Shown piece after piece: positions 1 to 64,000 of a stretch of 64,000 nt of DNA. Origin of the DNA: Catenuloplanes niger (GTDB lineage: Bacteria > Actinomycetota > Actinomycetes > Mycobacteriales > Micromonosporaceae). The translations under genes and the position numbers were made by a program. The stretch's first letter is position 1. Each line of letters opens with the position of its first letter. The stretch lies in assembly GCF_031458255.1 (NCBI RefSeq), contig NZ_JAVDYC010000001.1, forward strand, positions 5,217,001 through 5,281,000. Reading direction: 5' to 3'. Below the pieces are notes generated by a model. The model was not told the origin of the DNA, ran no database searches, and saw only the letters and a program-made list of their open reading frames with translations.

Positions 1-375
1 GGCCACCACCGACGCGATCCCGAAGTACGCGCCGTGCGGCAGCCCGGCGATGAACCGGGCCAGGTAGACCAGCGGCGCGTTCGGTGCGATCGCGGAGAGG
101 CCGTTGCCGACCAGGAACGCGACCATCAGGCCGAGCAGCAGCAGCTTGCGGTCCAGTCGCGCGGTGAGCGCGGTGATCAGCGGCGCGCCGACCACCACGC
201 CGAGCGCGTACGCGCTGATGCCGTAGCCCATCGACGGGATGGAGACGTGCAGCGTGGCGGCCATCTCCGGGAGCAGCCCCATGGCCGCGAACTCGCTGGT
301 GCCGATGCCGAAGCCGCCGAGCGCGACGGCGGTCAGCGCGATGCCGACCCGGCCGGACTTGATCTCCCCACCCAT
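1..375 (-). CDS. MFS transporter, DHA1/AraJ-like (3' end outside window)
   Basis: Reading leftwards from an ATG at 375, the frame stays open to the window edge and encodes the N-terminal ~125 residues of a major facilitator permease. Visible are a first membrane segment carrying GGFGIGTSEFAAMG, typical of the arabinose-efflux/drug-efflux (AraJ, DHA1) branch, a second segment, and the loop LTARLDRKLLLL, which is the MFS signature between TM2 and TM3. LARFIAGLPHGAYFG follows in the TM4 region. Function within the branch (sugar or drug efflux) cannot be told from this part. The gene is divergent from the lipase gene at 527, with about 150 bp between them. Confidence 0.85.
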   Translation of the reverse strand, partial: MGGEIKSGRVGIALTAVALGGFGIGTSEFAAMGLLPEMAATLHVSIPSMGYGISAYALGVVVGAPLITALTARLDRKLLLLGLMVAFLVGNGLSAIAPNAPLVYLARFIAGLPHGAYFGIASVVA

Positions 376-526
376 GCCCGGATCGTGACAGCTCCGCCGT
401 TGCATTCATAGGACGACCGACACAGCGGACAGTCAGTTCATGTTACTTGCGGGTAAAGGAAAAATCACCGTCTATCTTTGCTGGTAACGCCCGCTTTACG
501 CTCTTCGCACCCCCTAGGAGGTTCGG

Positions 527-1312
527 ATGGGCAAGTGGGCACTCAGGCTCTCCGTCACGTTCACCACCGTGCTGGCCGCGATCACCGTCGGGCCGGCCGC
601 GCACGCCGACGCACCCGTCGACTACGTCGCGCTCGGCGACTCCTACTCGTCCGGCACCGGTGCCACCGGCGCGACCGGTAGCTGCATGCGCAGCCCCAAC
701 GGCTACCCGCAGCTGTGGGCGAACCGGCACCAGACGTCCTCGTTCGCGTTCGTCGCCTGCGGCGGCGCCACCACCGACGACGTCCGCGCCACCCAGGTGG
801 CCTCGCTCGGCGCCGGGACCGACCTGGTCACCATCACGATCGGTGGCAACGACGCCGGCTTCGCGACCGGCGCGATCTCCTGCGTGCTGGGCAGCGACGA
901 GGTCTGCCTTGGCGTGGTGGAGGCGGCCCGGGCCTACATCCGGACCGTGCTGCCGGGCCGGCTCGACCGCACGTACGCGGACATCACGGCGCGGGCGCCG
1001 TCCGCCGAGGTGGTCGTGCTCGGCTATCCGCGGCTCTTCGAGACCGGCGCCTGCCCGGGCGGGCTCAGCCTGACCAAGCGCCAGGCGCTCAACGCCGCGG
1101 CCGACGACCTCGCCGCCGTCACCGCGGCGCGAGCCCGGGCGGCCGGGCTGACCTGGGCGGACACCCGTCCGATCTTCGCCGGGCACGGGGTCTGCTCCGG
1201 CGCTCCGTGGATCAACCGGGTCAACCTGCTCAATCTGGCCAGCACATTCCATCCGAACAACGCCGGATACGCCAGCGGCTACCTGCCCGCGCTGGAAAAC
1301 GTCACGGGCTGA
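527..1312 (+). CDS. Secreted SGNH/GDSL-family lipase or esterase
   Basis: A 261-residue protein with a Sec signal peptide (short basic N-terminus, hydrophobic core, cleavage probably after AAHA at residue 27). It is followed by the SGNH block I motif GDSYSSGTG with nucleophile Ser39. GGND near residue 108 supplies block III, and HPNNAGY near the C-terminus supplies the catalytic His242. No Asp sits three residues before that His, so this is probably a Ser-His dyad enzyme, as in some Streptomyces secreted esterases. Several Cys residues in the mature part suggest disulfides. The start is well supported by AGGAGG eight bases upstream. Likely role: extracellular ester or lipid hydrolysis; the substrate is unknown. 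Confidence 0.9.
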   Translation: MGKWALRLSVTFTTVLAAITVGPAAHADAPVDYVALGDSYSSGTGATGATGSCMRSPNGYPQLWANRHQTSSFAFVACGGATTDDVRATQVASLGAGTDLVTITIGGNDAGFATGAISCVLGSDEVCLGVVEAARAYIRTVLPGRLDRTYADITARAPSAEVVVLGYPRLFETGACPGGLSLTKRQALNAAADDLAAVTAARARAAGLTWADTRPIFAGHGVCSGAPWINRVNLLNLASTFHPNNAGYASGYLPALENVTG

Positions 1313-1322
1313 TCAGCGGTAC

Positions 1323-1348
1323 GCACGGGGAGCGCCCGCTCCCCGTGC
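1323..1348 (+). terminator. GC-rich hairpin after the lipase gene
   Basis: Inverted repeat of GCACGGGGAGCG and its complement (1323-1334 and 1337-1348), starting ten bases after the lipase stop codon. There is no T-run, so it is a terminator-like or mRNA-stabilising hairpin rather than a classical intrinsic terminator. It ends 12 bases before the next start codon. Confidence 0.6.
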
Positions 1349-1360
1349 GATCCTGGGCAA

Positions 1361-2494
1361 ATGCGGCTTAGATCCGTATTCGCCCCATTGGCCGTGGCGG
1401 CCGGGCTCGCCTGGGCGGCCCGCGGCCTGCCGCCGGCGTTCGGCGCCCGGCCACCCGCGCACCCCTCGCGGCGCACCGTCCGCCGGCTGCCCGGCGCGCT
1501 CGACCGCGCCGACCGGATCGCCAAGTCCGGGCAGTTCCGCGACGGCGCGTTCCGCAACGTCGATCCGCCGCACCTGATGAAGCCCGGCACCACCCGCGAG
1601 GCGATGCTCGGCATGATCTTCAGCGCCCGGAAGCGCCGCCCGGTCCGGCCGGTCCCGGTGCTGCGGCCGGACTTCACCGCCCGGGACGGCCTGCACGTCA
1701 CCTGGCTCGGCCACTCCACCTCGGTGGTCGAGATCGACGGCGCCCGGGTGCTGCTCGACCCGGTCTGGAGCGACCGCTGCTCGCCGTCCGCGCTGGCCGG
1801 GCCGCGCCGCCTGCACCCGATGCCGCTGCCGATCGAGGACCTGCCCCGGCTGGACGCGATCGTCGTCTCGCACGACCACTACGACCACCTCGACCTGCCC
1901 ACCGTGCGTGCGCTCGCGGCCCGGCAGGACGCGCCGTTCCTGGTGCCGCTCGGCGTGGGTGCCCACCTCGAACGCTGGGGTGTGCCGGTGCGGCGGATCG
2001 TGGAGCTGGACTGGGACGAGCACGCGGAGGCCGGCGGCATCCGGTTCACCGCGACGGCCGCGCGGCACTTCTCCGGGCGCCTCTTCGCCCGGGACGCCAC
2101 GCTGTGGTCGTCGTGGGTGCTGACCGGGCCCCGGCACCGGCTCTTCTACAGCGGCGACACCGGATACTTTCCCGGGTACGCCGCGATCGGTGAGGCGTAC
2201 GGGCCGTTCGACGCCACGATCATGCAGGCCGGGGCGTACGCCGATCCCTGGCCGGACATCCACATGGAGCCGGAGGACGCGGTCACCGCGCACCGCGAGG
2301 CCGGCGGCGGCCTGCTCATCCCGGTGCACTGGGCCACCTTCGCGCTGGCCATGCACTCCTGGTCGGAGCCGCCGGACCGGGTGTGGGCGGCGGCGCGGGC
2401 GCGGGGCGTCGCGCTCGCGGTGCCCCGGCCGGGCGAGCGGGTGGACGTGGCGGACCCACCGCCGGTCGACGGGTGGTGGCAGGCGCTTGTTTAG
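1361..2494 (+). CDS. Metallo-beta-lactamase-fold hydrolase, NAPE-PLD/UlaG-like
   Basis: 377 residues. After an N-terminal Ala/Arg-rich stretch that may be a membrane anchor or uncleaved signal, the MBL core begins at about residue 112 (HVTWLGHSTSVVEIDG). The metal-binding motif HDHYDH lies at residues 171-176, a downstream His is in AARHFSGR, the metal-bridging Asp is in FYSGDTGYFPGY, and a final His is in IPVHWATF. The layout LGHST...HDHYDHLD...WSSWV matches the subgroup annotated as N-acyl-phosphatidylethanolamine phospholipase D or outer-membrane romA-like proteins. The substrate is unknown. It follows the lipase gene on the same strand but behind a hairpin, so it may be transcribed independently. 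Confidence 0.85.
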   Translation: MRLRSVFAPLAVAAGLAWAARGLPPAFGARPPAHPSRRTVRRLPGALDRADRIAKSGQFRDGAFRNVDPPHLMKPGTTREAMLGMIFSARKRRPVRPVPVLRPDFTARDGLHVTWLGHSTSVVEIDGARVLLDPVWSDRCSPSALAGPRRLHPMPLPIEDLPRLDAIVVSHDHYDHLDLPTVRALAARQDAPFLVPLGVGAHLERWGVPVRRIVELDWDEHAEAGGIRFTATAARHFSGRLFARDATLWSSWVLTGPRHRLFYSGDTGYFPGYAAIGEAYGPFDATIMQAGAYADPWPDIHMEPEDAVTAHREAGGGLLIPVHWATFALAMHSWSEPPDRVWAAARARGVALAVPRPGERVDVADPPPVDGWWQALV

Positions 2495-2557
2495 CGCTCA
2501 TGAGCGCGGGGGTATCGAAGTCGCCGCACAGCTAATCCGAACCCCCCGGAGGCTCTC

Positions 2558-2713
2558 ATGTCGATCCCTGCCGTTCTTTACATCATTGCCGTGATCCTGC
2601 TGATCCTCGCCGCGCTGCCGATCGGCACCCGCGGCGTCTCGCTGGCGCTGCTCGGTGCCGCGTCCGCGCTGCTGGCCTACTCGTGGCCGACCATCACCGG
2701 CAGCGAGGCATAA
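2558..2713 (+). CDS. Small two-segment membrane protein, 51 aa
   Basis: A short ORF beginning ATG TCG ATC CCT behind a GGAGG ribosome site. It encodes two hydrophobic segments (about residues 5-20 and 27-43) separated by PIGTRG, with a short C-terminal tail. The hydrophobic layout and the ribosome site make it a credible gene of unknown function. Small hairpin-like membrane proteins of this kind are common in Micromonosporaceae-type genomes. It lies between two larger genes and converges on the lipase-like gene at 2726. Confidence 0.65.
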   Translation: MSIPAVLYIIAVILLILAALPIGTRGVSLALLGAASALLAYSWPTITGSEA

Positions 2714-2725
2714 CGCGCCGGCCCC

Positions 2726-3892
2726 TCAGCCCGGCCAGTGGTGGGCGAGGAGCGCGTGGAAGCGTGGCTGGTCCCAGTAGGCGCCGTGCGCCGCCGGGAA
2801 CGGCACACCCGCGTCGATCTCCTCGTCCACCGCGCCCGGGAAGACCCGCGCGGCGCAGAACGCCAGCAGGTCGGCCCGGTCGTAGACGTTCAGCCACGGT
2901 GTGAACGCGGCACCCGGCACACCCGGCCGCAGATGGTCCAGCGCGTCCATCAGGTACAGGTACGGCGCCTGTGAACCGGCCGTGACCAGCAGCCGCACCG
3001 ATCCGGGCCGGTCCGGCCCGGAGAGCAGGTCGACGGCCGCGATCCCGCCCAGACTGTGCCCGAGCAGCACCACCGGTGGCTCCGCCCGCGCCGCCTCCGC
3101 TGCGATCAGCGTCCGGACCGCCGCGCCGCGCCGCAGGTAGAACGCGATGTCCCGGACGACGTCGGTGGCCGGCTCCATCAGCGGGGCGCGGCGGCGCTCC
3201 AGGCCCCGCGCCGCCAGCCGCGCGGCGAGCGGGTGCAGCACCCGCCGGACCAGCGTCTCACCCAGTCCACGGCTCAGGCCCTCGGCCGGTTCCGGGATCG
3301 GCTCCAGCGCGGTGACCAGGATCGCGGCCAGTTCGTCCCGCACCGCACCGGTCCGGGCGATCGGCGCGTCCGGCGCCGCCCGCAGCGCGGTGGCCGTGAT
3401 CGCGCGCGCGACCGCGGCGCACAGCTCCGGATCGGCCGCGTCGCCGACCGCCAGCGCCGCGTCCGTGGTCTCCGGCGCGTCCCGTACCTCGGTGATCGCC
3501 CGCTCCAGCGTCGCCCGGTCCACGTGACCCAGCTCCGGCAGCGGCATCGCGTCCAGCCGCTTGTCCAGCGCGTCCGGGCCGGCCGGCCCGGGATCGAAGA
3601 GCTCCGCCAGCATGCGCAGTTCCAGCAGCGGGTCGGCGAGCAGCAGGTCCCACGCGGCCACGGTGATCTCCGCCGGGGTCACCTCCGCCGCCGACTCCGG
3701 TGCGGGTGGGCGCGGCGGCAGCACCGGCGTCACGTCCAGGTCGGCCGGACCGACCGCGCTGCCCCAGGCCACCCCGTGCACCCGGACGTCGCGTAGCCGG
3801 GGCTCGGCGGCGAGCCCGGCGCGTAGCCGGGAGAGCTCGTCGTCGATGCGATGTGCGCCGGTGCCGTGCACGAACAGCAGAGTTCCGGACAT
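2726..3892 (-). CDS. Alpha/beta-hydrolase, lipase-like
   Basis: 388 residues on the minus strand, beginning LLFVHGTGAHR, where HG provides the oxyanion region of alpha/beta hydrolases. The nucleophile elbow GHSLGG puts the catalytic Ser at residue 280. Likely acid partners are Asp338 or Asp341 (NVYDRADLLAF), with His369 in PAAHGAYW. A long helical, Ala-rich middle region (about 75-250) separates the two halves and is unusual for a simple esterase. No signal peptide is seen, so it is probably cytoplasmic. Substrate unknown. It is the only minus-strand gene in this part and ends 12 bp after the small membrane-protein gene, to which it is convergent. Confidence 0.75.
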   Translation of the reverse strand: MSGTLLFVHGTGAHRIDDELSRLRAGLAAEPRLRDVRVHGVAWGSAVGPADLDVTPVLPPRPPAPESAAEVTPAEITVAAWDLLLADPLLELRMLAELFDPGPAGPDALDKRLDAMPLPELGHVDRATLERAITEVRDAPETTDAALAVGDAADPELCAAVARAITATALRAAPDAPIARTGAVRDELAAILVTALEPIPEPAEGLSRGLGETLVRRVLHPLAARLAARGLERRRAPLMEPATDVVRDIAFYLRRGAAVRTLIAAEAARAEPPVVLLGHSLGGIAAVDLLSGPDRPGSVRLLVTAGSQAPYLYLMDALDHLRPGVPGAAFTPWLNVYDRADLLAFCAARVFPGAVDEEIDAGVPFPAAHGAYWDQPRFHALLAHHWPG

Positions 3893-4128
3893 GAGTCGCC
3901 TCCCGGGATATAACGGACTCCACCGTCCATTTCAGGCGGTCATCGAGCCGGCGTCACTAGTGCTACCCGCGATGTCCCCCGTTGGGACGCGGCCGGGGCT
4001 CCGGAAATGGCCGATCGAGCGAGGACCCTCCGAAGATCGGTCAGACCCTGGCTTCACGGCGGACATGAAATGTCGCACGGGTGTGCCAGACTGCGGCCGA
4101 CGAAATCCGGTGAGAGGAAACAACAGCG

Positions 4129-4713
4129 ATGACCGACCTTCAGCGGCTCCAGGCGACCCAGCAGTTCCACGTCCGGCAGCGGGTCCGCCTCATGGTCAAC
4201 CAGTACGAGGTCCGCGCGGTCAACGCGGACGGCTCCGAGGGCGAGATGATCGCGTTCGCGCAGCAGAAGCGGATGGCGTTCAAGGAGCAGGTCACGCTCT
4301 ACACGGACGACAGCAAGCAGGTCCCGGTGCTCGGCTTCAAGGCCCGGCAGGTCATGGACCTCGGCGCCACCTACGACGTCACCGACCCGAACGGCGCGCC
4401 GATCGGCCTGTTCCGCAAGGACTTCAAGGCGTCGCTGCTGCGCTCCACCTGGATCGTCGAGCAGCCGCACGTGGGCGAGGTCCGCGGTCAGGAGCGCAGC
4501 CAGCTGGTGGCGATCCTGCGGCGCTTCGTCGACTCGCTCTCCTGGCTGCCGTACCACTTCGACTTCGTCACGCCGTCCGGCGAGACCGTCTTCTCCGTGG
4601 TCAAGCAGTGGGGCTTCCGCGACAAGTACGTGGTGTCCGTGCCGAACCCGCACATCGACCGCCGCCTGGTCATCGCGATGGCCGTGGCGCTCGACGCGCT
4701 GCAGTCCCGCTGA
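4129..4713 (+). CDS. LURP-one-related / tubby-like beta-barrel protein
   Basis: 194 residues, with strand-rich repeats such as VRLMVNQYEVRA, FKEQVTLYTDD, ATYDVTDPNGAPIGLFRK and STWIVEQP. These are typical of the LURP1/scramblase/tubby C-terminal fold. The bacterial relatives are small cytoplasmic or membrane-associated proteins of unclear function, proposed to bind phospholipid. No signal peptide or membrane segment is visible. The start is supported by a purine-rich GAGAGGAAA site. It stands alone, convergent with the heme oxygenase gene only three bases downstream. Confidence 0.8.
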   Translation: MTDLQRLQATQQFHVRQRVRLMVNQYEVRAVNADGSEGEMIAFAQQKRMAFKEQVTLYTDDSKQVPVLGFKARQVMDLGATYDVTDPNGAPIGLFRKDFKASLLRSTWIVEQPHVGEVRGQERSQLVAILRRFVDSLSWLPYHFDFVTPSGETVFSVVKQWGFRDKYVVSVPNPHIDRRLVIAMAVALDALQSR

Positions 4714-4716
4714 CGC

Positions 4717-5370
4717 TCAGCCCGACGTGAGCCGGTGCAGGTCGGCGAAGACGCGGTTGTTCAGGTCGTACGCGACCAGCACCTCGTCGATCAGCCGGTC
4801 CTGCACCGCCCGGTCCCAGGGCGCGTCGTCCAGCAGCGCGCGGTATCGGTTCTTGAACTCGCCCGGGTCGCCGAGCGCGTCGAAGCGGTAGAACCGCACC
4901 CCGTCGACGTCGAGGCCGTAGGCGGAGCGGATCGCGTCACCGATGTAGAACCCGCCGGACAGGTCGCCCAGATAGCGTGTGTAGTGGTGCGCGACGAAAC
5001 CGGCCGGGTCGCCGAAGCACACCTCGGTCATCCGCGCGCGGTAGTCCCGGGTGCCGGGCGTCGCCTCGATCCGGTCCCGCCACTCGGCGCCGAGGAGGAA
5101 CTCCAGGTCGGCGGCGAGCTCGGGCAGCCGGGTCAGCTCCGGCGCGGCGAACGGCGCCGCCACCGGGTCGGCCCGCATCACCTCGGCCGCGGACTCCAGC
5201 ACGTCGTAGATGAACCAGTGCTGCGCCACCAGCAGGGCGTAACCCGCCCGGTCCAGCTCGCCCGAGGTCAGCGCGGAGAGATAACCGGCCCCCTCGGCCG
5301 AGCGGTGCGCGCGGCCGGTCTCCTTGCGAAGCCGCAGGGAGAAGTCCTGGTCGGTGTGCGTCGCGGTCAT
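4717..5370 (-). CDS. hmuO: Biliverdin-producing heme oxygenase
   Basis: 217 residues of the HmuO/HO-1 fold. The proximal heme ligand is His22 in the motif GRAHRSAE, and the distal-helix signature GDLSGG is at residues 135-140, giving the flexibility needed for O2 binding. FVAHHYTRYLGDLSGGFYIG is the classic family block. The enzyme opens heme to biliverdin, CO and ferrous iron, and so serves iron acquisition or heme turnover in the cytoplasm. The frame extends upstream, but the ATG at 5370 is preferred because AGGAGC lies just ahead of it and the family begins there. No iron-box operator was identified, and no heme transporter is adjacent. Confidence 0.93.
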   Translation of the reverse strand: MTATHTDQDFSLRLRKETGRAHRSAEGAGYLSALTSGELDRAGYALLVAQHWFIYDVLESAAEVMRADPVAAPFAAPELTRLPELAADLEFLLGAEWRDRIEATPGTRDYRARMTEVCFGDPAGFVAHHYTRYLGDLSGGFYIGDAIRSAYGLDVDGVRFYRFDALGDPGEFKNRYRALLDDAPWDRAVQDRLIDEVLVAYDLNNRVFADLHRLTSG

Positions 5371-5547
5371 CTGCTGGCGCTCCTGCCGGGCCGGGGTCGG
5401 GTGGGATCCATGGTGCTGGCTGCACGCCGCTCGCGCCAGACCCCGGTCCGGCAAAGATCAGATTCCGCCACCGGTACGCCGTGCGCCCGACCCGTGTGCC
5501 CGGTGTCCGTGCCGTGCGCCCGGTGTCCCCGGGCCGTCAGAACCCGG

Positions 5548-6468
5548 TCACGGCGCCGCGGTGAGGAACTCCGCGGCCACCTTCTCCAGGACGGCCTCGT
5601 CGCCGGCGTACCAGCCGTCCGCGCGGGGCCAGTGCGTGATGATGTCGGTGAAGCCCAGTTCGGCCGCCCGGCCGTGCGCCTCCGCGAACGCGTCCACGCT
5701 GCTCAGCGAGAAGACCGGGGCGGAGTCCAGGCTCAGGTAGCGGTCCAGCGTGCCGCGCTCCCGGCCGGCCCGGTCCAGCGTGTCGTCCAGCCGCTTCGAC
5801 AGCTCCTCGACCGTCTTCCACCAGGCGTTCTGCTGCGCCCGGAGCTCCGCGCCGGACGGCGGGGTCAGCGCCGCGCCGGGCTCGCCGCCGGTCGTCACCC
5901 AGCCCTGTGCGTGCTTCGCCACCAGGCGCAGCCCCCGGGGGCCGTTCGCCGCCATGATCATCGGCACGCGGGGGCGCTGCACGCAGCCGGGCAGGTTCCG
6001 CGCGTCCACCGCGGCGTAGTGCTCGCCCCGCCAGGTCACGTGGTCCTCGCGGAGCAGCAGGTCGAGCAGTTCGGCGAACTCCGCGTACCGCTCGAACCGG
6101 GTCTTCGGGGTCAGTTCCGCCGCGCCGAGCACGGTGTTGTCGAAGCTGGTGCCGCCCGTGCCCGCGCCCACGCCGAGCAGCAGCCGGCCCGCGCTGATGT
6201 CGTCCAGCGCGGTCACCTCGCGGCCGAACGGCACCGGGTGCCGGAAGTTCGGTGACGCCACGAACGTGCCGAGCCGCATCGTGGACGTGACCGTCGCGGC
6301 CGCGGCCAGCGTCGGCACCGCGTCGAACCAGGGGCGGTCGACCAGTGTCCGCCAGCCGATGTGGTCGTAGACCCAGCCGTGGGCGAAGCCCCACGCCTCG
6401 GCCTGACGCCAGCGGGGCGCGTTCTCCCGCCACGGCCGGTCCTGCAGGATCGCGATTCCGATGCGCAT
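5548..6468 (-). CDS. LLM-class flavin-dependent oxidoreductase (luciferase-like)
   Basis: 306 residues of the bacterial luciferase-like TIM-barrel family. It starts MRIGIAILQDRPW, with WVYDHIGWRTL (cofactor-site region), TSTMRLGTFVASPNFRHP, LLLGVGAGTGGTSF and VPMIMAANGPRGLRLVAKHAQGW as conserved blocks. Members reduce or oxidise substrates with FMN or F420; the GVGAGTGG phosphate-binding region and actinobacterial source fit F420 but do not prove it. The longer frame begins at 6522, but the ATG at 6468 matches the family N-terminus. It follows the sigma-factor gene and its terminator, so it is probably transcribed alone. Confidence 0.87.
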   Translation of the reverse strand: MRIGIAILQDRPWRENAPRWRQAEAWGFAHGWVYDHIGWRTLVDRPWFDAVPTLAAAATVTSTMRLGTFVASPNFRHPVPFGREVTALDDISAGRLLLGVGAGTGGTSFDNTVLGAAELTPKTRFERYAEFAELLDLLLREDHVTWRGEHYAAVDARNLPGCVQRPRVPMIMAANGPRGLRLVAKHAQGWVTTGGEPGAALTPPSGAELRAQQNAWWKTVEELSKRLDDTLDRAGRERGTLDRYLSLDSAPVFSLSSVDAFAEAHGRAAELGFTDIITHWPRADGWYAGDEAVLEKVAAEFLTAAP

Positions 6469-6523
6469 GATCACCACGCTACCCACCGGCGTCCCCGCCC
6501 AGGGCGTGGGTGGGCCGGACATG

Positions 6524-6561
6524 CAGGAGACCCGGCACCGAACCGGTGACCGGGTCTCCTG
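6524..6561 (-). terminator. Strong stem-loop downstream of the sigma-factor gene
   Basis: A long near-perfect hairpin with outer arms CAGGAGACCCGG (6524-6535) and complement (6550-6561), and inner arms CACCG/CGGTG around AAC. It lies between the stop of the sigma gene (6618) and the start of the LLM gene (6468). It is symmetrical and could work on either strand, but its position suits termination of the minus-strand sigma transcript. Confidence 0.75.
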
Positions 6562-6617
6562 ACGAAGCGCGGGAGTGGAGCTCTCGATTCGTACCCCCGC
6601 ACGCTTCTGGTCGTGTC

Positions 6618-7436
6618 TCAGTCGGCCGCGAGGTGGCCGCGCAGCTTGACCAGCGCCTTGGCCAGCAGGCGCGAGACGTGCATCTGGCTGACGCCGATCT
6701 GGTCCGCGATCTGCGACTGGGTGAGGTTCCCGTAGAAGCGCAGGGTCAGTATCTTCTGCTCGCGCTCGTCCAGCGCGGCCATCGCCGGGCCGAGCGCGAC
6801 ACGCAGCTCGGTCAGCTCGTACTCGTGGTCCTCGGAGCCGAGCGTGTCGCCCAGCTCCATGCCGCCTTCCTCGGTGACCGGCGTGGAGAGCGAGGTCGCG
6901 GTGTACGCCCGGGCGCCCTCCAGGCCCTCCAGCACCTCCTCCTCGGTCACGTTGAGGTGGACCGCGATGTCCGCGACCGTGGGGGAGCGGCCCAGGTCCT
7001 GGGAGAGCGTCGCGTTCGCCTCGGAGATGGCCAGGCGCATCTCCTGCAGGCGGCGCGGCACCCGGACGGACCAGGTGCGGTCGCGGAAGTGCCGCTTGAT
7101 CTCGCCGATGATGGTGGGGATCGCGTAACCGGCGAAGTCCACGCCGAACGTGGGGTCGAACCGGTCGACCGCCTTGATCAGGCCGATCATCGCGGTCTGG
7201 ACCAGGTCGTCCATCGCCTCGCCGCGGCCGGAGAAACGGAGCGCGAGGTGGCGTGCCAGCGGCAGCCAGGCCTCGATCGTCTGCTGGCGGAGAGCCGGTC
7301 GCGACGGGTGGGTTTCAGGAAGTGCCGCGAGGGCATTAATGAGTTCGGTGCCCTCGGCTGCGGCCGCGTCGTGGTCGAACCGAGTCGACCGGTCGAGCCG
7401 AGTCGACTGGTGCCCACGGGTCGCTGCAACGGTCAT
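6618..7436 (-). CDS. RNA polymerase sigma factor, SigB/SigF/SigG family
   Basis: 272 residues with the domain order of stress/sporulation group 3 sigma factors. Region 2 spans about residues 50-120 (MDDLVQTAMIGLIKAVDRFDP and FAGYAIPTIIGEIKRHFRD). Region 3 includes VPRRLQEMR and SPTVADIAVHLNVTEEEV. Region 4 holds the HTH LTQSQIADQIGVSQMHVSRLL at the C-terminus. It directs RNA polymerase to stress or developmental promoters and is normally held by anti-sigma/anti-anti-sigma partners. None are adjacent, although a STAS-domain gene lies at 53189 in the same window. The start ATG follows GAGGGAGGAC. A GGGTAT element about 107 bases upstream suggests possible autoregulation. Confidence 0.93.
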   Translation of the reverse strand: MTVAATRGHQSTRLDRSTRFDHDAAAAEGTELINALAALPETHPSRPALRQQTIEAWLPLARHLALRFSGRGEAMDDLVQTAMIGLIKAVDRFDPTFGVDFAGYAIPTIIGEIKRHFRDRTWSVRVPRRLQEMRLAISEANATLSQDLGRSPTVADIAVHLNVTEEEVLEGLEGARAYTATSLSTPVTEEGGMELGDTLGSEDHEYELTELRVALGPAMAALDEREQKILTLRFYGNLTQSQIADQIGVSQMHVSRLLAKALVKLRGHLAAD

Positions 7437-7542
7437 GGAGTCCTCCCTCGTTAGGATCTCGACACTAACCTAATGAGCTGGCCGGTGGTAGCCGAAAGTA
7501 TGAGGTGTCCCAGCGTTTCGGCCCTTTCCCTTCGGCGGTGTG

Positions 7543-7565
7543 ATACCCGACCGGGTTTCCAATAC
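7543..7565 (-). promoter_or_regulatory. Possible SigB/SigF-type promoter ahead of the sigma gene
   Basis: On the minus strand, GTAT, 13 bases, then GGGTAT resembles the SigF/SigB consensus (GTTT, about 15 bases, GGGTAT). It lies ~107 bases upstream of the sigma-factor start. The -35 half is imperfect and the spacing short. Offered as a weak candidate for autoregulation. Confidence 0.3.
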
Positions 7566-7639
7566 GGATATGTCGGGTTTGTTCGACGCGCAGAGTGATC
7601 ATGTTGTATCGCCCGGGTGACGGCTGTGGTAGTGGTCTC

Positions 7640-8080
7640 TCAGCCGGTGCGCGCGTCGATCAGCTCGCGCAGGCGCAGCGCCGCGTCCTTGGCGAACCGG
7701 ACGTACTGCTTGCCCCGGAAGTCCAGCTGCTCCGAGTAGCGGCGGTTCTGCAGCGGCTCCAGGAAGTCGAGCACCGTGCCGAGCGGCCCGCGCAGGTCGT
7801 GCACCGTGGCCTCGGCCGCCTCCGCCAGCTTGCGGTTGCTCTCCCGGAGATCGGCCAGCTCCTGCCCCAGCCCGTCGGCGCGCTCGGTGCCGGCCGCGAC
7901 GTCCCGCTCCAGGCGGGCGACGTCGCGCTCCAGCCCGGCGATACGGTCCCGGAGCGCCTCGGCGGCGACCCGGTCGGCGCGCATCTCGGCGCGGAGCAGC
8001 GATATCCGGGCACGCATGAGGTACAGCGCGGCCAGAGCGGCCGCGAGCAGGATCAGCGTGACGACCAACGCGACGGTCAC
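7640..8080 (-). CDS. Membrane-anchored coiled-coil protein with a histidine-kinase-like H-box
   Basis: From the GTG at 8080 the product is 146 residues: an N-terminal membrane segment (about residues 3-21), a long coiled coil (about 25-90) rich in Ala, Glu, Leu and Arg heptads, then VHDLRGPLGTVLDFLEPLQ. That last stretch looks like the H-box of a sensor kinase DHp domain (H94). No ATP-binding domain follows; the protein ends about 50 residues later. It may be a phosphorelay/dimerisation remnant or a scaffold. The frame is open further upstream to 8167, but that extension would cross the dapD terminator hairpin (8141-8187), so I prefer the shorter form. No clear ribosome site was found, and the start is uncertain. 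Confidence 0.65.
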   Translation of the reverse strand: MTVALVVTLILLAAALAALYLMRARISLLRAEMRADRVAAEALRDRIAGLERDVARLERDVAAGTERADGLGQELADLRESNRKLAEAAEATVHDLRGPLGTVLDFLEPLQNRRYSEQLDFRGKQYVRFAKDAALRLRELIDARTG

Positions 8081-8140
8081 ACCGAAGACGCTAGCGCCTG
8101 CGGGTGCGGCCCGCTGCGATCGGGCCGGGAGTGAACGGCC

Positions 8141-8187
8141 GTCCGAGGCGTCCTCATGCCGGTCCACGGCACCGGGACGCCTCGGAC
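8141..8187 (-). terminator. Hairpin terminator of dapD
   Basis: Perfect 13-bp arms GTCCGAGGCGTCC (8141-8153) and complement (8175-8187), seven bases beyond the dapD stop codon on the minus strand. The long 21-base loop is partly self-complementary. It marks the end of dapD transcription. Confidence 0.7.
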
Positions 8188-8193
8188 GGGACG

Positions 8194-9183
8194 TCAGTCG
8201 TTGCTGTGCAGCGCGGCGTTGAGCGCGATGCCGGTGCCCTTGCGCGGCCGTGCCTCCAGCGCGCCGGTCAGCGAGTTCCGCCAGAAGAGGACGTTGTCCG
8301 CCCCGGAGAGCCGGACCGCCTTGACCGCCTCGCCGGACGGCAGCAGCACCTTCGAGCCGGCCGTGATGTACGTCCCGGCCTCGACCACGCAGTCGTTGCC
8401 CAGCGAGATGCCGACACCCGCGTTCGCGCCGATCAGGCAGCGCTCGCCGATCCGGATCCGCTCCTTGCCGCCGCCGGACAGCGTGCCCATGATCGAGGCG
8501 CCGCCGCCGACGTCCGAGCCCTCGCCGACCACGACGCTCGCGGAGATCCGGCCCTCCACCATCGAGTTGCCGAGCGTGCCCGCGTTGAAGTTCACGAACC
8601 CCTCGTGCATGACCGTGGTGCCGGCGGCCAGGTGCGCGCCGAGCCGGACCCGGTCCGCGTCCGCGATCCGCACGCCGGACGGGACCACGTAGTCGATCAT
8701 CCGGGGGAACTTGTCCACGCCGTAGACGGTCAGGTGCCGGCCGGCCGCCCGCTCCAGGATCTGCAGCTCGGAGATCCGGTCACCGGGGCACGGGCCGGCC
8801 GAGGTCCAGGCCACGTTCGCCAGCAGGCCGAAGATGCCGTCCAGATTCACCGAGTTCGGCGTGACCAGGCGGTGCGAGAGCAGATGCAGGCGCAGGTAGA
8901 CGTCGAACGTGTCCTTCGGCGCCTCGGCCAGCGAGCCGATCACGGTGAGCACCGCCACGGTCCGCAGACCCGGCAGCGCCCGGTCGCCGAGCACCCCGGC
9001 CGGGAGGCCGAGAAGCGTGGCGCCGTCCGCGTCCGGCAGCGGCGTGTTCGCCGGCTGACCGGTGATCTCCGGCGCGCCCAGGCCGAGTCGGCCCGCCGGG
9101 TACCAGGTGTCGAGCACCTGCCCGTCGGCCGTGACCGTGGCGAGGCCGATGCCCCAAGCTGCACTAGTAGACACGTCACTCAC
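8194..9183 (-). CDS. dapD: 2,3,4,5-tetrahydropyridine-2,6-dicarboxylate N-succinyltransferase
   Basis: 329 residues of the actinobacterial DapD type (M. tuberculosis form about 317). The N-terminal domain starts [21 protein letters not shown]. The C-terminal left-handed beta-helix is made of hexapeptide repeats ([39 protein letters not shown]), and [18 protein letters not shown] carries the active-site Glu region. The enzyme transfers succinyl from succinyl-CoA to tetrahydrodipicolinate in the succinylase branch of the diaminopimelate/lysine pathway, which feeds the peptidoglycan cross-link. The frame runs on far upstream antisense to dapE, but the family starts at the GTG at 9183. It is divergent from dapE with 24 bp between starts, so the two pathway genes share one promoter region. 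Confidence 0.93.
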
Positions 9184-9207
9184 AGGTGAGAAGGTACCGT
9201 GCCACCC

Positions 9208-10278
9208 ATGGCGAACCCGCTGACCCCCGACGTGCTGGCCGACCCGGTCGCGCTGACCCGCGCCCTGGTCGACATCGAGTCCGTCTCCCGCAACGAGAAG
9301 GAGATCGCCGACTGCATCGAGCTGGTGCTGGCCGACGCGCCGCACCTGACCGTGCGGCGGCAGCAGAACACGCTGATGGCCCGCACCGACCTCGGCCGGG
9401 AGCAGCGGGTGGTGCTGGCCGGGCACCTCGACACCGTGCCGTTGAACGACAACTTCCCGTCCCGGCTGGTCGACGACCTGATCTACGGCTGCGGCACCGC
9501 GGACATGAAGGCCGGCACCGCGCTGGCGCTGCACGTCGCGATGACCGTGCCCGACCCGCGGTACGACGTGACGTACTTCTTCTACGAGGCCGAGGAGATC
9601 GACTCCGAGTTCAACGGGCTCAACCTGGTCTCCCGGGCACACCCGGAGTGGCTCACCGCGGACTTCGCCGTCCTGCTCGAACCGACCTACGGCGTGGTCG
9701 AGGCGGGCTGCCAGGGCACCATGCGCGCAATCGTCCGGACCACCGGCCGGCGGGCCCACTCGGCGCGGTCGTGGCGCGGCGTCAACGCGATCCACGCGGC
9801 CGGTGAGGTGCTGCGCCGCCTGCAGGACTACGCGCCGCGCTCCGTCACCATCGACGACTGCACGTACCGGGAGGGGCTCAACGCGGTCCGGATCCACGGC
9901 GGCGTGGCCGGCAACGTGGTCCCGGACCGCTGCGAGGTCGAGGTCAACTACCGCTTCGCACCGGACCGGTCGATCGCCGAGGCCGAGGCCCACGTACGCG
10001 AGGTCTTCGCGGGTTTCGACCTGGAGATCACCGACGCGGCGCCGGCGGCGCTGCCCGGCCTGGGCGCGGCGCCGGCCCGCGAGTTCCTGGCCGCGGTCGG
10101 CGAACGCCCGGCCGCGAAGCTGGGCTGGACCGACGTGGCCCGATTCGCCGCGCTCGGCATCCCGGCGCTCAACTTCGGCCCCGGCGACCCGAACCTCGCG
10201 CACACCCAGGACGAGCACGTCGAGATCGGCCGGATCCGGGACGGTGCGGCGACGCTGCACCGCTGGCTGGCCTCATGA
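9208..10278 (+). CDS. dapE: Succinyl-diaminopimelate desuccinylase
   Basis: 356 residues of the M20 metallopeptidase family. [11 protein letters not shown] supplies His73 and Asp75, [10 protein letters not shown] the bridging Asp, and [11 protein letters not shown] the catalytic Glu and a metal ligand; the dimerisation domain starts near residue 175 ([17 protein letters not shown]). It removes succinate from N-succinyl-LL-diaminopimelate, the step after DapD and DapC. The start is the ATG at 9208 with GAGAAGG upstream; a GTG at 9199 is also possible. It is divergent from dapD and ends at a bidirectional terminator. Confidence 0.93.
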
Positions 10279-10282
10279 GAAA

Positions 10283-10304
10283 GGGCCCCGCTCCCGCGGG
10301 GCCC
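10283..10304. terminator. Bidirectional terminator between dapE and a small gene
   Basis: GGGCCCCGC (10283-10291) pairs perfectly with 10296-10304 around a four-base loop, flanked by A-rich and C/T-rich ends. It lies between the convergent dapE stop (10278) and the stop of the small minus-strand gene (10308), and could serve both. Confidence 0.75.
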
Positions 10305-10307
10305 GTC

Positions 10308-10469
10308 TCACGCTGCACAATCCTGTGTGGACTTCTCCTCGGACTTCTCGTCCTCGGACTCTGCCGTGGCCGCGCCGTCCAGCAGGGCCATTCGCCGTTC
10401 GGCGACGACGTCGCGGATGCGCCGTTGCATCTGACGTCGATGCCGGAGCATCTCGTTCCTGTTGAGCAC
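10308..10469 (-). CDS. Small basic-acidic hypothetical protein, 53 aa
   Basis: Starts GTG behind a strong GGGGGAGGAG ribosome site and encodes 53 residues. The N-terminal half is strongly basic and helical (LRHRRQMQRRIRDVVAERR), the C-terminal half acidic (AESEDEKSEEKS), ending TQDCAA. No known domain is recognised. The ribosome site, charge segregation and fit to the convergent terminator support a real gene. It could be a small regulator or nucleic-acid-binding peptide, but nothing in the sequence decides this. Confidence 0.6.
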   Translation of the reverse strand: MLNRNEMLRHRRQMQRRIRDVVAERRMALLDGAATAESEDEKSEEKSTQDCAA

Positions 10470-10741
10470 GGTGGCTCCTCCCCCCGAGGTGACCCGGGCC
10501 GGTGCCCGGGCGCCGTGCTGCGCACTTTGTGAATTAAAGACGTTCGTTCCTTAAGTTTGGTTGCGGCCGTCCTTAGTTTCTGTCGAATTTTCTCCAGATC
10601 CGCCCGGCCGGGGTCGGCCGGACGGTCAGATACCCGTCCCCGTCGTGCATTACGGTGATCGCATGAGGGGTGTGTCATGAGCGAATCGCCGACTCGGCGC
10701 GGAGGCCCGTGCCGGCCAGGGGACGACGCGGGGGAGACGGC

Positions 10742-11539
10742 ATGAGCGGCCGCGGGCGACTGACACCGGAACGGCACCGGGGGCCGGTCACGCTGCGGCG
10801 CGACTCGATCGAGCCGTCCACCGCGGACCAGAAGCTGCTCGACTCCCGGCAGCGCGCGGACTGGAAGACAAGGGACGCGTGGCGGGCACTGCGCATCCTT
10901 TCCGAATTCGTGGAGGGATTCGACAGCCTCGCCGATCTGCCGCCCGCGGTCAGCGTCTTCGGCTCCGCCCGCAGCAAGCCGGACAGCCCGGAGTGCGAGA
11001 CGGCCGAGCGGGTCGGCGGCGCGCTCGCCCGCGCCGGATACGCGGTGATCACCGGCGGCGGGCCGGGCGTGATGGAGGCCGCGAACAAGGGCGCCAGCGA
11101 GGCCGGTGGGCTCTCCATCGGGCTCGGCATCGAGCTGCCGTTCGAGCAGGGCCTCAACGAGTGGGTCGACGTCGGCATCGACTTCCGCTACTTCTTCGCC
11201 CGCAAGACCATGTTCGTGAAGTACGCGCAGGGCTTCATCGTGCTGCCCGGCGGCTTCGGCACGCTGGACGAACTGTTCGAGGCGCTCACGCTCGTGCAGA
11301 CCGGCAAGGTCACGCGGTTCCCGGTCGTGCTGATCGGCACGGCGTACTGGCGCGGCCTGCTCGACTGGCTCCGCGACACGATGGCGGTCGACGGCAAGAT
11401 CGGCCCGGCCGACCTCGACCTGATCTGCGTCACCGACGACGTCGACGAGGCGGTCCGCTACATCGTGGAGGCGGACGCCGCGATCGCCGCCGAGCAGACC
11501 GCGGCCGGTGACCTTCGGCGTGACGTGGAGGACTCCTGA
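10742..11539 (+). CDS. LOG-family / TIGR00730 Rossmann-fold nucleotide hydrolase
   Basis: 265 residues. The core has VSVFGSARSKPDSPE, GGGPGVMEAANKGASEAGG (phosphate-binding loop) and LPGGFGTLDELFEALTLVQTGK, the PGGxGTxxE motif of lysine-decarboxylase-like LOG proteins. These are now known as 5'-monophosphate phosphoribohydrolases acting on cytokinin-type or other nucleotides. The ~55-residue N-terminal extension (TPERHRGPVTLRRDS) is typical of the longer actinobacterial form. Preferred start: ATG at 10742 behind GGGGGAG. Its stop overlaps the start of a second LOG gene, so the two are translated together. Confidence 0.88.
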   Translation: MSGRGRLTPERHRGPVTLRRDSIEPSTADQKLLDSRQRADWKTRDAWRALRILSEFVEGFDSLADLPPAVSVFGSARSKPDSPECETAERVGGALARAGYAVITGGGPGVMEAANKGASEAGGLSIGLGIELPFEQGLNEWVDVGIDFRYFFARKTMFVKYAQGFIVLPGGFGTLDELFEALTLVQTGKVTRFPVVLIGTAYWRGLLDWLRDTMAVDGKIGPADLDLICVTDDVDEAVRYIVEADAAIAAEQTAAGDLRRDVEDS

Positions 11540-12093
11540 TGGCCGCGATCTGCGTCTTCTGCGCCTCGGCGAACAACCTGGAGCAGCGCTGGCTCGACCT
11601 CGCCACCGAGACCGGCCGCCAGATCGGCGCCCGCGGCCACACGCTCGTCTCCGGCGGCGGCTGCGTCGGCATGATGGGCGCGGTCGCGGACGGCGCCCGC
11701 GCCGCCGGCGCCTACACGCTGGGCATCATCCCGCAGTCGCTGGTGGACATGGAGGTGGCCGACACCGCCTCCGACGAACTGGCGATCACCGACGGCATGA
11801 TGTCCCGAAAATCCCTGATGATCGAGAAGTCCGACGCGTTCATCACGCTCCCCGGCGGCCTCGGCACGCTCGACGAACTCTTCGAGGTCTGGACCACCGG
11901 CTCGCTCGCGATCCACCGCAAGCCCATGGTGCTGGTCAACACGGACGGCTTCTACGACGGCCTGCTCACCTGGCTCCGCTCCCTCACCGACGCCAACTTC
12001 GTCCGCGAGCGCGCCCTGGCCGACCTGATCGTCGCCGACACGCTGGACGCCGCCTTCGACGCCCTCGAACCCCGGCTCACCACAACCCCATAA
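11539..12093 (+). CDS. LOG-family / TIGR00730 protein (second copy)
   Basis: 184 residues, the short form of the family. It starts MAAICVFCASANNLEQRW, with LVSGGGCVGMMGAVADGARAAG (nucleotide-phosphate loop) and LPGGLGTLDELFEVWTTG (PGGxGTxxE). The likely reaction is release of the base from a nucleoside 5'-monophosphate. The start codon overlaps the previous stop codon as TGATG, a translational-coupling arrangement. The two adjacent members differ in length and are clearly diverged, so this is an old paralogous pair or heteromeric partners rather than a recent duplication. Confidence 0.88.
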   Translation: MAAICVFCASANNLEQRWLDLATETGRQIGARGHTLVSGGGCVGMMGAVADGARAAGAYTLGIIPQSLVDMEVADTASDELAITDGMMSRKSLMIEKSDAFITLPGGLGTLDELFEVWTTGSLAIHRKPMVLVNTDGFYDGLLTWLRSLTDANFVRERALADLIVADTLDAAFDALEPRLTTTP

Positions 12094-12210
12094 CCCCGGG
12101 TCCCGGCCCGTCCGCATCACCTTCCGCCGCTCCCGCCGGAGACCGGTCGGCCGCAGGCCGGCCTCCCTGCCACTCCCGCCTCACAAGCCCCCAACCCCTC
12201 CTGCCCCGCC

Positions 12211-12402
12211 GGTCCCCGCGGTTCCGGCGCCGCTGGTCCCTGCGGTTCCGGCGCCGCTGGTCCCTGCGGTTTCCGGCGCCGCTGGTCCCGGCGGTTCCGG
12301 CGCCGCTGGTCCCGGCGGTTCCGGCGGTGCCGGCCCGGCGGTTCCGGCGGTGCTGTCTCTGCGGTTCCGGCGGTGCTGGTCTCTGCGGTTCCGGCGGTGC
12401 CG
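12211..12402. repeat. Degenerate ~24-bp tandem repeat
   Basis: About eight imperfect copies of a unit built around GCGGTTCCGGCGCCGCTGG followed by TCCC. The first copies are nearly identical; later ones drift to GCGGTTCCGGCGGTGC. No credible coding frame with a ribosome site uses it. It lies in the ~940-bp gene-free gap between the LOG pair and adnA. Confidence 0.75.
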
Positions 12403-12534
12403 GAATGGTGCGAGCCACCCGTGACATCTGCCGGTGCCTGTGCCGGGTTGCTTGCGATTTCGGGCGCTCCGCGCCCGAAATTTCGCCCTATGTCGCTCGC
12501 GCTGCTTCCGGCCGGTGGAGTGAATCGGCCTTAT

Positions 12535-12604
12535 GGATCATTGACCGATGCGAAAGGTAGGTCAACTTCGCTGAATGACCTCACTTTTGCATCGGTCAAT
12601 GATC
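12535..12604. repeat. 70-bp imperfect palindrome
   Basis: Outer arms GGATCATTGACCGATGC (12535-12551) and its exact complement (12588-12604) are 17 bp and perfect. The inner portions (about 12551-12565 and 12576-12588) continue the pairing imperfectly, leaving a small loop near CTTCGCTGAA. The local base composition is clearly lower in GC than the flanks. This may be a miniature inverted-repeat element, a protein-binding palindrome or a structured RNA. Confidence 0.6.
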
Positions 12605-12617
12605 CTTTCCGTGATTG

Positions 12618-12684
12618 CGATATGTCCGGCAACCGGTCCCGCTTCATGTCCGGAGGTCGGCGTCCGCCACATGCGGACATATCG
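12618..12684. repeat. Inverted repeat with 11-bp perfect arms
   Basis: CGATATGTCCG (12618-12628) and its complement (12674-12684) are 45 bp apart. They begin 13 bp after the larger palindrome, so both may belong to one mobile or regulatory unit. Confidence 0.45.
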
Positions 12685-13031
12685 GATGCGCGTCGGGAGG
12701 CGGGCGCACCGCGCACCTGGCGGCGTGGTGTGGGAGACACGCGGCGGTGGTGGGCGTCACGCGTGGAGGCGCGGTAGGCGGAAGCGGTGCCACGCGGGGT
12801 GATGCGGAAACCGGTATCGCGCGGGGTGAGGTGAAGGGTGGCGTCGCGCGGGCTTTGTGCGGCGCGGGGCGGGGCGGATGGTGGCGTCGCGCGGGGGTGG
12901 GCGGTGGATGGTGGGTGGCGTCGCGCGGGATGGGCTGGAGAGCGGCGTCGTGCCGGGGCGGAGCGTGGGGCGGGGAGTGGGTGGGACCAGGCGATATGTG
13001 GGCTGTCGGTGGGCCGTGGTGAGATAGCGCG
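12685..13031. other. Gene-free, low-complexity G-rich stretch upstream of adnA
   Basis: The top strand is purine-rich and carries scattered copies of GTGGCGTCGCGCGGG (about 12839, 12882 and 12916) but no ORF with a convincing ribosome site. It probably contains the adnAB promoter; I could not place one. Confidence 0.4.
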
Positions 13032-16000
13032 ATGACTGTGGTGCCTCGGCGGACGTATCGGCTGGTGCGCCGGCCGCCGGTCGCCGCGCCGGCGTTGCTG
13101 CCGGATGCCGCGCACGACCGGATCGTCGCCCATACGGACGGTCCGCTGCTCGTGGTCGGCGGGCCGGGCACCGGCAAGACGACCACGCTGGTCGAGGCCG
13201 TGGCCGCGCGCGTCGAGGCCGGCGCCGACCCGGAGCGGATCCTGGTCCTGACGTTCGGCCGGCGCGCCGCGCAGTCGCTCCGGGAGCGGATCGAGGCCCG
13301 GATCGCCGGGCTCGACGACCACGACGTGGTCCACCAACCCATGATCAGAACCTTCCACGCGTACGCCTACAGCCTCCTTCGCCGTGCCGCCGCCGAGCGC
13401 GGCGAGCCGTCACCGCGCCTGCTCACCGGCCCGGAGCAGGACCTGGTCATCCGCGAGCTCCTGGAGATCGTCGGCGACCCGGACGCCGCCGCCCACCCGA
13501 CGCCGGACACGGCCCGACTGCTCCACAGGCCACCCGCCGCGGAACACCCGTCCACCGCGAACCGGCCGGGTGCCGCACCCGGTCGCGCGGGCGGTTCGCC
13601 CGGTGACGTGGCCGAGGTCTCGGAGCCCACCGTGGGTGCGGATGCCGGGCCGTCGGGTGACGATCCGTACGGCTGGCCGACGGGGTTGCGGCCGGCGCTG
13701 CGGACCAGGGCGTTCGCGACGCAGCTGCGTGACCTCATGCTGCGGGCGGTCGAGCGGGGCGTCGGGCCGGCCGACCTGACCCGGCTGGGGGAGCGGCTGG
13801 GGCGGAGTGACTGGCCGGCGGCGGCACGGTTCCTGCGGGAGTACGCGGCGGTGCTCGCGCTGCGCGACAGCACCGGGCGCGCGGCGGCGGCCTATGACGC
13901 GGCCGAACTGGTGCGGGCCGCGATGACGTTGCTCACAAACGATCCGGAGCTGCTGGAGTCGGAGCGCCGGCGGGTCGGCCACGTCTACGTCGACGAGCTG
14001 GCGGACACCGATCCGGCGCAGGTCGCACTGCTGCACCTGATCGCGGGTGGTGGCCGGCCGCTGGTCGCGTTCGCCGATCCGGACTCGTCGGTCTACGGCT
14101 TCCGGGGCGCGGATCCGTCGATCGTGACGGCGTTCCCGGCCCGGTTCCGCACGGCCTCCGGCGCGCCGGCGGCCACCGTCACCCGGACCGTCTCCTACCG
14201 GGCCACCCCGGACCTGGTCGACGCCGTTCGCCGCGTCGGTCGGCGCCTGCGCGGCCCGGTCGCCCACCGCAACCTGACGTCACCGCCGCCCCCACCCGCG
14301 TCCGACCCGGCACCCACCCCGGATCCCGAACCGGCTCCGTCGGCCGGCACCCCCGCGGCGGCCCGCGCCCTCGAAACCGACCCCGGCACTGCCGCTGACC
14401 CCGTTGGCACCAGCACCGCCGACGCCGAGCCGACGGAGGCCGACAGTCCCGCGGAGGAAGACAGCCCCGCAGAGGCCGACAGCGCCGCGGAAGAAGACAG
14501 TCCCGCAGAGGAAGACAGTCCCGCGGAAGAAGACGGCCCTGCTGAGGAAGACGGCGCCGGGAGTGGAGGGCTCGGGGAAGCGCTGCGGGTGCGGACGTTT
14601 CGGTCGGCCGTGGCCGAGTCGGCGTACGTGGCACATGCGCTGCGGGAAGCGCACCTGATCGGCGGCGTGCCGTGGGCGCGGATGGCGGTGATCGTCCGGT
14701 CGGCGCTGTTGCAGTTGCCGCCGTTGCAGCGGGCGCTGCACGCGGCGGGCGTGCCGACCGTGACCTACGCCGAGGATCTGCCGCTGCACCTGCAGCCCGC
14801 GGTGGCGCCGCTGCTGCTCGTGCTGCGGTGCGCGCTGGAGCCGGACGCGCTGGACGAGGAGGCCGCGGTCACGCTGCTGCACTCGCCGCTGGGTGGCGCC
14901 GACCCGCTGGCCGAGCGCCGCCTGCGGCAGGGGCTGCGGGCGCTGGCGCACCGGAACGACGACCGCCGCTCGTCCGGCGAGCTGATCGTGGCGGTGCTGC
15001 GCGACCCGGCGCCGTTGGACGGTGTGGACCGCCGCTGGGCCCGGCCGGTGCGGGCCGTCGCGCACCTGCTGGAGACGGTGCGCACGGCCGCGGCCGACCC
15101 GGCGAACTCGGTCGAGGACGTGCTGTGGGCGCTGTGGCAGGCGACCGGTCTGGCGGACCGCTGGTACGCGGCGAGTGTCCGGGGTGCGCCGCCGCGGGCC
15201 GGGGAGAGCGGTCACGTGGAGCGGGCCCGCGCGGACGCGGCCGACCGTGATCTCGACTCGGTGCTGGTGCTGTTCGACGCGGCCGCCCGGTTCGCGGACC
15301 GGCTGCCCGGCGCGCGTACCGAGGTGTTCCTGGATCACGTGCTGGGCCAGGATCTGCCGGCCGACTCGATCGCGCCGTCCGCGGACCGGGGCGACGCGGT
15401 GCGCCTGCTCACCGCGCACGCGGCGAAGGGCCTGGAGTGGGACGTGGTGGCGATCGCCGGTGTGCAGGAGGGCGTCTGGCCGGATCTGCGGCTGCGCGGC
15501 AGCCTGCTCGGCTCGGAGCGCCTGGTCGACCTGCTCTCCGGCCGGGCCGGTCCGGAGGCGGCCGCGCTGGCCGGGCAGACGTCCGCGCTGCTGGACGAGG
15601 AGCGGCGGCTGTTCTACGTGGCCGCGTCCCGGGCGAGGGCGAGCCTGCTGGTCACGGCCGTGGAGTCGGCGTCGGTCGGCACCGCGGACGGCGAGGAGCA
15701 GCCGAGCCGGTTCCTGCACGAGATCGGGCAGCTCGGCGACGTACCGGCGGAGGATCTTGATCTTCAGGCGAGGACGGTGCCGCGCGCGCTGACGCTGGCC
15801 GCGCTGGTGGCCGAGTTGCGGACCGCGCTGACCGATCCGCGGGCGAGCGAGCACCGGCGGCGGGCGGCGGCCGGGGAACTGGCCCGGCTGGCGCGGGCCG
15901 GGGTGCCGGGTGCGCACCCGGACGAGTGGTGGGGCCTGCGCCGGCTGTCCGACGACCGGCCGCTGGCCGACGACGGCGAGCCGGTCCGGGTCACGCCGTC

Positions 16001-16775
16001 CACCATGGAGGGTGCGCTCCGGTGCAGCCTGCGCTGGCTGCTGGAACGGCACGGCGGCAACCCGCCGGCCGGGCCCGCGCAGGGGATCGGCAACCTGGTG
16101 CACGCGGCCGCGATGCTGGCTGAGGACGCGAACGCGGACCGGGAGCGGCTGATCGAGTACGTGGCCGGCCGGTTCCCGATGATCGAGCTGGCCGCGCGCT
16201 GGCTGGCCGGCCCGGAGCAGTCCCGGGCCGAGGGCATGGTGGACAAGCTGCTGCGCTGGCTGGCCGCGAACCCGCGCCGGCTGCTGGCGATCGAGCACGA
16301 GTTCGCGGTGCGCCTGGACGACGGCACGAAACGCCCGATCGACCTGGTCGGCCGGGTCGACCGGCTGGAGGTCGACGACGCCGGCCGGCTGGTCGTGGTG
16401 GACCTGAAGACCGGCCGGTCGACCGCGGTGACCGCGGCGGACGTGGCCGAGCACCCGCAGCTGGCCGGCTATCAGGCCGCGGTCGAGGCGGGCGGGTTCG
16501 CGGACTTCGGCCTGGAGTCCGGCGGGGCCGCGCTGGTGCAGCTCGGCACGGACACGAAGGCGGCGCGCGAGCAGAGCCAGGGCGCGGTGGCGGACAGCCC
16601 CGATCCAGGCTGGGCGGAGGAGCTGGTCCGGCGTACCGCGGACACGATGGCGGCGTCCACGTTCTCCGCCGTGGTCAACAAGAAGTGCCGGACCTGCCCG
16701 GTGCAGACCGCCTGCCCGGTCTCCGGCCGCGGCCGGCAGGTCGTCGAACCACCCATCAGGAGACCGGGTACGTGA
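13032..16775 (+). CDS. adnA: AdnA-like helicase-nuclease subunit (UvrD motor + RecB-type nuclease)
   Basis: 1247 residues. A UvrD/Rep-type motor has Walker A GGPGTGKTT (43-51), a Walker B-equivalent VYVDELADTDPAQ, motif III-like FADPDSSVYGFRGADP and motif V/VI blocks LLTAHAAKGLEWDVVAI and FYVAASRARASLL. A C-terminal PD-(D/E)XK RecB-family nuclease has VVVDLKTGRST. Cys998 plus C1219, C1222 and C1228 (CRTCPVQTAC) form a likely Fe-S cluster of the AddB/AdnA kind. An acidic, repeated linker (about 417-515) interrupts the motor. With AdnB it resects double-strand breaks for recombination, the actinobacterial counterpart of RecBCD/AddAB. It is somewhat longer than mycobacterial AdnA, mostly because of the linker. 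Confidence 0.88.
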   Translation: MTVVPRRTYRLVRRPPVAAPALLPDAAHDRIVAHTDGPLLVVGGPGTGKTTTLVEAVAARVEAGADPERILVLTFGRRAAQSLRERIEARIAGLDDHDVVHQPMIRTFHAYAYSLLRRAAAERGEPSPRLLTGPEQDLVIRELLEIVGDPDAAAHPTPDTARLLHRPPAAEHPSTANRPGAAPGRAGGSPGDVAEVSEPTVGADAGPSGDDPYGWPTGLRPALRTRAFATQLRDLMLRAVERGVGPADLTRLGERLGRSDWPAAARFLREYAAVLALRDSTGRAAAAYDAAELVRAAMTLLTNDPELLESERRRVGHVYVDELADTDPAQVALLHLIAGGGRPLVAFADPDSSVYGFRGADPSIVTAFPARFRTASGAPAATVTRTVSYRATPDLVDAVRRVGRRLRGPVAHRNLTSPPPPPASDPAPTPDPEPAPSAGTPAAARALETDPGTAADPVGTSTADAEPTEADSPAEEDSPAEADSAAEEDSPAEEDSPAEEDGPAEEDGAGSGGLGEALRVRTFRSAVAESAYVAHALREAHLIGGVPWARMAVIVRSALLQLPPLQRALHAAGVPTVTYAEDLPLHLQPAVAPLLLVLRCALEPDALDEEAAVTLLHSPLGGADPLAERRLRQGLRALAHRNDDRRSSGELIVAVLRDPAPLDGVDRRWARPVRAVAHLLETVRTAAADPANSVEDVLWALWQATGLADRWYAASVRGAPPRAGESGHVERARADAADRDLDSVLVLFDAAARFADRLPGARTEVFLDHVLGQDLPADSIAPSADRGDAVRLLTAHAAKGLEWDVVAIAGVQEGVWPDLRLRGSLLGSERLVDLLSGRAGPEAAALAGQTSALLDEERRLFYVAASRARASLLVTAVESASVGTADGEEQPSRFLHEIGQLGDVPAEDLDLQARTVPRALTLAALVAELRTALTDPRASEHRRRAAAGELARLARAGVPGAHPDEWWGLRRLSDDRPLADDGEPVRVTPSTMEGALRCSLRWLLERHGGNPPAGPAQGIGNLVHAAAMLAEDANADRERLIEYVAGRFPMIELAARWLAGPEQSRAEGMVDKLLRWLAANPRRLLAIEHEFAVRLDDGTKRPIDLVGRVDRLEVDDAGRLVVVDLKTGRSTAVTAADVAEHPQLAGYQAAVEAGGFADFGLESGGAALVQLGTDTKAAREQSQGAVADSPDPGWAEELVRRTADTMAASTFSAVVNKKCRTCPVQTACPVSGRGRQVVEPPIRRPGT
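14442..14552 (+). repeat. 18-bp tandem repeat inside adnA (acidic linker)
   Basis: Six to seven copies of a unit like GACAGTCCCGCGGAGGAA, encoding DSPAEE repeats at residues 471-507 of AdnA. The repeats stay in frame, and copy-number change would leave the protein readable. Confidence 0.8.
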
Positions 16776-19700
16776 CGGAACAGCCCGCCCTCTTCACCAC
16801 TCCCGAGAGGCCCCGCCGGATCCGGGCCGACGCCGGTCCCCGGTTCACGCCGGGCGAGCTGGCCCGGCTGCTGCACCTGCACCCGCCCACGCCGGAGCAG
16901 GCCGCGATCATCGCCGCGCCGGTGGAGCCGCTGCTGGTGGTGGCCGGCGCCGGCTCGGGCAAGACCGAGACGATGGCCGCGCGGGTGGTCTGGCTGGTGG
17001 CGAACGGGTTCGTCCGCCCGGAGCAGATCCTCGGCCTGACGTTCACCCGGAAGGCCGCGGGCGAGCTAGCGCACCGGGTGCGGACCCGGCTCGGCCAGCT
17101 GGTCCGCCGGCTGGGCCGGGAGATCGCGGGCGAGCCGACCGTGGCGACGTACCACTCGTACGCGGCCCGGGTGGTCACCGAGCACGGCCTGCGCGGCGGG
17201 TTCGAGCCGTCCACGCGGTTGCTCACCGAGGCGTCCCGCTGGCAGCTGGTCGACATGATCGTCCGGAACTTCCCGGGTGACCTCGGCGTGGTCGGCCGGG
17301 CGCCGGGCACGATCACGGACGCGGTGCTGGCGCTCTCCGGCGAGCTGGCCGAGCACCTGGTCAGCACGGACGAGCTGGCGAGCTGGACCGGCCGGTTCAT
17401 CGGCGAGGTCGGCGGTCTGCCGGGCAGTCCGGGCCGGCCGGTCCGGGACGTGCTCGGCCGGCAGCAGGCCCGGCTCGGCGTGCTGCCGCTGGTCCGCGCG
17501 TACGAGGCGCGCAAGCTGGAACTGGAGGCGATGGACTTCGGCGACCAGATGGCGCGCGCGGCCCGGGTCGCCCGCGACCATCCGGAGGTCGGCCGGGTCG
17601 AACGGGACCGGTACCGGGTGGTGCTGCTCGACGAGTACCAGGACACCAGCCACGCGCAGGTGGTGATGCTGCGCGCGCTGTTCGGCGACGGCCACCCGGT
17701 CACCGCGGTCGGCGACCCGTGCCAGTCGATCTACGGCTGGCGGGGCGCGAGCGCGGGCACGTTGGACCGGTTCCCCACTGATTTCAGGCACCGGAGCGGG
17801 CAGAGCGCGCCGATACGTGCGCTCACCCGGTCGTGGCGCAACCGCCCCGAGATCCTGGAGATCGCGAACGCGCTGTCGCTGCCGCTGCGCACCGCGGGCG
17901 CCCGGGTCGCGGCGCTGCGGCCGACGCCGGGCACGGCCGAGCCGCTCGGCGGGCACACGGTCCGGGCCGCGCTGCTGCTCACGCACGACGCGGAGGCGGA
18001 CTGGATCGCCGACCAGATCGTCCGGGCGTGGCAGGCCGCGGGCGAGGACGACACCGCGCTGCCGGAGGAGATCCCGGTCGAGAGGCGGCCGACGACCGCG
18101 GTGCTGGTCCGGTTGCGCAGCCAGATCCCGGTGATCGAGGACGCGCTGCGCGCCCGTGGCGTACCCGTGGAGGTCGTGGGTCTGGGTGGTCTGCTGGACA
18201 CGCCGGAGGTGCGTGACGTGGTCAGCACGCTGCGGGTGCTGGCCGACCCGGCCGACGGCGCGTCGCTGTTGCGGCTGCTCACCGGCCCGCGCTGGCGGAT
18301 CGGCCCGCGCGACCTGGTGGCGCTGCACCGGCGCGCGCAGCGTCTGGCGCGCGACCGGGCGGTGGACGCCGATCCGGACGACGCGGTGATCCACGACCCG
18401 CTGGACGAGGCCACGCTGGTCGAGGCGCTCGCCGATCTGGGTGCGCCGCAGCAGTTCTCGGCCGAGGGCTACCACCGGTTGCACGCGTACGCGGCCGAAC
18501 TGGATCTGCTCCGGGACCGCCTGGACGCGCCGCTGCCGGACCTGGTCGCGGACGTGGAACGGACGATCGGCCTGGACGTGGAGGTCGCGGTGCGCGCGTC
18601 CGCGGCCGGGGACGCCGGTCTGGCCCGCGCGCACCTGGACGCGCTCGGTGACGTGGCCGCGCGGTTCGCCGGCGAGGCGGACGGCGGCACGCTCTCCGGC
18701 TTCCTCGCGTTCCTGGCCGCGGCCGAGGAGGAGGAGCGCGGGCTGGCGCCCGGCCAGGTCGACGTGGTCGAGGGCGCGGTGCAGATCCTCACCGCGCACG
18801 CGGCCAAGGGCCTGGAGTGGGACGTGGTCGCGGTCGCCGGGCTGACCAGGGATGTCTGGCCGGGGCCGGTCCGCGGCTCCGACCACTACCTGGCCGGGAT
18901 CGGCGTGCTGCCGTTCCCGCTGCGCGGTGACCGGGACGGGCTGCCCGCGCTGGACCTGTCCGGCGCGGAGACGCAGCGGGACGTGGCCGGCGCGCTGGAG
19001 CGGTTCGCGCAGGACTGGAAGGAGCACGACGAGCGGGAGGAGCGGCGGCTCGCCTACGTCGCGGTGACCCGGCCGCGGCGGCTGCTGCTCTGCTCCGGCT
19101 TCTGGTGGGGCGACCGGGTGGTGAAGCCGCGCGGTGCGTCCGTGTTCCTCGAGGAGATCCGCGCCTCCTGCCTGGCCGGGCACGGGGACGTCCCGGTCTG
19201 GGAGCCGCCCCCGGAGCCGGGCGCGAAGAACCCGGGAGCATCGGCGACGGTACGGGTGGAGTGGCCGGCCGATCCGCTCGGCTCCCGCCGGCCGGCGCTG
19301 GAGGAGGCGGCCGACCTGGTGCGTGAGCTGCTCGCGGCGGCCGGCTCGGCGCCCGCGGCGGAGACCGAGCCGGAGATCCACGTGAGCCCGCTGGAGGCGG
19401 CCCTCGGCGCGCCCCCGGCACCGTCCACCGCGGACGAGGAGCCGCCACCGGCGGACGCGCCCCGGTCGGCCGAACCGCCGTCCGAGGCCGGGTCCGAGGC
19501 CGGGTCCGAGGCCGGGTCCGAGGCCGGGGGGAACGGGGCCGCGGACGCGGGTGCGGCGGAGGCGCGCGATCCGGCGGAGGAGGCCGAGGTGGCCGGTTGG
19601 CGGCGGGAGGCGGATCTGCTGCTGGCCGAGCGGGCCGAGCACGCGCGCCGCGACGGCCCGCTGGAGGTGGCGCTGCCCGGTCACCTCTCCGTCTCGCAGC

Positions 19701-20278
19701 TGGTCACGTTGCGCCGCGACCCGCAGGCGCTGGCCCGTTCGCTGCGCCGCCCGATGCCTGCCGCGCCGGCGCCGTACGCGCGCCGGGGCACCGCGTTCCA
19801 CACCTGGCTGGAGCAGCGCTTCGGTCCGGCGCGGCTGTTCGACCTGGACGAGCTGCCCGGCGCCGCGGATTCCGGCGCCGCGGACGACGCCGAGCTGGCC
19901 GAGCTGCAGGCGCGCTTCCTGGCCGGCGAGTGGGCGGACCGGACACCGATCGAGGTGGAGGTGCCGTTCGCGACCGTGATCGGCGGTGTGGTGGTGCGCG
20001 GCCGGATGGACGCGGTCTTCCCCGCGCTCGGCGGCCGGTTCGACGTGGTCGACTGGAAGACCGGCGCGCAGCCGTCCGGGGAGGCGGCGCAGGCGGCCGC
20101 GGTGCAGCTGGCGGCGTACCGGCTGGCCTGGGCCGCGCTGGCCGGGGTGCCGGTGGAGCACGTGCGGGCCGCGTTCTACTACGTGCGGGACGACGTGACG
20201 GTCCGTCCGGCGGACCTGCTCGACCGGGCGGCCCTGACCGAGCTGATCGGCTCCGTCCCGTACCCCGGTGGCAATTGA
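16772..20278 (+). CDS. adnB: AdnB-like helicase-nuclease subunit (UvrD/PcrA motor + RecB-type nuclease)
   Basis: 1168 residues. The motor has Walker A GAGSGKTE (59-66), FTRKAAGELAHRVRTRL, VVLLDEYQDTSHAQ (Walker B), VGDPCQSIYGWRGAS, LTAHAAKGLEWDVVAVAGL and RLAYVAVTRPRRLLL. The C-terminal nuclease has GTAFHTWLEQRFG and VVDWKTGAQPSG (Asp1094, Lys1096). No Cys quartet is present, unlike its partner. The GTG start at 16772 overlaps the adnA stop (GTGA) behind AGGAGA; the open frame further upstream is only adnA in another frame. A 12-bp tandem repeat encodes SEAG copies in the linker between motor and nuclease. Confidence 0.92.
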   Translation: MTEQPALFTTPERPRRIRADAGPRFTPGELARLLHLHPPTPEQAAIIAAPVEPLLVVAGAGSGKTETMAARVVWLVANGFVRPEQILGLTFTRKAAGELAHRVRTRLGQLVRRLGREIAGEPTVATYHSYAARVVTEHGLRGGFEPSTRLLTEASRWQLVDMIVRNFPGDLGVVGRAPGTITDAVLALSGELAEHLVSTDELASWTGRFIGEVGGLPGSPGRPVRDVLGRQQARLGVLPLVRAYEARKLELEAMDFGDQMARAARVARDHPEVGRVERDRYRVVLLDEYQDTSHAQVVMLRALFGDGHPVTAVGDPCQSIYGWRGASAGTLDRFPTDFRHRSGQSAPIRALTRSWRNRPEILEIANALSLPLRTAGARVAALRPTPGTAEPLGGHTVRAALLLTHDAEADWIADQIVRAWQAAGEDDTALPEEIPVERRPTTAVLVRLRSQIPVIEDALRARGVPVEVVGLGGLLDTPEVRDVVSTLRVLADPADGASLLRLLTGPRWRIGPRDLVALHRRAQRLARDRAVDADPDDAVIHDPLDEATLVEALADLGAPQQFSAEGYHRLHAYAAELDLLRDRLDAPLPDLVADVERTIGLDVEVAVRASAAGDAGLARAHLDALGDVAARFAGEADGGTLSGFLAFLAAAEEEERGLAPGQVDVVEGAVQILTAHAAKGLEWDVVAVAGLTRDVWPGPVRGSDHYLAGIGVLPFPLRGDRDGLPALDLSGAETQRDVAGALERFAQDWKEHDEREERRLAYVAVTRPRRLLLCSGFWWGDRVVKPRGASVFLEEIRASCLAGHGDVPVWEPPPEPGAKNPGASATVRVEWPADPLGSRRPALEEAADLVRELLAAAGSAPAAETEPEIHVSPLEAALGAPPAPSTADEEPPPADAPRSAEPPSEAGSEAGSEAGSEAGGNGAADAGAAEARDPAEEAEVAGWRREADLLLAERAEHARRDGPLEVALPGHLSVSQLVTLRRDPQALARSLRRPMPAAPAPYARRGTAFHTWLEQRFGPARLFDLDELPGAADSGAADDAELAELQARFLAGEWADRTPIEVEVPFATVIGGVVVRGRMDAVFPALGGRFDVVDWKTGAQPSGEAAQAAAVQLAAYRLAWAALAGVPVEHVRAAFYYVRDDVTVRPADLLDRAALTELIGSVPYPGGN
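19481..19528 (+). repeat. 12-bp perfect tandem repeat inside adnB
   Basis: Four exact copies of TCCGAGGCCGGG, encoding SEAG at residues about 904-919, in the flexible linker ahead of the nuclease domain. Confidence 0.85.
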
Positions 20279-20409
20279 TGTGGTCCGTTCCGCCGATGTG
20301 CGCGTAGTGCTGATGTAAGGAGCCGTACGGCCGAGGTGAAGCGTCCGATGGTCGACTGTGCATCGACCCTTGACCGGACATGCTAAGCGCTCGGGCGAGA
20401 CGTTGAGAC

Positions 20410-20643
20410 ATGTCGACTCGTCGTCGGGTGAACGCAAACGGGGGTTCTGCGGTGAGCAACGGAAAGGGCGGGATGGGGGAGATGGCGCTGGTCTTCACGC
20501 TGGCGCTGCTGGGGGTGGGGCTGGCGTCGCTGGCCGCGTTCCTTCCCTGGTACGAGTCGTCCGCCGTGGAGAGCGTGATAGTCGAGTTCCGGATCCCGTT
20601 CTTCGACGCGCCGGACGCGTCGGCCCAGGGCTCGGAGCCGTGA
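20410..20643 (+). CDS. Small single-span membrane protein
   Basis: 77 residues from the ATG at 20410; an equally plausible GTG at 20452 behind GGGGG gives 63. One clear hydrophobic segment, MALVFTLALLGVGLASLAAFLPWY, is followed by an outside-type tail ESSAVESVIVEFRIPFFDAPDA. No family is recognised. It is alone between adnB and the sulfonate operon and converges on the TauE gene. The clean membrane topology and codon bias support coding. Confidence 0.6.
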   Translation: MSTRRRVNANGGSAVSNGKGGMGEMALVFTLALLGVGLASLAAFLPWYESSAVESVIVEFRIPFFDAPDASAQGSEP

Positions 20644-20683
20644 GTGCGTGGGGCGGTCCGGTCCGGACCGCCCCACGCCGTGC

Positions 20684-21610
20684 TCAGACCGCCGCGGCCC
20701 GGTGCTTCTCCGCCTCGGCGTCGATCGCCTCGACGGTCTCCAGGTCGCGGTACGCCCGGTACTGCCGCCACGAGTACGCGATCGCGCCGGCCCAGACCAG
20801 GTAGATCACCGCGTAGACCGCGTACCGCGCGGTGTCCGGCGCGTCGATCCAGTCACTGCGCAGCAGCGACCGGGTGTTCGTCAGGACGATGATGCCGCCG
20901 ACCGCCGCGCCCAGGATCCGCGGCGGGATGTGCCGGACCAGCCAGGCCGCGATCGGCGCCGCGATCACGCCGCCGAGCAGCAGCGCCACCACCCAGGTGA
21001 AGTCGATGTTCTCGCTGCCGATGCCGAGCAGGAAACCGATGCTGGCCGCGACCGCCACGATGAACTCGCTGGTGTCGATGGAGCCGATCACCTTGCGCGG
21101 CTCCAGGCGCCCGCTGGCCAGGATCGCCGGCGTGCCGACCGGGCCCCAGCCGCCACCGCCGGTGGAGTCGACGAAGCCGCCGAACAGGCCGAGCGGCGCC
21201 AGGAAGCGCTTGCGCAGCGGCTGGCCCAGTCGGTCCTTGGGCAGGCCCCAGGCGGTGAACCGGACCAGGATGTAGATGCCGAGGGCGAGCAGGATCAGCG
21301 CCATCACCGGCGCCGCGACCTCGGTGGAGAGGCTGGACAGGAAGGTCGCCCCGGCGAACGCGCCGATGCCGCCCGGGATGCCGATCTTCGCGACGACCCG
21401 CCAGTCGACGTTGCCGAACCGCCAGTGCGACGCGCCGGAGACCAGCGTGGTGCCGATCTCCGCCAGGTGCACGGTGGCGGAGGCCGCGGCCGGGTTGGTG
21501 CCGATCGCGAGCAGCAGGGTGGTGGAGGTGACGCCGTACGCCATGCCGAGGCTGCCGTCGACGAGTTGCGCGCCCAGCCCGACCAGGGCGAGCAGGATGA
21601 GTTTCCGCAT
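20684..21610 (-). CDS. TauE/SafE-family sulfite/anion exporter
   Basis: 308 residues, mostly membrane, with about eight hydrophobic segments in two repeats. The N-terminal LVGLGAQLVDGSLGMAYGVTS and the second-repeat GGFVDSTGGGGWGPVGTPAIL are hallmark TauE/SafE blocks. Members move sulfite, sulfoacetate or related anions across the inner membrane. It is the last gene of the minus-strand ssu-type operon, 15 bp after the Rrf2 gene. The natural reading is export of sulfite released from imported sulfonates, or sulfur-compound uptake. Confidence 0.85.
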   Translation of the reverse strand: MRKLILLALVGLGAQLVDGSLGMAYGVTSTTLLLAIGTNPAAASATVHLAEIGTTLVSGASHWRFGNVDWRVVAKIGIPGGIGAFAGATFLSSLSTEVAAPVMALILLALGIYILVRFTAWGLPKDRLGQPLRKRFLAPLGLFGGFVDSTGGGGWGPVGTPAILASGRLEPRKVIGSIDTSEFIVAVAASIGFLLGIGSENIDFTWVVALLLGGVIAAPIAAWLVRHIPPRILGAAVGGIIVLTNTRSLLRSDWIDAPDTARYAVYAVIYLVWAGAIAYSWRQYRAYRDLETVEAIDAEAEKHRAAAV

Positions 21611-21625
21611 GTGCCGCTCCTGTTT

Positions 21626-22066
21626 CTACCGTGTGGTGGCTTCATGCTCCAGGCGGGCCCGGGACAGCAGGTCCGCCAGCGTGGCCGTGTCGACGACCTC
21701 TTCGATCGCCTCGTGCACGGCCAGCCAGACGTCGGTCAGGCCGGCCGCGACGCCGTGGTAGCCGGCGGCGTCCGCGGGCAGGCCGCGGACCATGGTCAGC
21801 GAGCCGCTCACCGCCCGCAGGACGTCGCCGACCGTGATCGCGTCCGCGGGGCGGGCCAGCGCGTACCCGCCCTCGACGCCTCGGTGGCTGTGCAGCAGCC
21901 CGGCCCGGCGCAGGTCCAGCAGGATGCCCTGGAGGAAGCTGAGCGGGATCTCCTGCGAGGTGGCGAGCGTGGCGGCCTTCACCAGCTCACGCGTCTCCCG
22001 GTGGTCGGTGTCCGCGATGGCGAGCATCGCGCGGACCGCGTAGTCACTGCGCGCCGAGACGTACAT
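21626..22066 (-). CDS. Rrf2-family transcriptional regulator
   Basis: 146 residues. The N-terminal winged HTH (SARSDYAVRAMLAIAD, ATSQEIPLSFLQGILLDLRRAGLLHSHRGVEGGYALARP) is the Rrf2/CymR/IscR signature. No Cys triplet for an Fe-S cluster is present, which argues for the CymR-like, metabolite- or partner-sensing branch rather than IscR. It sits inside the sulfonate operon between the permease and TauE genes, so autoregulation of sulfur acquisition is likely. A dyad at 24789-24805 ahead of the operon is a candidate operator. Confidence 0.88.
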   Translation of the reverse strand: MYVSARSDYAVRAMLAIADTDHRETRELVKAATLATSQEIPLSFLQGILLDLRRAGLLHSHRGVEGGYALARPADAITVGDVLRAVSGSLTMVRGLPADAAGYHGVAAGLTDVWLAVHEAIEEVVDTATLADLLSRARLEHEATTR

Positions 22067-22079
22067 GGGCGGTTCCTCC

Positions 22080-22955
22080 TCAGCTGTTGCGGTCCAGCAG
22101 TCCCCAGCGGCGCCGGATGGCCCGGTCGGCGGCGCCGAACGCGGCGTCCGCCAGCAGGCCGAAGACCAGGATCGCGATCATGATCGAGATGAGTCGCTCG
22201 GTGTCGCTGAGTTCGCGGGCGTACTGCAGCTGCGCGCCGATCGACGTCTTGGTCGCGATCACCACGAGCAGCTCGCCGGCCATCAGGCTGCGCCAGGCGA
22301 ACGCCCAGCCCTGTTTGAGCCCGGCGACGATGGCCGGCAGCGCGGCCGGTGCGATGACGTACCGGTAGAGCGTCAGGCCGCGGGCGCCGATGTTGTGCCC
22401 GGCGCGGCGCAGCAGCGGTGGCACGTAGTCGACGCCGTGGATCACGCCGTTCGCGATCGACGGCGCGGCGCCGAGCACCACCACGAAGAAGATCGCCTGC
22501 TCGCTGAGCTGGTAGAGCATGATGGCGAGCGGGAACCAGGCGATCGACGGCATGGTCTGCAGCGCGGTGATCATCGAGCCGATCGCGGCGCGCAGGATCC
22601 GGCTGCTGGAGACCGCGAGCCCGAGCAGCAGCCCGACCCCGACCGCGGCCGCGAAGCCGACGCCGGCTCGCCGCGCGGTGGTGCCGAGACCGGACCAGAA
22701 CGCCTCGGACCGCACGTACGCCCACAGGTCCGGGCCGACCACGTCCGGGCCGGGCAGCACGTAGGCCGGCTTCCAGCCCGACCAGACCACGACCTGCCAG
22801 GCCAGCACGGCCAGCGCGACCGCGGTGAGCTTTGGCCAGGTCTGGAACCAGAGCCGGCCGGCCCGTGACGGGCCCTTCTCCCGGCCGGCGATCTCCAGCG
22901 CGTCGAGGCCGGAGATCGCCTCCGGCTCCCGCGTGACGAGCGTGTCACTGGCCAT
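22080..22955 (-). CDS. ssuC: ABC transporter permease, sulfonate/nitrate/taurine type
   Basis: 291 residues with a cytoplasmic N-terminal region and about six membrane segments. The EAA loop (ALQTMPSIAWFPLAIMLYQLSEQAIFFVV onward) is typical of SsuC/TauC/NrtB permeases, and the C-terminal RRWGLLDRN motif is common in the same group. It forms the membrane channel with the adjacent ATPase and binding protein. Its start overlaps the end of the ATPase gene by 11 bases. The symbol is given by family; the true substrate could be taurine, aryl sulfonates or nitrate. Confidence 0.85.
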   Translation of the reverse strand: MASDTLVTREPEAISGLDALEIAGREKGPSRAGRLWFQTWPKLTAVALAVLAWQVVVWSGWKPAYVLPGPDVVGPDLWAYVRSEAFWSGLGTTARRAGVGFAAAVGVGLLLGLAVSSSRILRAAIGSMITALQTMPSIAWFPLAIMLYQLSEQAIFFVVVLGAAPSIANGVIHGVDYVPPLLRRAGHNIGARGLTLYRYVIAPAALPAIVAGLKQGWAFAWRSLMAGELLVVIATKTSIGAQLQYARELSDTERLISIMIAILVFGLLADAAFGAADRAIRRRWGLLDRNS

Positions 22956-23715
22956 GGCGGATGACCTCCCTGCGCAGGCGGTCCGTGACGTCGGCCGCGA
23001 TCGCGGCGACCTCGGGCGCGTCGATGCGCCGGGGCCGGGGCGCGTCCACCACGGTCTCGTGGATGATCCGGCCGGGCCGGCTGGAGAGCAGCACGATGCG
23101 GTCGGCCAGCCGGGCCGCCTCGCGCACGTTGTGCGTCACGAACAGGACGGTCAGCTCGCGCTCCAGGTAGATGCGCTCCAGCTCGTCGTGCAGGATGTCC
23201 CGGGTCATCGCGTCCAGCGCGCCGAACGGCTCGTCCATCAGCAGCACCGGTGTGTCCAGCGCGAGCGTGCGGGCCAGCGCGACGCGCTGCCGCATGCCGC
23301 CGGAGAGCTGGTGCGGCCGGTGGGTGCCGAAGTCGCCCAGGTGCACGGTGCGCAGCAGGTCCGCGACCCGCTCCCGGCGTTCCGCCTTGCCGACCTTGCG
23401 CAGCTTGAGGGGCAGCTCCACGTTCGCGCCGACGCTCAGCCAGGGGAAGAGCGCGGACTCCTGGAACATCAGGCCGGGCCGGGCGCCGCCGGCCACCGTG
23501 ATCTCGCCGCCGGACGGTGAGTCGAGGCCGGCGACCAGGTTGAGCAGCGTGCTCTTGCCGCAGCCGGACGCGCCGACCAGGCAGACGAACTCGCCGGGCC
23601 GGACCGTCAGGCTGAGGCCGTCCAGCGCGAGGACGGCCTCACCGCCGCGGCCGTAGACCTTGGTCACCCCGTCGAGGGAGACCGCGGCCTCGGCCGGCGC
23701 CTGGGTGGTGGTCAT
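22945..23715 (-). CDS. ssuB: ABC transporter ATP-binding protein, sulfonate/taurine type
   Basis: 256 residues with Walker A GASGCGKST (48-56), Q-loop LMFQESALFPWLSV, signature LSGGMRQRVALART, Walker B VLLMDEPFGALD and H-loop VTHNVREA. It energises sulfonate-type uptake from the cytoplasmic face. Its start overlaps the stop of the upstream binding-protein gene (ATGA), so the two are translated together. Confidence 0.9.
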   Translation of the reverse strand: MTTTQAPAEAAVSLDGVTKVYGRGGEAVLALDGLSLTVRPGEFVCLVGASGCGKSTLLNLVAGLDSPSGGEITVAGGARPGLMFQESALFPWLSVGANVELPLKLRKVGKAERRERVADLLRTVHLGDFGTHRPHQLSGGMRQRVALARTLALDTPVLLMDEPFGALDAMTRDILHDELERIYLERELTVLFVTHNVREAARLADRIVLLSSRPGRIIHETVVDAPRPRRIDAPEVAAIAADVTDRLRREVIRHGQ

Positions 23716-24767
23716 GGCTGCGGGACCTCGGCCTCGCCGGCGGCCTTCAGTGCCTCGTTGAGGTACGACAGGTCGTAGAGGCCCTTCAGGTCGACCGGCT
23801 GGGTGAGCTCCACCGCCACCGCGTGGTCCAGGCCGGTGGCCAGCGAGGACGCGATCGGGTCGTTGGTGAACTCGATCGTCTTCCAGGCCTGCGCGATCAG
23901 CTCCGGGTCGAGGGGCTTACCGGTGATCTTGCCGATGTGGTCGGAGATCGCCTTCTGCGAGTCCGCCTCGTTCTTGTGCAGGTGGTCGTTGGCCGCGACC
24001 TGGCCGGCCACCAGGGCCTTGACCACGTCCGGGTGCGCCTTGAGGAACTTCGTGCTGACGATCAGGTTGGTGATCACGAACTTGCCGTCCGGCCACAGGT
24101 CGCGCTCGTCCACGAGGACCTTGCCGCCCGCGTTGACCAGCCGGGACACGAACGGCTCCGGCACCCAGGCGCCCTGGATCGCGCCGCTGGTGAACGTCTC
24201 GACGGTCTGCGCGTTCTCCTGCGGCACGATCGAGACGTCACCGCCGCCCTCCTTGGTGGCGGTGAGGCCCTTCTCCTTCAGCCAGTAGCGGAACGCCACG
24301 TCCTGCGTGTTGCCCAGCTGCGGGGTGGCGATCTTCTTGCCCCGGAGGTCCTCGACGCCGTTGATCTCCGGCTTGACCACCAGCGCGACGCCGCCGGACG
24401 CGGACCCGGAGACCACCCGGACCGCCTCGCCGTTCGACTTCGAGTGCGCGTTGACGGTCGGGTTCGGGCCGATGTAGGTGGCGTCGATCGCGTCCGAGAA
24501 GAGCGCCTCGACCGCGGCCGGGCCGGCGTTGAAGGTCTTGGTCTCCAGCGTGACGTTGCTACCGAGCTTGTCCTGGAAGATGCCCTTTTCGACGCCCACG
24601 ACGGCGGAGGCGTGCGTGATGTTCGGGAAGTATCCGAGCCGCAGCGTCACCGGACCGCCGTCCGCGCCGGCGGCCTCGCCGGTGTCACCGCAGGCGGTGA
24701 GCGCGCCCACGGTGGCCGTGGCGAGGGCCACGGCGGCGGCCAGGGTTCGCAGCCGAAGAGAGCTCAT
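23712..24767 (-). CDS. ssuA: ABC transporter substrate-binding lipoprotein, sulfonate/nitrate/taurine type
   Basis: 351 residues with a lipoprotein signal (hydrophobic core, lipobox LTAC, Cys at about residue 26). The mature part begins with an acidic linker and VTLRLGYFPNITHASAVVGVEKGIF, the NMT1/SsuA-like fold. Conserved stretches include ALFSDAIDATYIGPNPTVNAH and LRGKKIATPQLGNTQDVAFRYWLKE. It captures the substrate at the outer face of the membrane and gives it to SsuBC. First gene of the operon; start chosen at the ATG at 24767, where the signal peptide begins. No desulfonating monooxygenase (SsuD) is adjacent. Confidence 0.9.
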   Translation of the reverse strand: MSSLRLRTLAAAVALATATVGALTACGDTGEAAGADGGPVTLRLGYFPNITHASAVVGVEKGIFQDKLGSNVTLETKTFNAGPAAVEALFSDAIDATYIGPNPTVNAHSKSNGEAVRVVSGSASGGVALVVKPEINGVEDLRGKKIATPQLGNTQDVAFRYWLKEKGLTATKEGGGDVSIVPQENAQTVETFTSGAIQGAWVPEPFVSRLVNAGGKVLVDERDLWPDGKFVITNLIVSTKFLKAHPDVVKALVAGQVAANDHLHKNEADSQKAISDHIGKITGKPLDPELIAQAWKTIEFTNDPIASSLATGLDHAVAVELTQPVDLKGLYDLSYLNEALKAAGEAEVPQP

Positions 24768-24788
24768 CGAGATCCAATCCAGATATTG

Positions 24789-24805
24789 CCTACTTGTTTG
24801 ATAGG
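24789..24805 (-). promoter_or_regulatory. Candidate operator ahead of the sulfonate operon
   Basis: An imperfect 17-bp dyad, CCTAC and GTTTGATAGG on the plus strand (CCTA(C/T) arms), lies 22 bp upstream of the ssuA start in an AT-rich patch. Its position and the Rrf2 gene in the same operon suggest a regulator site overlapping the promoter. Confidence 0.4.
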
Positions 24806-24912
24806 AACAATCGATTCGGTGGGGCTTCCCGGTCAAGATGATGTCCGCATGCTGGGAAGGTGGACCGGGTGCGTCGGGAGCCGATGGCGCGGGAAAGCGC
24901 TAATGTCGCAGG

Positions 24913-26223
24913 GTGGCCCGGAGATCCAACAAAATAGCCGCGACGCGGTACCCGATCGAGCGCGTGACGCTCGCCAACGGACTGCGCGTCGTCCTGGCCC
25001 CCGACCGCAGCGCACCCGTGGTCGGCGTGGCCGTCGTCTACGACGTGGGCATCCGCTCGGAACCGGAAGGGCGGACCGGCTTCGCGCACCTCTTCGAACA
25101 CCTGATGTTCCAGGGCTCGGCGAACCTGGAGAAACTCGCGCACTTCCGGCACGTGCAGGGATCCGGTGGCACCTTCAACGGCTCCACCCACCTGGACTAC
25201 ACGGACTACTTCGAGGTGCTGCCGAGCAACGCGCTCGAGCGTGCGCTCTTCCTCGAGGCGGACCGGATGCGCGGCCCCCGGCTCACCGAGGAGAACCTGC
25301 GCAACCAGGTCGACGTGGTGAAGGAGGAGATCCGGGTCAACGTGCTCAACCAGCCGTACGGCGCGTTCCCCTGGCTGTCGCTGCCGCCGGTCATGTTCGA
25401 CACGTTCCCGAACGCGCACGACGGCTACGGGTCGTTCACCGACCTGGAGAGCGCCACCGTCGCGGACGCGGCCGACTTCTTCGAGCGGTACTACGCGAAC
25501 GGCAACGCGGTGCTCTCCGTGGCCGGGGACTTCGACGTGGCCGAGGCCACCGCGCTGATCGAGCGGCACTTCGGCAGCGTGCCCGCGCGGCCGGCCCCGG
25601 TGCGGCCGTCGTTCGACGAGCCGGACCTGACCGCGGAGCGCCGCCGGTCGTACACGGACCGGCTCGCGCCGCTGCCCGCGGTCGCGGCGGCCTGGCGGGT
25701 GCCGGACCCGATCACCGACTTCGCCGGCTACCTGCCGTACGTGGTGCTCGCCGAGGTGCTGACCGACGGCGACGCGTCCCGGCTGGTCGAGCGCCTGGTG
25801 CTGAAGGACCGGTCGGTCACCAGCGTCGGCGGCTACCTCGGCTTCATGGGCGAGCCGTTCGAGGTGCGCGACCCCACCGCGCTGCTGCTCCAGGCGCACC
25901 TGCCACCGGGCGGCGACACGGACAAGCTGCTCCGCAGCATCGACGAGGAGCTGGACCGGCTGGCCGAGGACGGCCTGGCCCCGGGCGAGCTGGCCCGCAC
26001 CCAGGCGCGGATGGCGACGCACCTGCTCCGGGACACGGACGCGGTGCTCAGCCGTACCCTCCGGATGGCGGTTCTGGAACAGCAGCGCGGCGAGCCGGAG
26101 CTGCTCAACCAGCTGCCCGTGCTGCTCGGCGACGTCACCGAGGAGCAGATCCGGGCCGCCGCGGCCACCCTCCGGCCGCAGCGCCGGGCCACCGTCGAGG
26201 TCATCCCGGGAGCGGCACGATGA
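24913..26223 (+). CDS. M16-family zinc peptidase, catalytic subunit
   Basis: 436 residues. It has the inverted zinc motif HLFEH (His59, Glu62, His63) in GFAHLFEHLMFQGSANL, followed by GGTFNGSTHLDYTDYFEVLPS and a downstream Glu ligand (EEIRVN). These are pitrilysin/mitochondrial-processing-peptidase-type enzymes that degrade or process peptides. No signal peptide is visible, so the site is likely cytoplasmic. The GTG start is the first in frame. The stop overlaps the next start (ATGA), and the following gene encodes the matching non-catalytic subunit. Confidence 0.9.
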   Translation: MARRSNKIAATRYPIERVTLANGLRVVLAPDRSAPVVGVAVVYDVGIRSEPEGRTGFAHLFEHLMFQGSANLEKLAHFRHVQGSGGTFNGSTHLDYTDYFEVLPSNALERALFLEADRMRGPRLTEENLRNQVDVVKEEIRVNVLNQPYGAFPWLSLPPVMFDTFPNAHDGYGSFTDLESATVADAADFFERYYANGNAVLSVAGDFDVAEATALIERHFGSVPARPAPVRPSFDEPDLTAERRRSYTDRLAPLPAVAAAWRVPDPITDFAGYLPYVVLAEVLTDGDASRLVERLVLKDRSVTSVGGYLGFMGEPFEVRDPTALLLQAHLPPGGDTDKLLRSIDEELDRLAEDGLAPGELARTQARMATHLLRDTDAVLSRTLRMAVLEQQRGEPELLNQLPVLLGDVTEEQIRAAAATLRPQRRATVEVIPGAAR

Positions 26224-27587
26224 GCCCTGCGAAGATCAAGCCCGTCCAGGTCCCCGAGCTGGTCACCACGCTGCCCGCGCTGGGGCCGACGACCAAGCTG
26301 CAGCTGCCCAAGGAGGCCGAGGCCACGCTGCCGAACGGGCTCACCGTGATCGCGATCCGGCGGCCGTCCGTGCCGCTGGTCGAGGTCCGGCTGCGCATCC
26401 CGTTCGGCAAGGCGCACCCGGCCCGCGCCGCCATGCTCGCCCAGACGCTGCTGTCCGGCACCGACACGATGTCCTCCGTGGAGATCGCGGCGGAGCTGCA
26501 GACGGTCGGCGGCGGACTGAGCGCGGGCGTCGATCCGGACCGGCTGATCCTCTCCGGGAACGGCCTGGTCGGCGGCCTGGAGCGGATCCTGGAGCTGCTC
26601 GGCGAGGTGCTCACCGCGGCCCGTTACCCGGCCGAGGAGGTGGCCACCGAGCGCGCCCGCCTGGTCGACCACATCCAGGTCGCGCAGAGCCAGCCGCAGC
26701 ACGTGGCCCGCACCGCGCTGCTCAAACGGATCTACGGCCGGCATCCGTACGCGAACCAGCTGCCCGAGCCGGAGCAGGTCAAGGCGATCCGCCCGGCCCA
26801 GCTGCGCGCGCTGCACTCGGAGCGGGTCCGGCCGGCCGGCGCCACGCTGGTGCTGGTCGGCGACATCACCCCGGCCAAGGCGATCGACACCGCGGAGCAG
26901 ATCCTCGGCGGCTGGGCGATCGGCGGTGACGTGCCGGCCACCAAGTGGGCGGTCCCGGCCGTACCGTCGCTGGTCCCCGGTGCCCTGATGGTCGTCGACC
27001 GGCCGGAGTCGGTGCAGTCGTCGCTGCGGATGGCGCTGCCCGCGGTGCCCCGCACGCACCCGGACCACGCCGCGCTGATGATCGCCAACCTGATCTTCGG
27101 TGGGTACTTCTCGTCCCGCTGGGTGGAGAACATCCGCGAGGACAAGGGCTACACGTACGGGCCGCACTCCGCGATCGAGCACCTGGTCGCCGGCTCCTCG
27201 CTCACCGTCGCGGCGGACGTGGCCACCGAGGTCACCGGCCCGGCGATGCTGGAGACGCTCTACGAACTGGGCCGGATCGCCAGCCTGCCGCCGGCCGAGG
27301 ACGAGCTGGAACAGGCCCGGCAGTACGCGCTGGGCAGCCTCCGGCTCGGCGTCGCCACCCAGGCCGGGCTGGCCGGGCTGGCCACCACGTACGCCGGCTC
27401 CGGCCTGCGCCTGAACCACCTCGCCGAGCACTCGGCCCGGCTCGCGGCCGTCACCAGGGACGAGGTGTTCGCCGCCGCGTCGACCTACCTCGCACCGGCC
27501 CGCGCGGTCACCGTCGTGCTCGGCGACGCCTCGCGGATCGAAGCGCCGCTCGCGGCCCTGACCCCGATCGAGAAAGCACAACCGTGA
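26220..27587 (+). CDS. M16-family peptidase, inactive partner subunit
   Basis: 455 residues of the same fold as the preceding protein, but the region where HxxEH should be reads HPARAAMLAQTLLSGT, so the zinc site is absent. The Arg-Tyr substrate-binding block SSRWVENIREDKGYTYG is kept near residue 300. This pattern is known for heteromeric M16B proteases, where one subunit carries zinc and the other the R-Y pair. Overlaps of four bases with both neighbours indicate a translationally coupled operon. Confidence 0.9.
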   Translation: MSPAKIKPVQVPELVTTLPALGPTTKLQLPKEAEATLPNGLTVIAIRRPSVPLVEVRLRIPFGKAHPARAAMLAQTLLSGTDTMSSVEIAAELQTVGGGLSAGVDPDRLILSGNGLVGGLERILELLGEVLTAARYPAEEVATERARLVDHIQVAQSQPQHVARTALLKRIYGRHPYANQLPEPEQVKAIRPAQLRALHSERVRPAGATLVLVGDITPAKAIDTAEQILGGWAIGGDVPATKWAVPAVPSLVPGALMVVDRPESVQSSLRMALPAVPRTHPDHAALMIANLIFGGYFSSRWVENIREDKGYTYGPHSAIEHLVAGSSLTVAADVATEVTGPAMLETLYELGRIASLPPAEDELEQARQYALGSLRLGVATQAGLAGLATTYAGSGLRLNHLAEHSARLAAVTRDEVFAAASTYLAPARAVTVVLGDASRIEAPLAALTPIEKAQP

Positions 27588-28519
27588 CGCACGAACGCCC
27601 GGGCCCACCGCTGGCCCGGACCACACTGGACCGCTCCGCCCACCGGCGGCGCGACGCCGAATGGCTGGCCGCGGCCTGGGAACGGGCCCGGGTGCTCGTG
27701 CTGGACACCCGCTCCGGCGGGCGCACCCTGATCACCGACGACAACCGGCTGCTGCTCTTCACGCCGGAGAGCGCGCCGCGCGTACCGGTGGAGTCCCGGC
27801 TCTTCCTCGGCGAGGAGCCGGACGGCGGGCCGGTCTTCGCGGTCGACGCGCCGCTGCCCACGGTCGCCGGCGCCCGGCCGGTGAACCTGCGTGACGTGGG
27901 CCACCAGCTCGACGACCGTGACGCCGGGCTGATGACCACCGCGCTGGCGCTGGCGAACTGGCACGCGGCCTACGGCTTCTCCCCGGTCAGCGGCGGCGCC
28001 ACCAGCGCGCACGAGGCCGGGTGGAGCCGGATCGACGCCGGTGGCAAGCAGGTCTGGCCGCGGACCGACCCCGCCATGATCGTGCTGGTGCACGACGGCG
28101 TGGCCGGGCCGGACGGCCGCTGCCTGCTGGGCAACAACGCGGCCTGGACCGGGGCGGCCGACATCCGGCGGTTCTCCTGCCTGGCCGGGTACGTCGAGCC
28201 GGGCGAGTCGGCCGAGGCCGCGGTGATCCGCGAGGTGGCGGAGGAGGTGGGGCTGCCGATCGGTGGCATCAGCTACGTCGCCAGCCAGCCGTGGCCGTTC
28301 CCGGGCTCGCTGATGCTCGGGTTCACCGCGACCGCCGATCCGTCGCTGCCGGTCACGGTGGACCCGGAGGAGATCGTCGAGGCCCGGTGGTTCACCCGGC
28401 GCGAGATCCGCACCGTCCTGGACGGTGGCACGGTGCTGACGCACGACGGACTGCGGGTCGGCCTGCCGATGGGGGCGTCCATCGCGCACTACCTGATCGC
28501 CAACTGGGTGGCGGAGTAG
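27584..28519 (+). CDS. nudC: NAD(+) diphosphatase / NADH pyrophosphatase
   Basis: 311 residues. The Nudix box GYVEPGESAEAAVIREVAEEVG (about 202-223) and the NudC-specific SQPWPFP (234-240) are both intact. The enzyme splits NAD(H) to NMN(H) and AMP and can remove NAD caps from RNA. The usual four-Cys zinc site ahead of the Nudix domain is degraded: where FCxxCG is expected the sequence reads FSPVSGG, and the second Cys pair is missing too. The GTG start overlaps the M16 stop (GTGA). In mycobacteria nudC is likewise near mycoredoxin and uvrD2, so this is the ancestral order. Confidence 0.92.
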   Translation: MTHERPGPPLARTTLDRSAHRRRDAEWLAAAWERARVLVLDTRSGGRTLITDDNRLLLFTPESAPRVPVESRLFLGEEPDGGPVFAVDAPLPTVAGARPVNLRDVGHQLDDRDAGLMTTALALANWHAAYGFSPVSGGATSAHEAGWSRIDAGGKQVWPRTDPAMIVLVHDGVAGPDGRCLLGNNAAWTGAADIRRFSCLAGYVEPGESAEAAVIREVAEEVGLPIGGISYVASQPWPFPGSLMLGFTATADPSLPVTVDPEEIVEARWFTRREIRTVLDGGTVLTHDGLRVGLPMGASIAHYLIANWVAE

Positions 28520-28561
28520 CGGCCGGGGCCCGGGCGCGGCCCGCGGTGCGCGTTCCGGCCG

Positions 28562-28846
28562 TCACCGGGCCTCGTCGGGCAGCGGCTCCAGGTCGCGGGC
28601 CTGCCAGCCACGGGGATCGCCGACTCTGATGATCTTCACGCGCTGGCGGCCGGAGCGCACCGAGCCCATCGCCGACAGCGCCCGCGCGAGGTCGAGCGCG
28701 GCGGACCGGTCCTGCGCCAGCACGGTCTGGCGCCGCGGCTCGGGCGTGGTCCGCTCATCACGCACCGATTTCCCGTCGGCCCACACGGACTCCATCGACC
28801 CCGTCTCCACCGGCCGGATATCGGTGCGGACGATCAGATAGCGCAT
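28562..28846 (-). CDS. Hypothetical protein, 94 aa
   Basis: Starts MRYLIVRTDIRPVETGSM behind a clear GGGGAG site. It is predicted soluble and mixed alpha/beta, with a basic C-terminal half (SGRQRVKIIRVGDPRGWQ). No family is recognised. It is convergent with nudC. The frame opens 30 codons earlier, but the ribosome site favours the ATG at 28846. Confidence 0.6.
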   Translation of the reverse strand: MRYLIVRTDIRPVETGSMESVWADGKSVRDERTTPEPRRQTVLAQDRSAALDLARALSAMGSVRSGRQRVKIIRVGDPRGWQARDLEPLPDEAR

Positions 28847-29107
28847 GATCCACTCCCCAGCGACGCCGTGACCCTCGGTAGTGGCCGGCATGCAATTCCC
28901 ACCTAAGTGGAAAGTGCAACCGTCCACCACGGACATGTTCCTGGCAGCTATTCGGACCCGGCAAGCACGGAGATTTCCGCACGGCTCAGCGCCACCCGAT
29001 CGAGTGAAAGTCTCTCACTTTGCGTAACCCCACCACCGTACGTGAGTTGTCGCCGGGCCGGGGGGCGCGTCGAAGATCAAGATCGGGGCGCGCGGCGGGG
29101 GTCGGTC

Positions 29108-30064
29108 TCAGGAGGAGAGATGCTGGTCCGGAGCGCGACGCTGAGCCGGTGGGTGCACCGTGGCGTGCAGGGTCTCCGCGGCCTCGACGAGCCACCGCAT
29201 GGAGTCCTCCGGGGAGAGTGCCGCGTCGCGGAGCCAGTCGTAGACGGTGGCGTAGTGGCGGACCTCGTCGGCCTCGTTGACGAACATGTCCCGTTCGAGG
29301 GTCTCCACCGCGACCGTCTCCGGGTCCTGCGGGTCGGCGAAGCGGTAGATCGAGAAACTGGTGTGCGCCAGGTACCAGTTGCCGACCGTGGCGGTGCGCG
29401 GCAGCACCCGGATCGTGACGTTGGGCAGCGCACCGATCCGGCGGAGGTGGGCGGCCTGGCCGCGGAGGATGTCGGGCGGGCCGCCGCGGCCGGTGAGCGC
29501 GGTCTCCTCCAGCACCACGTCGTAGCGCGGCGCGTCGTGGCGGCGGGTGAGCAGGGCCTGCCGCGCGATCCGCGCGTGGATCTGGTTCTCCAGGCCCTCC
29601 GGGCTGTGGCCGTCGGCGGGAGGGCTGGCCAGCGGGTGCGCGGAGATCAGGCGAAGGCGCGCGTACTCCGGGGTCTGGAGCAGGCCGGGAACGTAGGACG
29701 GCGCGTACTCCCGGATGTCGACGCAGCCGGCCTCCAACTCGGCCCAGTCGCGCTGCTGCGGCGTCATCACCGGGTAGGCGCGCAGCCAGGCCCGGGTGTT
29801 TCCGGCGTCCCGGGTGATCGCGATCAGCTCGTTGCGGGACTCGCCGTCGACGCCGTAGAGATCGAGCAGGTCGAGCACGTCGCCCAGGTCGGGGCGGCTG
29901 CGGCCGTTCTCCAGACGGGACAGTTTGGAGGCGGAGGCCCAGCCGATCCGCTCGATGACCTGGTCACCGGTGAGGCCGGCGGTCTCCCGCAGCCGGCGCA
30001 GCGCCTGTCCGAGCCGGCGTCGCCGCACTATCGGGCTCGGAGCAGGGGACACCGCAACCTCCAC
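29108..30064 (-). CDS. XRE-family HTH regulator with DUF5753 (Scr1-type)
   Basis: 318 residues. An N-terminal XRE HTH lies at about 15-75 (LGQALRRLRETAGLTGDQV, SASKLSRLENGRSRPDLGDV), followed by the DUF5753 domain (YAPSYVPGLLQTPEYARLRL, RQALLTRR, VVLEETAL). Proteins of this type are abundant in actinomycetes, often beside a small DUF397 gene, and act in development or as toxin-antitoxin-like pairs. No DUF397 gene is adjacent here. It is the last host gene before the integrated element's left edge. Confidence 0.9.
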   Translation of the reverse strand: MEVAVSPAPSPIVRRRRLGQALRRLRETAGLTGDQVIERIGWASASKLSRLENGRSRPDLGDVLDLLDLYGVDGESRNELIAITRDAGNTRAWLRAYPVMTPQQRDWAELEAGCVDIREYAPSYVPGLLQTPEYARLRLISAHPLASPPADGHSPEGLENQIHARIARQALLTRRHDAPRYDVVLEETALTGRGGPPDILRGQAAHLRRIGALPNVTIRVLPRTATVGNWYLAHTSFSIYRFADPQDPETVAVETLERDMFVNEADEVRHYATVYDWLRDAALSPEDSMRWLVEAAETLHATVHPPAQRRAPDQHLSS

Positions 30065-30182
30065 GTGTCAGCCGATCGTTTCGCCATCGCCCATTATGAA
30101 CCGCTTCATTGATACGCGGGGGACGCGCATTGCGAATGTCCAAGGCGCAGATCAATAGAAATCAGGCATTCTGCCGAACAAA

Positions 30183-30222
30183 TACGGCCGCCGATCGTAA
30201 ATGATCAAGATCGGCGGCCGTA
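30183..30222 (-). terminator. Original mycoredoxin terminator, now orphaned
   Basis: Perfect 14-bp arms TACGGCCGCCGATC (30183-30196) and complement (30209-30222), 16 bp beyond the stop codon of the stranded gene fragment. This is a strong minus-strand terminator that belonged to the mycoredoxin gene before the element separated them. Confidence 0.75.
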
Positions 30223-30237
30223 TATATGGCACAGCGC

Positions 30238-30333
30238 TCAGGCGGCGAGCTCCGCGAGATGGGCCTTCACCTGGACGATGGACGGGTTGGTCAGCGCGGA
30301 CCCGTCCTCGAAGCGCAGCGTGGGCACGGTCTG
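30238..30333 (-). pseudogene. Stranded 3' end of the mycoredoxin gene
   Basis: In the minus frame this reads QTVPTLRFEDGSALTNPS followed by IVQVKAHLAELAA and stop, which is the normal C-terminus of an actinobacterial mycoredoxin/glutaredoxin-like protein. It has no start of its own. Its first five codons (QTVPT) coincide with the 15-bp sequence shared with the hybrid gene at 38825-39088. The stretch is what the integrating element cut off and replaced. Confidence 0.85.
30319..30333. repeat. attL core
   Basis: CGTGGGCACGGTCTG; identical to 38927-38941 except for one C/T difference. It lies exactly where mycoredoxin homology stops on the left, with non-homologous DNA and the integrase gene to its right. 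Confidence 0.75.
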
Positions 30334-30382
30334 TAGAGTTGCCCCACTGGCTGAGGTGATCAGTCAGCATGGGGCGGAACCA

Positions 30383-32101
30383 GTGAACAAGCCCAGAGCC
30401 CTGGGTGTCGTCCGCCTCTCGGTCTCGAACGAGAACCAGACGGGCGAGGAGACGCAGCGTAGGCGCATCACGAAGAGGGCCGAGAGCGAGGAGATGGAGC
30501 TGGTCGGCTGGGCGGTCGACATCGACGTCTCCGGCTCCACGTCGCCGTGGATGCGTCCGTCCATCGGTGACTGGCTCACGAACCGCAAGGACGAGTTCGA
30601 CCACATCATCGTCTTGAAGATCGACCGGATCGCTCGGTCGGTCCGCCACCTTACCGGGCTGATGGAGTGGTGCTCGAAGCACGGCAAGGGCCTCATCTCG
30701 TGCGAGGAGGGCTTCGATCTGTCCAAGCCGTGGGGGAAGGTGGTCGTTCAGATCCTCGCGGTTGTGGCGGAAGCTGAGCTGGACGCGATCACCGCACGGA
30801 TCAGAGCTTCGCGCGAGGCCATGCGGCAGCACGGACGGTGGCCGGGCGGTCTGGTCCCGTTCGGCCGACGGTCCGTGAAGGGCTCAGACGGCTTCACGTT
30901 GGAGCTTGATCCCGAGTACGGTCCCGTCCTCAAGGAGATGATCCGGCGGTTCATCGACACGCCCAGCTTCTCGGGGGTGGCGCAATGGCTCAACGAGCAG
31001 GAGATCCCCACGGTCCAGGACATCGCTCGTCTCCGGTCGGCCAGAGGGGAGAGCACGACGCGTCTGATCGCTCCGGAGGCCAGGGGCAGGAAATGGCTGC
31101 CGAACGCGGTCCAGGCGATCCTCACCAACCGGTCACTCCTGGGCGAATACCAGACGGCCGATGGCTCCGTCCTGCGAGGTGACGACGGCGCACCCATCAT
31201 GAGATCGCAGCCGGTCCTCGGCATGGAGGAGTGGGCCGTCCTCCAGGACGCCGTGAACTCCGTGAAGTACAGGAAGCCGCGAGGGTCGTCCTCTGCCCTG
31301 CTCGGTGTCGCGTTCTGCCTCACGTGCGGCAATCCCCTGTACTTCACGAAGGCGGAGCCGGCCCGTAGCAGGAAGGCGCGATACCGATGCCACGGCAACA
31401 AGAGCAAGGGGCAGCCAGCGTGCAAGGGTGCGGCGCTCACTGCGGAGCGCCTGTACGCGTGGGTGGAGGAGTTGCTTCTCATACAGATCGGCGACCTGGA
31501 GATCATGGAGTCGGTCACGAAAGCCGGTGACGACGAGCAGGCCCGCAAGCTCGCGATCATTGACGGCGAGATGAACCAGCTCACGAAGGAGTTCCGGGCT
31601 GGTCGCCTCGAAGCAGTGGCCTACGCCTCCCAGGTCGCCCAGCTTGCCAACGACCGGGAGCAGGCGTTGAAGGCCGGTAAGGCCAAGCCGGTGACCCAAT
31701 GGGTCCCAACAGGGGAGACCTACGGCAACTGGTGGAAGAGGTCAACGGAGGAGGAACGGCGGGAGTTCCTGACCAGGCGTGGGTTCAAGGCGTATGCCGG
31801 TATGGGCTTGCTCGTCATCACTCCCGGGGATCTGCTTGGCTTCCTTGAGCAGCGTCAAGCAATCAGTTTCGGTGACGTGCCTGCCGAAGCCTTCGGTAAG
31901 CCGCATCTCTGGTGGGATAGAGGGGATTATGAGACCCTCGAAGAGGCGAAGGACAAGCTTTACGCCTCGGGCTTCTTTACCCGGTTCTTTCAGGACCTGC
32001 CAGCCGATGCGCCACGTGCGATCATTGATGTAAGCGATAACCTTTACCTGCCTCGGGATAGCGACTCCGACGCAATCGCAGATACCCGCTTATCGAGTTA
32101 G
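30383..32101 (+). CDS. Large serine recombinase (integrase)
   Basis: 572 residues from the GTG at 30383. The N-terminal resolvase domain has GVVRLSVS (catalytic Ser13), IIVLKIDRIARSVRHL and VVQILAVVAEAELDAITARIRA. The recombinase domain starts near WPGGLVPFGRR, and the zinc ribbon uses C312, C315, C336 and C347. A coiled-coil segment (about 365-430) follows. This is the phiC31/TP901-1 class that performs att-site-specific integration. An ATG in frame at 30278 exists but lies in the host part of the junction, so it cannot be the native start. The gene begins about 50 bp inside attL, the usual place for an integrase. Confidence 0.93.
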   Translation: MNKPRALGVVRLSVSNENQTGEETQRRRITKRAESEEMELVGWAVDIDVSGSTSPWMRPSIGDWLTNRKDEFDHIIVLKIDRIARSVRHLTGLMEWCSKHGKGLISCEEGFDLSKPWGKVVVQILAVVAEAELDAITARIRASREAMRQHGRWPGGLVPFGRRSVKGSDGFTLELDPEYGPVLKEMIRRFIDTPSFSGVAQWLNEQEIPTVQDIARLRSARGESTTRLIAPEARGRKWLPNAVQAILTNRSLLGEYQTADGSVLRGDDGAPIMRSQPVLGMEEWAVLQDAVNSVKYRKPRGSSSALLGVAFCLTCGNPLYFTKAEPARSRKARYRCHGNKSKGQPACKGAALTAERLYAWVEELLLIQIGDLEIMESVTKAGDDEQARKLAIIDGEMNQLTKEFRAGRLEAVAYASQVAQLANDREQALKAGKAKPVTQWVPTGETYGNWWKRSTEEERREFLTRRGFKAYAGMGLLVITPGDLLGFLEQRQAISFGDVPAEAFGKPHLWWDRGDYETLEEAKDKLYASGFFTRFFQDLPADAPRAIIDVSDNLYLPRDSDSDAIADTRLSS

Positions 32102-32242
32102 TTGAGGCGTTATGGGCTCTCTTCGGAGAGCCTATAACCGTCTATATGAGCTTCCTTAATGGCTCAGGCTTGGTGCGAGTGTTGCATCAATATTCCGGGC
32201 GGCGGTCTTTTTCTTCGCTGGATATCGGATATTGCCCAGAAG

Positions 32243-32255
32243 CCCCCGTAGGGGG
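32243..32255. repeat. Hairpin CCCCCGTAGGGGG
   Basis: First of three short palindromes with the same loop GTA; the flanking G and C extend the stem to six pairs. Confidence 0.7.
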
Positions 32256-32289
32256 CCATTGGCAGCTATGTGGCTAAACCGTAAAATGC

Positions 32290-32380
32290 TATAGCGGCTA
32301 TGGAGCTGAAATTGTAAACGGTTGGCTGGGTTAACGGTAGGCGGCTAAACCAGCCTTGCAGTATAAGACCCCGTAGGGGT
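32290..32380. repeat. ~90-bp module, copy 1
   Basis: Contains TATAGCGGCTATGGAGCTG, then GTAAACGGTTGG (32314-32325), then a 33-bp block (32348-32380) ending in ACCCCGTAGGGGT. The block matches 32501-32533 at 31 of 33 positions. Confidence 0.75.
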
Positions 32381-32410
32381 TTGTTGGGGTTTAACGGGGA
32401 TATGCGGCTA

Positions 32411-32445
32411 ACCGTAAGCTGGGCTAGCGGCTTACCGTAAGCTGG
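32411..32445. repeat. Short direct repeat ACCGTAAGCTGG
   Basis: Two exact 12-bp copies at 32411-32422 and 32434-32445, 23 bp apart, between the two longer modules. Confidence 0.7.
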
Positions 32446-32534
32446 ATATAGCGGTTATGAGGTGGAGCTGTAAACGGTTGGTGGTTGACCGTAAGCAGGT
32501 AACCAGCTTTGCAGTAGAAGACCCCGTAGGGGTC
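32446..32534. repeat. ~90-bp module, copy 2
   Basis: Contains TATAGCGGTTATG, GTAAACGGTTGG (32470-32481) and the 33-bp block 32501-32533. It ends in the perfect hairpin GACCCCGTAGGGGTC (32520-32534). Confidence 0.75.
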
Positions 32535-32893
32535 TATACAAAGGGTAGGCAGCATAACTGCGAAGCAGTTATTCCGGTTTCGCACGCGCGCGAGGCCGGA
32601 GCGTTTGGGCTGGTCGAGGGTGGGCTGGAGGGTCGGATTGCCGCTTTCGACATCCGCCACCGCCTCAGCGGCCTTCTGGCGTGCTGGGCGGGTCTACCCT
32701 AGACCCCGGGTACCGCCCAGGCTCGTTCGGGCCGCAGTGTAGATCTCAGGCCCCCTGGCGATCCCGTCATGATCTTCGGTGGGGGCGTGGGCTGCCAACT
32801 CTTGAGCACACCGCCGTCGTCCCTGCTGGGCAACCAGAGTGCTCCGCGCTGAGGGCCTTCTGTCGGCACATTTGCTTTGCCGCAGCCGTCGGG

Positions 32894-33697
32894 TTAGCAA
32901 CGTAGCCGGAATGCCTCCCATTCGGCCGAGGCGTCAACCATGCGCTCGGTCCAGGGATCTGTGCTGCCCTTGCCGATATGAGACCATAGCCTCGCGTTTG
33001 CTGTTGCAAACTCGTTGAGTCCTTCGCCTGTCGTTATTTGCCATGTCGGCACTTTGCTTGCCCAGCGTTCGGCCGAGGGTGGCTGATGCCCGGATGCGAT
33101 AAGCCAAATTACCCAGTAGGCGGCATCGAGCCATGGGGCACCTCGGGTGGCCCATCCCCAATCAACGATCCGAGCTTTCCCTTTGTATACGATGATGTTG
33201 GCGTTGTTAAGATCGGTGTGCAGTAGGGAGTCGCCGATGAAGTGGTGAACGCTACCGGGGCGAACGTAGGCTTGAAGTCGCTGGCCGGCATCCCGCAACT
33301 CAATGTCCGGGCGCGGGATTTCGCTCATCTGGGTTAAGAGGTCGACGACTACCGGGACATGAAATGAGCTAGGGCTGTAATCGGCCACGCTGCCTTGCAA
33401 CATCTCGAAGACGAGTACGTCCCAGCCGTATTTCACGACTCGCCCATGAAGCTTCGGCGCAACTGCGTGCACGTGCGGCGCGACTTCGGCTTCTCTTGCC
33501 TGCGTCCATGACCATCGGTTGCCGGATCGGAGCGCCTTGACGAAGAAATGCCCCTTGGCGCTCGCCAGTTTCACCCCCACCGCGCTGTTGAAGCCTTCGG
33601 CTACCGGCTCAACGGTGATCGGGGTTCCTGTGATCTGCTCAATGGCGGCACGGGTCCCTACGGGCAGGGCGTCATACGAGACTCGATGAACTGACAT
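32894..33697 (-). CDS. Aminoglycoside-phosphotransferase-fold kinase
   Basis: 267 residues of the APH/choline-kinase fold. The N-lobe contains VEGF-like PVAEGFNSAVGVKL and the ATP-binding Lys in HFFVKALRSG. The catalytic loop HTDLNNANIIV gives His160/Asp162 (the HxDxxxxN motif), and IVDWGWA gives the metal-binding Asp179. The substrate could be an antibiotic, a sugar or a peptide-derived product. The ATG at 33697 is supported by AGGAAG. It lies downstream of the peptide precursor on the same strand, about 80 bp away, so it may be the last gene of that cassette rather than a resistance gene. Confidence 0.8.
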   Translation of the reverse strand: MSVHRVSYDALPVGTRAAIEQITGTPITVEPVAEGFNSAVGVKLASAKGHFFVKALRSGNRWSWTQAREAEVAPHVHAVAPKLHGRVVKYGWDVLVFEMLQGSVADYSPSSFHVPVVVDLLTQMSEIPRPDIELRDAGQRLQAYVRPGSVHHFIGDSLLHTDLNNANIIVYKGKARIVDWGWATRGAPWLDAAYWVIWLIASGHQPPSAERWASKVPTWQITTGEGLNEFATANARLWSHIGKGSTDPWTERMVDASAEWEAFRLRC

Positions 33698-33777
33698 GTG
33701 AACTTCCTGGTCGACCGGATGGCCCTGGGACGTCTGGCACGACAACGCCCCAGGGTCTTACCGGGTTGTGGCCGTGC

Positions 33778-33942
33778 CTAGCGGTAGGGGTTGTCGTCGC
33801 CGCAACCGCGCTGGTTGCCGCCGGTCAGGTCGTCGATCTGCGTGATGACGACCCCGGTGGGCTCCGGCGCGGGTGCCGAGCGGATCACGGTGCTGAGCGC
33901 CTGCTGCGGGCGGCTGATGATCTCGATCGGGACGGGGCTCAT
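33778..33942 (-). CDS. Candidate radical-SAM-modified precursor peptide, 54 aa
   Basis: Starts at an ATG whose last bases form the stop of the radical SAM gene (ATGA overlap) behind AAGGAGG. The sequence is MSPVPIEIISRPQQALSTVI as a leader-like N-terminus, a Pro/Ala hinge (SAPAPEPTG) and a polar C-terminus ending GGNQRGCGDDNPYR, with one Cys (47), one Tyr (53) and no Trp. Tight coupling to a SPASM enzyme and the leader-plus-small-core layout are typical of RiPP precursors. I recognise no described family. The Tyr one residue from the C-terminus recalls PQQ/mycofactocin logic only loosely. Confidence 0.7.
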   Translation of the reverse strand: MSPVPIEIISRPQQALSTVIRSAPAPEPTGVVITQIDDLTGGNQRGCGDDNPYR

Positions 33943-35063
33943 GAAGCCTCCTTCATGCCGTGCTGACAGTAGTGACTGAGTGGAGCCTTCGCCTCCTGGT
34001 ACACCCGTGCCATGGGTCGGCATACCCGGCAGGTGGATGAGAGCTTGCAGCCCGTGCATCCACCTGTGCGAAGCATCTGGGCGTCTGCGATGCCGGGCAG
34101 ACGCAAGAGCCCTTGCGGGCCTTCGGTGATCAAGCTGATGGGGTTGTCCCGGCCGACCTTGCACATCGTCGCGAAACCGTGCGGGTCGACGTGGAACGAC
34201 GTGTGTCCCGCCGGGCAGCCCTGGAAGACATCGCTCTTGCCGATCAGGTCGGGAACCTGCGTAGCGAGCGTGGAGCCCTTGCCGGTGTAGGTCGGTGAGA
34301 TGGAGGCGTACTCCTTGAACCGCAGGCCGAGATCTCGCACCATCGCTCGCATCTCGTCCAGCTCGGCGACGTTGTGCTTGGTGATGATCAGGGTGACCTC
34401 GACGGGAAGCCCGGCTGCAGCCGCCGCGACGAGCCCGCGATAGGCGTTCTTGAACGCCCCTCGTGTCTGCGTCAGGGCGTCGGCGGTCTCCGGGCTTGCC
34501 CCGTACATCGACACGGTGATCTTGTGCGGCTGACGCCTTCTGAACGCGTCCAGCAGGTCTTCCCGGTAGAGGCGGGAGCCGTTGGTCAAGATCTCCATCA
34601 TCATCCCGGCCGCGTGGGCTCGATCGTACGAGGGCACGAAGTCCGGGTCGATGAGCGGTTCGCCGCCGGTGATCTCGAACCAGATGACGCCCATGTCGCG
34701 CAGCATGTCGATCAGACGCAGCTTGTCCGCGAGCGGTAGCCCGGCGAAGGGGCGTTGTTCGAGGTAGCAGTGCTCACAGGAGAAGTTGCATCCCTTGTTG
34801 ATCTCCCATGAGGCGCGGCTGTACGTGACCGGCAGAACCGACGGTGGCCGGACCACAAGCGCCTCGTTGACCGGGCGCGCCGTCAGGTCCAACCCCCACG
34901 CCTGTCGCGCTACCTCGGCGAACCAGCCGGGCATGACCGCGTTCTGATCGGCCAGGTCGGCAAGCTCGGCGTAGTACCTGGAGGGAAGCTGCATGGCCGC
35001 GTTCTGACCCGCCCGGACAGCGATGAACTTGTCCTCCTGCGGACTGACGATTGCCTGGTACAT
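33939..35063 (-). CDS. Radical SAM/SPASM peptide-maturase-like enzyme
   Basis: 374 residues. The N-terminal ~85 residues could be a peptide-binding (RRE-like) region. The radical SAM cluster motif CNFSCEHC uses C92, C96 and C99, and GGEPLIDPDF is the SAM-binding GGE. The C-terminal SPASM domain has Cys at about 283, 301, 336, 339, 345, 348 and 366, enough for two auxiliary Fe-S clusters. SPASM enzymes modify ribosomal peptides (thioether, C-C cross-link, decarboxylation) or proteins. It starts at the ATG at 35063 behind AGGAGGA and overlaps the start of the 54-aa peptide gene, its likely substrate. Confidence 0.9.
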   Translation of the reverse strand: MYQAIVSPQEDKFIAVRAGQNAAMQLPSRYYAELADLADQNAVMPGWFAEVARQAWGLDLTARPVNEALVVRPPSVLPVTYSRASWEINKGCNFSCEHCYLEQRPFAGLPLADKLRLIDMLRDMGVIWFEITGGEPLIDPDFVPSYDRAHAAGMMMEILTNGSRLYREDLLDAFRRRQPHKITVSMYGASPETADALTQTRGAFKNAYRGLVAAAAAGLPVEVTLIITKHNVAELDEMRAMVRDLGLRFKEYASISPTYTGKGSTLATQVPDLIGKSDVFQGCPAGHTSFHVDPHGFATMCKVGRDNPISLITEGPQGLLRLPGIADAQMLRTGGCTGCKLSSTCRVCRPMARVYQEAKAPLSHYCQHGMKEAS

Positions 35064-35105
35064 CGGTCCTCCTGTCCTGGTCAGTCAGTGGTGGCGCGTG
35101 AGCGC

Positions 35106-35147
35106 GGGCGGGCGTGACGGGAGCGGGGGCATCCGCCACGCCCGCCC
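35106..35147. terminator. GC-rich stem-loop between the CX4CX4C gene and the radical SAM gene
   Basis: GGGCGGGCGTG (35106-35116) pairs with 35137-35147 around a 20-base loop. On the minus strand it could attenuate read-through from the small gene into the radical SAM gene and so set their ratio. Confidence 0.45.
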
Positions 35148-35196
35148 ACTCCCGTCAGGAGGGCCGGCTCTGACGGGCTTCGAGAGGGCTCGGGTT

Positions 35197-35478
35197 TCAG
35201 CGGGAGGTCGCGTCGATCAGGCGGTTGGGCGTTCGGGGAATCCAGCCCATGAACCGTGGCCAGAAGTCGATGTCGGCGGGCTTGGGGTGCCGGACCGCAT
35301 CCGCGATGGCTTCGTGCATGTGGGCTGCCATGTACATCCGGAGTAGGAGCCGTGAATGCCGGAAGGTCCTCAGCAGCGCAGCGCGTCTCTCCTCGCACGG
35401 CCACGCCTGACCACAGCTCGACACCTTGCACGTCCAGTCGGGTCGCGAGGGAGCGTGGAGAGTCGCTGTCTCAGCCAT
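35197..35478 (-). CDS. Small Cys-motif protein (CX4CX4C), 93 aa
   Basis: Starts MAETATLHAPSRPDW behind a strong AGGAGGGAG. The motif WTCKVSSCGQAWPCEERR (Cys 17, 22 and 27 approximately) is followed by a helical, His- and Arg-rich tail. From memory, similar small proteins with a WxC..CGxPWPC pattern occur widely in Streptomyces mobile or regulatory loci and are often labelled flavin reductase without basis. A metal-binding adaptor is plausible. It is the first gene of the minus-strand cassette and divergent from the HTH gene at 35766, with ~290 bp between. Confidence 0.7.
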   Translation of the reverse strand: MAETATLHAPSRPDWTCKVSSCGQAWPCEERRAALLRTFRHSRLLLRMYMAAHMHEAIADAVRHPKPADIDFWPRFMGWIPRTPNRLIDATSR

Positions 35479-35765
35479 CGGTTCTCCCTCCTGACCGTTG
35501 CCGCCCGCCGCCCCTCGCTCGGTTGCTGAGAGCGGCGGGCGGGGCACTGGTGAGTCGATGAGGTGCATCGACGCGAAAACGATCGCATCTGCGCAGCCTC
35601 GGACACACCTCTGTGGTCGGTCGTGGACGATCGGATCTGTGTGTAGGGCTGAGCTGCGGATACACCCATGATCGACGTCGCTTGCCCATTCGAGTGGGCA
35701 ACAGTAGCGTGGCCGTCACGACCGGTGATGACGGATGGCTCGGCATCGGTGACGGAGAGGCCGGA

Positions 35766-36899
35766 ATGGGAGCAGCGGCACAACGCAGCCAGTCCCCGCA
35801 GGCGCGCGGACGAGAGCTGGCACGACAGGGCAAGGATCTCTACATGGAATGCGGGTCGGTCAGCGCCGCCGCTCGCGAGCTGATGAACCGGCACCAGGAT
35901 CTGCCCAGCATCCAGGCGCATCGGTACGCGGCGGGGCTGTCACAGGATCAAGCCGCAGCCCGGTACAACACCGTTGCCGGTAATCAGACCACTCTTGGTG
36001 GAACCACCATCAACGCGTGGGAGAGCTGGGCACGAGCGCGGGGAAGCGCGGGAGCCGGATCACCACCGTCGTTCGCCAGTCTGCTGATCCTCGCTACCGC
36101 GTACGGGCGTGGCCCGCATGGCACCGCGGACGAGACCATCTCGCCGAGTGACCTTGTGCAAGAGGCGTACGAGAAGCTAGGTCCCGAGGACCAACTCGCG
36201 CTGAAGAGCGTGGCCGCTCGTCCCTCCATGACCGCCACCAGCGACGCGCTCCAGCCGCGTAACGCCGTCGTCGGCGGGTCGCCGGGCGTGGACAACATCA
36301 TCGGGCCGGACTTCAACCTCCAGGTGCCTACGATCGACAACGGGAATCCAGCCATCTGTGCGTTCTCGTTGCCCAACCCGAATCCGGGCCAGCTACTCGA
36401 TCTCACCTGGAATACGTTCGGCTTCGGCGTCCAACGCCTGATGAAGCAGATCAAGAGCCTCGGACGACGGCTCAACGCTGACATCTGCTTCGGGATCAAC
36501 GAGGCGGGCCTGGTGATGGCGACCTTCCTCGCCTCAGCCCAGTTCAACCGGTCCGCTATCGGGTACCTCCGGTGCCACCGGGTGAAGAACGAGGTGACCT
36601 TCACCAAGGAGTCCCACTACCCGGAGACGGTCGAAGCGCCGGTCATCGTCATCTGCGACTTCGAGGTGAAGCACGCGGACGTGGTGGGCCTGGTGGCGCG
36701 TGAGCTGCGAGCCCGCTACCCGGGAGCGGAGCTGTACTTCGCTGTCTTCGGCGCGATGACGAAGGGCAACTCGTTGGAGGTAGAGAGCTTCGACGATCTG
36801 ACCGGAGCGACGATTATGAAGGCCGCGAATTTCGAGGCCGTCTTCATCGCCGCGACCATGAGCCCACCCGGCATCGAACCACCGCTTGAGCTGCGTTGA
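35766..36899 (+). CDS. HTH protein fused to a phosphoribosyltransferase-like domain
   Basis: 377 residues. The N-terminal part (about 15-110) contains IQAHRYAAGLSQDQAAARYN followed by a WESWARARG-PPSFASLLILATAYG block, an XRE-like HTH arrangement of actinomycetes. A hinge follows. The C-terminal part (about 235-370) resembles a type I PRTase: ADICFGINEAGLVMATFL, and APVIVICDFEVKHADVVGLVARELR where the PRPP loop (VxxxDD) is expected but the second Asp is replaced. It may be a sensor using a degenerate PRTase fold to bind a nucleotide. Start chosen at the ATG at 35766 (GGAGAGG upstream). The next gene follows after 17 bp. Confidence 0.7.
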   Translation: MGAAAQRSQSPQARGRELARQGKDLYMECGSVSAAARELMNRHQDLPSIQAHRYAAGLSQDQAAARYNTVAGNQTTLGGTTINAWESWARARGSAGAGSPPSFASLLILATAYGRGPHGTADETISPSDLVQEAYEKLGPEDQLALKSVAARPSMTATSDALQPRNAVVGGSPGVDNIIGPDFNLQVPTIDNGNPAICAFSLPNPNPGQLLDLTWNTFGFGVQRLMKQIKSLGRRLNADICFGINEAGLVMATFLASAQFNRSAIGYLRCHRVKNEVTFTKESHYPETVEAPVIVICDFEVKHADVVGLVARELRARYPGAELYFAVFGAMTKGNSLEVESFDDLTGATIMKAANFEAVFIAATMSPPGIEPPLELR

Positions 36900-36916
36900 C
36901 CGTTGGAGAGGCACTG

Positions 36917-37846
36917 ATGGATCAAGCCAGGAACGTTCCCTCGCAGGCTATGAAGATCGCCGAGATGGTCAGATCGGTGATGCTGGAACTGCGACCCCGC
37001 CTCGTAGAGGCTGCGCTGACCGGCCGGCGGGGCGAGAGCGAGAACCTGCGTCACGCGGACAACTTCCTGTCTGAGCACGACCTGTGGATGCATCGGCGTT
37101 ACCGGGAACTCCTCACCCCTGTTCTCGGCGCGTTCGTCTATGCCTCCGAGGAAGCGGAGCCGGAGGTGATCGGCGACGACCCCGACCCCGACCTGTGCGT
37201 GCTGGTGGACCCGCTCGACACGAGCGAACTCGCCGTGCGGGGCGTGCTTGGCTACACGCACGTCATGGTCTACTCACGCGCTGCGGCTCAACCGGTGATC
37301 GCCGTCGTCGGCGACATCTTCCACCACCTTCAGCTCTACGTCGGCGCTCGCGATGAGCAGGGCGTCGACCGAGCCTTCGTCGTGACCGCAGACGGCGAGA
37401 CCTACGAACTCGGTCCGCGTCCACCGAAGCGACTCGCCGAGTCGATGGTGACCAACTTCCTGATGAAGCCCGGTGAACGCTTCCTCCCGCTCTCGCAGAA
37501 GACCCAGCTCATGAACACGCTTGATGAGCCGTCAGAGGATGGCAAGAGCCGGGGCCGTATCGGCGTGGACTTCGGCTCCGTCAGCCTCTGCCATGTCGCC
37601 GCAGGCATGACCGAGGCCGTCATCGAGTTCGCCAAGGGCTTCGCCGTCTGGGACCTCGCGCCAGGCCACTACATCCTGCACGCCGCCGGAGGAACCGTGC
37701 TCGACCTGGACGGCGACCCCGTGCCGCTCGACTATCGCTTCGGCTCGTTCGACGAGATCACCAAGGCCATGGACCGGCGACAGCGGTTCGTCGCTGCGGG
37801 AAGTAGCGAACTGGCGGCGGAAATTGTCACTGCGCTTCGCTCCTGA
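36917..37846 (+). CDS. Inositol-monophosphatase/CysQ-family phosphatase
   Basis: 309 residues. Metal-binding motifs of the family are present in variant form: YASEEAE (Glu78/79; canonical GEE), VDPLDTSE (Asp98, Asp101; canonical DPLDGT) and AVWDLAPGHYILHAAGG (canonical WDxAAG). Two-metal Li-sensitive phosphatases of this fold act on inositol phosphates, PAP, NADP or sugar phosphates. The substrate here is unknown. Preferred start is the ATG at 36917 behind GGAGAGG. Co-transcribed with the HTH-PRTase gene, suggesting a nucleotide- or phosphosugar-related pathway. Confidence 0.8.
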   Translation: MDQARNVPSQAMKIAEMVRSVMLELRPRLVEAALTGRRGESENLRHADNFLSEHDLWMHRRYRELLTPVLGAFVYASEEAEPEVIGDDPDPDLCVLVDPLDTSELAVRGVLGYTHVMVYSRAAAQPVIAVVGDIFHHLQLYVGARDEQGVDRAFVVTADGETYELGPRPPKRLAESMVTNFLMKPGERFLPLSQKTQLMNTLDEPSEDGKSRGRIGVDFGSVSLCHVAAGMTEAVIEFAKGFAVWDLAPGHYILHAAGGTVLDLDGDPVPLDYRFGSFDEITKAMDRRQRFVAAGSSELAAEIVTALRS

Positions 37847-37965
37847 CGGAGGCATTTGACCAGCTCAAGGGTTGTGCGGGCTCGTTCTAACCCGTTCAGA
37901 AAGACTCTGAAACTGTGGCGGAATCTGAGCTGCTATTACCTGCCGGTCCTCGGATGAAGGCGTTA

Positions 37966-37978
37966 GGGGTCGTACCCC
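37966..37978. repeat. Short palindrome GGGGT-CGT-ACCCC
   Basis: Thirteen-base hairpin in the gene-free stretch between the phosphatase and resolvase genes. Its arms resemble, in reverse order, the CCCCGTAGGGG hairpins at 32243-32534. Confidence 0.5.
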
Positions 37979-38031
37979 CACCCTCATGTGTATGCAAACG
38001 TCCTGCTCAGAGGGTGTTCAAAAACGAAGGA

Positions 38032-38136
38032 TTATGAGACGGCTCAGCCGGAGGGCTCGGCGAGGCTGAAACCTTGTCCATAACTCGTCTCGAAACATGG
38101 CTTACGAGCTTGATGTTTTGAGACGAGTTATGAGAC
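38032..38136. promoter_or_regulatory. Resolvase-binding-like palindrome upstream of the recombinase gene
   Basis: CATAACTCGTCTCGAAACAT (38079-38098) and its complement (38113-38132) pair at 19 of 20 positions around a 14-base loop. TTATGAGAC occurs at 38032-38040 and again at 38128-38136, partly inside the right arm. The right arm ends 14 bp before the recombinase start codon. This is a probable res/crossover site or autoregulatory operator. Confidence 0.65.
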
Positions 38137-38145
38137 AGTCTCTGC

Positions 38146-38739
38146 ATGGCGATACCCACTGGCGTCAGCCAGCTCATCGGATATGCCCGTGTCTCCACCA
38201 ACGCACAGGACGCACAGCTACAGCGAGACGCACTCGCTGAGGTCGGGTGTGCCCGGGTCTTCGAGGACAAGGCGAGCGGCAAGAACACCGACCGTGTGGG
38301 CCTCGCTGCCGCGTTGGATTACGCGCGGCCCGGCGACACCCTGTGCGTCTGGAAGCTTGACCGTCTCGGTCGCTCGGTGAAGGACGTGCTCACCATCGCG
38401 GACGATCTCCATGGGCGAGACATCGGCCTGCGCATCCTGACCGGCAAGCTCTCCGGGGTCTACACGCCTACCGGGGAGGGGAAGTTCTTCTTCACCATGA
38501 TGGCCGCCTTCGCGGAACTGGAGCGCGACATCATCCGCGAGCGGACGCGGGCCGGACTGGACGCCGCGAAGGCTCAGGGCCGGACCGGCGGGCGGCCAAC
38601 GGTCGTCAACGAGGACATCCTGACTGTTGCGCGTGCCCGGCGGGCGAAGGGCGAGAGCGTCAACTCCATCGCCAAGGTGCTGGGAGTCTCGCGGGCGACG
38701 CTGCATCGACACCTCGCGGAGCCCGCAGAGGAGCACTGA
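38146..38739 (+). CDS. Small serine recombinase (resolvase/invertase family)
   Basis: 197 residues. GYARVSTNAQ carries the catalytic Ser17, followed by DKASGKNTDRVGLAAALDYARPGDTLCVWKLDRLGRSVKDVL and MMAAFAELERDIIRERTRAGLDAAKAQGRTGGRP. The C-terminal Hin-like HTH reads VNSIAKVLGVSRATLHRHL. It could resolve dimers of the excised element, invert a segment or assist excision. It lies at the element's right end, reading toward attR, behind a 20-bp palindrome. Confidence 0.93.
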   Translation: MAIPTGVSQLIGYARVSTNAQDAQLQRDALAEVGCARVFEDKASGKNTDRVGLAAALDYARPGDTLCVWKLDRLGRSVKDVLTIADDLHGRDIGLRILTGKLSGVYTPTGEGKFFFTMMAAFAELERDIIRERTRAGLDAAKAQGRTGGRPTVVNEDILTVARARRAKGESVNSIAKVLGVSRATLHRHLAEPAEEH

Positions 38740-38744
38740 GCCGC

Positions 38745-38796
38745 GAGCCTGCGACACGGGAAGGCCGGTTGCCGACCGTCCGCGTACCGCAGGCTC
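38745..38796. terminator. Possible terminator at the right end of the element
   Basis: GAGCCTGCG (38745-38753) pairs with 38788-38796 around a long loop. It lies between the convergent resolvase and hybrid mycoredoxin genes, so it may terminate both and replace the orphaned host terminator. Confidence 0.4.
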
Positions 38797-38824
38797 AGGC
38801 GATCTCAGGCTTGTGGAGCTGCGA

Positions 38825-39088
38825 TCAAGCGACCGGAGCCGTACCCGCGATGGCTTCCTTGACTTGCTTGATCGTCGGGTTTGTCATTACGATTTCGCTC
38901 CCGCCAGTGGGGGGAACAATGCGAACCGTGGGTACGGTCTGGTTCCCGCCGTTGACGCTCATCACGAACGCCGCCGCCTCGTCGTCCGCCTCGATGTCCA
39001 CCACCTCGTAGCCGATGCCCGCACGGTCGAGCTGCGACTTCAGGCGATGGCAGTAGCCGCACCAGCTCGTCGAGTACATGGTCAACAT
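38825..39088 (-). CDS. mrx1: Mycoredoxin / glutaredoxin-like protein with element-supplied C-terminus
   Basis: 87 residues. The N-terminal MLTMYSTSWCGYCHRL carries the redox motif CGYC (Cys10, Cys13) of mycothiol-dependent mycoredoxin, which reduces protein-mycothiol disulfides. NQTVPT contains the cis-Pro loop. Residues 1-54 are host-derived. From the att core (38927-38941, encoding QTVPT) onward the sequence VRIVPPTGGSEIVMTNPTIK and tail is element-derived; the original ending is at 30238-30333. The two endings share the MTNP/LTNP motif and helix length, so the hybrid should still fold. Position next to uvrD2 matches Rv3198A. Confidence 0.92.
   Translation of the reverse strand: MLTMYSTSWCGYCHRLKSQLDRAGIGYEVVDIEADDEAAAFVMSVNGGNQTVPTVRIVPPTGGSEIVMTNPTIKQVKEAIAGTAPVA
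38927..38941. repeat. attR core
   Basis: CGTGGGTACGGTCTG, matching attL at 14 of 15 positions. The single difference is a synonymous Val codon change (GTA here, GTG in the stranded copy). Flanks of a rebuilt attP show a weak dyad: GGGGAAC before and GTTGCCCC after the core. Confidence 0.75.
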
Positions 39089-39214
39089 CGCAGGTTCTCT
39101 CCCCTATGACAGACAGTGATGACCCGATCATCATCCCCAACCAGGGCCGATGTGCGGATAATCCCGCGCCCGGCGTGAGGTTTCCCGCGGCGCGATGACC
39201 TAGGCTCGAACGCC

Positions 39215-41365
39215 GTGGGTGACAGCGTCATATCCGGGCTCGACCCGGACCAGCTCAGGGCGGTGACCGCGCCGGCCGGGCCGGTCTGCATCCTGGCCGG
39301 CGCGGGCACCGGCAAGACGCGGGCCGTCACCCACCGGATCGCGCACCGCGTCCGCTCCGCGGAGATCTCCGCCCGGCACGTGCTGGCGGTCACGTTCACG
39401 GCCCGGGCCGCCGCGGAGATGCGCGCCCGGCTGGCCGCGCTCGGCGTCCCCGGCGTGCAGGCCCGCACGTTCCACGCGGCCGCGCTGCGCCAGGTCCGCT
39501 ACTTCGCGCCGCGGATCCTGGACGGCCGGGCGATGCCGCAGCTGCTGGAGAGCAAGGCGCGGCTGGTCACGCTGGCGGCCGGGCGGACCGGCGTGCGCGC
39601 GGACCGGATCGTCGCGCGCGACCTGGCCGGCGAGATCGAGTGGGCCAAGTCGTCGCTGGTCGAGCCGGGGGAGTACCCGGTCGCCGCGGTGAAGGCCACC
39701 CGGGAACCGCCGCTGGCCCCGGAGCGGGTCGCGGAGGTGTTCGCCGAGTACGAGCGGGTCAAACGCTCGCAGGGCGTGATCGACTTCGAGGACATGCTGC
39801 GCGCCGCGGTCTGGGGCATCGAGGAGCACGCGGACGTGGCCGAGGAGGTCCGGTCGCAGTACCGGCACTTCGTGGTCGACGAGTACCAGGACGTGAACCC
39901 GCTGCAGCAGCGCCTGCTGGACGCGTGGCTCGGCGGCCGGGACGACCTGACCGTGGTCGGCGACGCGAGCCAGACCATCTATTCGTTCACCGGCGCCACC
40001 TCGTCGTACCTGATCGACTTCGCCCGCCGGTTCCGCAACGCGACGGTGGTCCGGCTGACTCGCGACTACCGGTCCACGCCGCAGGTGGTCGCGCTGGCCA
40101 ACACGGTGATCGCGGCGGCCCGGGGCGCGGAGGCACGGCTGCGGCTGGAACTGGTCGGCCAGCGCACCCCCGGGCCGGAGCCGGAGCTGCGGATCTTCGC
40201 GGACGAGCCGGACGAGGCGGCCGCGGTGGCCCGCCGCTGCGTCGAGCTGATCAGGTCCGGCACGCCGGCCCGCGAGATCGCGGTGCTGTTCCGGACGAAC
40301 GCGCAGTCCGAGGCGTACGAGGCCGCGTTCACCGACGCGCGGGTGCCGTACGTGGTGCAGGGCGCGGAGCGGTTCTTCGAGCGCACCGAGATCCGCCAGG
40401 CCATGATCGCGTTGCGCGCCGCGACCCGCTCCACGCCGTCCGGGACGCCGCTGCGGACCGCCGTGGTGGACGCGCTCGCCGCGACCGGCTGGGCGCCGGA
40501 CGCACCGCCGCCCGGCGGCGCGGCGCGTGAGCGGTGGGAGGCGCTGGCCGCGCTGGTGCAGCTGGCCGTGGATTTCGCGGCGGTACCGGAGATCCTGCCG
40601 ATCGGCGAGGGCGGGGCCGTGCAGCGGGACGCCACGCTGGCCGGCTTCAACGAGGAGCTGGCCCGGCGCGCCGCGCAGCAGCACGCGCCCGCGCTGGAGG
40701 GCGTCACGCTCGCGTCGCTGCACTCGGCGAAGGGCCTGGAGTGGGACGCGGTGTTCCTGGTCGGGCTGGCCGACGGGACGCTGCCCACCTCGTACGCCCG
40801 GACGCCGGAGGCGCTGGAGGAGGAACGCCGGCTGCTCTACGTCGGCGTGACCCGGGCCCGGCACTGGCTGTGGCTCTCCTACGGGCAGAGCCGGTCGCCG
40901 GGCGGGCGGCCGCGGCGGCCGTGCCGGTTCATGCCGAGCTTCGAGAAGCCGGCCACCGCCACCGCCGGACCGCGGCCGGAGACGCCGAGTCGGAAACCCG
41001 ACCGGCGGCGCGTCCCGATCGCGTCCTGCCGGGTCTGCGGCGCCACGCTGCTGGCCGGCGCGGACCGCAAGCTGGGCCGCTGCCCGGGCTGCCCGAGCGA
41101 CCTCGACGAGGACCTCTACGACCGGCTGGTCGACTGGCGAGCCCGGGTCGCCGGAGGCCAGAAAGTACCTGCATACGTCGTGTTGACGGATGCCACGCTG
41201 GTGGCCCTCGCGGAGCGCCGTCCGAGCCGGCCGGAACAGCTGCTGGAGATCGCCGGGATCGGTCCGCGCAAGCAGCGGCTCTACGGCGCGTCCGTGATGG
41301 CGCTGATCGGCGGCGCGACCGTCGATGAAGTGACCGCCCAAAAAACTTCTGAAAACCCGCATTAA
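39215..41365 (+). CDS. uvrD2: ATP-dependent DNA helicase UvrD2
   Basis: 716 residues. The SF1 helicase core has Walker A GAGTGKTR (29-36), FVVDEYQDVNPLQQ, VGDASQTIYSFTGA, LHSAKGLEWDAVFLVGL and LLYVGVTRARHWLWLS. A tetracysteine zinc module follows (C605, C608, C623, C626) and then an HRDC domain (about 635-705). The architecture is diagnostic of actinobacterial UvrD2, a 3'-5' DNA unwinding motor essential in mycobacteria. The GTG at 39215 is taken as start. The last codons overlap the whiB7 promoter region. Confidence 0.95.
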   Translation: MGDSVISGLDPDQLRAVTAPAGPVCILAGAGTGKTRAVTHRIAHRVRSAEISARHVLAVTFTARAAAEMRARLAALGVPGVQARTFHAAALRQVRYFAPRILDGRAMPQLLESKARLVTLAAGRTGVRADRIVARDLAGEIEWAKSSLVEPGEYPVAAVKATREPPLAPERVAEVFAEYERVKRSQGVIDFEDMLRAAVWGIEEHADVAEEVRSQYRHFVVDEYQDVNPLQQRLLDAWLGGRDDLTVVGDASQTIYSFTGATSSYLIDFARRFRNATVVRLTRDYRSTPQVVALANTVIAAARGAEARLRLELVGQRTPGPEPELRIFADEPDEAAAVARRCVELIRSGTPAREIAVLFRTNAQSEAYEAAFTDARVPYVVQGAERFFERTEIRQAMIALRAATRSTPSGTPLRTAVVDALAATGWAPDAPPPGGAARERWEALAALVQLAVDFAAVPEILPIGEGGAVQRDATLAGFNEELARRAAQQHAPALEGVTLASLHSAKGLEWDAVFLVGLADGTLPTSYARTPEALEEERRLLYVGVTRARHWLWLSYGQSRSPGGRPRRPCRFMPSFEKPATATAGPRPETPSRKPDRRRVPIASCRVCGATLLAGADRKLGRCPGCPSDLDEDLYDRLVDWRARVAGGQKVPAYVVLTDATLVALAERRPSRPEQLLEIAGIGPRKQRLYGASVMALIGGATVDEVTAQKTSENPH

Positions 41366-41400
41366 TTCGTTTGCCCTCTCGCGTGGGAGGGGCTTAGCCT
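41352..41400 (+). promoter_or_regulatory. Probable WhiB7-type autoregulated promoter
   Basis: An AT-rich tract (GAAAACCCGCATTAATTCG) directly precedes TTGCCC (-35, 41371-41376), then 18 bp, then TAGCCT (-10, 41395-41400). An AT-rich patch just upstream of -35 is the known docking site for the WhiB7 AT-hook. It lies at the end of uvrD2 and ~630 bp ahead of whiB7. Confidence 0.6.
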
Positions 41401-41485
41401 CAGATCACACCTCACGAGCGCGGGTCTTCTTGCTGCTCGGACGGGGTGCAACCCGTATTCGTCAACGGCTAGTCGGAGAGAGAAG

Positions 41486-41866
41486 GTGACCCCCGTGGAG
41501 ATCTACACGATGCTGCAGATCCCATCGATGTCCCCTGCCCTCCTGCTGTCCGTTGCCGGTCCGGTCCGGTCCGGTTCCGTGGCGACGCACGTGTCGCCGT
41601 GGCCGGTCAGGTCGATCGTGTCCGACGTCCCGCAGGTGGATCAGGTCTGCACCCAGGCCGAACTCCGGGTGCAAGACGGCCTGCCGGTGGCGTCTGGCGA
41701 GATCGAGCTCCAGGGCACCGCTGTGTCCCTGGTGAGTGGTGGCAACGAGTCCCTCAAGGGCCGCAACGGCTCTACGGGACACAACGGGATCACGGGCAAC
41801 AAGGGCATGGCGAAGCGAGCCTTCGGCGGTGCCCGCGGTGTTCCACCTCGAGGAAGGCCGGTCTGA
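41486..41866 (+). CDS. Upstream ORF in the whiB7 leader, 126 codons
   Basis: Begins GTG ACC CCC GTG GAG behind AGAGAGAAGG and encodes MTPVEIYTMLQIPSM ..., with a later Gly/Asn-rich stretch (KGRNGSTGHNGITGNKG) and a basic end. Third positions are mostly G/C, as in genes. The stop codon (41864-41866) falls inside the first leader hairpin (41860-41878), the arrangement expected if ribosome position controls attenuation. It could also be a small real protein, or only its last part may matter. Confidence 0.5.
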   Translation: MTPVEIYTMLQIPSMSPALLLSVAGPVRSGSVATHVSPWPVRSIVSDVPQVDQVCTQAELRVQDGLPVASGEIELQGTAVSLVSGGNESLKGRNGSTGHNGITGNKGMAKRAFGGARGVPPRGRPV

Positions 41867-41937
41867 CTTCATCAGACCAACCGGCTCACCTCGAGGCCGC
41901 GGAACCCGCTACCGGGATCCGCGGCCTTCGTCATTTT
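41860..41937 (+). promoter_or_regulatory. whiB7 leader attenuator (hairpin plus Rho-independent terminator)
   Basis: GGTCTGA/TCAGACC (41860-41866 and 41872-41878) forms a first stem that includes the stop of the upstream ORF. GGCCGCGGA (41895-41903) pairs with 41918-41926 and is followed by TTCGTCATTTT, a classical intrinsic terminator 95 bp before the whiB7 start. Known whiB7 genes are induced by ribosome inhibitors through such an attenuator. Confidence 0.7.
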
Positions 41938-42031
41938 CGAAGCCCGCACACCGGGTTCGGAAACGACTCCGACCCCGTACGAAGTCGGAAAGCGATCTAC
42001 GAGATCGAAGCGAGAGAGAGGTGACCGGGCG

Positions 42032-42397
42032 ATGAGTCTGGCCCTTGCCGTGCTCGACACGAACGTCGAGCTGGAGGCAAACCTGCCCTGCCGGAAGTTC
42101 GACCCCGACCTGTGGTTCTCGGACGTCCCGGCCGAACTCGAGCTGGCGAAGTCGCTGTGCGGGGACTGCCCGCTGCGCACCGCCTGCCTGAGCGGCGCCG
42201 TGGACCGTGCCGAGCCGTGGGGCGTCTGGGGCGGCGAGATCTTCGAGCGTGGCGCGGTCGTCCCGCGCAAGCGGCCCCGTGGCCGTCCGCGCAAGGAGGA
42301 CGCCGCGCGCGACGCCGAGCTGCGCACCGAGGTCGAGGCGCGGATGGCGGCCAACGAGCTGGCCGAGACCCGCAGCAACGTCCGTCTGGCGGCCTGA
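42032..42397 (+). CDS. whiB7: WhiB7 redox-sensing transcriptional activator
   Basis: 121 residues. Four cluster cysteines (C20, C43, C46, C52) in the WhiB pattern bind a 4Fe-4S cluster; GVWGGE (65-70) is the sigma-contact turn. The AT-hook RGRP (83-86) in RKRPRGRPRK is specific to WhiB7. It binds the housekeeping sigma factor region 4 and activates intrinsic antibiotic-resistance genes after ribosome stress. GAGAGAGGTG precedes the ATG. Its position after uvrD2 matches mycobacteria. The ABC-F gene at 56073 is the type of gene WhiB7 controls. Confidence 0.95.
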   Translation: MSLALAVLDTNVELEANLPCRKFDPDLWFSDVPAELELAKSLCGDCPLRTACLSGAVDRAEPWGVWGGEIFERGAVVPRKRPRGRPRKEDAARDAELRTEVEARMAANELAETRSNVRLAA

Positions 42398-42491
42398 CAT
42401 GCACCCGATCAGCGTCGATGCCGGTCACCTGCCGGCACTGCAACTCGAGATGAATCCCGGAATCACTGCTTCCCTGAACGGAGCCGGCAAG

Positions 42492-42632
42492 ATGCAACTA
42501 CTTCACGAAGCGCTGTCGAGGGTACGAATGCGACAGCCTCAGGCCGCCACTCGGAGCGCTGAGGCACCTCGATCCGCACGCCGCGTCGCGATGGAGGCCC
42601 GTCAGCGGGCCGCTCGCGAACTGCGCGGATAA
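42492..42632 (+). CDS. Small basic protein downstream of whiB7, 46 aa
   Basis: MQLLHEALSRVRMRQPQ then an Arg/Ala-rich helix ending AARELRG. GGAG lies nine bases before this ATG. The frame is open from an earlier ATG at 42399, immediately after the whiB7 stop, which would give 77 residues; the upstream part is less biased in codon use. Similar short LLHEALSR peptides accompany WhiB genes in related genomes as far as I recall. Function unknown. Confidence 0.55.
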   Translation: MQLLHEALSRVRMRQPQAATRSAEAPRSARRVAMEARQRAARELRG

Positions 42633-42644
42633 CCCTTGTTCGAT

Positions 42645-42669
42645 GCCCCCGGCCGTCCCGGCCGGGGGC
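42645..42669. terminator. Bidirectional terminator
   Basis: GCCCCCGGCC (42645-42654) pairs perfectly with 42660-42669 and is followed by TTTCCC. It separates the convergent whiB7 unit and ABC1-kinase gene. Confidence 0.8.
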
Positions 42670-42676
42670 TTTCCCA

Positions 42677-44023
42677 TCAGGCGGAGAAACCGGGCAGCCA
42701 CTCCTCGACGATGCCGCGGTAGCGGGCCCGCGCCTCCAGCTGGGAGAGCACGCCGATCGAACCCATCGTCACCCGGTGCAGCAGCAGGTACGACGGCGGC
42801 AGGTTGAGATGCCGGCTGAGCTGGTAGGCCGGGCTCTTCGGACTGCCCAGCCGGACCGCCTCCCCACGCAGCCAGGCGCGGGTGAACCGGAACTCCTCCT
42901 CGACCACCGGCGCCAGCATGGGCAGCAGGAACTCGAGCAGCCCGGGCGCGTCCAGGTGGTCGTCGTCCGGCTTGACGAAACCCTCCTCGACCAGCCCGGC
43001 CAGCACGGCGTCCGCGTCGCCGGCCAGCGCCAGCGCCAGCAGCCGGCCGACCGGCTCGGGCAGGCCGTCCGGCAGCCGGGCCACCGCGCCGAAGTCGATC
43101 ACGCCGAGGCGGCCGTCCGGCAGGATCCGGAAGTTGCCCGGGTGCGGGTCGGCGTGCAGCAGGCCGCAGCGCCGTGGTGCGGAGAAGTGCAGCACGGCCA
43201 TCAGGCGGCCGGCCTCGTCGCGCTCCTCCTGGGTGCCGTCGGCGATCACCGCGGCGAGCGGGGTGCCGTCGATCCACTCGGTGACCAGCAGGCGCGGCGT
43301 GGCCCGGACCACCTCGGGGACGTAGATGTCGGGATCCCCCGCGTACCCCGCGTGGAAGGCCCGCTGGGTCTCCGCCTCCAGCTCGTAGTCGAGCTCCTCG
43401 GTGATCCGCTCACGCAGCTCCGTGATCAGCGGTTTCACGTCCATGCCGGGCTGGATCGCGCGGAACATGCCGGCCAGCCGGGACAGCTGCTTCAGGTCGG
43501 AGAGCAGCGCGTCGCCGGCACCCGGATATTGGATCTTCACGGCCACCGTGCGGTCCGGCACCCGCTTGCGGCCCCGGCCCGGGGGTGGCGAGCGCCACAC
43601 GGCGCGATGCACCTGCCCGATGCTGGCCGCGGCGGCCGGGACGTCGTCGAACTCGGCGAAGTTGGCCCGCCAGTCCTCGCCCAGCTCGGCCGCGAGCACC
43701 TTGTGCACGCTGGCGACGGGCAGCGGGGGAGCGGCCTCCTGCAGCTTGGTCAGCGCCTGCCGGTACGGTCCGGCGAGCTCGTCCGGCAGCGCCGCCTCGA
43801 ACACCGACAGCGCCTGCCCGAACTTCATCGCACCGCCCTTGAGCTGCCCGAGCACGCTGAACAGCTGCTCGGCCGTGCGCTGCTGGATCTCGGCGGAGAT
43901 GACGTCGGAGGCCATGCCGGTGACGCGCTTCCCCAGCCCCAGCACCGTCCGGCCGGCGAAGCCGAGCGGAAGGCTGGCGAGCTTGGCAGTGCGAGCGGCC
44001 GCCCGTCGGGGGATATCGGTCAC
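42677..44023 (-). CDS. ABC1/AarF (UbiB)-family atypical kinase
   Basis: 448 residues. Hallmarks are the KxGQ motif in GGAMKFGQALSVFEAALPDE, AAASIGQVHRAVW (Ala-rich loop), VAVKIQYPG (ATP-site Lys), LLVTEWIDGTPL, and LLHADPHPGNFRILPDGRLGVIDFGAVARL with catalytic and metal Asp residues. Family members are ATPases or kinases tied to quinone biosynthesis or lipid handling at membranes. The GTG at 44023 fits the family N-terminus; the longer frame upstream overlaps the ThiF-like gene. Ortholog position matches Rv3197. Confidence 0.9.
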   Translation of the reverse strand: MTDIPRRAAARTAKLASLPLGFAGRTVLGLGKRVTGMASDVISAEIQQRTAEQLFSVLGQLKGGAMKFGQALSVFEAALPDELAGPYRQALTKLQEAAPPLPVASVHKVLAAELGEDWRANFAEFDDVPAAAASIGQVHRAVWRSPPPGRGRKRVPDRTVAVKIQYPGAGDALLSDLKQLSRLAGMFRAIQPGMDVKPLITELRERITEELDYELEAETQRAFHAGYAGDPDIYVPEVVRATPRLLVTEWIDGTPLAAVIADGTQEERDEAGRLMAVLHFSAPRRCGLLHADPHPGNFRILPDGRLGVIDFGAVARLPDGLPEPVGRLLALALAGDADAVLAGLVEEGFVKPDDDHLDAPGLLEFLLPMLAPVVEEEFRFTRAWLRGEAVRLGSPKSPAYQLSRHLNLPPSYLLLHRVTMGSIGVLSQLEARARYRGIVEEWLPGFSA

Positions 44024-44027
44024 CAGA

Positions 44028-45125
44028 TCATTGTGCCTGGCTATCCGTGAAGGTGCCGGGCCGGAAGCGAGGAGATCGGCGGTGCCGGCGCCCACAGTCG
44101 CACGACGGGTGCTGCGCCCAGCGCCGCCGGCGCATCCGGGACGGCCCGTCGATCTCGGTCGCGCCGCCGATCGTCTCCGGCGTCCCGCCGTCCAGGTGGG
44201 CCAGCACCTGCTCGGCCGCGTAGGCCGCGGCGGCCAGCACGGTGGCGGCCCCGCCGGCCGGGGGCTCGTCACCCGGCCGGGGCACCAGCTGCGCGGCGAG
44301 CGCGGGCCAGACCGGGTCGCGGTCGCGCCGGTGCAGGTCCAGGCAGCGCAGGCAGGGGACGCCCGCGGCCGGCACCAGCGGGCCGACCACCATCGTGCCG
44401 TCCCGCGCGCCGACCAGCAGGTGCGCCTGCCGGCGCTGCGCGAACCCGGCCGCGAGCACCGGCGCGGGACGGTCCATGCCGAGTTGGACCACGAGCGCGG
44501 CCCTGCCGCGCGGCACCGGGCCGGTCCGCACGTCCGGCGCGACGCGGGCGATCGCGGCCCGCACCGCCCGGGCCCGGCCGGCGTCCCCGGTCACCGCGCC
44601 GCCGGCCCGGTCGCTGGCCAGCACCGGACCGGTCAGGTCGGCATGAATCCGGCCGACGCCGGCCTGGGCGAGCGCGACCGCGATCGGCCCGGCCGCCGGC
44701 CCGGGACCGGTGACGACGACGTCGGCCGCGTATCTGCGGCGCAGCACACGAGCCGGGTTGTCCACAGGGGCGGCGTCACCCAGCGCGATCGAGGCGGCTT
44801 CGCCGGACAGCCGCGCGCGGACCTCGCCGGCCAGCCCGGTGGGCAGGAAGTGGTGTGCGCCGAACAGCAGCCCGGCCTCGTGCAGCGCGGCGAGCAGCGC
44901 CCGCGCCTCCTCCTCGGCGAGCCCGAGCCGGTGCGCGTGGCGCAGCAGTGTGCCCTCCGAGCGGGTGCCGTCGACCAGGTCGAGCAGCTCACCGGCGCCG
45001 CTCGGGGCCGGTGCCAGCACGATGCCGCGGCGGGTGCCGGTGCCGAGCTGGAGCGAGCCCTCGTCCCGCCAGACCCGGCTCAGGCCGGGAATCAGCATCG
45101 GACGGTACGGCGGGGACGCGGCCAT
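44028..45125 (-). CDS. ThiF/TOMM-cyclodehydratase-like protein
   Basis: 365 residues. The N-terminal region (about 1-95: MLIPGLSRVWRDEGSLQLG, LLDLVDGTRSEGTLLRHAHRLGL) resembles the peptide-clamp/winged-helix part of TOMM leader-binding proteins. A Rossmann-like part follows (VVVTGPGPAAGPIAVALAQAGVGRI), then PLVPAAGVPCLRCLDLHRRDRD with a CxxC, and a C-terminal CDC. No YcaO or dehydrogenase gene is adjacent, so a lone, conserved actinobacterial role is likelier than azoline synthesis. Start taken at the ATG at 45125; a GTG at 45134 is possible. Four bases separate it from the ABC1-kinase start. Confidence 0.7.
   Translation of the reverse strand: MAASPPYRPMLIPGLSRVWRDEGSLQLGTGTRRGIVLAPAPSGAGELLDLVDGTRSEGTLLRHAHRLGLAEEEARALLAALHEAGLLFGAHHFLPTGLAGEVRARLSGEAASIALGDAAPVDNPARVLRRRYAADVVVTGPGPAAGPIAVALAQAGVGRIHADLTGPVLASDRAGGAVTGDAGRARAVRAAIARVAPDVRTGPVPRGRAALVVQLGMDRPAPVLAAGFAQRRQAHLLVGARDGTMVVGPLVPAAGVPCLRCLDLHRRDRDPVWPALAAQLVPRPGDEPPAGGAATVLAAAAYAAEQVLAHLDGGTPETIGGATEIDGPSRMRRRRWAQHPSCDCGRRHRRSPRFRPGTFTDSQAQ
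44758..44766. promoter_or_regulatory. DnaA-box-like site inside the ThiF-like gene
   Basis: TTGTCCACA, the form preferred in Streptomyces and one of the mycobacterial forms, 400 bp from the three-box cluster. A single site may be chance. Confidence 0.35.
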
Positions 45126-45164
45126 GGGTGACACAGTGTCACACCGCGCGGGTCGAGGCCCGAG

Positions 45165-45226
45165 TTATCCACAGGCTCGCACGGTTGTGCACCGCGTTAT
45201 CCACAGAACGGGGCGGGTTATCCACA
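45165..45226. promoter_or_regulatory. Cluster of three perfect DnaA boxes
   Basis: TTATCCACA occurs at 45165-45173, 45197-45205 and 45218-45226, all in the same orientation, in the intergenic stretch upstream of the ThiF-like gene. No dnaA, dnaN or gyrase gene is nearby, so it is not obviously oriC. Confidence 0.8.
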
Positions 45227-45288
45227 GCCCCTCGTTATTACTCAACGTGTTTACGCCGTCGCGGTAACGGCATTCCCTGGAAAAGCTG

Positions 45289-45310
45289 AGGGGCGGCCGG
45301 AGCCGCCCCT
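45289..45310 (-). terminator. Hairpin downstream of the zinc-ribbon gene
   Basis: AGGGGCGGC (45289-45297) pairs with 45302-45310. It lies 17 bp after the minus-strand stop and is followed on that strand by CAGCTTTTCC, a short T-run. Confidence 0.7.
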
Positions 45311-45326
45311 GCCAAAGCGTGCCGCG

Positions 45327-45497
45327 TCAGGCCTTGTTGGCCTTGCCGAGGATGCGGTTCATCGTCGTACCGCAGACCGGGCACTTGCCCTTGGCCATGT
45401 TCATCCCCGTCTTGGACACCTCCACGGAGCCCTCGAAGTCGCGCTTCTCCTTGCACTTCACGCAGTACCCGTTGTACGACTGGGTCTTGGTGGCCAC
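45327..45497 (-). CDS. Small zinc-ribbon protein (DUF5679-like), 56 aa
   Basis: Starts at a GTG behind a strong AGGAGG. YCVKCKEKRDF and KCPVCGTTMNRIL give two CxxC pairs (Cys12, 15, 39, 42), a treble-clef or rubredoxin-like zinc knuckle, with a basic C-terminus. Very conserved small proteins of this type occur in most actinomycetes; the function is unknown, perhaps nucleic-acid binding. Confidence 0.8.
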   Translation of the reverse strand: MATKTQSYNGYCVKCKEKRDFEGSVEVSKTGMNMAKGKCPVCGTTMNRILGKANKA

Positions 45498-45937
45498 GTG
45501 CCCCTCCTAGTTCGGTGACCGGCTTTGCCGCGCCCCGGTGTTCCGGCGCGGCGACCTATCGGCGCCGGCGGTTTCCTGCGACCGCCGCCGTGGGTCTTCG
45601 GTCCTCGCGGACCCGTACCCAGCTGCGGTCGATTCCATGTCCGGCGCGTACGCCGAGGTGGAGTCTGCCCGCCGAATTGCCCGGTTTTGGGCAGTTTCGT
45701 GCGGACACGCCGGAGAAGCTTTGCCCGTCGCCCACCTCGATGATCAAACGGGTCCACCCCCGATGCTCAACCGCGGAAACCGCCGGGTAGTCTCGCTGTC
45801 GCGACAAATTTTTTTCGGACTTGTGGGCCGAAAGAGGACTTTTTGGTCGCGGCTCACCCGGATGGCTCTTGCGAACCCCTGGCCTCCAGGGATTAGCGTG
45901 CCGATGTGAACGGAACCCGGGGCTCCGCGGGCCGGTA

Positions 45938-46468
45938 ATGGCTGCTACGCGGAAGCCGGTCGTCGAGGTGCGGCGCAGTCAGCGTCGGCGCCGGACGGTG
46001 TCCGCGTACCGGGACGGCGAGCGCGTGGTCGTGCTCATCCCCGACCAGTTCTCCCGCGCCGAGGAGACCGAGTGGGTCGACCGGATGCTCGCCCGCCTCG
46101 CCGCCCGTGAGGAACGCCTCCTCCGCACCGACGCCGAGCTGCTGGCCCGCGCCCGCCGCCTGATCGCGCGATACCTCGACGACCATCGCGACCACGTCCT
46201 GCCGGACAGCGTCCGCTGGGTCACCAACCAGAACGGGCGCTGGGGCTCCTGCACCCCCGCCGACCGCACCATCCGCATCTCCCACCGCATCCAGGAGATG
46301 CCCGAGTGGGTGATCGACTACGTCCTGCTCCACGAACTCGTCCACCTCGTCGTGCCGAGCCACAACGCCCGCTTCTGGGACCTGGTCGGGCGCTATCCGC
46401 GCACCGAGCGGGCGCGGGGATACCTCGAGGGCATCTCCGCCGCGACCGGCATGGTCATGGACGACTAG
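45938..46468 (+). CDS. YgjP-type M48-like metallopeptidase
   Basis: 176 residues. HELVH (His132, Glu133, His136) with the third ligand His142 in VPSHNARFW, and the preceding NGRWGSCTPADRTIRISHRI block, are diagnostic of the YgjP/DUF45 family of zinc hydrolases. The fold resembles WSS1/SprT proteases, some of which act on DNA-protein crosslinks. The frame is open earlier, but the ATG at 45938 fits the family length. Confidence 0.85.
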   Translation: MAATRKPVVEVRRSQRRRRTVSAYRDGERVVVLIPDQFSRAEETEWVDRMLARLAAREERLLRTDAELLARARRLIARYLDDHRDHVLPDSVRWVTNQNGRWGSCTPADRTIRISHRIQEMPEWVIDYVLLHELVHLVVPSHNARFWDLVGRYPRTERARGYLEGISAATGMVMDD

Positions 46469-46649
46469 ACATCCTTCCCGCTTCCGGCGGCTCGTCCCCC
46501 GCATGCTCCCGCGGGCACCGGTCGTCGCCGGCGCTCCTCCCTGCCGGTTCCGCGTCGCAAGCCCGGCCCCCGCGCGCCCGGCGTGGACGGTGAGCGGGCG
46601 GCGGCGACCGGGGACGGGAGGCCGGCGCGGCGCGGGATAGCGTGAGGGA

Positions 46650-47246
46650 ATGACGCGGCGGGTGGCGGTGGCGGTGCTGGTGCCGGTGGAGTGGGCGCCG
46701 CCGGGGGTGCGGCTCGGGACGTGGCGGGCCGCGCTCGCGGAGGACGTGGTGGATCTGCTGCGCGGGCTGGCGCAGGTGGACGCGGCCATCGCGGTGACCG
46801 GGGCGGACCGGGAGCTGGCGGAGGGGATCCGGTGGCCCGGGATGCCGGTCTACCAGGTGGGCGAGCTCGACGCCGGGAGCATCTTCGCGGCCGCGGCGGC
46901 GGACGGCTACGAGCAGGCCGCGCTGGTGGCGGGCGACGCGCCGAACCTGCCGGGGCTGACCGTGGGGAAGCTGCTGCGGCCGCTGACCACCCGGCCGCTG
47001 GCGATCGCGCGTGCGGACGCGGGGCCCGGGCTGGTCGGCGTGGCGGCGAACCTGCCCGTACCGGCGTGGTTGCCGAACTTCGATCTCGACTCCGCGGACC
47101 CCGGGGCGCTGCGGCGGTCGGCGGACCGCCCGGAGCAGGTCGGGTCGGCGCCGGAGTGGCGACGGCTGCGCACGCCGGACGACCTGCACGCGCTGGACCC
47201 CGCCGTGGAGGGCTGGGACGTGACCCGGGCCCTCCTCGGCGGCTGA
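46650..47246 (+). CDS. Hypothetical protein, possible GT-A-like fold
   Basis: 198 residues. MTRRVAVAVLVPVEWAPPGVRLGTWRAALAEDVVDLL and AAADGYEQAALVAGDAPNLPGLTVGKLLRPL have the spacing of GT-A nucleotidyl/glycosyl transferases such as DUF2064 or CofC (a VxGDAP/D loop). The match is by eye only. It is convergent with the DUF2342 gene, just four bases away. Cytoplasmic; function unassigned. Confidence 0.7.
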   Translation: MTRRVAVAVLVPVEWAPPGVRLGTWRAALAEDVVDLLRGLAQVDAAIAVTGADRELAEGIRWPGMPVYQVGELDAGSIFAAAAADGYEQAALVAGDAPNLPGLTVGKLLRPLTTRPLAIARADAGPGLVGVAANLPVPAWLPNFDLDSADPGALRRSADRPEQVGSAPEWRRLRTPDDLHALDPAVEGWDVTRALLGG

Positions 47247-47250
47247 CGAC

Positions 47251-48522
47251 TCAGGACTTCTCGGTACCGGGACCCGGATCCGGATCTGCCGGCGGCTCGT
47301 CGACGCTCGGCAGATCGTCCAGCTCGGCGATGTCGAAGTCGAGCTGGGACCGGGCGAAGACCTCCGGGTGGGCGAAGTCGTCGTCCGTGGGGAGCAGGTC
47401 GGGGTGGCTCCAGACGGCGTCCCGGCCGGCGACGCCGCGGTGCTCGGTGAGCGCGGCCCAGAGCGTGCTGGCCTCGCGCAGCCGGCGCGGGCGCAGCTCC
47501 AGACCGACCAGCGCGGCGAACGTCTGCTCCGCGGGGCCACCGGCGGCGCGCCGGCGGCGGAACGCCTCGCCGAGCCGGACCACGTTGGGCAGGCGGTCGG
47601 CGACGGCCGAGTCGACCACGTGGCAGACCCAGCCCTCGACCAGCGCGAGCGCGGTCTCCAGCCGGTTCAGCGTGGCCTTCTGCTGCGGCGTGTCCTCCGG
47701 GCTGAAGATGCCCTCCAGCGCCATCGCCTGCATCGACTCCGGGTTCGCCGGGTCGATGCGGCCCATCGCCTCCTCGATCGCCTCGCGGTTGACGGTGATG
47801 CCCGCCGCGTACGACTCGACGGCGCCGAGCACGTGCGCGCGCAGCCACGGGACGTGCTCGAAGAGACGCTGGTGCGCGGCCTCGCGCAGCGCCACGTACA
47901 GCCGGACCTCGTCCTCGGGGAGCTCGAGGCCCTTGCCGTAGGCGGTGATGTTGGCCGGGACCAGCGCGGCCATGCCGGCCGGGCCGAGCGGGAGGCCGAT
48001 GTCGCCGGCGGAGAGCACCTCGCCCGCGAGCGAGCCGAGCGCCTGGCCGAGCTGGCCGCCGAAGAGCGCGCCGCCGAGCGTGGCGACCATCGACTGCATC
48101 GGGCCGAGCTGGGCGCGGGCCTCCTCCGGCACCAGGTCGCCCATGGCCGAGACCATCCGGCCGGCAACCGGGTCGCAGAGCTTCTTCCAGACGTCGAGCG
48201 TCCGGTTGACCCACTCCGTCCGGTTCCAGGCGACGGAGGTGCGGATGCCGGAGGGCAGCGCGGAGGCCGGATTGAGCCACAGGTCGGCGAGTTGCAGCGC
48301 CTCGGTGACCGAGTTTCGCTCGAACGGTGTGAGCGACGAGTCCCCGCTGGCGGTGAGCTGGCTCAGCGCGACCTGCTTGGCCAGATCCCAGTTCACCGGG
48401 CCGTTGCCGGGCGACGCGAGGAGCTGTTGCAGCTGAGCCATGAACTGCTGCATCTGCTGCGGGTCGTTGGGGTCGGGCGGCTGTGCGCCCGGCAGGGCGA
48501 AACCGAACGGGATGTCAGGCAC
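47251..48522 (-). CDS. Zinc-dependent metalloprotease, DUF2342 family
   Basis: 423 residues, starting PDIPFGFALPG. Family blocks are ERNSVTEALQLADLWL, AWNRTEWVNRTLDVWKKLCDPV, LGSLAGEVLSAGDIGLPL and LPEDEVRLYVALREAAHQRLFEHVPWLRAHV, where EAAHQRLFEH is the zinc-site-like helix of these zincins. Some relatives are annotated as coenzyme F420 biosynthesis-associated. The acidic, Pro-rich C-terminus looks disordered. It is divergent from the PDZ/Lon-like protease gene, as in mycobacteria (Rv3195/Rv3194c). GTG start at 48522. Confidence 0.85.
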   Translation of the reverse strand: MPDIPFGFALPGAQPPDPNDPQQMQQFMAQLQQLLASPGNGPVNWDLAKQVALSQLTASGDSSLTPFERNSVTEALQLADLWLNPASALPSGIRTSVAWNRTEWVNRTLDVWKKLCDPVAGRMVSAMGDLVPEEARAQLGPMQSMVATLGGALFGGQLGQALGSLAGEVLSAGDIGLPLGPAGMAALVPANITAYGKGLELPEDEVRLYVALREAAHQRLFEHVPWLRAHVLGAVESYAAGITVNREAIEEAMGRIDPANPESMQAMALEGIFSPEDTPQQKATLNRLETALALVEGWVCHVVDSAVADRLPNVVRLGEAFRRRRAAGGPAEQTFAALVGLELRPRRLREASTLWAALTEHRGVAGRDAVWSHPDLLPTDDDFAHPEVFARSQLDFDIAELDDLPSVDEPPADPDPGPGTEKS

Positions 48523-48641
48523 GCCCTCAACGGTACGCGCGCCGAGGGAGTTCCGGCCGCTCCCGGCCTTGCGCTCATAGCGAATCGGTACCGGATGCAC
48601 AGGAAACGAACAGCCGCGCCGCGATGGGTACGCTCAGCGGC

Positions 48642-49649
48642 ATGAAACGTCGCGGCTTCACGGTCCTTGCCGGTGCGCTCATCACCTTCGTGCTGACCAT
48701 GGCAGCCGTGTACGCCCCGATTCCCTACGTGATCCTCAAGCCGGGCCCGACCGTCGACACGCTCGGCAAGGACAAGGACGCCGAGATCATCCAGATCTCC
48801 GGCACCGAGACGTCCACCTCGACCGGCCAGCTCCGCCTGACCACGGTCGGCGTGCAGCCCGAGCCGAACCTGGTGAGTGCGATCCTGGGCTGGTTCGACG
48901 GCACCGAGGCGGTCGTGCCGCGCGAGCTGATCTACCCGCCGGACGAGACCGAGGAGCAGGTCGACCAGCGCAACGCGGAGGAGTTCCAGGCCTCGCAGAC
49001 CACGGCGGAGACGGCCGCGCTGCGCGAGCTCGGGCTGCCGATCCTGGTCACCGTGGCGAAGGTCGCCGCGGACGGCCCGTCGGCCGGCAAGCTGCAGGAC
49101 GGCGACGTGATCACCGCGGTGGACGGCACCGCGGTCGAGTCCGCGCCGGGGCTGACCGAGCTGGTCCGGGCGAAGCCGGCCGGCACCGCGCGCACGCTGG
49201 ACGTGACCCGGGCCGGGCAGAAGACCACCGTGCAGATCACCACGCAGGAGATGGACGGTCAGCCGCGGATCGGCGTGGAGATCCAGGAGAAGCCGCCGTT
49301 CACGCTGGAGATCAAGCTGGACGAGATCGGCGGGCCGAGCGCCGGCCTGATGTTCACGCTCGGCATCATCGACAAGCTCACGCCGGAGGATCTGACCGGC
49401 GGGAAGGTCGTCGCCGGCACCGGCACCATCGACGGCGACGGCAACGTCGGCGAGATCGGCGGCATCCCGCAGAAGCTGGTCGGCGCGAAGCGGGCCGGCG
49501 CGCAGGTGTTCCTCGTTCCCGAGGGCAACTGCGAGGAGGCGAAGCAGAACGCGGTGGACGGCCTGCCGATGTACCGAGTGGCCACGCTCGATGACGCGCT
49601 GTCCGCCCTGGAGGCGATGCGTGCCGGCCGTACCCCCGAGCTTTGCTGA
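48642..49649 (+). CDS. PDZ-domain, Lon-like membrane protease (YlbL type)
   Basis: 335 residues. One N-terminal membrane anchor (about 6-28) is followed by a PDZ domain (about 130-215, with VAADGPSAGKLQDGDVITAVDGTAV) and a Lon (S16) protease domain. Catalytic Ser233 is in GGPSAGL and Lys278 in GGIPQKLVGAKRAG, 45 residues apart as in Lon. No ATPase domain is present. The active side is likely extracytoplasmic. An earlier in-frame ATG at 48624 is possible. Confidence 0.88.
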   Translation: MKRRGFTVLAGALITFVLTMAAVYAPIPYVILKPGPTVDTLGKDKDAEIIQISGTETSTSTGQLRLTTVGVQPEPNLVSAILGWFDGTEAVVPRELIYPPDETEEQVDQRNAEEFQASQTTAETAALRELGLPILVTVAKVAADGPSAGKLQDGDVITAVDGTAVESAPGLTELVRAKPAGTARTLDVTRAGQKTTVQITTQEMDGQPRIGVEIQEKPPFTLEIKLDEIGGPSAGLMFTLGIIDKLTPEDLTGGKVVAGTGTIDGDGNVGEIGGIPQKLVGAKRAGAQVFLVPEGNCEEAKQNAVDGLPMYRVATLDDALSALEAMRAGRTPELC

Positions 49650-49806
49650 GTTTTTCCTGTAAGGACGCCGTTTGTGAGATCAGAACGTGAGCGAGGCGCC
49701 TGACGACTCCGGCGACCACAGGCCGTAGTCTTGTGCGTGTAACAGAGACAACTCCGGCCGGAAGGCACCGGCTGGCGCAGGACCTATAGCGGGCGGAGAG
49801 CCAACC

Positions 49807-52800
49807 GTGGTAGTGCGTAACAGTCCCCTACCGAGGATGAGCCGGCGTGGCCGTGCGACCATCGGCGTCCTGATCGGGGTGTTCGTTCTGTTCACCCTGC
49901 TCGGCTGGGGCGTCGATGCCTGGACCGACTGGTTGTGGTTCGACGAGGTCGCGTTCACGCAGGTCTTCACCGGCAAGCTGATCACCCAGTTGCTGCTCTT
50001 CCTGACGGTCGGTGCGGCGATGGCCGTGATCGTCGGCGGCAACCTCTACCTGGCGTTCCGGCTGCGCCCGATGCTGCGGCCACCGTCGGCCGAACAGGCC
50101 ACGCTGGAGCGGTACCGGATGGTGCTGACGCCGCGCGTCGGCACCTGGATCGCGGTGCTGTCCGTCATCGTCGGCCTGTTCGCCGGCCTCTCCGCGCAGA
50201 GCCGCTGGCAGGACTGGCTGCTGTTCCGCAACAAGCAGCCGTTCGGTGTCGCCGACCCCGAGTTCGGTGTGGACATCGGCTTCTACGTCTTCGAGTTCCC
50301 GTTCTGGCGCTATCTGCTCGGCGTCGGCTTCACCGCCGTGGTGCTGTCCGTGATCGGCGCGCTCGCCGTGCACTACATCTTCGGCGGCGTCCGGCTGCAG
50401 GGCATCGGCGACCGGATGACCACCGCGGCCCGCGCCCACCTGACCACGCTCGTCGCGATGTTCGTGCTGCTCAAGGCGGTCGCCTACGTGCTCGACCGGC
50501 GGGCGCTGCTGCTCAACTACAACAACGGCACCGACCTGTACGGCGCGGGCTACGCGGACATCAACGCGCTGCTGCCGGCCAAGGAGATCCTGGCGTACAT
50601 CTCGATCGTGGTGGCCATCGCAATCATCGTGTTCTCCAACGCGGTCATGCGGAACCTCACCTGGCCCGGCGTCTCGCTGGCACTGCTCGGCATCTCCGCG
50701 GTCGCGATCGGCGGCATCTACCCGTGGGCGGTGCAGACCTTCGAGGTCAACCCGAGCATCCGGGACAAGGAAGCGGAGTACATCCAGCGCAGCATCAGCG
50801 CCACCCGGGACGCGTTCGGCGTCGCGGCCAGCGAGGTCCAGGCGTTCGGGGCGAGCAACCTGACCCCGCCGCCGGAGCTGACCAGCGACTCGTCCGTCGT
50901 GCCGAACATCCGGCTGCTCGACCCGCAGCTGGTCTCCGAGACGTACACGCAGCTCCAGCAGGTCCGCGGCTTCTACGACTTCGGCGCGAAGCTCGACATC
51001 GACCGCTACGAGGTGGACGGCAAGAGCCAGGACTACGTGGTCGGCGTCCGGGAGATCAACTACAGCGAGCTGACCGACCAGCAGAACAACTGGATCAACC
51101 GCCACACCGTCTACACCCACGGGTACGGGCTGGTGGCCGCGCCGGCGAACCGCGTGGTCTGCAACGGCCAGCCGTACTTCGTCTCCGGCTTCCTCAACGA
51201 GGCCGTGGAGGACCCGCAGCAGGCCGAGCAGCTGCAGGAGTGCAGCTCCAACGAAGAGCTGATCAAGGTCGACCAGCCGCGCGTCTACTACGGCGAGCAG
51301 ACCCGCGAGGAGGCCAACGACTACGCGATCGTCGGTGCGGCCGCGGAGGGCGCGAACGCGGCGGAGTTCGACCGGCCGGGCGCCGGCAACACGAACACGT
51401 ACTACACGTACACCGGCTCCGGCGGCATCCCGATCGGCTCGCTGACCCGGCGCCTGCTCTACGCGGTGAAGAACGCGGAGACGAACTTCCTGCTCTCCGA
51501 CGCGGTCAACGACAACTCGCGGCTGATGTACGTGCGTGACCCGCGCTCCCGGGTGGAGAAGGTCGCGCCGTTCCTCACCATCGACGGCGACCCGTACCCG
51601 TCCGTCGTGGACGGCAAGATCGTCTGGATTCTGGACGGCTACACGACGTCCGCGACGTACCCGTACTCGCAGCGGATCAACCTGCAGACCGAGACCGAGG
51701 ACGCCACCACCGGCGTCGGCGCGTTCGCGCTGGCCGGACAGGACGTCAACTACATCCGCAACTCGGTCAAGGCGACCGTCGACGCGTACGACGGCACCGT
51801 CACGCTCTACGAGTTCGACACGCAGGACCCGGTGCTCAAGGCGTGGAACAAGGCGTTCGGCGGCGACCTGGTCAAGCCGAAGTCGGAGATCCCGGCCGCG
51901 CTCGCCGAGCACCTGCGCTACCCGGTCGACCTGTTCAAGGTGCAGCGGAACCTGCTGTCCAAGTTCCACGTGACCGACCCGGGCGGCTACTTCACCGGTG
52001 ACGACTTCTGGACCGTACCGAACACGCCCGGCCAGTCCGACTCGCAGACCAGGCAGCCGCCGTACTACCTGAACACCCAGCTCGGCACGCAGACCGAGAC
52101 GACGTTCCAGCTCACCGCCGCGCTCAGCCCGGCGAAACGGCAGAACCTCGCCTCGATCATGTCCGGCTGGTACGACGAGGCCGGCAACCCGAAGCTGCAG
52201 GTCCTGGAACTACCCGACTCCACCCCGGTGCTCGGCCCGGAACAGGTCTTCCAACGGATGACCACGGAAGGCGACGCGCGAACCGCGATCAGCCAGCTCA
52301 CCGCGGACGGAGCGGCCCGGATCGACTACGGCAACCTGCTCTCGCTCCCGTTCGGCAACGGCATACTCTACGTCGAGCCGATCTACGTGCAGAGCAACGA
52401 CGAGAGCGCGTACCCGCTGCTGCAGAGGGTGCTGCTCTCCTACGGCGACGGCAAGTACGTGGTGCTCGCCAACAGCATCACCGAGGGCATCAACACGCTG
52501 GTCGACCGGGCCCGGCGCGGACAGACCTCGCCGCCGTCCACACCGCCGGACCAGAGCGGCGGCACACCGGCGACACCGGCACCGAGCGGCTCCGCGTCGC
52601 CCGCGGCACCGGCCACGCCCACGCCGAACACGCCACCGTCCGCACCGGCCGGCAACGTCAGCCTCGACCAGGCCGCGGACCGGGTCCAGGCCGCGATCAC
52701 CGAGGTCCGGGAGGCACAGCGGTCCGGTGACTTCGAGCGGTACGGCAGGGCGCTGACCGCGCTCGACGCCGCGATGAGGGACTGGGACGCGGCACAGCGA

Positions 52801-52830
52801 GCCGTCACCTCACCCAGCCCACAGGGCTGA
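49807..52830 (+). CDS. UPF0182-family large membrane protein
   Basis: 1007 residues. The N-terminal third has about seven membrane segments (for example RATIGVLIGVFVLFTLLGWG). A large soluble, probably extracytoplasmic region follows, with DKEAEYIQRSISATRDAFGV, RLLYAVKNAETNFLLSDAVN, LMYVRDPRSRVEKVAPFL and IDGYTTSATYPYS. The C-terminus has a Pro/Ala/Thr-rich linker and a coiled-coil tail (VQAAITEVREAQRSGDFERYG). Widely conserved in actinobacteria and cyanobacteria; function unknown. It lies next to the Lon-like protease, as in mycobacteria. Confidence 0.92.
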   Translation: MVVRNSPLPRMSRRGRATIGVLIGVFVLFTLLGWGVDAWTDWLWFDEVAFTQVFTGKLITQLLLFLTVGAAMAVIVGGNLYLAFRLRPMLRPPSAEQATLERYRMVLTPRVGTWIAVLSVIVGLFAGLSAQSRWQDWLLFRNKQPFGVADPEFGVDIGFYVFEFPFWRYLLGVGFTAVVLSVIGALAVHYIFGGVRLQGIGDRMTTAARAHLTTLVAMFVLLKAVAYVLDRRALLLNYNNGTDLYGAGYADINALLPAKEILAYISIVVAIAIIVFSNAVMRNLTWPGVSLALLGISAVAIGGIYPWAVQTFEVNPSIRDKEAEYIQRSISATRDAFGVAASEVQAFGASNLTPPPELTSDSSVVPNIRLLDPQLVSETYTQLQQVRGFYDFGAKLDIDRYEVDGKSQDYVVGVREINYSELTDQQNNWINRHTVYTHGYGLVAAPANRVVCNGQPYFVSGFLNEAVEDPQQAEQLQECSSNEELIKVDQPRVYYGEQTREEANDYAIVGAAAEGANAAEFDRPGAGNTNTYYTYTGSGGIPIGSLTRRLLYAVKNAETNFLLSDAVNDNSRLMYVRDPRSRVEKVAPFLTIDGDPYPSVVDGKIVWILDGYTTSATYPYSQRINLQTETEDATTGVGAFALAGQDVNYIRNSVKATVDAYDGTVTLYEFDTQDPVLKAWNKAFGGDLVKPKSEIPAALAEHLRYPVDLFKVQRNLLSKFHVTDPGGYFTGDDFWTVPNTPGQSDSQTRQPPYYLNTQLGTQTETTFQLTAALSPAKRQNLASIMSGWYDEAGNPKLQVLELPDSTPVLGPEQVFQRMTTEGDARTAISQLTADGAARIDYGNLLSLPFGNGILYVEPIYVQSNDESAYPLLQRVLLSYGDGKYVVLANSITEGINTLVDRARRGQTSPPSTPPDQSGGTPATPAPSGSASPAAPATPTPNTPPSAPAGNVSLDQAADRVQAAITEVREAQRSGDFERYGRALTALDAAMRDWDAAQRAVTSPSPQG

Positions 52831-52842
52831 TCCCACACCGAG

Positions 52843-52875
52843 AACGACCCCCGGCGGTACGCGCCGGGGGTCGTT
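52843..52875 (+). terminator. Rho-independent terminator of the UPF0182 gene
   Basis: AACGACCCCCGGCG (52843-52856) pairs perfectly with 52862-52875 around a five-base loop, 12 bp after the stop. Confidence 0.85.
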
Positions 52876-52916
52876 TGCACCCCCGGTGACCACTGCGGTA
52901 ATGTTCTACGAGCCGA

Positions 52917-52990
52917 CGCGGGGTGGAGCAGCTCGGTAGCTCGCTGGGCTCATAACCCAGAGGTCGCAGGTTCAAATCCTGTCCCCGCTA
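52917..52990 (+). tRNA. Initiator tRNA-fMet (anticodon CAT)
   Basis: 74 nt folding into a full cloverleaf: acceptor CGCGGGG with CCCCGCT plus discriminator A, D arm GAGC/GCTC, anticodon stem CTGGG/CCCAG around CTCATAA (CAT at 52951-52953), T arm GCAGG/CCTGT around TTCAAAT. The three G-C pairs next to the anticodon loop and the unpaired C1-U72 identify the initiator. CCA is not encoded. Confidence 0.95.
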
Positions 52991-53120
52991 CGAGTGTCGA
53001 GGGGCGTCTGTCCGCGGAAAGCGCGGACGGGCGCCCCTCTTCGCATTCTGCTCCGGGGGCCGAGCCCCCGGAGGCCCCGCGGGGCGGGTGGGGCTGCGTG
53101 GTGTGGTGCGGCTTCGTTGG

Positions 53121-53160
53121 GTTGGGCTTGGTTGGGCTTTGTTGGGCTTGGTTGGGCTGG
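53121..53160. repeat. 10-bp tandem repeat GTTGGGCTTG
   Basis: Four consecutive copies with one- or two-base changes, immediately upstream of the STAS gene. Confidence 0.8.
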
Positions 53161-53188
53161 GCTGCTTTTTGTGGGGGTGGGGGCGTTG

Positions 53189-53515
53189 GTGTGGGGGGTT
53201 GAGGTGGGGTGGCGGGGTGCGGGGGTTGTGGTGGTGCGGGTGGTGGGGGAGATGGATCGGGATACGGCGCCGGAGGTGGAGGCGGCGGTCGATGAGGTGC
53301 TCGGTGGGGCGCGGGTCGAGAGTGTGGTGTTCGATCTGGGTGGGGTGACGTTTCTGGACTCGGCGGGGATTCGGGTGCTGCTCACCTGCCGGGAATTGGC
53401 CGAGCGGGCCGGTGCGGGGCTGGTGGTCGAGCGGGCGCACGAGGTGGTGCGCCAGGTGCTGACCATCACCGACCTGATGGGTGTGCTGCGGGTGGCGCCG
53501 GCCGCGGAGAGCTGA
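53189..53515 (+). CDS. STAS-domain protein (anti-anti-sigma factor like)
   Basis: About 108 residues of STAS fold: VVVVRVVGEMDRDTAPEVEAAV, VVFDLGGVTFLDSAGIRVLLTC with the conserved phosphorylatable Ser in DSAG, and a C-terminal VLTITDLMGVL. Such proteins bind anti-sigma kinases and thereby free a SigB/SigF-type sigma factor such as the one at 6618-7436. The exact start is uncertain; several GTGs between 53171 and 53204 are in frame, and I prefer 53189 (GGGGG upstream). Confidence 0.75.
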   Translation: MWGVEVGWRGAGVVVVRVVGEMDRDTAPEVEAAVDEVLGGARVESVVFDLGGVTFLDSAGIRVLLTCRELAERAGAGLVVERAHEVVRQVLTITDLMGVLRVAPAAES

Positions 53516-53567
53516 TGGGTGTGCTGCGGGTGGCGTCGGGCGGGGGGGAGCTGAGCCGCGGGGCCGG

Positions 53568-55271
53568 TCAGGTGAGAGATGTCTCGGGGGTGGCGATCCG
53601 GAGCGCCTCGATCAGGCTGCGGTAGAGCGCGTCGGACGCCAGGAGCTCGGCATGGGTGCCCTGGGCACGGATCCGGCCGGAGTCGAGCACGACGATGTGG
53701 TCGGCGTCCAGGACCGTGGAGAGACGGTGCGCGATCGTGACGACGGCGCCGGTCCGGGACTGCTCCCGGATGCACTCCTGCAGCGCCCGCTCGGTGAGCG
53801 CGTCCAACTGGGCGGTGGCCTCGTCGAGCAGCAGCAGGTCGGGCGTGCGGATGATGGCGCGGGCCAGGGCGATGCGCTGACGTTCGCCGCCGGAGAGTTC
53901 GGTGGCGGAGACCGGGTTGTCCAGGCCCGCGGGGAGCGCGGCGACCCGGTCGGTGAGCCGGACCGCGGCGAGCGCGGTGGCCAGCTCCGCCTCGGTGGCG
54001 TCCGGGTGGGTGAAACGCAGATTGTCGCGGATCGTGCCGGGCAGCAGCGGGGTCTCCTGCTCGACGTAGGCGATCTGCGAACGGACCTGGTGGTTCGCGT
54101 ACGGGACACCGTTCAGCAGCAGCATGCCGTTCGTCGGCTCGACGAAGCGCAGGATCAGGGAGAACAGCGTGGTCTTGCCGGCGCCGGACGGGCCGACGAT
54201 CGCGGTGTGACCGTGCCGGGGAACCGCCAGGTCGATCTCGTGGACCGCGTCCGGGCCGTCCTCGGCGTAGCGCGCGGAGACCCGCCGCAGCTCCAGGACC
54301 GGGGCGGACGGCGACGACGTGGGCGGCAGCTCGGAAAGGTCCTCGACCGGGAGCTGCTCGACGGCGCGGAGCCGGGACGCGGCCGCGATGCCGGCCTGCA
54401 ACGTCGTCAGGTTCTGGGTCATCTCGGCGAGCGGGCCGATCAGCTGGAACGTGTACAGCAGGAACGCGATCAGGCCGGAGACCTCCAGCAGGCCCGCGTC
54501 CACCCGCCAGGCGCCGATGCCGAGCACCACGATGACGGCGAGCTGGACGCCGGTCCACGAGACGGTCATCACCTCGGCGGCCCGGTGCGCCGCGCGCAGG
54601 CTGTGCCGGAACGCGTTCTCGGCCGCGGCCACCACCCGGTCGGACTGACGCTCCTCGGCGCGGCTGGCCTTCACCGTCCGGATCGCCCGCAGGCTGCCCT
54701 CCAGCGTGCCGCCGAGCTCGCCGATCGAACCCTGCGCGGCCTCCTGCGCACGGCCGATCGACGGCAGCAGCGTCACCATCACCGCGCCGACGGCCAGCAC
54801 CGCCACGAGCGTGCTGGCCAGCAGCACCAGGTCGAGCACGGCCATCAGCACCAGCGTGGCGGCGGCCGCGACCGCACTGTTGATCAGGTTGACCGCGCTG
54901 GCGGACGCGTCGTGCAGCAACTGCGGGTCGGAGGTGGCGCGGGTGACCAGCTCGCCGGTCGGGCGGCCGGTGAGCGCGTCGATCCGGGCCGCGAAGTAGC
55001 GCCGGACCACGGAGACCCGCGCCTGGTAGACGACCTGCTCGGCGACCGTGGCCATCAGCTTCCACTGCCGGAACGAGATGATCGTGCCGACCACCACCAG
55101 CCCGAGCAGCGCCAGGACCGGGACAACCGGGAAGCCGTCGCCGAGCGAATCGATGATCTGCTTGGCGGCCAGCGGCGTGGCCAGGCTCGCCGTGCTCGCG
55201 AGCAGACCCAGGACGAGACCGAGCACGAGGGTACGGCGGTGCGGGCGCAGATAACCGAGCAGAACTCGCAT
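53568..55271 (-). CDS. ABC exporter (fused membrane and ATPase domains)
   Basis: 567 residues: six membrane segments (about 1-290, starting LLGYLRPHRRTLVLG), then a nucleotide-binding domain with Walker A GPSGAGKTT, Q-loop YVEQETPLLPGTIRDNL, signature LSGGERQRIALARA, Walker B LLLLDEATAQLD and H-loop IAHRLS. Half-transporter of the MsbA/multidrug type, working as a homodimer. It is divergent from the TetR gene, with an operator-like palindrome between them, so expression is probably induced by an exported compound. Confidence 0.92.
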   Translation of the reverse strand: MRVLLGYLRPHRRTLVLGLVLGLLASTASLATPLAAKQIIDSLGDGFPVVPVLALLGLVVVGTIISFRQWKLMATVAEQVVYQARVSVVRRYFAARIDALTGRPTGELVTRATSDPQLLHDASASAVNLINSAVAAAATLVLMAVLDLVLLASTLVAVLAVGAVMVTLLPSIGRAQEAAQGSIGELGGTLEGSLRAIRTVKASRAEERQSDRVVAAAENAFRHSLRAAHRAAEVMTVSWTGVQLAVIVVLGIGAWRVDAGLLEVSGLIAFLLYTFQLIGPLAEMTQNLTTLQAGIAAASRLRAVEQLPVEDLSELPPTSSPSAPVLELRRVSARYAEDGPDAVHEIDLAVPRHGHTAIVGPSGAGKTTLFSLILRFVEPTNGMLLLNGVPYANHQVRSQIAYVEQETPLLPGTIRDNLRFTHPDATEAELATALAAVRLTDRVAALPAGLDNPVSATELSGGERQRIALARAIIRTPDLLLLDEATAQLDALTERALQECIREQSRTGAVVTIAHRLSTVLDADHIVVLDSGRIRAQGTHAELLASDALYRSLIEALRIATPETSLT

Positions 55272-55281
55272 GGGCCAGAGT

Positions 55282-55297
55282 GGAACATGATTGTTCC
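55282..55297. promoter_or_regulatory. TetR operator candidate
   Basis: GGAACATGATTGTTCC is a palindrome with six-base arms GGAACA/TGTTCC, located 11 bp from the ABC exporter start and 31 bp from the TetR start. It is well placed to control both divergent genes. Confidence 0.65.
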
Positions 55298-55327
55298 GTT
55301 ATGGTCAAGGGAGTATCCTCGGACGGC

Positions 55328-55900
55328 ATGACGACCGACGTTCCGGAGACCGGCAGTCGTGCGCGCACCCGCCGGGCGATCCTGGACGCCGCGATCACGA
55401 CGCTCGGGCGGAACTCGGCCGCCTCGCTCGGCGAGATCGCCACCGCCGCCGGCGTCGGCCGGACCACGCTGCACCGGTACTTCCCGGACCGCTCCGACCT
55501 GCTCGCGGCGATCAAGGAAGAGAGCGTCGCGCGGATGGGCCGGGCCGTGGAACTGGCCCGGCTGCCGGAGGGCACCGGCCGCGCCGCGGTCGTGCGGCTG
55601 GCCCGCGAGTACTTCGATCTCGGCGACCTGCTGTCGCTGCTGTTCGCCGATCCGTCACCGGCCGGCGACGCCGTCTGGGACAGCGACTCGGACGGCTGCG
55701 ACCCCCGGCTGGCGGAGACGGTCGCCCGCGGCCACCGGGACGGCACGATCGACCCGGAGCTGCCGCCCGGGTGGGTGGAGACCCTGATCTGGTCACAGCT
55801 CTACGCCGGCTGGGCCTACACCGCGGACGGCGCGTCCCGCCACGACACGCTGCGCCTGGTCCTGCGCACCCTGACCGGCGCCCTGACGCCGCCGGCCTGA
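55328..55900 (+). CDS. TetR-family transcriptional regulator
   Basis: 190 residues. The N-terminal HTH (RARTRRAILDAAITTLGRN, SLGEIATAAGVGRTTLHRYFPDRSDLLAAI) is textbook TetR; the C-terminal ligand domain is not assignable. Probable repressor of the divergent ABC exporter and itself. Start chosen at the ATG at 55328, where the family N-terminus begins; earlier in-frame codons overlap the operator. Confidence 0.9.
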   Translation: MTTDVPETGSRARTRRAILDAAITTLGRNSAASLGEIATAAGVGRTTLHRYFPDRSDLLAAIKEESVARMGRAVELARLPEGTGRAAVVRLAREYFDLGDLLSLLFADPSPAGDAVWDSDSDGCDPRLAETVARGHRDGTIDPELPPGWVETLIWSQLYAGWAYTADGASRHDTLRLVLRTLTGALTPPA

Positions 55901-55947
55901 ACAAAACCGGATGCCGCCGCCGTGGCCCCCCGGTTAGCATCGGGCCC

Positions 55948-55971
55948 ATGCCGTACGTGCTCTACCTGTGA
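55948..55971 (+). CDS. Seven-codon leader peptide of the ABC-F gene
   Basis: ATG CCG TAC GTG CTC TAC CTG TGA encodes MPYVLYL. TAGCAT (a possible -10) ends eight bases before the ATG, so the mRNA may be leaderless at this ORF. GC-rich inverted repeats follow before the ABC-F start 100 bp on. Short hydrophobic upstream peptides are the usual antibiotic sensors of ribosome-protection genes. Confidence 0.5.
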   Translation: MPYVLYL

Positions 55972-56072
55972 GACGGCCGCCGGCCGCGCTGCCGGCCTCC
56001 TCGCCGTCCACGTAAGCCTCGTCGAGCGCCGCCCGCGATCATCCGGGCGCGCCGCTCCGTGCTGGGAGAGCA

Positions 56073-57653
56073 ATGCCAACCTCAACGATTCTGCCCGCGC
56101 GCGCCCGTGCGCAGCTGACCGCCACCGACATCCATCTCGCGCGCGGCGGCGTCCCCGTGCTCCGCGGCGCCGCCCTGACCGTCACGCCCGGCTCGCGCTG
56201 GGGCATCGTCGGCGAGAACGGACGCGGCAAGTCCACGCTGCTGGCCGTGCTCGCCGGCACCCTCGAACCCGACTCCGGCACGGTCCGCCGGGCCGGCACG
56301 ATCGGCCTCGCCGAGCAGGAACTGCACGCCGCCGGCGACGCCACGGTCGGTGACGTGATCGACGCCGCGCTGCACGACGCCAGGGCCGCGCTGCGCGCGC
56401 TCGACGCGGCCGCGGCGGCGCTGGCCCGGGAGGAGCGTGGCGCGGCCGACGGATACGCCGACGCGCTGCACGCGGCCGAGGCGCTGGAGGCCTGGGACGC
56501 CGACCACCGGGTCGACGCCGCGCTGGCCGCGCTGGGCGCGGAACGGGACCGGGCGCGACCGCTGGCCGAGCTGTCCGTCGGCGGCCGCTACCGGGTCCGG
56601 CTCGCCTGCCTGCTCGGCGCGGAGCACGACTTCCTGCTGCTGGACGAGCCGACCAACCACCTCGACGACGACGGGCTGGCCTACCTGACGTCGAAGCTGA
56701 CCACCACCCGGGCCGGCGTGGTGCTGGTCAGCCACGACCGGGCGCTGCTGGCCGCGGTGGTCACCTCGGTCGTCGACCTGGACCCGTCCCGCGACGACCT
56801 GCCGCGCGTCTACGGCGACGGGTACGCCGGATACCTCGCCGGTCGCGCGGCCGAGCGGGAGCGCTGGGTGGAGGAGTACGACCGGCAGCGCGCGGAGCAC
56901 GCGCGACTCACCGCGCACCTGGCCGACGCGCAGGACCGCCTGATCGACAACTGGCGGCCGGACAAGGGGACGAACAAGCACAAGCGCGCCACCCGGGCGT
57001 CGTCCCAGGTCCGCACGTTCCACCGGCGGCAGGACGAGCTGGCCGCGCACGCGGTCACGGTCCCGGAACCACCGCTGCGCCTGTGCCTGCCCGAGCTGCC
57101 GCGCAACGCCACCATCGCGCTGGACGGCGTGACCGTCGCCGGCCGGCTGGCGAGGCCGGTCTCGCTCACGGTCGGCCCGTCCGGGCGGCTGCACGTCGAC
57201 GGCCGGAACGGCGCCGGCAAGTCCACACTGCTGGCGGTGCTGGCCGGCCGGCTGCAACCGACGACCGGCACCCGGCGCGTCGCGCGGAGCCAGCGCGTCG
57301 GGTACCTCGCGCAGGAGTCGCCGGAGCCGGGCACCGAGACCGCGCGCCGGCTGTTCGCGGCGGCCGGCGGCACGGTCGAACTGGCGAGCCTCGGCCTGCT
57401 CGACCCCGGAGAGCTGGACCGGCCGGTACGCGAGCTGTCCACCGGCCGCCGGCGCCGGCTCGACCTGGCGCTGGTGCTGGCCCGGCGCCCGCACGTGCTG
57501 CTGCTTGACGAGCCGACGAACCACCTGTCGATCGCGCTGGTCGACGAGCTGACCGCGGCGCTCGGCGACACCCGGGCGGCGGTCGTGCTCGCCACGCACG
57601 ACCGGGCGCTGCGCGCCGACGTGGACGGGTGGCCGAGGCTCACCATGGAGTAG
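56073..57653 (+). CDS. ABC-F family ATPase (ribosome protection/translation factor type)
   Basis: 526 residues with two ABC cassettes and no membrane part. Walker A motifs are GENGRGKST (first) and GRNGAGKST (second). Signatures are LSVGGRYRVRLA and LSTGRRRRLDLA, both atypical, and Walker B is LLLDEPTNHLDDD and LLLDEPTNHLSI. The inter-domain linker (about 245-330) is rich in charged residues, as needed to reach into the ribosome. Resistance ABC-Fs dislodge drugs from the peptidyl-transferase centre. A leader peptide upstream and whiB7 in the same window support a drug-inducible role. GGGAGAG precedes the ATG. Confidence 0.88.
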   Translation: MPTSTILPARARAQLTATDIHLARGGVPVLRGAALTVTPGSRWGIVGENGRGKSTLLAVLAGTLEPDSGTVRRAGTIGLAEQELHAAGDATVGDVIDAALHDARAALRALDAAAAALAREERGAADGYADALHAAEALEAWDADHRVDAALAALGAERDRARPLAELSVGGRYRVRLACLLGAEHDFLLLDEPTNHLDDDGLAYLTSKLTTTRAGVVLVSHDRALLAAVVTSVVDLDPSRDDLPRVYGDGYAGYLAGRAAERERWVEEYDRQRAEHARLTAHLADAQDRLIDNWRPDKGTNKHKRATRASSQVRTFHRRQDELAAHAVTVPEPPLRLCLPELPRNATIALDGVTVAGRLARPVSLTVGPSGRLHVDGRNGAGKSTLLAVLAGRLQPTTGTRRVARSQRVGYLAQESPEPGTETARRLFAAAGGTVELASLGLLDPGELDRPVRELSTGRRRRLDLALVLARRPHVLLLDEPTNHLSIALVDELTAALGDTRAAVVLATHDRALRADVDGWPRLTME

Positions 57654-57744
57654 CGCAGTCCGCTACGTCAAGCGATTGTCCGGTGACGGATAGCATCCTT
57701 GTCGGGGATGGTGATCAATATTGAGCCGCGGATAGCTTGGCGGC

Positions 57745-58440
57745 ATGCCCGGTCTACTGGAGATCGCCGCGGCCGTTCCTGATCCGGGGGTCAACAAGGT
57801 GGCCTGGGCCGGCGCGCTGCTGGCCTGGCTGCTGGCGGTGCCGGCGTACGTCATCTTCGGCCTGATCGACACGATCGCGCACGAGGGTGGGCACGCGCTG
57901 CTGGCCAGGCTGCTGTTCCAGCGGGTCCGGGCGATCCGGCTGTTCCGGGACGGCGGCGGTGCGACGTACTTCGACGAGGACATGCCATGGGCGGTCGACG
58001 TGGCGGTCAAGTTCATCGGGTACGTCGCGCCGTCGCTGTTCGGCCTGGCCGCCGCGTGGCTGCTCGCCCGGGACCTGGTCGACGCGACGCTCTGGGCCAG
58101 CCTCGGATTTCTGTTCGTCATGCTGTTCGCCGTGCGCGGGCTGCTCGGCTGGCTCGTCGTACCCGCGCTGATGGTGGTGATCTGTTATGTCGCCCTGGCG
58201 GTGGAACCACCGATGCGGGAACTCTTCGCCCACGTCTGGGCCTGGTTCCTGCTGATCGCCGCGGTCGAGACGATGCTGATCTTCCTGCGCGCCCGCGGCT
58301 ACGACCACAACTCGTCGGACGCGGGCGCGCTGCACCGGCTGACCAGCCTGTCCGGCGCGTTCTGGGCGGTGCTGATGCTGTTCGGCACCACGGCCGCGCT
58401 GGTCTACGGCGGCGTGCTGATGCTCCGTGCCGCGGTCTAG
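57745..58440 (+). CDS. M50-type membrane metallopeptidase
   Basis: 231 residues with about six membrane segments. The first long hydrophobic region ends in DTIAHEGGHALLARL, placing the zinc motif HEGGH at residues 46-50, typical of M50B-like intramembrane peptidases. It lacks a PDZ domain and is short. A second metal-binding motif (NxxPxxxxDG) was not found, so activity is unproven. Cytoplasmic membrane. Confidence 0.75.
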   Translation: MPGLLEIAAAVPDPGVNKVAWAGALLAWLLAVPAYVIFGLIDTIAHEGGHALLARLLFQRVRAIRLFRDGGGATYFDEDMPWAVDVAVKFIGYVAPSLFGLAAAWLLARDLVDATLWASLGFLFVMLFAVRGLLGWLVVPALMVVICYVALAVEPPMRELFAHVWAWFLLIAAVETMLIFLRARGYDHNSSDAGALHRLTSLSGAFWAVLMLFGTTAALVYGGVLMLRAAV

Positions 58441-58441
58441 C

Positions 58442-58482
58442 CGTGATCGAGACGCCCCGCGGACCGGGACGCCTCGATCACG
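58442..58482. terminator. Bidirectional hairpin between M50 and GH3 genes
   Basis: CGTGATCGAG (58442-58451) pairs with 58473-58482, and the inner ACGCC/GGGACG region extends it imperfectly. It lies between convergent stops. Confidence 0.7.
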
Positions 58483-58489
58483 AGTGGGG

Positions 58490-60772
58490 CTAGCGGACGG
58501 TGAGCGTGGCGGAGGACTCGCCGGCGGTCACCAGGTACCGGCCCGGCGCGACGCGCGGCGACTCCGTGGAGATCATGTCGCCGGGGGTGACCGCGAGCCG
58601 GGACGCCGGGAAGTTGAGCGTCACGGTCCGCGTCTCACCCGCGGCCAGCGGCACCTTGGTGAACGCCACCAGCCGGCGCGGCGGCGCCAGCGGGTTCGCC
58701 ACCTCCTGGCCCACGTAGACCGGCACCACCAGGTCACCGGCGCGGCCACCGGTGTTCGACACGGTGACCGTGACCCGCACGTTGTCCTTGGCCCGGACCG
58801 TGCCGGACGCGAGCGCGACACCGCCCGTGCTGAACGTGGTGTAGGACAGGCCCGCGCCGAACGGGTACGCCGGCGTGTAGCCCGAGCCGACGCCGCCGTT
58901 CGTGCCCGGCAGCTGCTGGTAGTACAGCGGCTGGTTGCCGATCTGGCTCGGCCAGGACACCGGCAGCCGGCCGCTCGGGTTGGCCCGTCCGTAGAGCACG
59001 TCCGCGATCGCGTTGCCGCCCTCGCTGCCCGGGTTCCACGCCGCGAGCAGCGCGTCCGTCTCGTTGGCCGGCCCGAGCACCAGCGGCCGGTCGGACACCA
59101 CCACCACGATCACCGGCGTGCCGGTCGCCTCCAGCCGCGCCACCAGGTCCTGCTGGTCCGGGGCGAGCACCGGGTTCGGCATGTCCGCCTCGCCCTCGGC
59201 CGCGGCGCGGTTACCGACCGCGACCACCACCGCGTCCGCGCTCTCGGCCTGGGCCACCGCGTCGTCCGGGCTGGACGTGCCGACCACGGTCGTGCCGGCC
59301 GGCGCGGTGTCACGCAGGCCGTCGAGGATCGTGGTGCCCGGGATGGTGACGCCGTCCGGGACGCGCTGCCAGCCGACCGTCCAGCCGCCGACCTGGTCGG
59401 TCAGGTTGTCCGCCTGCGGCCCGGCGACCACGATCTTCTTCGTGCTCGCGCCGAACGGGAGCGTGCCACCGGAATTGCGCAGCAGCACCAGCGACTCCGT
59501 GGCGGCCTGCCGGTTGAGCGGCCGGTCCGCCTGCAGCACGGTCGCGTCCGCCGCGGCCGGGTCCACGTACGGGTTGTCGAACAACCCGAGCTGGAACTTC
59601 AGCGTCAGGATCCGGCCGACCGCCTGGTCCAGCCGCTTCTTCGAGATCAGCCGCTGGTTCACCGCGTCGAGCGCGGCCTGGTGGAAGCCCCGGTCGTCCG
59701 GCGGGACCATCGCCATGTCCACGCCCGCGTTGACCGCGGCCGCGACCGCACCGGCGTAGGAGTCGGTGATGTGGTACGCGGTGTGCAGCAGCCGGACGTC
59801 GTTCCAGTCGCTGACCACGACGCCCTTGAAGTCCCACTCGTCGCGCAGCAGATCGGTGAGCAGCCAGCGTGAGCCGGTGGCCGGGATCCCGTTGACCGCG
59901 CCCGAGTTGACCATCACGGTCAGCGCGCCCGCGTCCACCGCGGCCTTGTACGGCGGCAGGATCGTGTCCTGCAGGTAGCGCGGGGACAGGTCGCCCGGCG
60001 CGCGGTCGTGCCCGTTGAACGGCTCGGAGTAACCGGCGAAGTGCTTGACGGTCGCGGCGACCGGGCGGCCGGACACCCGGTTCTGCAGGCCGGTGACCGC
60101 GCCGGCGGCCAGCGTGCCGGCCAGCACCGGGTCCTCCGCGTACGTCTCGTAGTAGCGGCCCCAGCGCTGGTCCCGGGCCAGGTCGGCGACCGGCGAGAAG
60201 TTCCACGTGGTGCCGGTGGCGGCGACCGCGCGCTGGGTCGACTCCGCGGTCCGCTGGTTCAGCGCGGTGTTCCAGGTGGCGCCGAGCCCGAGCTGGTGCG
60301 GGAAGATCGACGCGCCGATCACGTTGTTGTGCCCGTGCACCGCGTCCACGCCGTAGACGATCGGGATGCGCAGGCGGGAGTTCTCGATCGCGTACCGCTG
60401 GATGGCGTTGACCATCTCGGCCCAGGCCCGCGGCGTGTTCACGGCCGGGGCCGCGCCGCCGCCGGAGAGCACCGAACCGGCGTGCTGATCCGCGAGAACC
60501 TCCCGCATGCAGGTCTCGTTGAGCGCCCCGCCGCTCCAGGTGCAGTCGCCCTGCATCCGGTTGACCGCGATCTGCTGGAGCTGACCGACCTTCTCCTCCA
60601 CGGTCATCCGGCGCAGCAGGTCCGCCACCCGGGCCGGGGTGGACGCCTTCGGGTCGAGGTAGCGCTCACCGGCCGCACCGGCGGGCGTGGCGGTGAGCGT
60701 GAGCATCAGGACGCCGGCGAGCGCCGGCGCCAGCAGCCGCCGCCGGGTCGTGGGGGGATTGAGCAGTCGCAT
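58490..60772 (-). CDS. Secreted GH3 beta-glucosidase
   Basis: 760 residues. An RRR-containing signal peptide (about 1-34, ending PAGAAG) suggests Sec, possibly Tat, export. The GH3 N-terminal barrel begins with MTVEEKVGQLQQIAV; VKHFAGY and the nucleophile Asp322 in GVVVSDWND are canonical. The GH3 C-terminal domain has VVAVGNRAAAEGEADMPN, and the fibronectin III-like domain ends the protein (YTTFSTGGVAL onward). It releases glucose from beta-linked oligosaccharides outside the cell. Start is the ATG at 60772 behind GAGGA; the longer frame upstream runs antisense to the CopCD gene. Confidence 0.93.
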   Translation of the reverse strand: MRLLNPPTTRRRLLAPALAGVLMLTLTATPAGAAGERYLDPKASTPARVADLLRRMTVEEKVGQLQQIAVNRMQGDCTWSGGALNETCMREVLADQHAGSVLSGGGAAPAVNTPRAWAEMVNAIQRYAIENSRLRIPIVYGVDAVHGHNNVIGASIFPHQLGLGATWNTALNQRTAESTQRAVAATGTTWNFSPVADLARDQRWGRYYETYAEDPVLAGTLAAGAVTGLQNRVSGRPVAATVKHFAGYSEPFNGHDRAPGDLSPRYLQDTILPPYKAAVDAGALTVMVNSGAVNGIPATGSRWLLTDLLRDEWDFKGVVVSDWNDVRLLHTAYHITDSYAGAVAAAVNAGVDMAMVPPDDRGFHQAALDAVNQRLISKKRLDQAVGRILTLKFQLGLFDNPYVDPAAADATVLQADRPLNRQAATESLVLLRNSGGTLPFGASTKKIVVAGPQADNLTDQVGGWTVGWQRVPDGVTIPGTTILDGLRDTAPAGTTVVGTSSPDDAVAQAESADAVVVAVGNRAAAEGEADMPNPVLAPDQQDLVARLEATGTPVIVVVVSDRPLVLGPANETDALLAAWNPGSEGGNAIADVLYGRANPSGRLPVSWPSQIGNQPLYYQQLPGTNGGVGSGYTPAYPFGAGLSYTTFSTGGVALASGTVRAKDNVRVTVTVSNTGGRAGDLVVPVYVGQEVANPLAPPRRLVAFTKVPLAAGETRTVTLNFPASRLAVTPGDMISTESPRVAPGRYLVTAGESSATLTVR

Positions 60773-60950
60773 GGATCCTCCCGAGCACAGGTTTGCGTTC
60801 ACTCCGGCCAGGGTGATTCGGAAACGACGGCCGGGGATCGACCAGACGCTATGACTTAGATGCAAGGTCGTCAATGCGGTGGGTAAGGATGCGGGGAAAA
60901 GTCCGGTCGCGCGTTGAACCATCACGAGGCCCACATCCGAACAACACGAC

Positions 60951-62654
60951 ATGAGGTGGGTACGGCTGGTCGCCGCTGTGGTCCTCGGTGCGCTGGTCGT
61001 GCTGATCGGCCCGGTCTCGCCCGCGTCCGCGCACGCGGTCGTGGTCGACACCGTGCCGGCGCGCGGCTCGGTGGTGGGCGCCGCACCCACCGCGGTCACC
61101 ATCACGTTCAGTGAGGCGGTTCGGCTGGTCCCGGGCCGGGTCAAGGTCGTCGCGCCGGACGGGACACCGGTCACCGGCGGCGAGCCCACGCTGGCCGGCG
61201 CGGTGATGACCATCCCGATCGCGGCGGCGGAGCGTCCGCTCGGCACGTACACGGTCAGTTACCGGGTGGTGTCCGCGGACAGTCACCCGGTCGGCGGCGG
61301 CTTCTCCTACTCGGTCGGCGCGCGCTCGACCTTCGACGGCGCGGTCACCGGCGACGCGGTCGACCCGGGCGTGACGGCCGGCATCTCGGTCGCGAAGTAC
61401 CTCGGCTACCTCGGACTCACGCTGCTGGTCGGGCCGGCGCTGCTGATGCTGTCGCTGTGGCCGCGTCGGCTGCTGCGCACACCGGCCGGCCGGCGCGGGC
61501 CACGGATCATGATGTTCGCCGGGGCCGGACTGATCGCACTGGGCGCGGTCGCGGCGATCTGGCTGCAGGCGCCCTACGCGTACGGCGGCGGACCGCTGGA
61601 CGCGACCGCCGCCGGGCTCGGTGAGGTGCTGCTCAGCCAGTTCGGGCTGGCACACCTGGGCCGGCTGGCCGTACTGGCGCTGGCCGTACCGTTGCTGGCC
61701 GGTCTTGCTCCCAGCCTCTCCCGCGCTCCTCGTCTCTCCCGTGCGCGTGGCATCGCGCTGGCGGGCGTCGCGGTCGCGGGGCTGGTGACCTGGCCGCTGT
61801 CCGGGCACCCGATCGCGTCCCGGATGCCGGTCGTCACGGTCTTCGCGGACTTCGCGCACCTCGCCGCGATGGCGGTCTGGCTCGGCGGGCTGATCGCGCT
61901 GGCCGTGTTCCTGCTGCGCCGCGCGGACACCCGCGAGCTGCGGGTGATCCTGCCAGTCTGGTCGCGCTGGGCCGCGCTCGCGGTCTACTGCCTGATCGCC
62001 GGCGGCGTGATCCAGGTGCTGGTCGAGGTCGGCACGGTCGGCCAGCTGGTCACCACGCGCTTCGGTCAGCTGGTCCTGGCGAAGACCGCGCTGCTCGGCG
62101 TGGTGCTCGCGGTCGCCGGCGCGGCCCGGCTGCTGGTCCGGCGGCTGGTGACCGGAACCGCGACCGGCTGGACCGCGCGGCTGGTGCCGGGCGGGCCGCC
62201 GGCGGTCTGGCTGCGGCGGTCGGTCGCGGTCGAGCTCGCGGTGACCGCGGTGGTGCTGGCCGCGAGCGCGGTGCTGGTGCAGACCACGCCGTCGCGGAAC
62301 GTGGGCGAGGAGGCGCCGGTGGTGGTGCCGGAGACGTTCAGCCAGACGCTGACCAGCCCGATCTACACGTTGCAGTACGAGATCTACCCGGTGCAGCGGG
62401 GCGAGTACAACACGCTGCACGGGTTCGTCTACACGCCGGAGGGCAAGCCGATCCCGATCGAGGAGTTCCGGGTGACGATCGCGCTGCCGTCCGCCGGGCT
62501 GGAGCCGATCGACGCGCCGATGGCGATCCTGGACGAGAGCCACGGGCTGGGGCCGGTCAACTTCCCGCTGCCCGGCGAGTGGACCGTGAAGTTCACCATC
62601 CGGATCTCGGAGATCGACCAGGCCACGGTGTCCGGCGTGGTTAACGTTCCGTAA
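60951..62654 (+). CDS. CopC-CopD fusion (YcnJ-like) copper protein
   Basis: 567 residues. A signal peptide is cleaved after SPASA, leaving His28 as first mature residue, the usual CopC copper ligand. The CopC beta-barrel (28-130) has FSEAVRL and DSHPVGGGFSYSV. The CopD membrane part (about 140-460) has eight or so segments with FADFAHLAAMAVWLGGLI. A C-terminal extracytoplasmic tail (about 470-567) resembles a FixH/DUF domain. It imports or delivers copper across the membrane. Confidence 0.9.
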   Translation: MRWVRLVAAVVLGALVVLIGPVSPASAHAVVVDTVPARGSVVGAAPTAVTITFSEAVRLVPGRVKVVAPDGTPVTGGEPTLAGAVMTIPIAAAERPLGTYTVSYRVVSADSHPVGGGFSYSVGARSTFDGAVTGDAVDPGVTAGISVAKYLGYLGLTLLVGPALLMLSLWPRRLLRTPAGRRGPRIMMFAGAGLIALGAVAAIWLQAPYAYGGGPLDATAAGLGEVLLSQFGLAHLGRLAVLALAVPLLAGLAPSLSRAPRLSRARGIALAGVAVAGLVTWPLSGHPIASRMPVVTVFADFAHLAAMAVWLGGLIALAVFLLRRADTRELRVILPVWSRWAALAVYCLIAGGVIQVLVEVGTVGQLVTTRFGQLVLAKTALLGVVLAVAGAARLLVRRLVTGTATGWTARLVPGGPPAVWLRRSVAVELAVTAVVLAASAVLVQTTPSRNVGEEAPVVVPETFSQTLTSPIYTLQYEIYPVQRGEYNTLHGFVYTPEGKPIPIEEFRVTIALPSAGLEPIDAPMAILDESHGLGPVNFPLPGEWTVKFTIRISEIDQATVSGVVNVP

Positions 62655-62738
62655 TTCTCCGATACTGGCACCTTCTTCGTTTTTCGTCTGAAAAATGAGC
62701 CCGTAGGGTATTTGTCTCTTCGGGAAGGGGCGGCGTTC

Positions 62739-64000
62739 ATGACCACCCTCGAAGCCCCGGCCGCCGTGATCGACGACGACATCGACCTCGCCCGGCCGCT
62801 GCGCGTCTTCCGGTCCCGCCCGGCGCTGGGCGTACCGTTCTGGCGCTGGGAGTGCCGGGCCTGCGGTGACTCCGGCGGTGGCGGCAGCCATCCGGACGCG
62901 GTCGGCCGCGCACTCACCCACTGCGTCGAACATCCGAGCCATCCGTCCTCGCTGGTCCCGCCGGTCAACTGCCGGCAGGAGAACCCGCGGGCGCCGCTGC
63001 GCACGATCTACGAATGGCTGGTCGCCCGCAGCGCGCTGGAATCACCGGACGCGGACCAATTTCCGCTGCTGGTCGACGAGCCGGTCGACGACCCGGCCGG
63101 CGATCCGGTCGGTGATTCGGTCGGCGGGCCTCTCGGCGGGCCGGCGGCACCCGGTGGCGCGGGCGGAGCCGGATCGGACGGCGAACCGGACGACGAACTG
63201 GCGTCGCTCGGCCCCGTGGACGTCGAGTGGATCTCGGCCGGCGACCCGGTCCCCGCGGCGGACCTGGCGGCCCTGGCCTGGCTGACCGGCGACCACGCGC
63301 TCACCGGCGGCGACCTGGCGCGGACCGACGGCGATCTCGCGTCGGCCAACGGCGTACCGGCGCCGATCCGCGGTGATCTCGCGTCGGCCAACGGCGCTCC
63401 GGCGCCGATCCGCGGTGATCTCGCGTCGGCCGGTGGCGGTCCGGCCTCGGTTCGCGGTGAGCTTGCGCCATCCGGCGGCGATTCGGCCTCGGTTCGCGGT
63501 GATCTCGCGTCGGCTGGCGGGGATCCGGCGCCGGTTCGCGGTGATCTCGCGTCGGGCACCGACGATCACGTGCTGAGCGACGTCGATCTCGTGCCGCGCG
63601 CCGGCCTCTCGACGCTGCCCCGCGGTGATCTCGCCGGCGGTGGTCGTGCGCCGGCCGTCGCCGAGCCGGCTGGCGAGGAGCACGAATCCTCCGCCGACGA
63701 GCCTGCCGAGTCCGGGCGATTCAGCGGTGCGCTGGTGCAGCGGCGACTGGCCGACGGATGGGCGCGGGCACTGCCCGCGGGCTGGCCGCCGCCCGACCTC
63801 GCCGACGCCGGAACGACGGCGGCTGCACCGGCGGACACCGGTACGGCCGTGACGGGGACGGCGGAAGCGGGGTCGGCCGGAGCCGGTGCAACCGAGACCG
63901 AGGCGACAGCTGCGTTGTGCGAGACGCAAGCGGTGGCCGCGTTCGGCGAGGCGGCGTCAGCTGCGTCGGGCGTGATCGAGACGGCAGCCGCATCGCGCGG
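62739..64000 (+). CDS. Cys/His N-terminal protein with 14-residue tandem repeats (3' end outside window)
   Basis: At least 420 residues from the ATG at 62739. The N-terminal part (about 25-80) has WECRACGDSGGGG and HCVEH, a CxxC..H..C..H pattern of possible zinc binding, then REN-rich and Gly/Asp-rich linkers. From about residue 197 six copies of a 14-residue unit (RGDLASANGAPAPI and variants) follow, then an Ala/Thr/Glu-rich low-complexity tail that is open at the window edge. No family is recognised. GGAAGGGG precedes the start. Confidence 0.7.
   Translation, partial: MTTLEAPAAVIDDDIDLARPLRVFRSRPALGVPFWRWECRACGDSGGGGSHPDAVGRALTHCVEHPSHPSSLVPPVNCRQENPRAPLRTIYEWLVARSALESPDADQFPLLVDEPVDDPAGDPVGDSVGGPLGGPAAPGGAGGAGSDGEPDDELASLGPVDVEWISAGDPVPAADLAALAWLTGDHALTGGDLARTDGDLASANGVPAPIRGDLASANGAPAPIRGDLASAGGGPASVRGELAPSGGDSASVRGDLASAGGDPAPVRGDLASGTDDHVLSDVDLVPRAGLSTLPRGDLAGGGRAPAVAEPAGEEHESSADEPAESGRFSGALVQRRLADGWARALPAGWPPPDLADAGTTAAAPADTGTAVTGTAEAGSAGAGATETEATAALCETQAVAAFGEAASAASGVIETAAASR
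63327..63563 (+). repeat. 42-bp tandem repeat in the last gene
   Basis: About 5.6 copies beginning GGCGATCTCGCGTCGG or GGTGATCTCGCGTCGG every 42 bp. The first two copies differ at very few positions, later ones more. The frame is preserved throughout. Confidence 0.85.

Follow-up and report, generated by a model that had tools for sequence, protein, structure and literature searches.

A serine-integrase element inserted in the mycoredoxin gene of Catenuloplanes niger replaces the 3′ end of the gene

The mycoredoxin gene (mrx) of Catenuloplanes niger, contained in the 64,000-nucleotide stretch of genomic DNA analysed here (hereafter the window), carries an inserted element of about 8,608 bp that replaces the 3′ end of the gene. 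The element is of low GC content (63.5% vs 72.5%) and is bounded by two copies of a 15-bp core that differ by one C/T mismatch, one at the integrase end (attL; 30319..30333, minus strand) and the other at the end of the hybrid gene (attR; 38927..38941, minus strand), as described in an earlier note on this DNA. The hybrid mrx, also recognized in that note, is an intact gene of 87 codons (38825..39088, minus strand) that retains the CGYC motif. No other mrx match was found in the source genome at E ≤ 0.001. The score of the hybrid against the NCBIfam mycoredoxin model TIGR02200 (100.8 bits, cut-off 89.5) and its CxxC place the product among the mycoredoxins. Codons 1–54 (38927..39088, minus strand), which include CGYC and end at TVPT, are derived from the host, and the remaining 33 residues, with a 15-residue hairpin, are encoded by the replacement 3′ end carried by the element (38825..38926, minus strand). 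The native 3′ end, reading QTVPTLRFEDGSALTNPSIVQVKAHLAELAA followed by a stop codon, is stranded at 30238..30333 (minus strand), where the earlier note had located it, displaced by the element 8.6 kb from the mrx body.

An empty site with a rebuilt reading frame, which the earlier note had proposed to look for, is present in two congeners (G002 and G003): the flanks of the window are contiguous there at the core, and the native end is joined to the mrx body in the normal frame. Up to the core, 159 of 162 nt are the same in the window and G002; the tails differ. Another empty site is found in G209, a close sister of Actinoplanes flavus, with flanks 94.8% identical to those of A. flavus; at the core, A. 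flavus carries an insertion of 8.9 kb, and the mrx bodies of these two genomes are identical in 161 of 162 nt. We also looked for the pattern that had been named as contradicting an insertion, in which relatives would share the C-terminus and lack an empty site; native-end empty sites do exist. The locus combines the properties of a target-restoring island, namely a regenerated target, a displaced fragment, an internal integrase and an empty site in relatives. The complete element together with the stranded native end was detected in 4 of 300 genomes of the family, including the window; elements of this type occupy the identical mrx codon in three further genomes, one of them with other cargo (in G145, the cargo differs and the integrase, resolvase and tail are the same). 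The insertion junction was seen again in G001, A. flavus and Actinoplanes sp. DH11 and accordingly is not a product of chance. The claim that the insertion breaks a conserved nudC-mrx1-uvrD2 neighbourhood holds in part: two genes already lie between nudC and mrx where the site is empty (G002 and G003), so that the element widens the gap but does not break an intact pair.

Replacement-type 3′ ends are also found in G001, G004, G237, G145 and other genomes. The donated end is homologous to the native mrx end, yet different: it can be aligned to native ends (TNPTIKQVKEAIA / TNPSIVQVKAHLA), differs from them in length and in about half of the residues, and represents a mycoredoxin end whose hairpin is 5 residues longer. 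The C-terminal third is thus indeed replaced but, contrary to the earlier description, is not foreign; this homology, the coding arm of attP and the recurrence of the swaps (see below) had been overlooked. Chance ends do exist, as shown by the frame-changed ends that result from serine-integrase insertions in rumA (PMC4701971, in the excerpted text), and one could suppose that attP came to lie in frame by coincidence, the new end being no selected mycoredoxin end at all. Against this stand the alignment to native ends, the intact reading frame of every one of the 13 swapped genes read and a pN/pS of about 0.3 for the swapped tails (0.27 with the element and 0.36 without a complete element, compared with 0.38 for native tails), and we give such a coincidence practically no credence.

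The element encodes a large serine integrase of 572 amino acids translated from a GTG codon (30383..32101, plus strand), in which the Resolvase, Recombinase and Zn_ribbon_recom domains (PF00239, PF07508 and PF13408) all exceed the Pfam cut-offs and which matches the PHROG 95 integrase at 2e-89. In an alignment of four such integrases, the stretches VRLSVSN and LKIDRIARS, which we take to be the catalytic motifs with the catalytic serine and arginines, are invariant. A small serine recombinase of the resolvase/invertase type (38146..38739, plus strand; 197 aa; Pfam Resolvase and HTH_7) adjoins the replacement end and is 86–98% identical in three other complete elements. The cargo comprises a protein with an APH-like phosphotransferase fold (32894..33745, minus strand; Pfam APH at 25.9 bits, slightly over the cut-off of 23.2), a radical SAM protein (33939..35063, minus strand; Pfam Radical_SAM, 3.3e-16), a 123-aa protein without a Pfam or NCBIfam family that is present in G001 and G237 (35197..35568, minus strand), a 428-aa protein without a Pfam or PDB match (35613..36899, plus strand) and an inositol monophosphatase-like protein (36896..37846, plus strand; Pfam Inositol_P, 1.9e-14). 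A defence role of the cargo was considered but not adopted: the radical SAM protein matches the PADLOC viperin models (4.7e-15), but given its matches to 37 radical SAM families in NCBIfam, all far under the cut-off, the viperin match supports no inference. The two large cargo proteins of G145 have no PADLOC match. In the seven main ORFs of the element, to which the scans for phage and conjugation genes apply, PHROG yielded matches only to integrase, invertase, DNA-binding and radical SAM families, with none of the virion structural genes expected of a prophage, and Pfam and NCBIfam yielded none of the relaxase and conjugation genes expected of an integrative conjugative element. An SCCmec-type cassette was likewise rejected, with NCBIfam Ccr models scoring 32–41 bits against cut-offs of 700–900 and the target being mrx, not rlmH.

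A short common core and dyad symmetry of attP about the crossover are the mark of large serine integrase sites. Here, the 15-bp core is accompanied by a dyad whose centre falls between core positions 10 and 11, presumably the position of the crossover, in all four complete elements, which are related and accordingly do not amount to four independent observations; the dyad score of the window was reached in 42 of 2000 shuffles. The left half of the putative attP (30324..30351, minus strand) has its arm outside the mrx frame; the right half (38904..38931, minus strand) encodes mrx residues 53–62, as numbered by counting from the coordinates. One arm is coding and encodes β3 and the enlarged turn of the mycoredoxin, in a structure predicted by AF2 with moderate confidence (best pLDDT 83, remaining four models 62–70). 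The arm motif CGCATNGTTCCC is present in 8 of the 12 fifteen-residue hairpins and in 0 of 62 other mrx genes, notwithstanding that GTT accounts for 0–3% of Val codons in uvrD2 and nudC of 11 genomes.

In the phylogenetic tree of uvrD2, a single gene that adjoins mrx (good support for 26 of the 51 inner branches), the 13 swapped mrx genes are fully scattered. The tree requires 13 changes, one per swapped gene, and a clade uniting the swapped genes from the genus of the window is rejected (p-AU 0.008). Identity at fourfold sites between the window and G001 is 0.63 for nudC, 0.69 for a hypothetical gene, 0.74 for the DUF5753 gene, 0.76 for the mrx body and 0.77 for uvrD2, compared with 0.83–0.99 for the element genes (the M16b rows, a poor query with third-position identity below amino-acid identity, were left out of this comparison). 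The scatter of the swapped genes and the greater similarity of the element genes in this one pair point to repeated horizontal insertion rather than one old event. The stranded native end contains no internal stop in any of the four complete elements, so that excision could restore the gene, and the long tail might instead date from one early insertion, or be ancestral, and have been inherited vertically, with precise excision later in the short-tail species. The tree and the lower synonymous-site divergence of the element genes between the window and G001 speak against such inheritance, as does the tail of G004, which has diverged more than the host genes; moreover, 57 of the 74 mrx genes read are short, as is the solved homologue of M. 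tuberculosis. Vertical inheritance in either form thus appears very improbable. The core of the earlier reading, a serine-integrase element within mrx that swaps the 3′ end of the gene, is supported by the integrase domains, the empty sites, the three further insertions, the transfer signal and the core-centred dyad.

Nine genomes possess a swapped end without a complete element, two with clear debris directly after the tail (G004 and G276) and seven with little or none, as judged by blastn (the tblastx lists resembled high-GC noise and were excluded). These debris-free ends probably derive from the element. With little or no element DNA in seven of the nine, they could also stem from a hybrid mrx, acquired by transfer or through homologous recombination, instead of from local insertion or, in G033, be a native long form. 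Transfer of the hybrid gene is compatible with the shortness and conservation of mrx and with the outcome of the blastn search, which, over the 2.5 kb that follow mrx, detected element DNA convincingly in none of G101, G247, G090, G040 and G033; it is favoured in G235, where the mrx body does not follow the uvrD2 sister G173 (141 of 162 nt identical, compared with 147 for G058). Local insertion is favoured by the debris in G004 and G276, by the approximately 0.63 kb (G235) and 0.48 kb (G101) that separate the mrx stop from the resumed similarity with a short-tail relative, and by the mrx bodies themselves: those of the window, G237 and G145 match local short-tail relatives, and for 11 of the 13 swapped genes the closest mrx body belongs to a short-tail genome. 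Hybrid-gene transfer is therefore a serious contender for the debris-free ends, with a probability somewhat short of even. Near the element-less swapped tails, no other serine integrases were found except for fragments in G276, in a search where 4 of 7 extra probes look badly extracted and which is accordingly a weak one.

A phage origin was rejected: 1054 phage records contain a relative of the integrase, all at less than 60% identity, and none includes a single region that spans 80% of the query. The top phage matches are mycobacteriophage integrases about 32% identical, with Bxb1 absent among the best 20, and no relative of the element was confirmed in viral_contigs with the peptide patterns tried. 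The search of genome_contigs recovered only Actinoplanes sp. DH11, A. flavus NEAU-H7 and one distant match at 30%. Integrase alignment detected 2 of 397 genomes of the order at E ≤ 1e-90, both in the genus of the window (A. flavus and DH11 are absent from these matches, evidently not being among the genomes drawn). The long-tail profile matches 98 of the 397 genomes at E ≤ 1e-33; the extra-family matches among those listed are of short-tail size (222–240 nt), and spread beyond the family was rejected.

Islands that regenerate their target are already known from tRNA genes, e14/icd and SCC/rlmH. In the TIGER/Islander framework, a regenerated target and a displaced fragment mark the island ends, and reconstitution is common (PMC12884075, PMC12424338, in part); the mrx element is bounded in the same manner. 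The usual islands of this kind involve tRNA genes and tyrosine integrases (PMC4383910, excerpt), unlike the mrx element with its protein-coding target and serine integrase. Prophage e14 at icd of E. coli supplies the 3′ end of the gene, a change described as conservative, and displaces the native 3′ end of 163 bp (PMC6379469, in the sections available). The mrx element similarly provides a protein-coding host gene with its 3′ end. However, the e14 integrase is of the tyrosine class, whereas the mrx element employs a large serine integrase and donates a third of different length in which about half of the residues are changed. SCCmec and the enterococcus cassette chromosome at rlmH have large serine recombinases, variable cargo and remnants (PMC6222049, excerpt). 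Like these cassettes, the mrx element has these features and is inserted towards the 3′ end of a conserved gene; unlike SCCmec with its CcrAB pair, it replaces a third of the protein, with an att arm that encodes a strand and a loop. On SCC insertion rlmH stays intact, sharing just its last codons with the cassette. Streptococcal ICEs in rumA resemble the mrx element in using a single serine integrase and exchanging the 3′ part of a protein-coding gene, but there the frame is changed and the insertion is classed as disrupting the gene, like all 29 serine-integrase insertions in that survey (PMC4701971, excerpt), whereas the homologous end preserves the mrx frame. Mycobacteriophage Bxb1, which also has an actinobacterial large serine integrase and a protein-coding target, integrates at groEL1 and inactivates GroEL1, the consulted portion of the source describing no replacement end (PMC9262239). 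New here is the apparent donation, by a serine integrase, of an in-frame but divergent third of a small protein, the attachment arm being built into the fold. In the literature searched, insofar as its available parts show, neither an att arm encoding part of a host protein fold nor swapped ends that outlast element loss are described; titles and abstract beginnings linking mycoredoxin and integrase mention no 3′-end swapping, and the available parts of PMC3783163 and PMC10654092 do not touch on serine integrases restoring a gene, the latter also making no mention of mycoredoxin or glutaredoxin.

Based on the above considerations, it is highly likely that elements with a large serine integrase repeatedly insert into mrx and donate an in-frame 3′ end. 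The element would consist of the integrase, the small serine recombinase, cargo and the last third of mrx placed directly at attP. The integrase would recombine attP with attB in the host mrx, at the conserved QTVPT codons, detaching the native 3′ end, and the 5′ two thirds of the host gene would be continued in frame by the homologous end of the element. The cell would thereby retain one full-length and presumably functional mycoredoxin with a new β3-β4-α3 end, in which the coding arm of attP would form β3 and the enlarged hairpin turn. Such insertions would occur again and again in separate lineages, presumably through transfer from cell to cell, and subsequent loss of the integrase would fix the swapped end because unaided excision then becomes impossible.

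By carrying a compatible protein end, and with the attachment arm written into a tolerant hairpin, an element of this kind may avoid disruption of its target. The empty, occupied, decayed and tail-only sites offer a natural graded series for the study of change in a core protein caused by mobile DNA, and the target codons of the integrase, conserved in the mycoredoxins read, are potentially useful for vectors. It is about an even bet that this element family is a recurrent donor of the β3-β4-α3 module to the mycoredoxin of Micromonosporaceae, with the attP arm, being at the same time hairpin DNA, doubly constrained and the module under purifying selection after decay of the element. If so, a core protein would have been repeatedly and traceably rewritten by mobile elements.

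The window carries one intact mycoredoxin gene (mrx; 38825–39088, minus strand, 87 aa) and, at 30238–30333, a second copy of only the last part of mrx, the stranded native end; a genome search at E ≤ 0.001 found no further mrx match in this genome. Both places share the core CAGACCGT(A/G)CCCACG (attL, 30319–30333; attR, 38927–38941), and the 8.6 kb between them, which includes the large serine integrase gene (30383–32101, plus strand), has a GC content of 63.5% compared to 72.5% for the window, where the lowest-GC stretch of the element's length begins at 30001 (200-base steps). No tRNA gene was found in 26000–43000 of the window. The stranded end is preceded by an in-frame stop, and the ten codons from this stop to the core include no ATG, GTG or TTG; in Actinoplanes sp. 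DH11 (G145), the corresponding upstream frame is open for 70 codons and contains no start. We can only infer that the stranded native end is silent, because the upstream frames in G001, a genome of the window's genus, and in Actinoplanes flavus NEAU-H7 (G237) are open for 259 and 91 codons, respectively, with possible starts. The open frame of G001 is antisense to the integrase gene and continues into the stranded native tail (locus L006, 6968–7786); it is probably fortuitous in this high-GC DNA.

Both empty and occupied sites are represented among the five genomes of the window's genus. G002 and G003 have the native short end with flanks contiguous at the core. In G001, the same element occupies this position and the native end is stranded. 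G004 retains an element-type end without a match to the integrase or the resolvase; after this end come element pieces of 140 bp (86%) and about 90 bp (about 80%), along with 62 bp (85%) from the native end region. Among 300 genomes of the family, mrx matches are found in 295 (E ≤ 1e-10) and integrase matches in 11 (E ≤ 1e-60), of which four, including the window, reach at least 79% identity; two of these carriers, A. flavus and DH11, are Micromonosporaceae from outside the genus. Relative to G209, A. flavus has 8.9 kb inserted at the core, with 94.8% identity in the downstream flank and 161 of 162 identical nucleotides in the mrx body (the first 162 nt).

The 74 mrx genes compared (the window and 73 other genomes) are a part of the 295, among the matches listed (to about E 2.6e-31), such that divergent genera could hide more. 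The spacing between TVPT and NP is 10 residues in 57 of these genes, as in the short form of the solved M. tuberculosis homologue, 15 in 12, and 14 in five; among the latter, G040 alone was classed as swapped, and the 14-residue forms of the genome groups g5 and g11 look native and were scored as short in the tree analysis. In the uvrD2 tree (54 of the 74 genomes, rows of at least 600 aa, 20 dropped), the 13 swapped rows correspond to 13 changes, or 12 without the long-branched G033, and grouping of the three swapped rows of the window's genus is rejected (p-AU 0.008). Well-supported pairs of swapped and short sisters are G237/G209 (100/99), G235/G173 (97/93) and G004/G002 (100/93), with good support at 26 of 51 inner branches. 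Because uvrD2 is a single gene adjacent to mrx and the short-tail relatives were hand-picked, the tree shows interspersion, not rates. For 11 of the 13 swapped genes, the closest mrx body belongs to a short-tail genome, the exceptions being G001 and G004. Between the window and G001, fourfold-site identity is 0.63–0.77 in host genes and mrx body, 0.83–0.99 in element genes and 0.86 in the tail; between the window and G004, it is 0.65 in the tail and 0.75–0.86 in host genes and body. Each of these patterns points to separate arrivals. The window and A. flavus show no sign of recent transfer, given that their element genes (0.35–0.54) are no more alike than their host genes (0.58–0.62).

Nine swapped genes lack a complete element. 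Clear element debris is present in G004 and G276. G235 has a weak match of 34 bp (E 0.002) at the same offset, G129 a weak one of 31 bp (E 1.4e-4), and no convincing debris was found in G101, G247, G090, G040 and G033. Similarity to short-tail relatives returns about 0.63 kb past the mrx stop in G235 and about 0.48 kb past it in G101. The G235 hybrid gene was likely acquired by transfer, since its body is closer to that of G058 (147/162) than to that of its uvrD2 sister G173 (141/162).

When the element-side halves are joined into the inferred attP, all four complete elements have their best dyad center at the step from core position 10 to 11 (16–17 of 28 pairs), a score matched by 42 (window), 5, 5 and 5 of 2000 shuffles; at the same center, seven empty sites score 8–12. 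Core position 9 is A in the window's attR, G002 and G003, and G in attL, a pattern that agrees with a crossover rightward of this position. The left arm of attP lies outside the mrx frame, and the right arm provides the codons for residues 53–62. An AF2 model of the hybrid (pLDDT across the five models 83, 70, 68, 67 and 62) retains the beta-alpha-beta-alpha-beta-beta-alpha order, with beta3 at 54–57, beta4 at 66–69 and a helix at 73–80; from these positions, the right arm is predicted to encode beta3 and the turn. The arm motif CGCATNGTTCCC occurs in 4/4 complete elements, 4/8 other 15-residue forms and 0/62 others, and GTT accounts for 0–3% of the Val codons (uvrD2 plus nudC, 11 genomes checked). 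The simplest reading is a DNA constraint atop the protein constraint.

The donated and native ends are homologues that differ at about half of their residues (amino acid identity of the donated end to G002 is 0.50 over 26 aligned codons). Pairwise pN/pS of the tails, uncorrected for saturation and from non-independent pairs, is 0.27 with the element present (4 genomes, 6 pairs), 0.36 without a complete element (7 genomes, 21 pairs) and 0.33 pooled (11 genomes, 55 pairs; G040 and G033 excluded), against 0.38 in 45 native ends and 0.15–0.23 in bodies, which fits purifying selection on donated ends about as strong as that on native ends. The stranded native ends show no relaxation (0.29, 6 pairs), and most of their divergence may predate insertion. 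The g5 and g11 genomes (loci L057, L115, L116 and L117) have 14-residue mrx hairpins, and because the g5 helix sequence is similar to the element's tail, a g5/g11-like lineage could be the source of the captured tail, as could that of G033.

The element backbone consists of the integrase, a small resolvase and the tail. The small resolvase (38146–38739) is kept in all four complete elements, adjoining the replacement end in three and lying deeper inside in DH11; directionality, cargo exchange and resolution are candidate roles. The window, G001 and A. flavus have in common radical SAM, APH-like and IMPase-like proteins and two unassigned ones. The DH11 element (locus L048, 4292–10805) has the same backbone without these five; its cargo is a 1256-aa ORF unmatched in Pfam and a DUF6119 protein of 531 aa. 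The cargo set at 32894–37846, which occurs in two genera and includes a 428-aa protein that is PRTase-like by eye only, may represent a small biosynthetic or modification pathway. Scanning the seven main element ORFs revealed neither conjugation nor virion genes, so that cell-to-cell transfer probably needs an outside vehicle.

Target-regenerating islands are already known (PMC12884075, PMC12424338), as are the cases of e14 at icd (PMC6379469) and SCC-type insertion at rlmH (PMC6222049). Serine-integrase insertions in streptococci have been described as disruptive, including those in rumA, where the exchange of 3′ ends changes the reading frame (PMC4701971), and Bxb1 inactivates GroEL1 (PMC9262239). 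We therefore class as apparently new the combination seen here, namely target-restoring insertion by a large serine integrase in which the module supplied is homologous but divergent and one arm of the inferred attP is coding.
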